From Bacteroidota bacterium (GTDB lineage Bacteria > Bacteroidota > Ignavibacteria > UBA10030 > UBA8401): a stretch of 32,691 nt of DNA. The position numbers were made by a program, and so were the translations under genes. Below are positions 1 to 32,691 of the stretch, piece by piece. The stretch covers positions 1-32,691 of the forward strand of contig WBUG01000036.1 of the NCBI GenBank assembly GCA_008933835.1, written 5' to 3'. Position 1 is the first letter of the stretch. Every line of letters begins with the position of its first letter. The notes below the pieces were generated by a model. The model was not told the DNA's origin, made no database searches, and was given only the letters and a program-made list of their open reading frames with translations.

Positions 1-574
1 CTCCCCCGCGCCGCGCCGGTGCGTCGGCATTGGCGAGCTGCAGCAGCGTCGAATCGGCGATGCGCGTCGCGGGCGCCGTGAAGTACGCCTTGATGTCGGA
101 CGGCTTGCCGGTCAGTACGAACTTCCCCTTCAGTCTCCCCTTGTACGAATCGAGGGCGCTGTCGCTCTCCGCGTTCACGTACACCACCTCCCCTTCGACC
201 TCCTTCGGGCCGAGTCCCGGCGACCACGCCTTGGGATACGAGACGACGGGCTGGCTCTGGCGGCCGATGAGCGTGGCGGAGTACTTTTTCAGCTGCCAGC
301 CGCGGCCGAACGGACCCCACGCTTCGAGGTGCGCGTTCTCAAGACCCCATTCGCCCAGCGTCCGCTTCGCCCATTCCGCCGAGCGGTTGTAGTTGACGGA
401 GCCGGTGAGGCGCGGACCGTACACGTCTGCGACCCAGGAGAGGATCTGGCGCGCCTGTGAGCGGTTCATGCCTTCGTCGCGGATCTTCGCGATGACGGCA
501 CTGTCCTGTTTCTCCTGTGCGACCAGCATCATGACGGCGCCCAGCATGAGCGTCCAAAGGGAAAGGGTCTTCAT
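1..574 (-). CDS. M28-type zinc peptidase, N-terminal part (3' end outside window)
   Basis: The frame opens with an ATG at 574 behind a good ribosome binding site (AGGAGAA) and stays open to the left edge, so only about 191 N-terminal residues are visible. It starts with a short hydrophobic signal-like stretch (MKTLSLWTLMLGAVMMLVAQ). The text SWVADVYGPRLTGS at about residue 45, followed by a paired WGL/FGRGW region, is the typical N-terminal part of exported M28-family aminopeptidase-like proteins. The region around residues 110-170 looks like the beginning of a PA-type insert. The zinc ligands would lie in the missing part, so catalytic competence cannot be judged. It lies 38 nt downstream of a small lipoprotein gene on the same strand and is probably co-transcribed with it. 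Family assignment rests on recognition of the N-terminal region only. Confidence 0.8.
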   Translation of the reverse strand, partial: MKTLSLWTLMLGAVMMLVAQEKQDSAVIAKIRDEGMNRSQARQILSWVADVYGPRLTGSVNYNRSAEWAKRTLGEWGLENAHLEAWGPFGRGWQLKKYSATLIGRQSQPVVSYPKAWSPGLGPKEVEGEVVYVNAESDSALDSYKGRLKGKFVLTGKPSDIKAYFTAPATRIADSTLLQLANADAPARRGG

Positions 575-612
575 TCGTTCTCCTTGTGATGGTTCGGTGT
601 GGGGTCGTCCGG

Positions 613-1113
613 TCAGAACGGCTCGGCCGGAACTTCGTCGGTCTGCACCGAGTCGGCCGGCGCCGGTTTCGCGCCCTTCTTCTGCGGTTCGCCGAGCGAG
701 TTGAGGAAATCGCGGCGCATGTTCGCCGCCACGCGCACGTCGGAGCCGTTCACGAAGATCTTCCCGTCCCATATGCGTGCTTCGATCTTGAATTCGAACT
801 TCTTCTTGTCCGGCGAGAATTTGGCGACGATGCGGACCTGGTACTTGTCCCGCTGCATGTCCTCGGTGAAGTACGACGGACCGTAGGCGGAGCTTACGTA
901 GCCGTCCTCCTTGGAGATCATCTCCAGTTCGAACTTCTTGGTGATGATGTAGATGACCCGTTCCCACGCGTCGTTGTACTTGATGGAGGGCTTGACGTCC
1001 ACCACCTCCCAGTACTGTCTGGTCATGCGCATGAAGGAATCGGGCGCTCCCGAGCCGCATCCGCTGACGAGCAGCGCGGCGAGGAGAAGGATGGGCAGAG
1101 TGATACGGTGCAT
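613..1113 (-). CDS. Small lipoprotein of unknown function
   Basis: This is a 166-residue protein. I chose the ATG at 1113 because it begins a clean lipoprotein signal: a hydrophobic run and the lipobox VSGC with Cys19. The frame stays open upstream, but that extension is low-complexity Arg/His sequence antisense to the OsmC-like gene and is not credible. The mature part is soluble, mixed and charged, with the segment MISKEDGYVSSAYG and a Lys-rich strand region (DKKKFEFKIEARIWDG). It ends in a Pro/Ala-rich tail (KPAPADSVQTDEVPAEPF). I do not recognise a named family. The gene lies 62 nt after the OsmC-like gene and 38 nt before the M28 peptidase, all on the minus strand. Confidence 0.8.
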   Translation of the reverse strand: MHRITLPILLLAALLVSGCGSGAPDSFMRMTRQYWEVVDVKPSIKYNDAWERVIYIITKKFELEMISKEDGYVSSAYGPSYFTEDMQRDKYQVRIVAKFSPDKKKFEFKIEARIWDGKIFVNGSDVRVAANMRRDFLNSLGEPQKKGAKPAPADSVQTDEVPAEPF

Positions 1114-1175
1114 GGTTCGGTTCCCGGAGTGATGTGTCCGGAATATACCACTTTCCCGGAACAATGACAGCAGGG

Positions 1176-1592
1176 TCAGGCAGGAAAATCGTACCGCACG
1201 TCGAGGACCAGTTCCGGATGCAGACTTTTCGCGACGGGACAATGGTCGCCGATCTCGCGGATGCGCGCGTGATGGAGCGCGGGGATGCCCGGGGGAAAGG
1301 TGAGGCGGACGACGAGACGAGCGATACGTCGCGGAGCGTCGTCGCTCATGTGCTTCTCCACCTCCACGCGCGTTCCGTCCAGCATCACCGGCAAGGTCCC
1401 CTTCTTCGCCGCGATGCCGATGGTGGTGATCATGCACGAGCCGAGCGCAGCGGCGACGAGGTCCGTCGGAGAGAAGCTCTCGCCGCGTCCCATGTTGTCG
1501 CGCGGAGCGTCGGTGTCGAACGCGGCGCCGCTGGGACCGTGCACCGCGCCGCAGCGGAGCTCGCCGCGGTAGAGGATGGAGAGCTGGACCAT
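1176..1592 (-). CDS. OsmC/Ohr-like protein
   Basis: This 138-residue protein has the compact OsmC/Ohr layout. Members of the family reduce organic hydroperoxides with a pair of cysteines. The first candidate cysteine is Cys53 in AALGSCMITT, in the helix that follows the SPTDLVAAALG signature. The second is Cys118 in DHCPVAKSLHP. Both match the positions of the family's redox pair, so an active peroxidase or thiol-dependent function is plausible. The ATG at 1592 has the ribosome binding site AAGGAGTG and follows the stop of the upstream lipoprotein gene by two bases, which suggests translational coupling. The frame is open further upstream, but that part overlaps the lipoprotein gene and is rejected. 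It belongs to the YhfA-like rather than the classical Ohr branch only as a guess. Confidence 0.88.
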   Translation of the reverse strand: MVQLSILYRGELRCGAVHGPSGAAFDTDAPRDNMGRGESFSPTDLVAAALGSCMITTIGIAAKKGTLPVMLDGTRVEVEKHMSDDAPRRIARLVVRLTFPPGIPALHHARIREIGDHCPVAKSLHPELVLDVRYDFPA

Positions 1593-1594
1593 GG

Positions 1595-2443
1595 TCACTC
1601 CTTCGTCAGGTCGATGGTGCCGCGGTACTCCAGTACGCCGTTGACGGTGCGGACGGAACTGCGGGTGAACGAGATGAACCGGCGCACGTACTCCAGCCGC
1701 TGTTCTCCGTACTGCGCCGCCGGCAGCGGGAAGACGATCTCCGACCGCAGCGCCGAAGGGACGACGACGGGACGGATGAGGTCCGTGGAGGAGAGCGGGA
1801 TCTCCCGGTCGTACGGCACGTTCCAGCCCAGCAGCGAGACGGAGACCTTCGTCTTGAGCATCACCGTCTTCGGCAGTGGCGTGAGCCGGACGGCGTCCGA
1901 ATCCGCCGCCGCAATGACGAAGCGAATGCTGTCGCGGAGGTAGAAGCGCGCCGTCGGCGAGGCGGAGGCGGGAACGCCGGCGTACCGGCCGGAGACCGCC
2001 GCTCGCCCCTCCCCTTCGATCTCGATCTCCGCGGTGAGCGTGTTCGCGTCGGTGCCCGTGAATCGGAACCGCTTCAGGTCGATGTCCAGCCGTCCGGATT
2101 CGATATCGATATGGTTCACCACCGGAATGCCGAGCACGGTCGTCTCCTCGCGCCAAAGGGGCCGGGTCGCCAGGAATTCTACGTGAACGTCCTTCGTTCC
2201 CGCCGCCGTGACACGGTCCAGCAGGCGGTTCACCGCGGAGAGGCGCGTGCGGGAGACGATGTCCGCGCCGCCGGGAAGGCCTGCTGCGGCGGCATTGATG
2301 GAGGAATCCAGCGCCGCGGTGCGCGTACGGTGGTCCGCAGCGGACGCGCGGGACTCCTCCGCCGACGGAAGGTCGAGCGAGGAGCCGCAGCCGGCGAGCA
2401 GTGCGGCGGCGATGCAGAGGAACGGAGCCGAGAGCGTTCTCAT
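1595..2443 (-). CDS. Lipoprotein of unknown function (paralogue-like to its upstream neighbour)
   Basis: A 282-residue protein with a clear lipoprotein signal (lipobox LAGC, Cys19). The mature region has repeated beta-rich segments and ends in a strand pair (VRTVNGVLEYRGTIDLTKE). The upstream lipoprotein ends in a comparable way (EALIVTGKVVVALNVKHAG), and both carry a proline-containing segment before it (IVFPLPAAQYGEQRLEYV here, IQFPVDFQNRFPVPANRI there). I read the two as diverged relatives, but this was judged by eye. The start codon overlaps the stop of the upstream gene in an ATGA arrangement at 2440-2443, so the pair is translationally coupled. No enzyme motif was found. The likely site is the periplasmic side of a membrane. 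Confidence 0.83.
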   Translation of the reverse strand: MRTLSAPFLCIAAALLAGCGSSLDLPSAEESRASAADHRTRTAALDSSINAAAAGLPGGADIVSRTRLSAVNRLLDRVTAAGTKDVHVEFLATRPLWREETTVLGIPVVNHIDIESGRLDIDLKRFRFTGTDANTLTAEIEIEGEGRAAVSGRYAGVPASASPTARFYLRDSIRFVIAAADSDAVRLTPLPKTVMLKTKVSVSLLGWNVPYDREIPLSSTDLIRPVVVPSALRSEIVFPLPAAQYGEQRLEYVRRFISFTRSSVRTVNGVLEYRGTIDLTKE

Positions 2444-3231
2444 CGTTCCACCCCGGCGTGCTTCACGTTCAGCGCGACGACCACCTTCCCGGTGACGATG
2501 AGCGCTTCCTTCACCGCAAGGGAATAGAGCACCTGCTGCGCCGGCGTGGTGATGTCCATGTTGATGCCGCTCCGCACCTCGATGCGGTTGGCCGGAACCG
2601 GGAACCGGTTCTGGAAATCGACCGGGAACTGGATGGGGGGAAGATAATCGTTGAGCGTCGACAGTTTGATGGACAGGATGTCCTGGATGATGCCCTCCAT
2701 GGAGGCGATGACGCCGGAGGCCTTCACGGTGGGGACGATGTTGAACGGTTCGAGCCGGGCATAGAAGCGGCCGCTGTCCACCGCGAAGGTCAGCAGACAG
2801 TCCATGAGCAGGTCCACATCCACGTCGTACTCGTGCTGGAACGCCGCCATGGAGATGGTGGCGATAGCGGAGCCGTTGTACAGTTTCACGCGGACGGAAC
2901 GGATGTTGTAGGAGGTGAGCGAATCGAGCCAGCCGGTCGAACCGTCCAGCTGCGCTGCGGTCTTGTTGAGGAGCGCCTCGCTGAAATAGAACGTGAGGTC
3001 GGCGTTCCCGACCGGGTCGGGCTGCGCCAGGCGCCGGGCGAGCCGTTCCGCCCCCTGCAGACGCACTTCGGCCACTTTCGCCTCGCGCGCGGCGCGGAGC
3101 TGTTCCTGGTCCACGTCCGCTCCGGCGAACGGCCGGACGAGGAAGCAGCCGGAGAGGAGGAACGGAGAGATGAGGAATAATAGTCTCATAGAAAAAAGAA
3201 AAATGAAAAAAGAAAACGACGGCGGTCTCAT
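2440..3231 (-). CDS. Lipoprotein of unknown function
   Basis: A 263-residue lipoprotein. Two starts are possible. The ATG at 3231 has a ribosome binding site (GAGGAA) inside the end of the upstream gene and gives a long signal with the lipobox LLSGC at Cys29. The ATG at 3189 gives a more usual 15-residue signal but has only a pyrimidine-rich leader without a binding site. I prefer 3231, which also overlaps the upstream stop as ATGA (3228-3231). After the lipobox comes an Ala/Arg-rich helix (LRAAREAKVAEVRLQGAER) and then a mixed beta region. No known family was recognised. The gene is the first of an overlapping lipoprotein pair followed by the OsmC-like gene. Confidence 0.82.
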   Translation of the reverse strand: MRPPSFSFFIFLFSMRLLFLISPFLLSGCFLVRPFAGADVDQEQLRAAREAKVAEVRLQGAERLARRLAQPDPVGNADLTFYFSEALLNKTAAQLDGSTGWLDSLTSYNIRSVRVKLYNGSAIATISMAAFQHEYDVDVDLLMDCLLTFAVDSGRFYARLEPFNIVPTVKASGVIASMEGIIQDILSIKLSTLNDYLPPIQFPVDFQNRFPVPANRIEVRSGINMDITTPAQQVLYSLAVKEALIVTGKVVVALNVKHAGVER

Positions 3232-4331
3232 GGTTCCTCAGCGGGGCGTACGATGCCGTCCACGATGTCCGTCGTTGCGACGATGATGATGATGTACGGC
3301 ATGACGAGGAAGCGCACGTCCATCATGGGAAAGAGCAGCAGCCGGGCGCCGATGATGAGCACAGCGACGAGCAGCCAGCGCGCCGCGGGATGACGCAGCG
3401 GGTCCGCACCGGAGCGGAGCACGACCGCCAGTCCTGCGGCGGTCATGCCGGCCGCGGCGAAGAACCGCGTGCTCGTTCCAAGCGCCGACACTCCGGCGCC
3501 GAGCGAGGAGAGGAACAGCGCTCCGTCGAACGTCCCTCCTGTGCTTCCCGCGAAGGTGAAGAGGTACGCTTCACTCCAACCGGGATACCCCGACCAGTGG
3601 TGCAGTCCGAAGACCACGAGCAGCGATGCGGCGATGCCCGCCGCGGCAGCGATGCGGTGCTTCGGCACGACGGCGGCGTGCAGTACGGCGATGATGACCG
3701 CCGGCACCAGCAGGTCGCTCCGGACCAGCATCGCGAACGGGAAGAGGGCGTACGCGGACCGGCGGCCGTCGCGCAGCAGCAGGAACGCGCCGAAGAGGAC
3801 GAGCGTTGCGAGCGCATCCGGCGTCGAGAACCGTGCGACGCGCACCGTTCCCAGCACCGCGGCGGTGACGAGCGCCGCCGGCAGCAGGGCTCCGTGCTTC
3901 CACCGCCGTCCGGCGGCGGAGAGCAGGAGTACGATGCCAGCGCCGGACAGTGCCGAGACCGCGACGGTCGCTTCGATTCCGTTGATCCCGGCGGCCATGA
4001 GCAGGGCGACCGGCGCGGTGTATCCGATGCGCGCACGGTACCAGCCGAGCGTGGCGTGGAACGCCTCCGCGTCGGTCCGCATCGTCCGCCGGTACTCCGG
4101 ATGATGTCCCTCCGATAGAAGCGGCCCCTCACCGCCGCGGAACCGCTCCGCCGCTTCGTAGGCGGTGCGTTGCGCGCGCCCCGCATCGGCCCCCGTCAAT
4201 TCGGCCGCGGCGCCGGCGTAGGCGAGCGCGTCCCAGTTCAGTTCGGGACGGCGGTACGCCTCCGCTGCGACGAGCAGGGCGACGGCGACGGTCAATGCGA
4301 TGGAAAGAGGGCGGCGGCCGGAGAAGGACAT
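3228..4331 (-). CDS. Polytopic membrane protein, possibly GT-C-like
   Basis: This 367-residue protein is strongly hydrophobic, with roughly eight to ten membrane segments. The first helix is followed by NWDALAY and a long extracytoplasmic loop of about 100 residues. That is the layout of GT-C glycosyltransferases, whose first loop carries an acidic residue, but no diagnostic motif is certain. The ATG at 4331 is chosen because the open extension upstream is Pro/Arg-rich and overlaps the spsF-like gene. The chosen start has no visible ribosome binding site. Together with the upstream cytidylyltransferase it suggests a small surface-glycan or lipid-modifying unit. Function is not known. Confidence 0.75.
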   Translation of the reverse strand: MSFSGRRPLSIALTVAVALLVAAEAYRRPELNWDALAYAGAAAELTGADAGRAQRTAYEAAERFRGGEGPLLSEGHHPEYRRTMRTDAEAFHATLGWYRARIGYTAPVALLMAAGINGIEATVAVSALSGAGIVLLLSAAGRRWKHGALLPAALVTAAVLGTVRVARFSTPDALATLVLFGAFLLLRDGRRSAYALFPFAMLVRSDLLVPAVIIAVLHAAVVPKHRIAAAAGIAASLLVVFGLHHWSGYPGWSEAYLFTFAGSTGGTFDGALFLSSLGAGVSALGTSTRFFAAAGMTAAGLAVVLRSGADPLRHPAARWLLVAVLIIGARLLLFPMMDVRFLVMPYIIIIVATTDIVDGIVRPAEEP

Positions 4332-4404
4332 GGAGGAAGGTAGCGAGAAATCGGGTGAAGCGGAACAGGAAAGGGGGCGCGGGAAGCGGGCCGGAGAAGT
4401 CCGT

Positions 4405-5196
4405 TCAGACGTCCGCGGCAGCGGTAGCGGTCGTCCGCATGTCGTCGGGCGCCCCGGTTCTTCCGCCGATACGCCGTTCATTGATATTCTGAATATCGGG
4501 TCTGGACATCACGAACGACAGTATTTCGTACAAAGAGAAATATGGAGACGCAGTGCTGAAGAGTTCGTCGTAAACGGCCGTCACGAACTCATAATCCTCG
4601 GGATAATCGACGGTCCACCGGTACCTCATCGAATAATCAACGCCCGCTTCCCAGGTAAGATTATCGAGAGTGAAACGGTCCGGACGGTTCCAGATGAAAG
4701 GGGTGACATGCTCGCGTTCAACGGCCAGCCGCGCTTCACGCCACGCATGCTCCAGCGCAGAGAACGACATCACCTCCACCCCGTTGCCGTCGGGATACGT
4801 GGCCGGGCGCAAATTACCGACGAAATCGAACCGGCCTTCGTTCCGGCGATGGTAGAGGATGATGCGATCGATGACCGCCGGATCGATGAGAGGACAATCG
4901 GAGGAGATCCTCACCACGACATCGGCCCGTTCCTCCTGCGCCAGCCGGTAGTTCCGGTCCAGCAGGTCCGTGGGATGACCGGAGTGACATTCCACTCCGA
5001 TGCGCCGGCAGAGCGCACGGATGGGGTCGTCCGAATCGAGGAACGAGGTGGCGACGACTATCTTCGCTCCGCACCGGGTCATGCGTACACGCTCCGTCAT
5101 GCGCTGCAGCAGCGGAGCCCCCGCCAGCGGCAACATCACCTTGTTCGGCAGCCGCGCGGAGCCGGTGCGGGCCTGGATGACGATGAGGGTCTTCAC
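4405..5196 (-). CDS. spsF: SpsF-like cytidylyltransferase / glycan-biosynthesis nucleotidyltransferase
   Basis: The 263-residue product begins KTLIVIQARTGSARLPNKVM, the nucleotide-binding loop of the CMP-sugar/CDP-type nucleotidyltransferase superfamily in the form typical of SpsF (spore-coat polysaccharide protein F-like). The later motif VVRISSDCPLIDPAVID holds the conserved acidic metal-binding position. SpsF-like enzymes are thought to activate a sugar or sugar acid with CTP, but the exact substrate is unproven. The start is a GTG at 5196. No in-frame ATG exists before the frame enters the upstream gene, which ends at 5219. The gene follows the metallophosphoesterase by 22 nt and is probably transcribed from the Pho-box promoter in front of it. 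Confidence 0.83.
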   Translation of the reverse strand: MKTLIVIQARTGSARLPNKVMLPLAGAPLLQRMTERVRMTRCGAKIVVATSFLDSDDPIRALCRRIGVECHSGHPTDLLDRNYRLAQEERADVVVRISSDCPLIDPAVIDRIILYHRRNEGRFDFVGNLRPATYPDGNGVEVMSFSALEHAWREARLAVEREHVTPFIWNRPDRFTLDNLTWEAGVDYSMRYRWTVDYPEDYEFVTAVYDELFSTASPYFSLYEILSFVMSRPDIQNINERRIGGRTGAPDDMRTTATAAADV

Positions 5197-5218
5197 GATG
5201 CCGGTTCCATCGCCGCGT

Positions 5219-6121
5219 TCAGAACCCGTGGGCCATCGGCAGGGTGCGGCCGGCGTCGAGGCGCACCTCCGCACTGCGTACCTTCCCCTTGTCGACGGTC
5301 ATGAGGTGGAAGCGCCTTTTCCCTCCGTCATCGGGGAAGATCGTTCCCCCGGCGTTGTGGAACGTGAGCGAACGGCGTTCGTAGGAATCGTGTTGGTGCA
5401 CGTGACCGTGCAGTACCGCCGCCACCGGACCGGCACCGAAGAGGCGCATCAGCCGTTTCTTCTTCCGGAGCTTCATGGTGCTGTTCTCGATCGTCTGCCA
5501 CAGCTGCTGGAGGTGTCCTCCTCCCGCGGCGTGTTTCAATCTGTTGAAATGATGATGGATGAGCACCAGCGGCACCGTTCCGGCGAGGATGCCGCCGGCG
5601 AAGATCTCCTTCAGGCGGGCGAGCTGCGTCGCACTGACCTCGCCGTTGGAGCCGAGCGGATTCCGCAAGGCGCTCCAGCGCGCCACGGAATTGATGCCGA
5701 TGAACGCGATGCCGCGCACCACCTTTACGAAGGGGAAGAGCGCTGCGCCGGCGGAGTACCGGCATCCTTCGAAGGTCTCACGGAACGCGGCGTGGAACTC
5801 CTTCACCTTCGCGTCGATGTCGGTCCGGCGGCACGCGCCGGGGAACGACACCACCTCCTCCGCCAGGTGCGGTCCGCCGAAGATATCGTGATTGCCGATG
5901 GTGACGGTGAGACGGTCGGGGTCCAGCAGTCCGAACTCGCGGAGGATGCCGCGCACGTGCTGGAACTCGCGGGGACGCGCCTGGTTCGTGATGTCGCCGG
6001 TGATGACGATGTGATCGGCGCGGAGCTCGCGGCACCGTTCGAGCACTTCGTAGAACGCGTCGGTCCGCTCCGGATGCCGGTCCGGACTGAGGTGGAGATC
6101 GGAGAGATGGGCGATGCGCAT
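5219..6121 (-). CDS. Calcineurin-like metallophosphoesterase
   Basis: The 300-residue protein carries all the metal-binding blocks of the calcineurin-like superfamily in order: SDLH near the N-terminus (Asp8, His10), GDIT, GNHD, a His pair in LIHHHFN, and the GHVH-type block HGHVHQHDS. There is no signal peptide, so it should act in the cytoplasm. The overall layout is that of CpdA-like cyclic-nucleotide or phosphodiester hydrolases, but the substrate cannot be read from sequence. The ATG at 6121 has AGGA six bases upstream. A three-unit 11-bp Pho-box-like array lies 41 nt before the start, so the gene is probably induced by phosphate limitation. It is the first gene of the leftward run towards the lipoproteins. 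Confidence 0.92.
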   Translation of the reverse strand: MRIAHLSDLHLSPDRHPERTDAFYEVLERCRELRADHIVITGDITNQARPREFQHVRGILREFGLLDPDRLTVTIGNHDIFGGPHLAEEVVSFPGACRRTDIDAKVKEFHAAFRETFEGCRYSAGAALFPFVKVVRGIAFIGINSVARWSALRNPLGSNGEVSATQLARLKEIFAGGILAGTVPLVLIHHHFNRLKHAAGGGHLQQLWQTIENSTMKLRKKKRLMRLFGAGPVAAVLHGHVHQHDSYERRSLTFHNAGGTIFPDDGGKRRFHLMTVDKGKVRSAEVRLDAGRTLPMAHGF

Positions 6122-6162
6122 CGGCGTCCTGTGTTCGTGACGGCACGAAGGTACAGAACGCC

Positions 6163-6191
6163 TGTGATGAAGAGGTTACGTGAGTGTTATG
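6163..6191 (-). promoter_or_regulatory. Candidate Pho box A (three 11-bp units)
   Basis: Read on the minus strand, CATAACA, CGTAACC and CATCACA follow each other at exactly 11-bp spacing (plus-strand starts 6185, 6174, 6163). The words fit the NRTAAYR core 7/7, 6/7 and 6/7. The array lies between the stop of ppx and the metallophosphoesterase start, in the direction of the latter. Tandem 7-bp words with 4-bp spacers are the architecture of PhoB/PhoP sites. The core word differs from the E. coli one. Confidence 0.6.
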
Positions 6192-6201
6192 ATATGATGA
6201 A

Positions 6202-7782
6202 TCAACGGAGGCGGGACAAGCCCTTGCTGCGGCGCAGGATGACCGTTCGGGAGAACTCCTCTTCGAAGAGTCCCTTCTTCCGGTCGGCGCCCCAGAGCTC
6301 GAGCTCCACGTCGTCCCGCTTGGGGGCGGTCACGTTCATCACGATGCGGCGCCCGCTCATCCGCACCGCCACGTCGCGTACCTTGCCGCTGTGCGAACGG
6401 TCCAACCCGTCCGCGATGCGGAGGATGCCCGCCAGCGCGCGGACGATCCCCTGGTCCTCGGGAGAGAGGGCCCGGTATCCTTCATGCTTGATCTTCGGAT
6501 GGCTCTTCCGGTGGTAGCGGGCGACGTTGGCGATGATCTCCTTCTCGTTCTCGGTGAAACCGAGCAGGTCTCCGTTGCGGATGATGTAGTACGAGTGGCG
6601 GTGATGGAGCGCGTGCGAGAGGGAGACGCCGATGTCGTGCAGCAGCGCCGCGGTCTCGAGGTACTCGCGTTCGGTCCCGCCGAGACCGTGCAGACGCTTC
6701 GTCCGGTCGAAGATGCGCACGGCGAGCGCGGCCACGGTGCGGGCGTGCGGCAGTTCGTTGTGGAACCGCCGGGAGAGGGTCATGATACTGTGCAGACGGA
6801 TGTCGGAAAGATGACGCAGGGAGGGCCGGTGCACCGACTTTTCGATGGTGTCGAGGATGATCCCTTCCCGCAGCGCGAACTCCGACACCGTGATGTCGCG
6901 GAGGCCGAGGACTTCGGCGATCTGTTCGAGGATCACCGCCCCGGCGGGGATGATGTCCGTCCGCGACTGGTCCAGCCCATCGATGCGGACCCGGTCCTCC
7001 GGACGCTCCTCTGCGAGGATGCGTTCGACGACGGAGGCCAGTTCTCCGGCGGTGAACCGCACGTTGTTGAGCGACGCCTCGTTCCGCTCCCCGCGCCGGG
7101 CCAGGACGATCTTAGCGAGGTTCATCACCGTGCCTGAACTGCCGATCACCTGCCGGTACCGGAAGCGCGACGTCTCGCGCTTGATGGGGGTGAGCATCCC
7201 GCGCACGTACCGGCGGCATTCTTTGACCGCTTTCGTGGTGACGCGTCCCCCGGGGAAGAACCGTTCGGTGAGCCGTACGGCGCCCAGCTTGATGCTGGAG
7301 GCGGAGAGGATGTCCTTGCGCCGTCCCACCACGAACTCCGTGCTTCCGCCGCCGATATCGATGCAGAGCACCGTGCTGTCGTACACCGGCAGCCCCTGCA
7401 CCACGCCGAGGTAGATCATCCGCGCCTCTTCGGCGCCGGAGGCGACCTCCAGTTTGATGCCCGCTTCGCTCTTCACCCGGCGGATGAACTCCTCCTGGTT
7501 CAGCGCTTCGCGCACCGCGCTCGTCGCCACGGCACGGATGGAGGCGTTGTATCCGTCCGCGATGCGCTTGAAGAAGCGGAGCACCCGGATGCCGCGGGTC
7601 ATCGCCGCGTCGGAGAGGTACTTCATGTCCGTGGAGCCGGAACCGAGCCGCACCAGTTCCTTCTCCCGCGCCAGCGTGCGGAACTGTCCGGTCTCGGTGG
7701 AGAACTCCGCCACGACGAGGTGGAACGAGTTGGTGCCGACGTCGATGGCGGCGATGGTGGAGGAATGGCGGAGGGTGGTCAT
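6202..7782 (-). CDS. ppx: Exopolyphosphatase / guanosine pentaphosphate phosphatase family (Ppx/GppA)
   Basis: The 526-residue protein starts with the ASKHA-type phosphate loop AAIDVGTNSFHLVVAE and has the second loop IDIGGGSTEFVVG around residue 140. These are the two hallmark blocks of Ppx/GppA. The C-terminal half is an HD-type domain with LLHDIGVSLSHALHHRHSYY and VARYHRKSHP. The length is close to that of E. coli Ppx (513 residues). The enzyme removes terminal phosphates from polyphosphate and may also act on pppGpp; sequence alone does not separate the two. The gene follows ppk by 43 nt on the same strand, so synthesis and breakdown of polyphosphate are probably co-expressed. The start has no strong ribosome binding site. 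Confidence 0.94.
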   Translation of the reverse strand: MTTLRHSSTIAAIDVGTNSFHLVVAEFSTETGQFRTLAREKELVRLGSGSTDMKYLSDAAMTRGIRVLRFFKRIADGYNASIRAVATSAVREALNQEEFIRRVKSEAGIKLEVASGAEEARMIYLGVVQGLPVYDSTVLCIDIGGGSTEFVVGRRKDILSASSIKLGAVRLTERFFPGGRVTTKAVKECRRYVRGMLTPIKRETSRFRYRQVIGSSGTVMNLAKIVLARRGERNEASLNNVRFTAGELASVVERILAEERPEDRVRIDGLDQSRTDIIPAGAVILEQIAEVLGLRDITVSEFALREGIILDTIEKSVHRPSLRHLSDIRLHSIMTLSRRFHNELPHARTVAALAVRIFDRTKRLHGLGGTEREYLETAALLHDIGVSLSHALHHRHSYYIIRNGDLLGFTENEKEIIANVARYHRKSHPKIKHEGYRALSPEDQGIVRALAGILRIADGLDRSHSGKVRDVAVRMSGRRIVMNVTAPKRDDVELELWGADRKKGLFEEEFSRTVILRRSKGLSRLR

Positions 7783-7825
7783 CGTTCGGAGAATATACGG
7801 AAGTTCGGGACGGGATGGAACGGGT

Positions 7826-10036
7826 TCACACGGCCGGAGGCGTGTCGCGCAGCACCAGCTTCACCGCGGCGCCGGAGCGCTGCCGTGATGCGGCGACGCT
7901 CTGCTGGCTGTCCAGCGGTTCCGTGCCGGACGGAGGGACGCGTCGTTCGTAGCGCCCCTGCGCGTCGAGCGTGCGCGCACCGACGGTGTCCTCCAGCGCC
8001 GGCCGCAGCGCCTCGTCGTACACCTGCGCGGCGAGGCGGGGATGCAGGACCGGGAACATCAGCTCCACGCGGCGGTCGAGGTTCCTCCCCATCAGGTCCG
8101 CGCTGCTCAGGTACACTTCCGGCGCACCGCCGTTCCCGAACCAGTACACACGGCTGTGTTCCAGATACCGGCCGACGATGCTCACCGCGCGGATGTTCTC
8201 GCTGACGCCGGGAATGCCGGGACGCAGGCAGCAGACGCCGCGGATGATGAGGTCCACCGAGACCCCCGCGGCGGAGGCCTCGTAGAGCGTCTCGATCACC
8301 TTCTGGTCCGTGAGCGAGTTCGCCTTCAGGATCATCCGTCCCGGACGGCCCGCCCGCGCATGACGGATCTCGCGTTCCATCAGTTCCTGCAGCGTGCGGC
8401 GGAGCGTCACCGGCGCCACGGCCAGTGTCGGGAACGTGTCGCGCCGGGAGTATCCGGTGAGCAGGTTGAAGACCTCGGCCACGTCCCCCGTCATCGCCTC
8501 GCTGCAGGAGAAGAGACTGTGGTCGGTGTAGATGCGGGCGTTGTGCGGATTGTAGTTCCCTGTGCCGAGGTGGACGTACCGCCGCAGTTCGCCGCGCTCC
8601 TTCCGCACCACCATCGCCATCTTCGCATGCGTCTTCAGTCCCACCAGTCCGTACACCACGTGCACGCCCGCCCCTTCGAGCTGCTTGGCCCAGCCGATGT
8701 TGTTCTCTTCGTCGAAGCGCGCCTTCAGTTCCACCAGCACCGCGACCTGCTTCCCGTTCTCCGCCGCTTCGATGAGGAGCGGGATGAGGGGCGACTCCTT
8801 GCCGATGCGGTACAGGGTCTGTTTGATGGCGAGCACGTCCGGATCGCTCACCGCGTTTTTGATGAACTGCACCACCGGTGCGAACGAATCGTACGGATGG
8901 AACAGCAGCACGTCGCCCCGCCGGATGAGCGCGAACATGTCGTCGCCTCCCTCTTCGGAGAGCGGCAGCGCGGGGGTGTACGGCGGGTCCTTCAGTTCGG
9001 GACGCGGAAGTTTCAACAGGCTCATCAGATGGCTCAGTCCGAGAGGCCGCCGGATGGGATAGACGTCCTCCGCGGTCACTTCGAGGTTCTCCGTGAGGAT
9101 CTTCCGGATGCGGGCCGGCATCGCGTCCTGCACCCCCACGCGCACGACGGAACCGTAGCGCCGCAGCCGGAGCGACTCTTCGATGGAACTGATGAGGTCC
9201 TCGGCCTCGTCCTCCTGGATCTCGATGTCGGCGTTGCGGGTCACGCGGAACTGGTACGACTCCTTCACCTCCATGCCCGGGAAGAGCATGCCGAGGTTCG
9301 CGGCGATGAGGTCCTCCAGCCAGACGAACCGGACGGCGCGCGGGTCGGACGGGTCATCGGGGAGCGGCATCAGCCGGGGAAGCACGTCCGGCACCTTCAC
9401 GCGCGCGAACTTCTCTTCGCCGTCGCCGGTCACCACCACCACCGCGAGGTTGAGACTGAGATTGGAGATGTACGGGAAGGGATGCCCCGGATCGAACGCG
9501 AGCGGCGTGAGGACCGGAAAGACCTTGGCGGCGAAGACGTCGGACATCGCGCGGCGCTGTTCCGCGCTCAGTTCGTCCATGGTGAGCAGCGTGACGCCGG
9601 CGCTCCGCAGTTCGGGATGCAGGTCGTTCCAGAAGCAGTCGCTCATCTGGCGCACCATGCGCGACACCCGTTCGTGGATGGCGGACATCTGTTCGCGCGG
9701 CATGAGCCCGTCCGGCGAGTATTCGACGAAGTCCGCGATGATCTGCTCACGGATGGCCGCCACGCGGATCATGAAGAACTCGTCCAGGTTCGAGCTCACG
9801 ATGGAGAGGAACTTCACCCGCTCCAGCAGCGGATGCCGCCGGTCCATCGCCTCCTCGAGCACGCGGTGATTGAACTCCAGCCAGCTCAGCTCGCGGTTGA
9901 TGAAGAGCGACGGGTCGGCGGCGTTCGGGGTCCGCGGAGGGGGCGGAAGGGACTTCCGCGTCTTCCGGGCCGGACGGCGTCTCGGACTCTTCGGCGAGGA
10001 GGAGCGTGATAATGAATGTTCGCTGTCGTCGGTCAT
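7826..10036 (-). CDS. ppk: Polyphosphate kinase 1
   Basis: This 736-residue protein is full length for Ppk1. A disordered Ser/Pro/Arg-rich N-terminal tail of about 40 residues precedes the conserved start FINRELSWLEFNHRVL. Next comes SSNLDEFFMIRVA, the N-terminal domain block. The first catalytic-domain histidine is His470 in LKTHAKM, matching the autophosphorylated residue of E. coli Ppk, and it is followed by HLGTGNYN. The second conserved histidine is His627 in GRYLEHSR. The enzyme makes polyphosphate from the gamma phosphate of ATP reversibly. The ATG at 10036 has no Shine-Dalgarno sequence and lies close behind a possible -10 element, so the message may have a very short leader. It heads the ppk-ppx pair and is divergent from the OlsB-like gene. 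Confidence 0.97.
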   Translation of the reverse strand: MTDDSEHSLSRSSSPKSPRRRPARKTRKSLPPPPRTPNAADPSLFINRELSWLEFNHRVLEEAMDRRHPLLERVKFLSIVSSNLDEFFMIRVAAIREQIIADFVEYSPDGLMPREQMSAIHERVSRMVRQMSDCFWNDLHPELRSAGVTLLTMDELSAEQRRAMSDVFAAKVFPVLTPLAFDPGHPFPYISNLSLNLAVVVVTGDGEEKFARVKVPDVLPRLMPLPDDPSDPRAVRFVWLEDLIAANLGMLFPGMEVKESYQFRVTRNADIEIQEDEAEDLISSIEESLRLRRYGSVVRVGVQDAMPARIRKILTENLEVTAEDVYPIRRPLGLSHLMSLLKLPRPELKDPPYTPALPLSEEGGDDMFALIRRGDVLLFHPYDSFAPVVQFIKNAVSDPDVLAIKQTLYRIGKESPLIPLLIEAAENGKQVAVLVELKARFDEENNIGWAKQLEGAGVHVVYGLVGLKTHAKMAMVVRKERGELRRYVHLGTGNYNPHNARIYTDHSLFSCSEAMTGDVAEVFNLLTGYSRRDTFPTLAVAPVTLRRTLQELMEREIRHARAGRPGRMILKANSLTDQKVIETLYEASAAGVSVDLIIRGVCCLRPGIPGVSENIRAVSIVGRYLEHSRVYWFGNGGAPEVYLSSADLMGRNLDRRVELMFPVLHPRLAAQVYDEALRPALEDTVGARTLDAQGRYERRVPPSGTEPLDSQQSVAASRQRSGAAVKLVLRDTPPAV

Positions 10037-10047
10037 TATAGAACACT

Positions 10048-10076
10048 ATGATAGGACGGGAACCGCTGAGAACCAA
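10048..10076 (-). promoter_or_regulatory. Possible ppk promoter
   Basis: Read on the minus strand, TTGGTT and TATCAT are separated by 17 nt. The -10-like hexamer is only 11 nt upstream of the ppk ATG, which would give a very short or leaderless message. A single word GGTAACA, identical to one unit of Pho box C, lies further upstream at 10087-10093, but without clear tandem partners. The call is tentative. Confidence 0.35.
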
Positions 10077-10130
10077 ATGAACAAATTGTTACCGGCAGGA
10101 GCGGCGGCGGCGGCGAACGTTCACGGTTCG

Positions 10131-10159
10131 TTGACGCGCGGACAATACTGTCGTAATAC
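10131..10159 (+). promoter_or_regulatory. Housekeeping-type promoter of the OlsB-like gene
   Basis: TTGACG (10131-10136) and TAATAC (10154-10159) are separated by exactly 17 nt, close to the general sigma-70 consensus. The expected transcription start lies about 40 nt before the ATG at 10205. No tandem NRTAAYR units are visible here, so this promoter may not be Pho-box controlled. Confidence 0.6.
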
Positions 10160-10204
10160 ATCGATGGTACGTTGCATCCCGACATCCAACATCAGGAGGT
10201 TCCC

Positions 10205-10996
10205 ATGTCCGCCGTCGCACCCGTCCGCACGCTCATGCTCTCCGCCACGCCGCACTTTCAGGTGAAGATCGCCGATTCGCTCTCCGAAGTGGAGGCGGCC
10301 CTGCGGCTCCGTTTCGAAGTCTTCAATCTCGAGATGAACGAAGGGCTGCAGTCCTCCTTCGAGACGGGGTTCGACTCTGACGTCTACGACACCTTCTGCG
10401 ACCATCTCATCGTGAAGGAGCGCGCATCGGGTGCCGTGGTCGGCACGTACCGTCTTCTGCCGCACCACCGCGCGATGAGCCAGATCGGGTTCTACTCCGA
10501 GACCGAGTTCGACCTGTCGCGTCTCAAGGCGGGTCCGGCGCGGCTGCTGGAAGTGGGACGCTCATGCGTCGCGAAACCGTACCGAACCCTGGCGGTCATC
10601 AACCTGCTCTGGACCGGCATCGCACGGTACCTGGAGCTGCATTCCCTCACCCACGTGTTCGGCTGCGCCAGTTTCCACACGAAGGATCCCCGTACCATCG
10701 CCGCCGCCTGCGCCTATCTGCAGCGCGACCATGCCGCTCCGCCGGAGTTCCGCGTGACGCCGCTCCCCCATTGCCGGATGGACCTCGGCGGGACCGCGGT
10801 GACCGACGCCGAGGCCGATGCCGCGTTCCGCACGTTCCCTCCGCTCATCAAGGGGTATCTCCGGCTCGGCGGCGTCGTGTGCGGAGAACCGGCATACGAC
10901 GCGGAGTTCGGCACCACGGACATCCTGGTGATGGTGGCGACGGACCGGCTCAGTGCGAAGTACCGCGATCACTACTACGGCGCGTCGGCGGCGTGA
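10205..10996 (+). CDS. olsB: OlsB-like N-acyltransferase (ornithine lipid synthesis, first step)
   Basis: The 263-residue protein matches the OlsB/GNAT-like N-acyltransferase family. The N-terminal LRLRFEVFNLEMNEG and the following FDSDVYDTFCDHLIV correspond to the family's conserved acidic and CDHL blocks, and LLEVGRSCVAKPYR to its central signature. Known members transfer a 3-hydroxyacyl group from acyl carrier protein to ornithine, giving lyso-ornithine lipid. Sequence cannot prove that ornithine is the acceptor. The ATG at 10205 is chosen over an earlier in-frame codon because AGGAGGT stands four bases before it. The stop overlaps the start of the PlsC-like gene, so the two acyl transfers of ornithine-lipid synthesis are coded as a coupled pair next to the phosphate genes. 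Confidence 0.85.
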   Translation: MSAVAPVRTLMLSATPHFQVKIADSLSEVEAALRLRFEVFNLEMNEGLQSSFETGFDSDVYDTFCDHLIVKERASGAVVGTYRLLPHHRAMSQIGFYSETEFDLSRLKAGPARLLEVGRSCVAKPYRTLAVINLLWTGIARYLELHSLTHVFGCASFHTKDPRTIAAACAYLQRDHAAPPEFRVTPLPHCRMDLGGTAVTDAEADAAFRTFPPLIKGYLRLGGVVCGEPAYDAEFGTTDILVMVATDRLSAKYRDHYYGASAA

Positions 10997-11841
10997 GGAG
11001 GGTCGTCAAAGCGGCGGCGTTCATCGTCTCGTCGTTCCTCTTCCTTCTCCTCGGCATCCCGTACCGGCTCGTCGTGCGGTTCGCCGGCAGACCGTGGGAG
11101 CCGGCGGCGGCGCGGCTCTGCCGCTTCTGGGCCTCGCTCATGCTCCGCATTCTGGAGATCACCGTCTCGGTCAGGACACCGGAACATCAGCCGCTGTCCG
11201 GCGGCGTCCTGTCGGTCTCGAACCACCTCGGGTATCTTGACATCATCGTCATCGCCTCCCTCCGTCCGACCCTCTTCGTCGCCAAGCGGGACGTCCGCTC
11301 CTGGCCGCTGTTCGGCCGGCTGGCGCAGCTCGGCGGGACCGTCTTCGTGGACCGCGCCGCCTTTCGGGGGGCGCACGAAGCGTCGCAGGAGGTGTCCGTG
11401 CAGCTGCGCGGCGGAAGGAACGTTCACATCTTTCCGGAAGGGACCTCCACCGACGGCAGCTCGGTGCTTCCGTTCCGCCCTTCACTCTTCAGCGCCGCCG
11501 TCCAGGCCGGCGCGGCGGTCGTTCCGATGACCCTCCGGTACGGCCGCGTCAATGACGAACCGGTCTCACCCGCCGGCCGCGATCGCGTCCATTGGTACGG
11601 CAACATGACCTTCGCTTCGCACTTTTGGTCCCTCCTCGCCTGTCACGGCATCGCCGCAGAACTCACCGTCCATCCGCCGCTGGACGAGACGGCACGCTCG
11701 GAACCTCGCACGGCCTCCGTTGCGGCGTTCACGTCGGTCCGGTCAGCGTTCGTTCCCCTCCCTCCAAAAACACGGACCCCGTCGCCGGAGGGGGACGGGG
11801 TCCTGTGGACGCTCACTGACCGTCCGCCGCGTGGTGCTTGA
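10993..11841 (+). CDS. olsA: PlsC/OlsA-like 1-acyl-glycerol-3-phosphate acyltransferase
   Basis: This protein of about 282 residues begins at a GTG that overlaps the olsB-like stop (GTGA at 10993-10996). One or two N-terminal membrane segments are followed by the acyltransferase motif NHLGYLD (the family's NHX4D), then FVAKRDVRSWPLFG, and FPEGTST, the substrate-phosphate block. PlsC homologues linked to olsB (OlsA) add the second fatty acid to lyso-ornithine lipid, but many also make phosphatidic acid. No in-frame ATG is available before residue 50. The C-terminal 25 residues are odd: they are encoded across the phoU terminator and overlap the phoU coding end by 29 bases on the opposite strand. 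The symbol is inferred from context. Confidence 0.82.
   Translation: MRRVVKAAAFIVSSFLFLLLGIPYRLVVRFAGRPWEPAAARLCRFWASLMLRILEITVSVRTPEHQPLSGGVLSVSNHLGYLDIIVIASLRPTLFVAKRDVRSWPLFGRLAQLGGTVFVDRAAFRGAHEASQEVSVQLRGGRNVHIFPEGTSTDGSSVLPFRPSLFSAAVQAGAAVVPMTLRYGRVNDEPVSPAGRDRVHWYGNMTFASHFWSLLACHGIAAELTVHPPLDETARSEPRTASVAAFTSVRSAFVPLPPKTRTPSPEGDGVLWTLTDRPPRGA
11766..11807 (-). terminator. Rho-independent terminator of the porin-pst-phoU operon
   Basis: A hairpin with arms at 11771-11783 and 11794-11807 pairs almost perfectly (one bulge), with the core GGACCCCGTC. On the minus strand it is followed by five T residues (A tract at 11766-11770). It stands just after the phoU stop. It also lies inside the 3' coding part of the PlsC-like gene on the other strand. 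Confidence 0.75.
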
Positions 11842-12478
11842 CGAACTTCGCTTGCGTGTAGAAGATGACCTCCTCCGCGATGTTCGTCGCGAGGTCCGCC
11901 ACCCGCTCCAGGTTCCGGCTGATGCGCGCCAGTTCCAGGTTCCCTTCGATGGCCGCCTGGTCCGCCTTGATGAGCCGGACGATGGAAGAGATCATCTCGC
12001 GGTTGAGCGCGTCCACCTCGTCGTCCCGCTGCAGCACCCGCTGCGCCAGCGCGGCATCGAGCGTGGTGAAGCTCGTCATCGCATCGTCGAACATCGCCAG
12101 CGCCTGGCGTGACATCTCGGGGATGTGGATGAGCGCCTCGCGTCCCGGCGTCGCCGCCAGACCGGAGGCGGACTCGGCGATGTTCACCGCATGGTCGCCG
12201 ATGCGCTCCAGGTCGTTGTTGATCTTCAGGATGGAGAGGATGAGGCGGAGGTCGCGGGCCACCGGCTGCTGCAGCGCGAGGATGTCCACCACGCCGTTGT
12301 CGATCTCCAGTTCGTACCGGTTCACCCGCTGTTCGGTCTCGAACACCGTGCGGGCGAGCGCGGCATCGTCCTTTTCCACCGCGTCCAGCGCGTTCTTCAG
12401 CGCCTCGCGGACGTGGCGGCCCATGTCGACGAGCCGGGCCGTGAGCAGTTCGAGTTCCTTCTCAAAGTGTCGTTCCAT
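11813..12478 (-). CDS. phoU: Phosphate transport regulator PhoU
   Basis: The 221-residue protein is built from two three-helix bundles, as PhoU is. The two repeated metal-binding blocks are visible: NNDLERIGDHAVNIAE in the first half and SRNLERVADLATNIAEE in the second. PhoU links the Pst transporter to the PhoR-type kinase and represses phosphate uptake and the Pho response when phosphate is plentiful. It is the last gene of the porin-pst operon, 46 nt after pstB, and is followed by a strong terminator. No phoR or phoB gene lies in the window. Confidence 0.97.
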   Translation of the reverse strand: MERHFEKELELLTARLVDMGRHVREALKNALDAVEKDDAALARTVFETEQRVNRYELEIDNGVVDILALQQPVARDLRLILSILKINNDLERIGDHAVNIAESASGLAATPGREALIHIPEMSRQALAMFDDAMTSFTTLDAALAQRVLQRDDEVDALNREMISSIVRLIKADQAAIEGNLELARISRNLERVADLATNIAEEVIFYTQAKFVKHHAADGQ

Positions 12479-12524
12479 AACCCCGATGATGGTGGCGGAA
12501 TGATGCCGTGCGGCGGACGCGCGC

Positions 12525-13307
12525 TCAGCCGAAGCGTCCCGTAATATAATCTTCTGTTTGCTTCTTTGCCGGAACGGTGAAGATCCTTTTCGTCTCGTCG
12601 AATTCGACCAGTTCCCCCATGTAGAAAAAGGCCGTGAAATCGCTCACCCGGGCCGCCTGTTGCATGTTATGGGTGACGATGACGACGGTGTACTTCTCCT
12701 TCAGTTCATGGATGAGCTCCTCGATCTTGGCGGTGGCGATGGGGTCCAGCGCGCTGGCCGGCTCGTCCATCAGCAGCACCTCGGGGTCCACCGCCAGCGA
12801 CCGGGCGATGCAGAGGCGCTGCTGCTGTCCGCCGGAGAGCGACAGCCCGCTCTTGTGCAGGTCGTCCTTCACCTCGTCCCACAGCGCCGCCTGGCGCAGG
12901 CTCCGTTCCACCAGCGCATCGAGGGCGGCACGGTCCTTCATCCCGTTGATGCGGGGACCGTACGCCACGTTCTCGTAGATGGATTTGGGGAACGGGTTCG
13001 ATTTCTGGAAGATCATCCCGACCTTCTTGCGGAGCTCCACCACGTCGATGCCCCGGTCGTAGATGTTCACGCCGTCGAGCAGCACGCTCCCGTCGGTGTG
13101 CGCGCTCTCGATGAGGTCGTTCATCCGGTTCAGGGAGCGGAGGAAGGTGGACTTGCCGCAGCCGGAGGGACCGATGAACGCGGTGACGCGGTTCGCCGGA
13201 ATGGCGACGGTGACCTCCTTGATGGCGGGTTTCGTTCCGTAACGGATCGAGAGCCGTTCGGCTGCGATGCGGATGGTGGGCGTGTTCGGGTCCATGCGGT
13301 GTTCCAT
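12525..13307 (-). CDS. pstB: Phosphate ABC transporter ATP-binding protein PstB
   Basis: The 260-residue ATPase shows the Walker A loop GPSGCGKST, the family signature [16 protein letters not shown], and the Walker B block [13 protein letters not shown] followed by the H-loop in [10 protein letters not shown]. The text [11 protein letters not shown]-like region ([15 protein letters not shown]) is characteristic of PstB among ABC ATPases. It powers phosphate import through PstC and PstA. The start at 13307 lies two bases after the pstA stop; a second ATG at 13295 is a possible alternative. Confidence 0.97.
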
Positions 13308-13309
13308 GT

Positions 13310-14212
13310 TCAGGCCATCCGCCGTTTCCGCATCGTGTAGCGGAGGAAGATGGCGGAGAAGTTGAGGGCGAAGGTGAGCAGCAGCAGGACGAGCGTCGTG
13401 GCGTACTGGATGCCGCGCGTCGCCTCAACGTCCGGCGACTGCGTCGCCATGATGTAGATGTGGTATCCCAGTTCCATGAACTGGTCCGAGAGGGACGACG
13501 GAAGGTGCGGCAGGAAGTACGCCGCGCCGGTGAAGAGGATGGGGGCCACTTCGCCCGCCCCGCGGCTCACCGCGAGGATGCCGCCGGTGAGGATGCCGGT
13601 GATGGAGTTCGGGATCACCACCTTCACGATCGTCTGCCATTTGGTGGCGCCGAGCGCCAGGCTCGCTTCGCGCAGTTCGCGCGGCACGGTCTTGATGGCC
13701 TCCTCCACCGACACGATGACCACCGGCAGGGTGAGCAGCGCCATGGTGAGGCTCGCCCAGAGGATGTTCGGCTGGCCCCAGTGCAGCGCGCCGTCGTCGT
13801 ACAGCGACCGGTCGATGCCCGAACCGACGAACTGGATGAAGAAGCCGAGACCGAACAGTCCGAAGACGATGGCCGGGACGCCGGCCAGCGTGTTCACGGC
13901 GAAGCGGATGAGCCGCGCCAGTACGGAACGCGAACTGGCGTACTCGCTGAGATAGATGGCGGTGAAGGTGCCGATGGGGACCCCTGCGAGCGACATGATG
14001 ACGACGAGCAGGAACGTGCCGACGATGGCGGGAAAGATGCCCCCTTTGGTCATTCCTTCCTCCGGCGCGCCGAGCAGGAAGTCCGCCGTGAGACTGCTCC
14101 ATCCGCCGGCGACGATGATCCCCATGATGGTGACGACGGCGCCGACGATGAGCAGCGCGAAGAACGCGGGAAGGGCGTATGCGAGGAATCCGGCGACGTT
14201 GCGTTTCGTCAT
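13310..14212 (-). CDS. pstA: Phosphate ABC transporter permease PstA
   Basis: The 300-residue protein has about six membrane segments. The ABC-permease coupling segment [28 protein letters not shown] is present in the C-terminal half, as in PstA. The block [17 protein letters not shown] near residue 55 and IYLSEYA near residue 85 are also PstA features. It forms the inner-membrane channel with PstC. The start codon is one base behind the pstC stop, and the stop is two bases before the pstB start, so translation is tightly coupled. Confidence 0.96.
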
Positions 14213-14213
14213 G

Positions 14214-15272
14214 TCACTGTCCCGAGAATTTCTTCATGAGACGCCGGCGGATCCACAGTTCCGCCGCCGCGTTCAGCGCGAACGTGAAGAGGAAGAGGAT
14301 GGAACCGATCAGGAAGAGGACGTTGTAGTGGGTGTCCCCGAAGACCACCTCCGCCATCTCCGCGCCGATGGTGGCGGACATGGTGCGCACCGGTTCGAAC
14401 GGGTCGGCCGAAAGCAGCGCGGCGTTCCCGGTCGCCATCAGCACGATCATCGTCTCGCCGAACGCCCGTCCCACCCCCAGCAGCACCGCCGCGAAGATGC
14501 CGGGGGTCGCCGCCGGCAGCACCACGCGGAGCGCGGTCTGCCACCGTGTGGCGCCGAGCGCGAGGCTCGCTTCGGTGAGGGTCTTCGGAACGGCGGTGAG
14601 CGCGTCCTCCGAGATGGTGTAGATGATGGGAATGACCGCCAGCGAAAGCGCCACGCCGCCGACGAAGGCGTTGAGGCGGTACTGGAGTCCGAACGCGTCC
14701 TGCACGTAGGTGGCGAGGACCACCAGTGCGAAGAAGCCGATGACCACCGACGGGAACCCGGCGAGGATCTCGATGGCGGGCTTGAGGGCCTCCTTGGCCC
14801 ACTTCGGCGCGAAGACCGCCGTGAAGAGGGCCGCAAGGATGCCGATGGGTGCGGCGATGAGAACGGCGATGAGCGACACTTTGAAACTGCCGGCGATGAG
14901 GGGGAGCAGTCCGTACTTCGGCGTGCCGGAGACCGGCTGCCAGTGCGGTCCGGTCAGGTTCTTCAGCGACGCCTCCCCTTCCGCGTTCTCCACGGACGCC
15001 TCCCGAAGGCGCTGTTCGGCGGCGCGTTCCGTCTCGCTCATCGCGACGTCGCCGTACGTCTCCTGCTCCCCGAGCGCCTCCACGTCCACCGCCTCACGCT
15101 CGTGCGCCGAGAAGATGGGCAGTGTCTCACGGAAGACGAACACGAAGATGAGCACGATGAAGGCGAACGAGACGAACGCGGTCAGTGTGATGAGCTTCTC
15201 CGCCAGGTATTCACCGAGACGGAGCCGCTTCCGCGTGAGCTGTGTGCGCGTGTCGTTCATGAGGTGCGTCAT
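14214..15272 (-). CDS. pstC: Phosphate ABC transporter permease PstC
   Basis: This 352-residue permease carries the coupling segment [21 protein letters not shown] and the block GFPSVVIGFFAL typical of PstC. The ATG at 15272 overlaps the pstS2 stop as ATGA (15269-15272); a second ATG at 15260 would give a product four residues shorter. The loop between the first and second membrane segments is unusually long, about 75 residues. It contains an acidic, Glu/Ala-rich stretch (around residues 50-90) not expected in a minimal PstC, before the usual WQPVSGTPKYGLLPLI entry. The frame stays open further upstream, but that part is antisense-like Arg/Gly-rich sequence inside pstS2. Confidence 0.95.
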   Translation of the reverse strand: MTHLMNDTRTQLTRKRLRLGEYLAEKLITLTAFVSFAFIVLIFVFVFRETLPIFSAHEREAVDVEALGEQETYGDVAMSETERAAEQRLREASVENAEGEASLKNLTGPHWQPVSGTPKYGLLPLIAGSFKVSLIAVLIAAPIGILAALFTAVFAPKWAKEALKPAIEILAGFPSVVIGFFALVVLATYVQDAFGLQYRLNAFVGGVALSLAVIPIIYTISEDALTAVPKTLTEASLALGATRWQTALRVVLPAATPGIFAAVLLGVGRAFGETMIVLMATGNAALLSADPFEPVRTMSATIGAEMAEVVFGDTHYNVLFLIGSILFLFTFALNAAAELWIRRRLMKKFSGQ

Positions 15273-16084
15273 CGAAGGGGGAAATAACCGACGGCGGAGA
15301 CGACCTTCTGTCCCTCCGCCCCGAGCAGCCAGTCGACGAACCGTTTCGCCGCACCGGACGGACGCTGTGCCAGATAGAGGTAGAGCGATCGCGAGACGGG
15401 GTACGCTCCCTCGGACACCGCCTTCTCCGTCGGCAGGACCGCGGGTGACGCCGCGTCCATCTTCATCTTCACGGTGCGGACGTTCTTCGCGTACGCCGCG
15501 CCGCCGAACCCGATGCCGTTCGGGTCCTTCGCCACGGCGTGCACCACGGAGGCGGTCCCCGGCATGTTCAGCGCTCCCGGCGCGAAGTCGCGGCCTTCCA
15601 GCACTTCGTCTTTGAAGAAGACGTACGTGCCGGAGTTGTTCTCGCGGCTGTAGAGAATGATGGGCGCGTCCGTTCCCCCCACCTCGCTCCAGCGGCGGAT
15701 CTCGCCGAGGTAGATGCGGCGGAGCTGTTCGAGGGTGAGCTCCTGCACCGGGTTCTTCCCGTTCACGTAGACCGAGACGGCATCGCGCGCCACGCGGATC
15801 TCGACGCCGCCGGTCCCGTTCCGCTTCTTGAGCTTCGCCCGCTCGGTCGCTTTCAGCGGACGCGACGCCATGGCGATGTCCGTGGAGCCGTTGATGAGGG
15901 CGGAGACGCCCGTTCCGGTCCCGCCGCCGGTCACCTGCACCGTGATGCCGGCATCCTTCTTCATGTACAGTTCCGCCCACCGCTGCACCAGGATGACCAT
16001 GGTGTCCGAACCCTTCACGGTCACGACCTCCCGCGCGGGGAGCAGCGCGACGGCGGCGACCAGCAATGCGATCGTTCTGTGCAT
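15269..16084 (-). CDS. pstS: Periplasmic phosphate-binding protein PstS, second copy
   Basis: A 271-residue binding protein with a short signal peptide (MHRTIALLVAAVALLPA) and no lipobox. The phosphate-site blocks are VKGSDTMV at the N-terminus, GGGTGTGVSALI, the ASRPLK block, and YSRENNSGTYVFF. It ends with the family tail GYFPLR. The ATG at 16084 is supported by GAGGGGG in front; a GTG four codons earlier overlaps the upstream stop. It is clearly a tandem duplicate of the preceding pstS1, but well diverged, especially in the middle and C-terminal region. Two different binding proteins feeding one PstCAB complex could widen the range of affinity. Confidence 0.94.
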   Translation of the reverse strand: MHRTIALLVAAVALLPAREVVTVKGSDTMVILVQRWAELYMKKDAGITVQVTGGGTGTGVSALINGSTDIAMASRPLKATERAKLKKRNGTGGVEIRVARDAVSVYVNGKNPVQELTLEQLRRIYLGEIRRWSEVGGTDAPIILYSRENNSGTYVFFKDEVLEGRDFAPGALNMPGTASVVHAVAKDPNGIGFGGAAYAKNVRTVKMKMDAASPAVLPTEKAVSEGAYPVSRSLYLYLAQRPSGAAKRFVDWLLGAEGQKVVSAVGYFPLR

Positions 16085-16092
16085 CGTCCCCC

Positions 16093-16914
16093 TCACCGCA
16101 CCTTGAAGTAACCGACCTTCGTGACCACCTCCTGCCCCTCGTCGCTCAGCACCCAGTCGATGAAGTTCTTGATCTCTCCCGCCGGCCTGCTCTTCAGGTA
16201 CATGTAGAGGAAGCGGGTGATGGGGTACGAACCGTTGCCGACCGTCTCGGCGGTGGGCAGGAACGCCGGCGACCCGTCGTCCGCCTTGATCATCATGTCG
16301 CGGATCCCCTTGCCGTACGCCGCGCCGCCGTACCCGATGCCGTTCGGGTCTTTCGCCACCGCGTTCACCACCGCGGCGGTGCCGGGCATGTTCTGGCAGC
16401 TCGGCGCATAGTCCTCCGTCTCGAGCACGACATCCTTGAAGTAGACGTACGTTCCCGAGTTGTTCTCGCGGCTGTAGAGGATGATGCGCGCGTCCTTGCC
16501 GCCGACCTCCTTCCAGTTCGTGATGCGGCCGGTGTAGATGTCCTTCACCTGCCGCAGCGTCAGTTCCTTCACCGGATTCGATTCGTGGACGTAGAGCGCG
16601 ACGCCGTCCTTCGCCACCTTCACCTCCACGCCGAGCGTGCTGAAGCGCTGCTTCAGTTTCTGCTTCTCGGCGGGCTTCATCGGCCGGGACGCGTCGCAGA
16701 TGTCCGTGGTGCCGTTGATGAGCGCCGAGATGCCGGTGCCCGAACCGCCGCCGGTCACCTGGATGGTGACGTTCGGATTCTTTTTCATATACTGCTCCGC
16801 CCAGCGCTGGGCGAGGATGACCATCGTGTCCGAGCCCTTCACGGTGATGACCTCGCCGCCGAAGAGCGATGCGGGGAACGCCGCCAGCAGCACGAGTGCG
16901 ATGAACTTTTTCAT
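16093..16914 (-). CDS. pstS: Periplasmic phosphate-binding protein PstS, first copy
   Basis: The 273-residue protein has a signal peptide ending near FPASLFGG and no lipobox cysteine, so it is a soluble periplasmic protein. Phosphate-site blocks are VKGSDTMVIL, GGGSGTGISALI, DASRPM and YSRENNSGTYVYF. The Arg in ASRP replaces the Asp of the E. coli site, which is usual for this PstS branch. The ATG at 16914 has a strong ribosome binding site (AGGAGGG). The gene follows the porin by 30 nt, so outer-membrane entry and periplasmic capture of phosphate are made from one message. Confidence 0.95.
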   Translation of the reverse strand: MKKFIALVLLAAFPASLFGGEVITVKGSDTMVILAQRWAEQYMKKNPNVTIQVTGGGSGTGISALINGTTDICDASRPMKPAEKQKLKQRFSTLGVEVKVAKDGVALYVHESNPVKELTLRQVKDIYTGRITNWKEVGGKDARIILYSRENNSGTYVYFKDVVLETEDYAPSCQNMPGTAAVVNAVAKDPNGIGYGGAAYGKGIRDMMIKADDGSPAFLPTAETVGNGSYPITRFLYMYLKSRPAGEIKNFIDWVLSDEGQEVVTKVGYFKVR

Positions 16915-16944
16915 GGTGACCCTCCTGATGTGTCGTTGAATGTC

Positions 16945-18300
16945 TTAGTACGGGAACCGGTACTGGATCCGGAACGTGAAGACGTCGTCCTTCACATCGG
17001 CCGTGTACGGGGCCAGCGCTCCCGCGGCGGACGCGTTGACCGTCTCGTTGACCGGCATCTCATGGTAGAGCGTGAACTTCACGTTCTCGTCGAGATGGAA
17101 CAGGTAGCCGAGGCCGATGGTGGCGTACGCGATGTCCCCCACCGTCGTCGCGCTTCCCGCCGCGCCGATTCCGCTCCCCTCGACGTCCGTGTTGGGGTCC
17201 AGCACATCGTACCGTACCAGCAGCTGGTGCCGCGTGCCGATGTTCTGGAGCAGGCTCACATAGTATCCGGAGAACCGCCGCTCGTAGAGCGGAGTTCCCG
17301 CCGCGGAGGGATTGTAGAACGTGTTCGCCGCCGCGGTGCCGGGCTGCCGCCCTGTGATGTACTCCCCGCGCAGCGAGATGCCGCCGATGTCCGGAATGTC
17401 ATAGATGATCTGCAGGTCGGCGCCGACATACTGCCGCGGCGAACTCCGGCCGTTGTTGGTCAGCGCGGAATCGACCGTGAAGCGGCTTCCGTTCATGGTG
17501 GAGAGGAACTTCGACGTGTTCCGCACGCTGCCGTAATAGAAGGAGACGCCGCCGTCCACCGCCGCGTTCGCCTCCTCGAAGGGGACGATCACCCCCGCAC
17601 GGCCGATGAGGTCCTTCCGGCTGTCGTTCTCGTTCCCGTTCGGCAGCACGCCGTTGAAGAGGCCGAGCTTCAGGTTATAATTGCTCCACGGCTCGAACTC
17701 CGGCTGGAACTCGATCATGGCGCCGAGCTCACGCTCGCCGGGGAAGAGGGTCTGCGCGAGGCGGGAGCGTTCCGGCGTCTCGCGCATGTTGGACGAGTAC
17801 GCCACTTCGAATCCGAACGGCCGGTCGAACACCCCCATCCGCAGGTTCCAGTCCCTCGTCCACGGGTCCTTCAGGTTGATGTAGGCGTCCTTGATGCCGA
17901 GCCCGTTCTGTGTCACGTCCACCTGCAGCACGTACTGCGAGAAGGTGATGTCGTTCTCGTACTGCACCTTCAGCCGCCCGCGCCGCACCTGGAAGCGGGA
18001 ACCGACGTTCGCCGGGAACGCGCCGCCGGAGAACCCGCCGATGGGGTACGCCCCGTTGCCGGTCCCGTTCGTCGCCTGGAACTGCGTCTGCATGTACCCC
18101 GAGAACTTCAGTTTCCGCGAGAGGTCGATGTAGCTCTTCATCTCCAGCAGGATCTCGTTGACGCTCTCGTTGTGCATCTTCAGCTGCTCCACCTCCTCTT
18201 TGACGGACGGAGAAACGGAAATGGAGTCGACCGCTTCTTCCTGCGCCGCTGCGGCGCCGGAGAGAAGGAGGAACAGGATGAACGATGAACGGATGCGCAC
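16945..18300 (-). CDS. Phosphate-selective porin (OprO/OprP-like)
   Basis: The 451-residue product has a signal peptide (RSSFILFLLLSGAAAAQ), then a short coiled-coil segment (VKEEVEQLKMHNESVNEILL), then a beta-barrel of 16-strand-type length ending in an aromatic outer-membrane signal (FRIQYRFPY). The barrel has the OprO/OprP layout: FSGYMQTQFQ at the first strand, RRGRLKVQYENDI, and MGVFDRPFGFEVAYSS. The family forms trimeric channels for phosphate or polyphosphate. The start is a GTG at 18300 with AAGGAG seven bases upstream; a TTG twelve codons earlier is less likely. It is the first gene of the pst operon, behind a four-unit Pho-box-like array. Confidence 0.88.
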   Translation of the reverse strand: MRIRSSFILFLLLSGAAAAQEEAVDSISVSPSVKEEVEQLKMHNESVNEILLEMKSYIDLSRKLKFSGYMQTQFQATNGTGNGAYPIGGFSGGAFPANVGSRFQVRRGRLKVQYENDITFSQYVLQVDVTQNGLGIKDAYINLKDPWTRDWNLRMGVFDRPFGFEVAYSSNMRETPERSRLAQTLFPGERELGAMIEFQPEFEPWSNYNLKLGLFNGVLPNGNENDSRKDLIGRAGVIVPFEEANAAVDGGVSFYYGSVRNTSKFLSTMNGSRFTVDSALTNNGRSSPRQYVGADLQIIYDIPDIGGISLRGEYITGRQPGTAAANTFYNPSAAGTPLYERRFSGYYVSLLQNIGTRHQLLVRYDVLDPNTDVEGSGIGAAGSATTVGDIAYATIGLGYLFHLDENVKFTLYHEMPVNETVNASAAGALAPYTADVKDDVFTFRIQYRFPY

Positions 18301-18349
18301 GAATATGCTCCTTGTCTGTGAAATTGAGCGGACCAATATGTTAAGTTTT

Positions 18350-18393
18350 CGTTATGTAAACGTTATGCCAGCGTTACCGAATTGTTATGCGAT
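18350..18393 (-). promoter_or_regulatory. Candidate Pho box B (four 11-bp units)
   Basis: On the minus strand CATAACA, GGTAACG, CATAACG and CATAACG follow one another at exactly 11 bp (plus-strand units start at 18383, 18372, 18361 and 18350). All four fit NRTAAYR. The array is pointed at the porin-pst-phoU operon, with the near end 49 nt before the GTG. A TAACAT at 18338-18343 could be the -10 element. This is the strongest of the four arrays and fits expression of pst genes under phosphate limitation. Confidence 0.75.
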
Positions 18394-18529
18394 GCTGTGT
18401 CTGGGGAATCCCATTATCGCTGATTATTCGCTGTTTTCGCACCTTCGGCGCCAAAGCGGGCGTATCGATGCAGCGCCGGTCGTTCGGCCGCTCCGGTTCC
18501 GCTCCGGACCGGTACGGTGTTCATCAATC
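18394..18529. other. Spacer between the divergent Pho boxes
   Basis: The 309-nt divergent region between the porin and TonB-receptor starts holds one Pho-like array at each end. The 136 nt between the arrays shows no credible gene. One isolated word (CATTATC at 18412-18418) fits the Pho core on the minus strand but is out of the 11-bp phase. Confidence 0.5.
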
Positions 18530-18558
18530 GGTAACAATCGGGTAACGCTGAAGTAATA
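18530..18558 (+). promoter_or_regulatory. Candidate Pho box C (three 11-bp units)
   Basis: GGTAACA (18530), GGTAACG (18541) and AGTAATA (18552) are spaced exactly 11 bp apart and all fit NRTAAYR. They point to the TonB-receptor gene, 51 nt from its ATG. Downstream lies an AT-rich stretch (TTAAATTTTAAG) that could hold the -10 element. Confidence 0.68.
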
Positions 18559-18609
18559 TCCAATCGCGAAGTTTGTGCATTAAATTTTAAGAATAATAAG
18601 GGACTCTCC

Positions 18610-21336
18610 ATGCTGCGAATCATCTCCGCCGCTCTTCTTCTCCTCGTCACCATCTCCCACGCTCAGAACGGCGCCGTCATCTCCGGAAAGGTGCGCGACC
18701 AGCGCACGGGCGACGACCTCATCGGCGCCAACGTGCTCGTCGTCGGTACGAAGCTCGGCGCTTCGACGGACATCGAGGGACGCTTCCAGGTCCGCCGGGT
18801 GCCGCCCGGAACGTACGACATCCGCATCTCCTTCCTCGGCTATGAGAGCAAGACCATCGCCGGCGTGACGGTGGCGGAGAACGAGACGAAGACGCTCGAT
18901 GTCAGTCTGAGCGAGGACCAGGGGATCCAGCAGCAGGAGGTCGTCATCAGCGCCTCGGCCATCAAGTCCGGCGAAGGGGCCATCCTGGCGGAGCGGAAAA
19001 AGGCGGCGAGCATCGGCGACGGCATCAGCGCGGAGCAGATGCGGAAGGCGCCGGACGCGACCTCGGGCGACGCCCTGAAGCGGGTCACCGGCGTGACGCT
19101 GGTGGACAACAAGTTCGTCTTCGTCCGCGGCGTGACCGACCGATACAACCAGACCACCCTCAACGGCGCCTCGGTCACCAGCACGAGCGTGGACAAGAAG
19201 AGCTTCTCGTTCGACATGCTCCCTTCCAATCTCATCGAGAACATGAACGTGGCCAAGACCGCCACGCCGGACCTTCCGGGAGACTTCACCGGAGGGCTCG
19301 TGCAGCTGCATACCATGGACTTCCCCGATGCGCGCTCCATCAAGCTCGTCATGTCCGGCGGCGTCAACTCCATCACCACCTTCGAGCCGTTCAACCGCTC
19401 GATGGGTGGCGGCACGGACTGGTTCGGGAGCGATGACGGCATCCGGAGCATACCGGCGGGAGTGGACAATCCGTCCTCCGCGAACCTCATCGGCACGAAG
19501 GCACCGAACACGTTCGCTCCGCGCGGCATCAGCGCCCCGATGAACCAATCCCTTAGTCTCTCCGTTGCGGATGTCATCGACTTCGATGAGAGCCACTTCG
19601 GCTACCTTGCCGCTTTCTCGTACCGCAACAGTCACCAGCGAACCAACACCGTACTCAACGACTACACCGCGCTCGTGCTGAACCGCTCCCTGTCGGGGAC
19701 CATCGACCGTTTCTCGGTCCTCTGGGGAGGCATCCTCGACCTCAACATGAAGTTCGCGGACCTGCACAAGATCTCGCTGAAGAACAACTACAACAAGTCC
19801 GCCGAGGACCGGTACAACGCGGTCGGCGGTTCGGACTATACGAACGACCAGTACGTCCGCTCGTACCAGACGGAATGGGAGGAGCGGGGAATGCTCTCGT
19901 CGCAGCTCGGCGGCGAGCATAAGCTGCCGGAACTGTTCGGCGTATCGGCGGACTGGCTCGTCTTCTTCTCCGAGGCGAACACCGACCAGCCGGACCGGAA
20001 GCAGGTGGACTACAACCTGAGCCGCGCCTATCCGGACACCGATCCGTTCGCCGTCAACACGCAGCTCACCGCCCGTTCCTGGGGCGCGCTGTACGACCGG
20101 ACGCTCGGGCAGAAGATGAACGTCGTCGTTCCCGTGCAGGGAGCGAAGGTGAAGCTCGGCATCCTGCATGAACAGAAGAACCGTCACTACGACATCCGGT
20201 ACTTCCAGCCCACGACCCTCACGCTGACGCAGTACGACCTGCTGCTCTACAACATCGATTCGGTCTTCGCGAACTCGAACTTCGGTCCGGGCAAGTTCGG
20301 ATACCAGGAGATCACCAAGCCGTCGGACCGCTATGCGGCGAAGCAGGACCTCCTGGCAACGTACCTGATGCTGGATGTGCCGTTCTCGGTGTCGGCGGAA
20401 CAGTTCCGCTTCACCGGAGGGGTGCGAATGGAGGATTCGCGGCAGGAGGTCTACACGAACAAGGCGCGCACCATCTACGAACCGTCGACCAGCGTGATCG
20501 ACACGCGGGATTTCCTCCCCTCGGTCAACCTGACCTACCTCATCACGGAAACGCAGAACCTGCGGGTCGCGTACAGCCACACGGTGAACCGCCCCGAGTT
20601 CCGCGAGATGGCGAACGTGTACTTCTATGATTTCGACAAGTTCGAGTACGTCGTCGGTGACTCGACCCTCTCCCGCGCCTACGCCCGGAACTACGACATC
20701 CGGTACGAGGTCTTCCCGGACGCCGGGGACCTGTTCGCGGTGAGCTGGTTCTACAAGCACATCTCCTCCCCCATCGAAGAGCGGCGCATCTCCGGCGTGG
20801 GCGGGACGACCGAGCGGAGCTGGCTCAACGCGTCGTACGCGACCAACTCCGGATTCGAAGTGGAAATGAGAAAGCACCTCGGTTTCGTCGCGGAGTACCT
20901 TCACAACGCGCAGCTCGTCGCGAACTTCACCCGCATCTACTCCGAAGTGCCGTTCCGCGAATCCTCGGGAGCGTCGGGAGTGGTGGAGGGGGTTCGTCAG
21001 ATGCAGGGACAGTCCCCCTACATGTTCAACGTGTCGCTCTTCTTCACCGAGCCGTCGCTCGGCACGTCCGTGAACGTGCTGTACAACGAATACGGTTCGC
21101 GCATCGACGCCATCGGACAGCTCGGCAACGGCGACTTCAACGTGATCGAGGAACGCCGCGGCACGGTGGACCTCTCCCTCACTCAGCCGCTGAGCGGTCT
21201 GGTGACCGGACTGGAAATGAAGTACACCGCCAAGAACCTGAACAATCAGCCGATCGTCTTCACCCACGGTTCGAACGAGTACCGCCGCAACGTCATCGGC
21301 ATCTCCCATTCGCTGCAGTTCAGCATGAACTTCTAG
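18610..21336 (+). CDS. TonB-dependent outer-membrane receptor
   Basis: The 908-residue protein has a signal peptide (LRIISAALLLLVTISHAQ), then a carboxypeptidase-regulatory-like domain at about residues 20-105 (ISGKVRDQRTGDDLIGANV and STDIEGRFQVRRVPPGTYDI). A plug domain follows at about 125-250 (RVTGVTLVDNKFVFVRGV, DLPGDFTGGLVQL), and then the 22-strand-type barrel ending in an aromatic residue (SLQFSMNF). It should import a large or scarce substrate in a TonB-dependent way. It has no SusD-like partner, so it is not a classical glycan system. The start is preceded by AAGGGA. The promoter region has Pho box C, which suggests a phosphorus-containing ligand. The ligand itself cannot be named. 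Confidence 0.93.
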   Translation: MLRIISAALLLLVTISHAQNGAVISGKVRDQRTGDDLIGANVLVVGTKLGASTDIEGRFQVRRVPPGTYDIRISFLGYESKTIAGVTVAENETKTLDVSLSEDQGIQQQEVVISASAIKSGEGAILAERKKAASIGDGISAEQMRKAPDATSGDALKRVTGVTLVDNKFVFVRGVTDRYNQTTLNGASVTSTSVDKKSFSFDMLPSNLIENMNVAKTATPDLPGDFTGGLVQLHTMDFPDARSIKLVMSGGVNSITTFEPFNRSMGGGTDWFGSDDGIRSIPAGVDNPSSANLIGTKAPNTFAPRGISAPMNQSLSLSVADVIDFDESHFGYLAAFSYRNSHQRTNTVLNDYTALVLNRSLSGTIDRFSVLWGGILDLNMKFADLHKISLKNNYNKSAEDRYNAVGGSDYTNDQYVRSYQTEWEERGMLSSQLGGEHKLPELFGVSADWLVFFSEANTDQPDRKQVDYNLSRAYPDTDPFAVNTQLTARSWGALYDRTLGQKMNVVVPVQGAKVKLGILHEQKNRHYDIRYFQPTTLTLTQYDLLLYNIDSVFANSNFGPGKFGYQEITKPSDRYAAKQDLLATYLMLDVPFSVSAEQFRFTGGVRMEDSRQEVYTNKARTIYEPSTSVIDTRDFLPSVNLTYLITETQNLRVAYSHTVNRPEFREMANVYFYDFDKFEYVVGDSTLSRAYARNYDIRYEVFPDAGDLFAVSWFYKHISSPIEERRISGVGGTTERSWLNASYATNSGFEVEMRKHLGFVAEYLHNAQLVANFTRIYSEVPFRESSGASGVVEGVRQMQGQSPYMFNVSLFFTEPSLGTSVNVLYNEYGSRIDAIGQLGNGDFNVIEERRGTVDLSLTQPLSGLVTGLEMKYTAKNLNNQPIVFTHGSNEYRRNVIGISHSLQFSMNF

Positions 21337-21351
21337 TCCCCTGTTCTACGG

Positions 21352-21375
21352 CCGCCGCGGGAGGTTCCGCGGCGG
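21352..21375 (+). terminator. Possible terminator or attenuating hairpin after the TonB receptor
   Basis: CCGCCGCGG and CCGCGGCGG form a perfect 9-bp stem around a 6-nt loop, 16 nt after the stop. The following stretch is pyrimidine-rich without a clean T tract, so it may act as a weak terminator or an mRNA 3'-end stabiliser. Confidence 0.45.
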
Positions 21376-21407
21376 TCCCGTTCCGCCCCCTCCTTTCTTC
21401 ACACAAG

Positions 21408-21436
21408 CGTAATACTCCCGTTACGGTACAGTAAAC
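21408..21436 (+). promoter_or_regulatory. Candidate Pho box D (three 11-bp units)
   Basis: CGTAATA (21408), CGTTACG (21419) and AGTAAAC (21430) are exactly 11 bp apart and match NRTAAYR 7/7, 6/7 and 5/7. This is the weakest array on its own, but its spacing and position (78 nt before the ATG) are like the others. It implies that the T9SS protein has its own phosphate-responsive promoter in addition to any read-through from the TonB gene. Confidence 0.5.
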
Positions 21437-21514
21437 TCCGCATGATATTTTGCGGAGGTTGTATCGGACGCCGACTCTTCCTCACCTCCATCATCATCAC
21501 CGAAAGGATCCATC

Positions 21515-23212
21515 ATGAAGCGATTGCACACCATCAGTGTGTTCCTGCTCCTCGGCCTCTTCTCCGCCGCGGTCGCGCAGCCGAAGCCGACGAAGGTCAT
21601 CGGCGCCGGTCTGGGCGCCGCCGCCAAAGCACCCTTCAACCTCACCGCGGGTAAGAGCATGACGCTCCACCGCGATACGGTCTACATCCTGACCGGCTTC
21701 TACTACGTCGACTCCCTGGCCGTCATGAACATCCAGGCGGGAACGGTCATCCTGGGCGACAGCGCCACCAACGGCACGCTCATCGTCCGCCGCGGCGGCA
21801 CCATCAACGCCGAAGGGACGAAGAGCGAGCCGATCGTCTTCACCTCGTCCAAGCCCGCCGGACAGCGCAAGCGCGGTGACTGGGGAGGCGTGGTCATCCT
21901 CGGCAACGCGCCGACGAATAAACCGGTCACGACGAAGATCGAAGGGATCGACGCCGGCGGTGAGTACGGCGGAGACAATCCGAACGACAACAGCGGCGTC
22001 TTCCGCTACGTCCGCATCGAGTATCCCGGCATCGTCATCTCGCTCAACAACGAGATCAACGGTCTCACCATGGGCGGCGTCGGCAACGGCACGAAGATCG
22101 ACCATGTACAGGTGAGCTACTCCAACGACGACGCGTTCGAGTGGTTCGGCGGCACCGTGGACGCGAAGTACCTCGTCGCGCTCGGCGCTCTGGACGATGA
22201 CTTCGACACCGACTTCGGTTTCTCCGGCAAGGTGCAGTTCGCGTTCAGCAAGAAGGACCCGGCCGCGTGGGACGCCGCCGGTCAGACGAACGGGTTCGAA
22301 TCGGACAATGACGCCACCCCGACCACGCAATCGCCGCTCACCGCTCCGGTCTTCTCCAACGTCACGCTCGTCGGTCCGCAGTCCGACACGTCGGTCGCCC
22401 TGCCGGCGGGCAACAAGTTCGAGTACGGCGCGGTCATCCGCCGCAATACCCGGCTAAGCGTCCATAATTCGATCATCATGGGCTTCCCCTTCGGGCTGTC
22501 GCTGCGCAACGATTCCACCGCGGCGTACGCCCAGCAGGGACTGCTGCAGATCCGTAACGTCAGTCTTCAGGCCCGTACGAACGTGCTGAACACCTCGTCC
22601 GTCGCCGGCGGACTGGGCTTCAACTTCGGCACCTTCTACGGTACGGCCGGTTGGAACAACCTCGGTTCCACCCCGCGTCAGCCCTCGGCCCTCTCGCTGG
22701 TCGATGCGTTCAATCTGACCGCTCCGGACCCCCGTCCGACCCCCGGCACCGAAGCGGCGACCGCGGGAACGGACTACTCCAGCGTCCAGCTGAACACTTC
22801 CTTCTTCACCCCGGTGTCGTACCGCGGCGCGTTCGATCCGTCGCTCTCCCGTTCCGCGCAGTGGGACGCCGGTTGGACCAACTATAATCCGAACAACACC
22901 AACTACATCACCGGCGTCCGCCCGGCCGGCTCCAACGGCTCGGCTCCCGTGCAGTACGCGCTGGACCAGAACTATCCGAACCCCTTCAACCCCTCCACCA
23001 CCATCCGCTACGCGCTGCCGTTGAACGGCAATGTGACGCTGAAGGTGTACAGCGTGGTGGGACAGGAAGTGGCGACGCTGGTCGACGCGTTCCAGACCGC
23101 CGGTTCGTACCAGGCGTCGTTCGACGCGAGCCGCCTCGCCTCGGGCGTGTACTTCTACACGCTCAGCGCGGCGAACTTCACGCAGGTGAAGAAAATGATG
23201 CTTCTGAAATAA
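21515..23212 (+). CDS. T9SS-exported beta-helix-like protein
   Basis: This 565-residue protein starts with a signal peptide (MKRLHTISVFLLLGLFSAAVAQ). The middle region is made of repeated short strands (for example GTVILGDSATNGTLIVRRGG, SEPIVFTSSKP, GDWGGVVILGNAPTN, VRIEYPG), which suggests a right-handed parallel beta-helix. A conserved-looking acidic block NDDAFEWFGGTVDAKYLV comes near residue 205. The C-terminal domain (from about residue 480, QNYPNPFNPSTTIRYALP to QVKKMMLLK) is the type-A T9SS sorting domain, so the protein should be secreted and anchored to the cell surface. No catalytic motif was recognised. It follows the TonB receptor and has its own candidate Pho box, so I infer a partner that binds or processes a phosphorus source. 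The ATG is supported by AAAGGA. Confidence 0.88.
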   Translation: MKRLHTISVFLLLGLFSAAVAQPKPTKVIGAGLGAAAKAPFNLTAGKSMTLHRDTVYILTGFYYVDSLAVMNIQAGTVILGDSATNGTLIVRRGGTINAEGTKSEPIVFTSSKPAGQRKRGDWGGVVILGNAPTNKPVTTKIEGIDAGGEYGGDNPNDNSGVFRYVRIEYPGIVISLNNEINGLTMGGVGNGTKIDHVQVSYSNDDAFEWFGGTVDAKYLVALGALDDDFDTDFGFSGKVQFAFSKKDPAAWDAAGQTNGFESDNDATPTTQSPLTAPVFSNVTLVGPQSDTSVALPAGNKFEYGAVIRRNTRLSVHNSIIMGFPFGLSLRNDSTAAYAQQGLLQIRNVSLQARTNVLNTSSVAGGLGFNFGTFYGTAGWNNLGSTPRQPSALSLVDAFNLTAPDPRPTPGTEAATAGTDYSSVQLNTSFFTPVSYRGAFDPSLSRSAQWDAGWTNYNPNNTNYITGVRPAGSNGSAPVQYALDQNYPNPFNPSTTIRYALPLNGNVTLKVYSVVGQEVATLVDAFQTAGSYQASFDASRLASGVYFYTLSAANFTQVKKMMLLK

Positions 23213-23228
23213 CCGCGATCCGCTCTAC

Positions 23229-23270
23229 GAACATCCCCGTTCCTGGCAACAGGACGGGGATGTTCATTTT
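23229..23270 (+). terminator. Terminator after the T9SS beta-helix-like gene
   Basis: GAACATCCCCGT (23229-23240) and ACGGGGATGTTC (23254-23265) form a perfect 12-bp stem followed by a short T-rich tail (ATTTTA). It stands 17 nt after the stop codon. Confidence 0.85.
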
Positions 23271-23291
23271 AAAGGCTTTCGTTCCGGCGAA

Positions 23292-23333
23292 GGTGAGTGT
23301 CACCTCATTCGATCGCATGAGGTTACGCTCACC
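23292..23333. repeat. Imperfect inverted repeat
   Basis: Two 17-nt arms, starting GGTGAGTGTCACCTCAT and ending ATGAGGTTACGCTCACC, pair with two mismatches around an 8-nt loop. A 12-bp palindrome (GCTTGCGCAAGC) follows directly. It is the first of several repeats in a gene-free stretch. Confidence 0.5.
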
Positions 23334-23413
23334 TGCTTGCGCAAGCGATGTGCTCGCTTGAACACGGTCTGCCCTACCCGGCGAGCGCATCGGTGTACAA
23401 ACAGAAGACGTCT

Positions 23414-23493
23414 CCCGCAGATGACGCAGAAAAAACCGCAGATGAACTCATCAATGTGGAATCTTCTCTGCGTACATCTGCGGAATCTGCGGG
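23414..23493. repeat. Inverted repeat with CCGCAGAT words
   Basis: The left side contains CCCGCAGAT and CCGCAGAT words, and the right side the complementary ATCTGCGG and ATCTGCGGG, so the 80-nt region can fold on itself. Its style is that of a dispersed intergenic repeat; copy number in the genome cannot be judged here. Confidence 0.5.
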
Positions 23494-23594
23494 AAATATT
23501 ATTATAGTATAGTAACCAAGAATGGTCGCCCCACTTTGCACTAACAGTCCACCCCTTCCTGCCCGGCAAGCACATCACGACACCCCGTCGACGA

Positions 23595-23628
23595 TATCCT
23601 GTATCCTGCATCCTGAATCCTGCATCTT
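23595..23628. repeat. Heptanucleotide tandem repeat
   Basis: TATCCTG, TATCCTG, CATCCTG and AATCCTG follow without gaps, then a partial fifth unit CATC. The period is 7 bp with variation only in the first base. Confidence 0.75.
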
Positions 23629-23865
23629 ATCATCCCTCCTCCCATCTCTCCCCTTGATTCTGTTCCAATCCTTGAGTACGATACTGCAGCGATGGTCACC
23701 AGCATCGTGTTTTCGCCCTTCGAGAAGCCGCCCAACTTCTGATCGTCGTACAGCGTTGTGTTTTTCTGCGACAGAAGCACATTCTTTCAGTCAAGAATGT
23801 CCGCACATCGGGGAAATGTTGAATCCACATCGTACTCTCGGCACATTGTGTCCCGCCCATTGATA

Positions 23866-24918
23866 ATGAGAACACAAGTACAAATATACATTTATGCAAT
23901 AGCGCTCTTTGTAGGTTTACACTGCAAAGATGAAACCCTTCCCCCATGCACCGACTGCCCGCAACAGGTTGATACGACCAGCCACGACTTTACTTTTTAT
24001 GTTGATACGCTTGGTGATGGGAATTCAAGTGTGTTAAAAGATATAGTTATTCTGAATGAGAAAACTATTTTCGCCGTGGGAAGTATCAACTTTAAGAATA
24101 GAAACGGAGAGTATGACCCCGACTCGTTTTACAACGTGGTAAAGTGGGTTGGAACAGATCGGATATTTTATAAATCCAATTCCTTTGAATTGAATTCTAT
24201 AATTTGTTTTTCTGAAGATGATTTGTGGGTTTTCACTTCTGCTCCATATCATTGGAACGGAAGCGCTTGGCAAGGTTTCGATATAACGGGGAAGTTCAAT
24301 GGTTCTGTTTCAAAAGTGTGGGGAGCATCAAACAAGAATTACTATATGATTGGAACAAATGGCTCTGTTGCGCATTACAACGGAAGTAATTGGATACCAA
24401 TTTCGACCGGCACAACGCTTGATTTCAAAGACATCTGGGGAGACAAGAATCCGACGACGGGAGAATACGAAATATATGCGGTTGCATCCAAAGGACCGTT
24501 TAGCACGGAGAGAAAGATCTTCCGTATTCAGGGAACAACGGCAACAGAAATATCAACAGATGGCATTCCATATAGTGCGAGCTGCATCTGGTTTACATCT
24601 CAAAAGCAGTACTATGTTGCAGGGGGAGGGATGTGGAAGAAAGATAATATTACGTCGAACACACCGTGGCAGTCATTTGAGAACGGAGTGACTCCATACT
24701 ACATATACGGAATGCGTGGTCAATCAGTAAACGATATTGTTGCGGTCGGGTCGTTCGGAGAGTTGCTGCATTACAACGGTACGTCATGGAAGAGTTTTAG
24801 AGATTTGCCCGGGTTCAATAATCTCGAATTGTATTCCGTCGATATTAAGGGGAATGTGCTCTGTGCCGTCGGGTACATCGGCAATCGGGCATGCGTGGTG
24901 AGGGGATATCGAAGATAA
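23866..24918 (+). CDS. Lipoprotein with WNG/YNG repeats, probable beta-propeller; AT-rich, foreign-looking
   Basis: A 350-residue protein with a lipoprotein-like signal ending at Cys20 (FVGLHC). The lipobox has His before Cys and is not canonical. The body repeats short units such as HWNGSAWQGF, HYNGSNWIPI and HYNGTSWKSF, spaced with strand-forming text like WGASNKNYYMIGTNG. This is typical of BNR/Kelch-like beta-propellers seen in this bacterial group. Base composition and codon use are clearly richer in A and T than every neighbour, and the gene is set between repeat-rich spacers, which suggests horizontal acquisition. The ATG at 23866 starts the signal; the frame is open upstream but that part is not protein-like. 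Function is unknown. Confidence 0.72.
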   Translation: MRTQVQIYIYAIALFVGLHCKDETLPPCTDCPQQVDTTSHDFTFYVDTLGDGNSSVLKDIVILNEKTIFAVGSINFKNRNGEYDPDSFYNVVKWVGTDRIFYKSNSFELNSIICFSEDDLWVFTSAPYHWNGSAWQGFDITGKFNGSVSKVWGASNKNYYMIGTNGSVAHYNGSNWIPISTGTTLDFKDIWGDKNPTTGEYEIYAVASKGPFSTERKIFRIQGTTATEISTDGIPYSASCIWFTSQKQYYVAGGGMWKKDNITSNTPWQSFENGVTPYYIYGMRGQSVNDIVAVGSFGELLHYNGTSWKSFRDLPGFNNLELYSVDIKGNVLCAVGYIGNRACVVRGYRR

Positions 24919-25112
24919 CGATGATATTCTCTAAAACGATCCCAACCCATTCCACATGGTATCAAGAATGCATTGCTCGATACAAGAAATTGCACCCGCA
25001 TCGTTGTAAACATTCGATATTCGTGCTCCCGAAGTAACGGTATCGGTGAAGATGGTTCTGACCTTCCCCCATATGATGTGCCAATGTTTAGTGTAGGTTT
25101 TCCGATTCAGGC

Positions 25113-25134
25113 ACCTGCCTGCCGGCAGGCAGGT
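25113..25134. repeat. Perfect 22-bp palindrome
   Basis: The sequence is its own reverse complement over 22 bp, made of CCTGCCTG, CCGG and CAGGCAGG with A/T ends. Such CTGCC-rich palindromes are a known type of scattered intergenic element in many bacterial genomes. Confidence 0.7.
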
Positions 25135-25183
25135 TGGCAGCTGAAGCTGATACAATTATTCTTGTGCCGGTGATCTATCGCTT

Positions 25184-25477
25184 CTAGATCCGTGCATCCT
25201 CTTCTTCGGTCTCCGCATCATACTTCTCACCATTGAACGATTCACCCTGAGTGTTCCATCGAACGATCCAATGTTTGCGTCCTCCGAAGGGCTCCCCACC
25301 AATTATTAACTGGACGTGACAAGGCTTCCGAGGGCGCAGGCATTCGATAGAGATTTGCGGTAATCGATCATGAGTATCAGATTCCTCGTCCCGGCAGACA
25401 ACGCCGGGCCTCGGAATGACACGAGGGGAAAGATACATACCGTCATTCCGAACGAGCATCATCGTGTCGCTTCGCAT
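25184..25477 (-). pseudogene. Possible gene remnant fused to a dispersed repeat
   Basis: The last 45 residues of this minus-strand frame (for example GGEPFGGRKHWIVRWNTQGE then a Glu-rich end) look like real protein text. The first 40 codons are translated from repeat-like DNA containing a GGCCCGGCGTTGTCTGCCGG-type inverted motif. I read it as the 3' end of an old gene cut by a repeat. The evidence is weak and the frame may be chance. Confidence 0.25.
25374..25460. repeat. Dispersed-repeat-like block
   Basis: The block holds the hairpin CCCGGCAGACAACGCCGGG and the oppositely oriented words TCGGAATGAC and GTCATTCCGA. The latter flank a central spacer and pair over 10 bp. This looks like a mobile palindromic element, but only one copy is seen here. 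Confidence 0.45.
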
Positions 25478-25517
25478 CGGAATGGATCAGCAGAATTTCG
25501 TTCTGGAATGAACGACA

Positions 25518-25543
25518 AAGGCGTCCCTTTTCGGAGACGCCTT
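25518..25543 (-). terminator. Terminator of the M28-pstS-like operon
   Basis: AAGGCGTC (25518-25525) and GACGCCTT (25536-25543) form a perfect stem extended by GG/CC pairs, about 33 nt after the stop of the PstS-like lipoprotein. On the minus strand it is followed by TTTGTCGTT. Confidence 0.65.
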
Positions 25544-25575
25544 CCTCGGTATCACTATTATAGAACGCATTGTTG

Positions 25576-26409
25576 CTACGGAACGTCGTAGAGCGGAATG
25601 TATCCGTTCTCCTTCACCACCCGCTGCCCTTCCGGACCGGTCACCCACTCCACGAACTTCTTCACCTCCCCGGCCGGAGGATGCACCGAATAGAGATAGA
25701 GGTACCGCGAAACGGGATACGCCCCGCTGCGCACGTTCTCCGCGGCCGGGGCGACGCCGTTCAGGGAGACGAAGGCGACGTTCTCCGCCACCGCGGGGGT
25801 GGAGTAACCGACCGCCCCGCTGTCCGCCGCCACCGCGGCCGCCAGCGCCCGCGCTCCCGCCGCGTTCCGCGCCGCCGCCGAAACGCTCCGTCCCGCCATC
25901 ACATGCTCGTCGAAGTAGAGATACGTGCCGGAGTTCGGCTCGCGCACCACCGGCGTGACGGGCCGGTCATCCCCTCCCGCCTGCCGCCAGTTCACGATCT
26001 CCCCCGCGAAGATCCCCCGCACCTGCTCCAGCGTCAGCGCCTTCACCGGATTCGACGGATGGACGACGATGCTCAGCGCGTCCCGCGCGCCGAGGATGGA
26101 GACGCCGACGGAGGAATGCCGCGCCGCCAGGCGGCCGGTCTCCTCCGTCGTCAGCGGCCGCGACGTGGCGCACAGTTCCACCCGTTCCTCCGTCATCGCG
26201 CGGATGCCGTCCGCACTCCCGCCCCCGTCCGCGCGGACGGAGACGCCGGGATGCGCCGACATGTACGCCTCGGCCCACCGCTGTACGAGCAGGGACATCG
26301 ATTCCGACCCCTTGATACGGATGACCGCTTCGTTCCGCGGCGCTCCCGTTCCGCATCCCGCCGCGAACAGCGCCAGCGCGGCGATGAACAGCCTTCCGTT
26401 CGTTCTCAT
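25576..26409 (-). CDS. pstS: PstS-like phosphate-binding lipoprotein, third copy
   Basis: The 277-residue protein is a PstS-family binding protein, but it differs from the two copies in the pst operon. It is a lipoprotein (lipobox AAGC, Cys19) and has diverged at key blocks: KGSESMSLL instead of KGSDTMVIL, GGGSADGIRAM instead of GGGSGTGISAL, and VREPNSGTYLYF for the SGTY block. The family tail GYIPL is kept. The start codon overlaps the stop of the M28 peptidase gene as ATGA (26406-26409), so it is translationally coupled to that gene and not to a transporter. It may bind phosphate weakly, bind another oxyanion, or act as a sensor or surface binder. Confidence 0.88.
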   Translation of the reverse strand: MRTNGRLFIAALALFAAGCGTGAPRNEAVIRIKGSESMSLLVQRWAEAYMSAHPGVSVRADGGGSADGIRAMTEERVELCATSRPLTTEETGRLAARHSSVGVSILGARDALSIVVHPSNPVKALTLEQVRGIFAGEIVNWRQAGGDDRPVTPVVREPNSGTYLYFDEHVMAGRSVSAAARNAAGARALAAAVAADSGAVGYSTPAVAENVAFVSLNGVAPAAENVRSGAYPVSRYLYLYSVHPPAGEVKKFVEWVTGPEGQRVVKENGYIPLYDVP

Positions 26410-28055
26410 CGTCGCTCCGCGTTCGTTCTGAGCCGTTCCTGCCGGAAGATGACGCCGGGCCGCCACTCCGGCACCGCATCGTCGTTCGCCAGGCGCAGCA
26501 CCAGCCGGCGGATGATGCCGGTGTGCTGCAGCGCCGCATCGAAGTTCAGCGGCTGCAACGCGTCGTCCTTCGGCGAATGGTACACCGAGTCGGACCATGC
26601 CGCGTACCGTTCGAGTCCGGCAGCGTACGCCGTCGTTTCGTACCGCAGTCCCTCCGCAACGAGCAGCGAGGGAATGCCCGCCTGCGCGAACAAGAACTGG
26701 TCCGATTTCCGGAACTGGTCCGGCCGGAAGAGGTCCGGCGGCAGTTCCTCCCGCGTCACGCCGCTCCCCTCCAGCGCGCGGTCCAGCGTCTCGCCCAGCG
26801 TGGAGAGTTCGGCGCCGATGCCGATGACGCTCCGCACCCGTTCGAAGAGCGAGAGACCGTCGATGTTGACGTTGGCGGCGGTGCGGTACAGCGGCACCGG
26901 TGGATGGAGACAGTAGTACTGCGAACCGAGGAACCCCCGCTCTTCGCCGGTGAGGAAGGCGATGAGCACGGAGCGGCGGAGTCCGTTCCGTTCCCGCTGC
27001 AGTACCCGCGCCAGCTCCAGCAGCGCCGCGGTGCCGCTCGCGTTGTCGACGAGTCCGTTGTACACCGAATCACCCTCCGCGGCCGGGCCGACGCCGAGAT
27101 GGTCGTAGTGCGCGGTGAGCAGCACGTACGAGCCGCGCAGCACGGGATCGCTCCCGTCGATGACGCCGATGACGTTCGACGCCGGAACGTCCCGCTCAAT
27201 GAAGCGCCCCTGGAAGCTCACCATCATCGGCAGGTCGAAGCTCCGCATCGTCCCCTGCCGGTCGAACGCGGTCACGTCGTCGTACGAGTACGGCGCCTGG
27301 GAGAAGAGGAAGGGACCGAGCTTCGGGTTGAGCATGGCGTTGAAGTTCTCGGACGGGGTCACCACCGGACGCATCTCTTCGAACCGGAAGTGCCGCTGCT
27401 GTTCGTACCAGTCGTCGAGCGAGCGGTCGTTGGGGTTCGGCAGCAGGACGCTGCCGCGCGCGCCGCGGGCGAGAGCGATGCGCTGCTTCAGCGTGAACTC
27501 GGCGTGCACCGTGCTCCGCTCCCCGTCGAAGTACGTATCGTCGTCGGAGCGCGGTTCGCCGGTGAGGAACACCACCACGGCGTTCCGCACGTCGATGTCC
27601 CGGTAGTCGTTGTAGTCGTACTCCGGCGCGATGATGCCGTAGCCGACGAAGACCATGCGCGCCGGCAGCGGGATGAACGTCTGCGCGCCGGAGGAGAAGA
27701 GGACGTAATCCTCCTGCAGCCGGAGGGCGTACGCGTCGCGCGGCGCGAAGAGGCGCAGGTCGCTCTCCTCCCCCGCCCGGCTGCCGTGCACCGGAAAGGT
27801 CTGGAAGTACGACGGCAGGGAGGGGAGCGGCGCCACGCCGTACCGTTCCAGTTCGGCGCGGAGATACTCCGCCGCCGCCTGGATGCCGGGCGAACCGACG
27901 GCGCGCCCCTGCAGCGAATCGTGCGCCAGCGTCAGCATGTGCCGCCGCAGCGCATCGGCGGAAAGACCGTCGCCGGTCTGCGCTGTGCCGTTCAAGACGA
28001 ACACCATCGTCAGCGATGCGACGAAAAGGATGATATGTCTGGTACGTTCAGGCAT
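26406..28055 (-). CDS. Exported M28-family zinc peptidase with PA-type insert
   Basis: The 549-residue protein has an N-terminal signal segment (RHIILFVASLTMVFVLNGTAQ). A PA-type domain lies in the first half (about 120-290). The zinc-binding catalytic part is intact in order: TAHYDHLG (His, Asp), GLVDNASGTAALLELA (Asp bridging), TGEERGFLGS (Glu pair), NVNIDG (Asp) and VYHSPKDD (His). Proteins of this type are aminopeptidases or related exopeptidases acting outside the cytoplasm. The ATG at 28055 is chosen because it starts the signal; the earlier frame is arginine-rich and runs into the terminator of the upstream gene. The gene is coupled by overlap to the third PstS-like gene. Confidence 0.92.
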   Translation of the reverse strand: MPERTRHIILFVASLTMVFVLNGTAQTGDGLSADALRRHMLTLAHDSLQGRAVGSPGIQAAAEYLRAELERYGVAPLPSLPSYFQTFPVHGSRAGEESDLRLFAPRDAYALRLQEDYVLFSSGAQTFIPLPARMVFVGYGIIAPEYDYNDYRDIDVRNAVVVFLTGEPRSDDDTYFDGERSTVHAEFTLKQRIALARGARGSVLLPNPNDRSLDDWYEQQRHFRFEEMRPVVTPSENFNAMLNPKLGPFLFSQAPYSYDDVTAFDRQGTMRSFDLPMMVSFQGRFIERDVPASNVIGVIDGSDPVLRGSYVLLTAHYDHLGVGPAAEGDSVYNGLVDNASGTAALLELARVLQRERNGLRRSVLIAFLTGEERGFLGSQYYCLHPPVPLYRTAANVNIDGLSLFERVRSVIGIGAELSTLGETLDRALEGSGVTREELPPDLFRPDQFRKSDQFLFAQAGIPSLLVAEGLRYETTAYAAGLERYAAWSDSVYHSPKDDALQPLNFDAALQHTGIIRRLVLRLANDDAVPEWRPGVIFRQERLRTNAERR

Positions 28056-28084
28056 GCAGTTCGAACACCCGATAAAATACGATA

Positions 28085-28110
28085 ATTCCCGGCGAGGCGG
28101 AACCGGGAAT
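28085..28110. repeat. Inverted repeat in the leader of the M28 gene
   Basis: ATTCCCGG and CCGGGAAT form a perfect 8-bp stem around a 10-nt loop, between the upstream terminator and the M28 start. It could be an operator or an mRNA leader hairpin. Confidence 0.4.
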
Positions 28111-28126
28111 CGGCGGCCTCGGAACG

Positions 28127-28160
28127 AAAAAGCCCCGAACGACACGTTCGTTCGGGGCTT
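28127..28160 (-). terminator. Terminator of the second T9SS gene
   Basis: AAGCCCCGAACGA (28130-28142) and TCGTTCGGGGCTT (28148-28160) form a perfect 13-bp stem with a 5-nt loop. On the minus strand five T residues follow (28127-28131). It stands about 20 nt after the stop codon. Confidence 0.92.
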
Positions 28161-28181
28161 TCGCTGTGCGGGGGACGAAGT

Positions 28182-29816
28182 TCATTTCAGCAGCAGCATT
28201 TTCTTCACGACGGTCGTGCCGCCGACGGAGAGGCGGTAGAAATAGACGCCTCCGGGGTGCGCGCCGGCGTCCCAGTCCGCCTGATACGTGCCGCTGGCGA
28301 CCGGTCCGTTCACGAGGTCCGCCGCCTTTTTCCCGAGCACGTCGAAGACCTCCAGCCGCACCGGATACGGAGCGCCGAGGTCCGGCACCGTGTAGACGAT
28401 GCGCGTGACGGGATTGAACGGATTGGGATAGTTCTGCGTCAACTCCACGAACTGCGGCACCGGAGGCGGTTCCGGCGGAGGGGGCGGCGTATCGTACGTC
28501 GTGTACCGGTCGTTAAAGAACTCCTGCACCAGGTCCGCGGACTGCCGGAGTCGCGTGATGCTGTTGAGGTGATCGCTCCCCCGCGTGATGATGATGGCCG
28601 CTTCGACCATCTGCGTATCCCCCGGCGCCAGCGTCATCGGTCCCGTCGACATCACGCAGCGAACGTCACGCCCTTTGAACGACGAATCGAGCTGCACCCA
28701 CCCCGTTCCGGTGACCGGGTCTCCGGCGAGCGGATACCGTGTGACCGAACCGGTCGATGGATCCGCATACGGTTTTCTCCACAACGATAATCCCTTCAGG
28801 AGAGTGTACGGATCAAATGGAGGCGGATCACAATCAAAGCAAAATGGGTAGATCATCGGGTTGAAGGCGTACAGCGGAAGGACGGAGGAGCCGGAAACCG
28901 GTCCTGTTTGTTGTGGTGTCCGCATGAAGCTCACGCCGAGCGCCGGCGGGGCCTTCCCGTATCCCGAAGCTCCTTTATCGGAATCGTTGGCGTTATACAC
29001 GTACATCATCCGCCGCAGTGTATCGATGCCGACGCAGTCGTCATTCGCATCGCCGAGGTCCGGATCCATCCATATGCCGAAGAAGGCGTCGTCGTAGTGG
29101 GCGTCGGACTTGTTGATGACCTTCCAGCGGAGGAACATCACGTCCCGCAGGAAGGACACGGTGTTGAACCCGAAGTACGTCGCCTGCACTTCCACTCCCA
29201 TCGGCTCGGTCTTTGCGACCGTGAGGTGCGGTGCGGCGCGTCCGTCATTGTACACGCACCAGAGCGTCTGCCCCCCGGTGATGTGCGGCCGATCGATGCC
29301 GGCGTCCCACACGCCGTTCCCGTTCCGGTCCTCGTACGGCGCGCCGAGGTCGCCGGGCCACTCGCGGAAGTCGCGAGCCATGGTGTCCCCGGCATTCACT
29401 TTATACACACGGTATCGTTCGGAATTCGGATTCGCGAGCTTCAGCGTGTCGTTCGCCGCCGAATGGAACACACCGTTGATGGTGCCCGGAAGGTACTCCG
29501 ATTGGTAATCTTGTACCGCGGTCCGGACCTGACCGGTCGGCCGGTGGATGCCGGCGAGCCAGATACCGGCGGTGTAGATGGCGCTCTTCGGGCTCCCTTT
29601 GGGCCAGAAGAATCCGGAGCTGTTCGTGCGCTGATAATCGGCGAAGGGACCGGTGTTGTTCAGCGTGCAATGGATATTGTTGAGGTCAAAGAACTCCCAG
29701 CGGTACGAAGGGAGCGACGGTGTAGCCTGTTTGGTCAGAACAGGTTTCGCCTGTTGGGGTATGGTCGACCCGGAGAGGAGGAAAAGGAATGCGGCGATAG
29801 CGGCGATGCGTTTCAT
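28182..29816 (-). CDS. T9SS-exported protein of unknown function
   Basis: The 544-residue protein has a signal peptide (MKRIAAIAAFLFLLSGSTIPQQ) and a type-A T9SS sorting domain at the end (from about residue 460, QNYPNPFNPVTRIVYTVP to VVKKMLLLK). A Pro-rich linker (PPPPPEPPPVP) precedes that domain. The body contains the block IYTAGIWLAGIHRPTGQVRT near residue 80 and the acidic text WPGDLGAPYEDRNGNGVWDAG, features of a large family of surface proteins in this phylum whose role is not known. The start at 29816 is preferred because AGGAG lies eight bases before it; an ATG two codons earlier lies too close to it. A strong terminator follows the gene. Confidence 0.88.
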   Translation of the reverse strand: MKRIAAIAAFLFLLSGSTIPQQAKPVLTKQATPSLPSYRWEFFDLNNIHCTLNNTGPFADYQRTNSSGFFWPKGSPKSAIYTAGIWLAGIHRPTGQVRTAVQDYQSEYLPGTINGVFHSAANDTLKLANPNSERYRVYKVNAGDTMARDFREWPGDLGAPYEDRNGNGVWDAGIDRPHITGGQTLWCVYNDGRAAPHLTVAKTEPMGVEVQATYFGFNTVSFLRDVMFLRWKVINKSDAHYDDAFFGIWMDPDLGDANDDCVGIDTLRRMMYVYNANDSDKGASGYGKAPPALGVSFMRTPQQTGPVSGSSVLPLYAFNPMIYPFCFDCDPPPFDPYTLLKGLSLWRKPYADPSTGSVTRYPLAGDPVTGTGWVQLDSSFKGRDVRCVMSTGPMTLAPGDTQMVEAAIIITRGSDHLNSITRLRQSADLVQEFFNDRYTTYDTPPPPPEPPPVPQFVELTQNYPNPFNPVTRIVYTVPDLGAPYPVRLEVFDVLGKKAADLVNGPVASGTYQADWDAGAHPGGVYFYRLSVGGTTVVKKMLLLK

Positions 29817-29892
29817 AGGCATCACTCCTGAACGTGGGGAACGGCGGGCACCGGTCGGGTCAATGTACTCATTCTCCACGCCGTTGTAAACA

Positions 29893-29929
29893 GAACGGCC
29901 GCCGTCCGCATTGCGAACGACGGCCGTTC
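29893..29929 (-). terminator. Terminator of msrA
   Basis: GAACGGCCG (29893-29901) and CGGCCGTTC (29921-29929) form a 9-bp stem; on the minus strand TGTTT follows. It lies 60 nt after the msrA stop and 76 nt before the start of the next gene. Confidence 0.6.
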
Positions 29930-29988
29930 CATACCATCTTCTCTGAATTACGCTCGACTCTTTCTTTGTGTCTTTGTGTGAGCCGGTA

Positions 29989-30615
29989 TCACTCCTTCTT
30001 CAGTTTGCCGCTGAACTCCTTTTTGAACTTGCTCAGCTTCGGATTGATGACCATCATGCAGTACGGCTTGTACTGGTTCTGGTTGTAGTAGTTCTGATGG
30101 TAGTTCTCCGCCCTGTAGAAGGCGCTGTACGGCGCGATCTCGGTGACGATGGGATCGTCCCACACCTTCGCCGCGTCCGTCTCCTTGAGCACCTGTTCGG
30201 CGGTGCGGCGCTGGGCGTCGCTGTGGAAGAAGATGGCGGAACGGTACTGCGTGCCGGCGTCCGCCCCCTGCCGGTTGAGCGTGGTGGGGTCGTGCGTGCG
30301 GAAGAAGACCTCCAGCAGCTCCTTGTAGGAGAGCTTCGCGGGGTCGAACGTCACCTGCACCACTTCGGCGTGTCCCGTTTCGCCGGTGCAGACCTCCTCG
30401 TACGTCGGGTCTGCCGTGGTGCCGCCGCTGTAGCCGGACTCCACCTTCTCCACCCCTTCCAGACGCTGGAAGACCGCCTCCACGCACCAGAAACATCCGG
30501 CGCCGAGCGTCGCCGTTTCTTTGCTCATCGTCGTCCCTTTCTTCATCGTCGTGGTCTGCCCCTGTGCGGTCCACACCGCCGCGAAGAGCATCATCAATGT
30601 CAACAATCTGCGCAT
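29989..30615 (-). CDS. msrA: Exported peptide methionine sulfoxide reductase A
   Basis: The 208-residue protein is MsrA with an N-terminal signal segment (MRRLLTLMMLFAAVWTAQGQ). The catalytic motif GCFWC is at residues 40-44, with Cys41 as the active cysteine, followed by the family blocks GYSGG, YEEVCTGETGHAEVV and YHQNYY. The enzyme repairs S-oxidised methionine residues. The signal suggests that it does so in the periplasm. The ATG at 30615 has AAGGAGGG in front, so I prefer it over an upstream in-frame codon. Internal ATG codons (residues 24 and 30) could give a cytoplasmic form. No MsrB domain is fused or adjacent. Confidence 0.94.
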   Translation of the reverse strand: MRRLLTLMMLFAAVWTAQGQTTTMKKGTTMSKETATLGAGCFWCVEAVFQRLEGVEKVESGYSGGTTADPTYEEVCTGETGHAEVVQVTFDPAKLSYKELLEVFFRTHDPTTLNRQGADAGTQYRSAIFFHSDAQRRTAEQVLKETDAAKVWDDPIVTEIAPYSAFYRAENYHQNYYNQNQYKPYCMMVINPKLSKFKKEFSGKLKKE

Positions 30616-30674
30616 GGTTCCCTCCTTCACTGTGAGAACACCGGCGGAGCGGTGAAAAGTTCGAGGGGGAAAGA

Positions 30675-30738
30675 ATTGATTCATTGCATCATTGATTCAT
30701 CGGCTCAATGGATCAATGAACCGATGAATCAATGAACC
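30675..30738. repeat. Octamer repeat block with a 15-bp inverted repeat
   Basis: Eight successive 8-nt words, mostly ending in CA (TTGATTCA, TTGCATCA, TTGATTCA, TCGGCTCA, ATGGATCA and so on), fill the gap between aguA and msrA. TCATTGATTCATCGG (30689-30703) and its exact complement (30721-30735) form a perfect 15-bp hairpin with a 17-nt loop. Confidence 0.7.
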
Positions 30739-30753
30739 AATCCCCTTTTTCCT

Positions 30754-31791
30754 CTATACGAGCGGTTCCTGCTGGCTGATGCAGTGGAGCGTGCCGAGTC
30801 CCCACACCAGGTCCACGCAGTCGACGCCGATGACCGCACGGTCCGGGAAGCAGGACTGCAGGATGTTCAGCGCCTTCAGGTCGTTGGGATGGTTGAACAC
30901 CGGAACGATGACGAAACCGTTGCCGATGAGGAAGTTGGCGTAGCTGGCCGGGAGCCGCTGGCCGTCGTAGGCGACGTGACCCGGCATCGGCAGTTCGACG
31001 ATGCGGAACGGCCGGCCGTGACGGTCCGTGAGCGTGCGGAGCAGCGCGAGGTTCTCCTGCAGCACCTCGTAGTTCTCGTCCTGCGGGTCCTCCTCCACGC
31101 ACGTCACGATGGTGGAGGGATCGGTGAAGCGCGCCAGGTCGTCGATGTGCCCGTCCGTGTCGTCCCCCGCGATGCCGTCGTTGAGCCAGAGGACCTTCTC
31201 CTGTCCGTAGTACTCCCGCAGGTACTCCTCGATCTGCTCCTGGGTCAGGTGCGGATTGCGGTTCTTGTTCAGCAGGCACGCGCGCGTGGTGAGCAGGCAT
31301 CCGTCGCCGTTCACGTCGATGGCGCCCCCCTCCATCACGATGCCGGGATAGTACACCGGGACCTTGTAGTGCTCCGCGATGCGTGTCGGAACGTCGTCGT
31401 CCAGGTCGAACGGCGGATACTTGCCCCCCCACGCATTGTAGCCCCAGTCCACGATGGCCTTCTTCTCTTTCGCGGCGGGATTGACGACGAAGGCGGGACC
31501 GTGGTCCCGGCACCAGGCGTCGTTGGTGGGGATGATATAGAGCGTGAACCGCTCCGGCGGCACTCCGGCGAGGGTCAGCCGGGAGGTGACGTCGTCGAAC
31601 ATCTCCCGGTCCTTCACGTTGATGTTCACATGCTGGAACCGCGCGATGGTGCGGACGATGTTGGTGTAGATGTGCGGGACCGGCTCGAACTTGTCGGGCC
31701 ACGATTCGAGCTTGTGGGCCCACGACAGCCACGTGGCCGCCTGCGGCTCCCACTCGGCGGGGAAACGGTAACCGTGTTGTTTCGGAGTCAT
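30754..31791 (-). CDS. aguA: Agmatine deiminase
   Basis: The 345-residue protein belongs to the agmatine deiminase/peptidyl-arginine deiminase family. Motifs in order are PTNDAWCRDHGP, the acidic EGGAIDVNGDG, DDTDGHIDD, and the catalytic cysteine near the end in GLGTLHCISQQEP. It converts agmatine to N-carbamoylputrescine and ammonia. The next step enzyme is encoded upstream (AguB), so the two form the arginine-decarboxylase-linked route to putrescine. I chose the ATG at 31791; a TTG at 31803 is also in frame but lies inside the repeat. Between aguB and aguA an S23-type gene and repeats are inserted, which may weaken operon coupling. Confidence 0.95.
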   Translation of the reverse strand: MTPKQHGYRFPAEWEPQAATWLSWAHKLESWPDKFEPVPHIYTNIVRTIARFQHVNINVKDREMFDDVTSRLTLAGVPPERFTLYIIPTNDAWCRDHGPAFVVNPAAKEKKAIVDWGYNAWGGKYPPFDLDDDVPTRIAEHYKVPVYYPGIVMEGGAIDVNGDGCLLTTRACLLNKNRNPHLTQEQIEEYLREYYGQEKVLWLNDGIAGDDTDGHIDDLARFTDPSTIVTCVEEDPQDENYEVLQENLALLRTLTDRHGRPFRIVELPMPGHVAYDGQRLPASYANFLIGNGFVIVPVFNHPNDLKALNILQSCFPDRAVIGVDCVDLVWGLGTLHCISQQEPLV

Positions 31792-31796
31792 TTCAA

Positions 31797-31820
31797 TGAT
31801 CAATCAACAATGAACAATGA
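31797..31820. repeat. Left heptamer repeat flanking the S23-type gene
   Basis: TGATCAATC and ACAATGAACAATGA (31807-31820) lie just outside the aguA start. The 14-bp word is repeated in inverted orientation at 32246-32259, on the other side of the S23-type gene. The units run as AACAATG heptamers. Confidence 0.65.
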
Positions 31821-31835
31821 ACGATCGAGCGTGAA

Positions 31836-32201
31836 TTATGCGGTATCGGACAAACGGGTGGTGCGTATGATGGCATACAGGATCTTTGATAGTTCGTCGG
31901 CGTGGGCGTGCAGCGCTGCGTGGTCTTCGACGGAAAGGAGATCCGTTTCTTTGAGAAGGTCCAGCCAGTACTTCGTCTCCAGGGATTCTTTGTATGCGAT
32001 GGAGAGCTTCGACGAAAAATCCGCTTGGGAGATTCCGCCGTTCGCCTCCGCGATGTTCGCACCGATGGACGTTCCGCTCCTCAGAATCTGTTTCGAGAGG
32101 ACGAACTCACGCCGCTCTACCATCAATGCCCGCGCCGTTCTCGTGATACGGACGGCGAAGTCGAACGCCTTCGCATACAGGATCTTGTCTTTGAACACCA
32201 T
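31836..32201 (-). CDS. S23-type four-helix-bundle protein
   Basis: The 121-residue protein has the four-helix-bundle layout of the family first seen inside 23S rRNA intervening sequences: KAFDFAVRITRTARAL, the conserved turn QILRSGTSIGANIAEANGG, ADFSSKLSIAYKESLETKYWLDLL, and a final helix ending ILYAIIRTT. The molecular role of free-standing members is not established. Here it sits between aguB and aguA, unrelated in function, and is bounded on both sides by inverted heptamer repeats. I read it as a small mobile or formerly mobile cassette. The start has a weak GGTGGA ribosome binding site. Confidence 0.9.
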   Translation of the reverse strand: MVFKDKILYAKAFDFAVRITRTARALMVERREFVLSKQILRSGTSIGANIAEANGGISQADFSSKLSIAYKESLETKYWLDLLKETDLLSVEDHAALHAHADELSKILYAIIRTTRLSDTA

Positions 32202-32229
32202 TCCACCGCTCCATCCGGGCGCTTCCTCT

Positions 32230-32264
32230 GTTCATTGATGATTGATCATTGTTCATTGTGCACT
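32230..32264. repeat. Right heptamer repeat flanking the S23-type gene
   Basis: Consecutive heptamers TTCATTG, ATGATTG, ATCATTG, TTCATTG and TGCACTG. The word TCATTGTTCATTGT (32246-32259) is the exact reverse complement of the left flank copy. The stop codon of aguB falls inside this repeat. Confidence 0.7.
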
Positions 32265-32691
32265 GTCGATGTACCGTTTCCCGATATCCCCGTAGGCGTC
32301 GATGCGGCGGTCGCGGAGGAAGGGCCAGTGCATGCGCACGGTGTCGGTGCGGCCGAAATCCACCGGCACGACGGTCACTTCTTCCTTGTCGTGCGACCCT
32401 TTGAACAGCAGTTCCCCCTGGTTGCCGGCGACGAACGAGCCGCCCCAGAAGATCTGGTTCCCTTCGGTGCCGACGCGGTTCACCGCCACCACCGGGATGC
32501 CGTTGGCCACCGCGTGGGAGCGCTGGATGGTCTCCCACGCGTCGTGCTGCACGGCGTTGGTCTTCGGCTCTTCGCCGTTCCACCAGCCGATGGCGGTGGG
32601 GTAGAAGAGCACCTCGGCGCCGGCGAGCGCGGTGAGACGCGCCGCCTCGGGGTACCACTGGTCCCAGCAGATGAGCACGCCGATGCGTCCG
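32253..32691 (-). CDS. aguB: N-carbamoylputrescine amidohydrolase, C-terminal part (5' end outside window)
   Basis: The visible part, about 145 residues, is the C-terminal half of a nitrilase-superfamily enzyme. The catalytic cysteine lies in ICWDQWYPEAAR, the form typical of N-carbamoylputrescine amidase. The following blocks PTAIGW, RSHAVANGIPVVAVNRVG and FWGGSFVAGNQGELL also fit. It hydrolyses N-carbamoylputrescine to putrescine, carbon dioxide and ammonia, the step after AguA. The glutamate and lysine of the catalytic triad are expected in the missing part. The last codons and the stop lie in the heptamer repeat, so the C-terminus may have been altered by insertion of the S23 cassette. 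Confidence 0.93.
   Translation of the reverse strand, partial: GRIGVLICWDQWYPEAARLTALAGAEVLFYPTAIGWWNGEEPKTNAVQHDAWETIQRSHAVANGIPVVAVNRVGTEGNQIFWGGSFVAGNQGELLFKGSHDKEEVTVVPVDFGRTDTVRMHWPFLRDRRIDAYGDIGKRYIDSAQ

Follow-up and report, generated by a model that had tools for sequence, protein, structure and literature searches.

The window, a 32,691-nucleotide stretch of DNA from a Bacteroidota bacterium, encodes a TonB-dependent receptor and a surface-sorted β-helix protein beside a pst operon. Homology and synteny identify these two genes as a pair that is not new, matching ElpS with its receptor in Caulobacter and FII with its receptor in Flavobacterium johnsoniae PUSIV; the assignment is made through syntenic homologues of the CC0170 and Fjoh sequences. 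The window pair is a T9SS-anchored, pst-linked member of this ElpS/FII kind, in an Ignavibacteria-type version. We think it probable, though by no means certain, that it represents a widespread phosphate-starvation pair, induced by PhoB, in which the β-helix protein captures or cuts a phosphorus compound by means of cations and the receptor imports it. The evidence consists of homology, obligate pairing, arrays of Pho-type boxes, a predicted β-helix fold and invariant acidic residues. Low-phosphate induction and surface location have been shown in the literature for homologues; a physical complex, cation binding, the substrate and the direction of transport are what we infer. To what was known of such pairs the analysis adds their strict co-occurrence, a partial linkage to Pho genes with boxes kept elsewhere, an exchange of surface anchors and the invariant acidic residues.

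Gene layout and Pho-type boxes

The source genome (3.57 Mb, 163 contigs) has Ignavibacteria-type Bacteroidota as its nearest relatives by sequence. The receptor gene (18610-21336, + strand) encodes 908 aa, in which domain profiles place a CarboxypepD_reg-like N-terminal domain, a plug and a barrel. After a gap of 178 bp follows the gene for a secreted protein of 565 aa (21515-23212, +), consisting of a signal peptide and right-handed β-helix domain of an ElpS/FII-type surface protein (21515-22900, +; from the fold model and conserved acidic residues) and a T9SS type A C-terminal sorting domain (22973-23212, +; PF18962, TIGR04183). An Rfam search of the window gave no match for an RNA element between the two genes. 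Diverging from the receptor gene is a porin-pst operon on the minus strand (18288-11813), which starts with a Porin_O_P-family (phosphate-selective porin-like) gene (16945-18288, −; PF07396, 33.7 bits against a cut-off of 20.9) and continues with pstS, pstS, pstC, pstA, pstB and phoU (11813-16914, −; assigned by profiles, pstB by its translation); ppk and ppx lie further on. The gene calls, sorting-tail profiles and fold model confirm an earlier note on this DNA, which had described a TonB receptor and a T9SS β-helix protein adjoining the pst operon. Long antisense ORFs overlapping the receptor gene (e.g. 18580-21309, −) were taken as GC-rich artefacts.

Two further features of the window were recorded. 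A third PstS-like binding protein is encoded at 25576-26430 (−), where it immediately follows a gene for an M28 peptidase (26406-28145) and has no visible Pho-type array upstream; in two other loci (L009 and L132), the pair likewise has such a PstS as its neighbour. A 386-aa ORF at 23758-24918 has no Pfam match and lies in a low-GC island (~43%, against 58-68% around it), possibly acquired.

The Pho-type box of the receptor gene (18532-18557, +) contains three units with an 11-bp period, TAACAATCGGG TAACGCTGAAG TAAT, located ~55-80 bp before the ATG and following the pattern TAAC-N7-TAAC-N7-TAAT. That of the porin-pst operon (18340-18387, −) contains five TAAC units with a period of exactly 11 bp. 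Perfect TAAC-N7-TAAC-N7-TAAY arrays occur at only three promoters genome-wide, those of the porin/pst operon, the receptor and one PAP2-family phosphatase on another contig, and the reversed control pattern gave zero matches. The phosphatase array (L088; G000:C61:38539-38564, −), ~45 bp before its gene, is the sole perfect site outside the window. Allowing one mismatch added one promoter, with a candidate box (6164-6189, −) just upstream of a calcineurin-like metallophosphoesterase gene in the window (5219-6121, −). The control pattern gave 3 matches at this stringency, so the box is regarded as weaker and the gene as a candidate further member of the Pho regulon. For the β-helix gene, a weak candidate box was found at ~21410-21440 (+), GTAATACTCCC GTTACGGTACA GTAAACT, with units TAAT/TTAC/TAAA.

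The periodicity recurs in relatives. Receptor promoters from 63 loci, covering many Bacteroidota, contained 1.67 identical 5-mers 11 bp apart per promoter, compared with 0.24 in 642 control promoters; at 22 bp the corresponding values were 0.86 and 0.19. The commonest repeats were TAACA, CTTAA, ACTTA and GTAAC. A three-unit array was present upstream of the receptor in 20 of 22 loci (the window and 21 relatives, leaving out L009, in which the receptor start lies beyond the contig end), compared with 0.66% of background stretches, and upstream of the porin in 8/8. The same automatic rule detected an array before the β-helix gene in 2/23 loci, and an array at a similar distance was seen before this gene in three close relatives of the window (L009, L132 and L133). 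The earlier note had given each gene its own Pho box; the case is strong for the receptor gene, by virtue of genome-wide uniqueness, and moderate for the β-helix gene. Matches to TIGR02154 (PhoB) in the window bacterium's class all fall below the curated cut-off, so that PhoB is a putative regulator in this bacterium. The box arrays themselves suggest that the pair is induced there by low phosphate.

Co-occurrence of the pair and its linkage to phosphate genes

The β-helix domain was found in 116 of the 197 genomes of the window bacterium's class. All 80 β-helix-bearing genomes tested carried a matching receptor, usually exactly one and adjacent to the β-helix gene, compared with a strong receptor in 3 of 80 genomes without the β-helix domain, all three of these at contig ends or cut (Fisher P 2e-42). 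Among 79 loci examined, 69 had enough sequence for the neighbourhood to be read, and in 65 of these a receptor homologue was encoded in the same orientation as the β-helix gene and no more than two genes away from it. Co-occurrence of the two families, which the earlier note had proposed as a check, thus holds almost without exception. Its interpretation is supported in part, by the obligate pairing, by Pho-type boxes at this locus and at those of most relatives, and by low-phosphate induction of homologues (PMC8115612; for ElpS, PMC2996285). Both the regulation and the pairing are well supported.

Linkage to phosphate genes is partial. A pstC gene lay ≤10 kb from the pair in 12 of 70 pstC-bearing genomes, from seven families, where ~0.45 would be expected. 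Within the class, a phoB-like gene was near the pair in 6 genomes and ppx in 8; in all, 22 of 80 genomes had pstC, phoB or ppx ≤10 kb away from the pair. In other lineages, 11 of 79 loci had phoR-phoB next to the pair, and one of the PhoB proteins scored above the curated cut-off. No phosphatase gene was consistently linked to the pair across loci. The pair is therefore enriched beside phosphate genes and most copies lie elsewhere: in 58 of the 80 class genomes it is unlinked, which would speak against the earlier note's reading by the refuting condition that the note itself had set on location, but receptor arrays are kept at 7/8 loci unlinked to Pho genes, so that the box travels with the pair.

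The 58 unlinked pairs could also be read to mean that the box has nothing to do with Pho control and that the pair stands beside pst by chance. We consider this very improbable, given the genome-wide uniqueness of the box, the arrays kept before receptor and porin in relatives, the linkage enrichment and the induction of homologues by low phosphate (PMC8115612).

Polyphosphate was considered as the substrate from the linkage to ppx. Because six of the eight ppx-linked genomes come from one family, it was kept as a lead and not adopted.

The survey of loci yielded several observations of its own. On a Pseudoalteromonas plasmid (L097), ExbB, ExbD and TonB genes adjoin the β-helix-receptor pair and are possibly its dedicated energy supply. 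Three loci typical of Bacteroidota or Ignavibacteria come from public records with the titles Bradyrhizobiaceae, Streptomyces griseus and Chryseobacterium gleum (L020, L058 and L068); wrong labelling or binning is the probable cause for at least the first two. One family member (L094, 7836-9269) is misannotated as 'cell shape-determining protein MreB'.

The β-helix protein and its possible roles

The sorting tail scored 47.5 bits against TIGR04183 (cut-off 23) and 40.1 against PF18962 (cut-off 27), as for type A cargo of the T9SS. The signal peptide ends in ...AAVAQ and has no lipobox Cys, and with the T9SS tail present the protein does not class as lipoprotein-anchored. Close homologues carry a lipobox in Bacteroidales and Flavobacterium and a T9SS tail elsewhere; because the anchor varies among them, a lipoprotein anchor was not treated as family-defining. 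The β-helix domain is single-copy in the source genome, where other matches to the protein cover essentially the sorting tail only. Elsewhere it is tandem-duplicated within one protein in several lineages (L009 281-3322, L022, L032, L040 and L071), and some genomes have up to four copies (e.g. G123 and G133).

No Pfam family covers the β-helix domain, and a search for solved structures related to it by sequence returned only T9SS tails or noise. The AlphaFold model (pLDDT 87, pTM 0.80) is a right-handed β-helix. Foldseek alone gave poor superpositions, and a second pass with VIA-align gave clear β-helix matches with Z 16-22, including phage tailspike 5w6p (22.4), AlgE4 (21.1), pectate lyase Pel9A (19.7) and polygalacturonases (~18-20). 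The comparison with GH28, PL9, PL6 and AlgE thus gave matches of fold, with no Pfam family match to the domain.

In an alignment of 21 sequences spanning Bacteroidota, Alpha- and Gammaproteobacteria, twelve positions are acidic in every sequence (D158, E180, D196, D205, D206, E209, D227, D228, D231, D253, E262 and D264), and D233 is acidic in 20/21. The groups D205/D206/E209 and D227/D228/D231, which recur 22 residues apart, lie in loops before and within successive strands of one sheet. The acidic residues look like a contiguous groove suited to divalent cations. Pel9A binds Ca2+ via a similar DDxxD arrangement. With regard to the cation-rich pocket that the earlier note had proposed to look for, the family has these invariant acidic residues, at which metal ions could well be bound.

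The same features bear on other roles. The β-helix protein could act at the surface as a hydrolase or lyase on a glycan or some other polymer, freeing buried phosphorus, with the receptor importing the released fragment. Most of its fold neighbours are polysaccharide lyases, epimerases and polygalacturonases, its invariant acids stand on successive rungs as in the grooves for catalysis or Ca2+ that such folds possess, and the F. johnsoniae authors also modelled FI/FII-type proteins as polygalacturonase-like (PMC8115612). However, a shared β-helix does not show function, identity to the fold neighbours is 5-14%, and the domain, in which Arg309 and Arg310 are invariant but no His or Lys is, matches no Pfam enzyme family. 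We regard this role as a serious possibility, yet rather unlikely.

An acid-rich invariant site would also suit a pair that scavenges a metal, as an iron or calcium complex, limiting or phosphate-bound during phosphate starvation, in which case phosphorus would not be the cargo. The fold search with the receptor points to an ordinary TonB receptor, with FecA and siderophore receptors among its closest folds, but this fold is common to all TonB receptors and gives no substrate clue. Since the F. johnsoniae homologues are induced by phosphate depletion only and not by iron depletion (PMC8115612), metal scavenging seems quite improbable.

A third role, proposed for ElpS, is that the β-helix protein serves as activator or scaffold for a secreted phosphatase at the surface and does not itself handle the substrate. 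Overproduction of ElpS raised extracellular alkaline phosphatase activity, ElpS itself having none, but deletion of elpS left phosphatase activity unchanged (PMC2996285), and the strict pairing is with a receptor and not with a phosphatase. We consider this role improbable for the window protein.

In the reading that we favour, that of capture or cutting followed by import, PhoB would induce the pair together with the porin-pst operon, and the β-helix protein, exported by the T9SS, would work at the cell surface next to the receptor. The ladder of invariant acidic residues would hold divalent cations, and these would either link the protein to an anionic phosphorus compound or assist in cutting it. 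Drawing on energy from TonB, the receptor would then bring the compound, whole or in fragments, into the periplasm, and periplasmic enzymes and Pst would complete the use of the phosphorus. More tentatively, and with less than even confidence, we suggest that the pair is an outer-membrane capture machine of general use that works without SusD: a β-helix whose acidic groove is loaded with cations would form a lid on a dedicated receptor, a phosphorus polymer or ester would be imported, and lipid and T9SS anchors would be interchangeable. Candidate cargoes would be polyphosphate, a nucleic acid fragment or a phosphorylated glycan. With the conserved pairing, the Pho boxes across Bacteroidota and the unchanging acidic residues, which phosphorus compound is imported becomes a testable question. 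How such bacteria exploit dissolved organic phosphorus is of importance in both soil and water.

Comparison with known receptor-partner systems

A SusC/SusD pair was considered and rejected. The receptor scored 50.8 against the SusC model TIGR04056, far below the cut-off of 368, and domain-profile scans of neighbouring genes revealed no SusD, in agreement with the earlier note, which had excluded a standard glycan pair for want of a SusD partner. The best-matching subfamily is TonB-Xanth-Caul (TIGR01782), at 204 bits, which is below its cut-off of 310. The pair resembles SusCD/PusCD of Bacteroidota in that a TonB receptor with an N-terminal CarboxypepD_reg domain is encoded adjacent to a surface partner, and PusCD is phosphate-regulated; unlike in these systems, the receptor scores far below the SusC cut-off, SusD is absent and the partner is a β-helix. 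In BtuB-BtuG of Bacteroides, a non-SusC receptor likewise has a surface partner, and the window receptor model matches 8blw with Z 35.4, but the ligand there is vitamin B12. BtuG is not known to be a β-helix of the ElpS/FII-type family.

The closest relatives are those of Caulobacter and F. johnsoniae, with which the window pair shares homology over the β-helix domain and an adjacently encoded receptor. In Caulobacter, the gene for the low-phosphate surface lipoprotein ElpS adjoins those of the receptor CC0171 and of a T2SS, and the authors of the ElpS study already suggested a joint function of elpS and cc0171, the latter being reported as constitutively expressed in C. crescentus (PMC2996285). 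The PhoB regulon of C. crescentus includes the T2SS and several TonB receptors thought to import alternative phosphate donors (PMC11208175). Alphaproteobacterial relatives of the β-helix protein (profile E 2.5e-64) have the order β-helix-receptor-T2SS published for elpS (PMC2996285), and proteins of such elpS-type loci share 36% (Indioceanicola) and 43% (Sphingomonas) identity with the β-helix domain. Judged from these syntenic loci, CC0170/CC0171 is a homologous β-helix protein and receptor, the former low-phosphate-induced. It differs in that ElpS is a lipoprotein released with the help of the T2SS, that the β-helix gene comes first, and that no pst linkage is reported.

In F. johnsoniae, the low-phosphate-induced lipoproteins FI and FII are encoded downstream of low-phosphate-induced receptors (Lidbury et al., PMC8115612). 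The same study found FI-FIII to be related to Caulobacter ElpS, FI to make up 18.7% of the exoproteome under phosphate depletion, FII to sit in a cluster with phoB, phoR and oprP, and the PUSIV pair to be strongly induced by phosphate depletion; capture and import of phosphorus compounds were already proposed for these clusters (PMC8115612). A Flavobacterium locus with the order porin-phoR-phoB, then receptor-β-helix lipoprotein, reproduces the published order of Fjoh_0542-0546 (PMC8115612), and its lipoprotein and receptor match those of the window with E 3e-52 and 2e-63, respectively (38% identity for the β-helix protein). PUSIV (receptor Fjoh_0545, FII Fjoh_0546) thus shares with the window pair a β-helix homologue, a receptor of the same family, and an adjacent OprP-family porin and Pho genes. 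FII is a lipoprotein with phoBR as its neighbour, whereas the partner in the window has a T9SS tail and lies next to a full pst operon.
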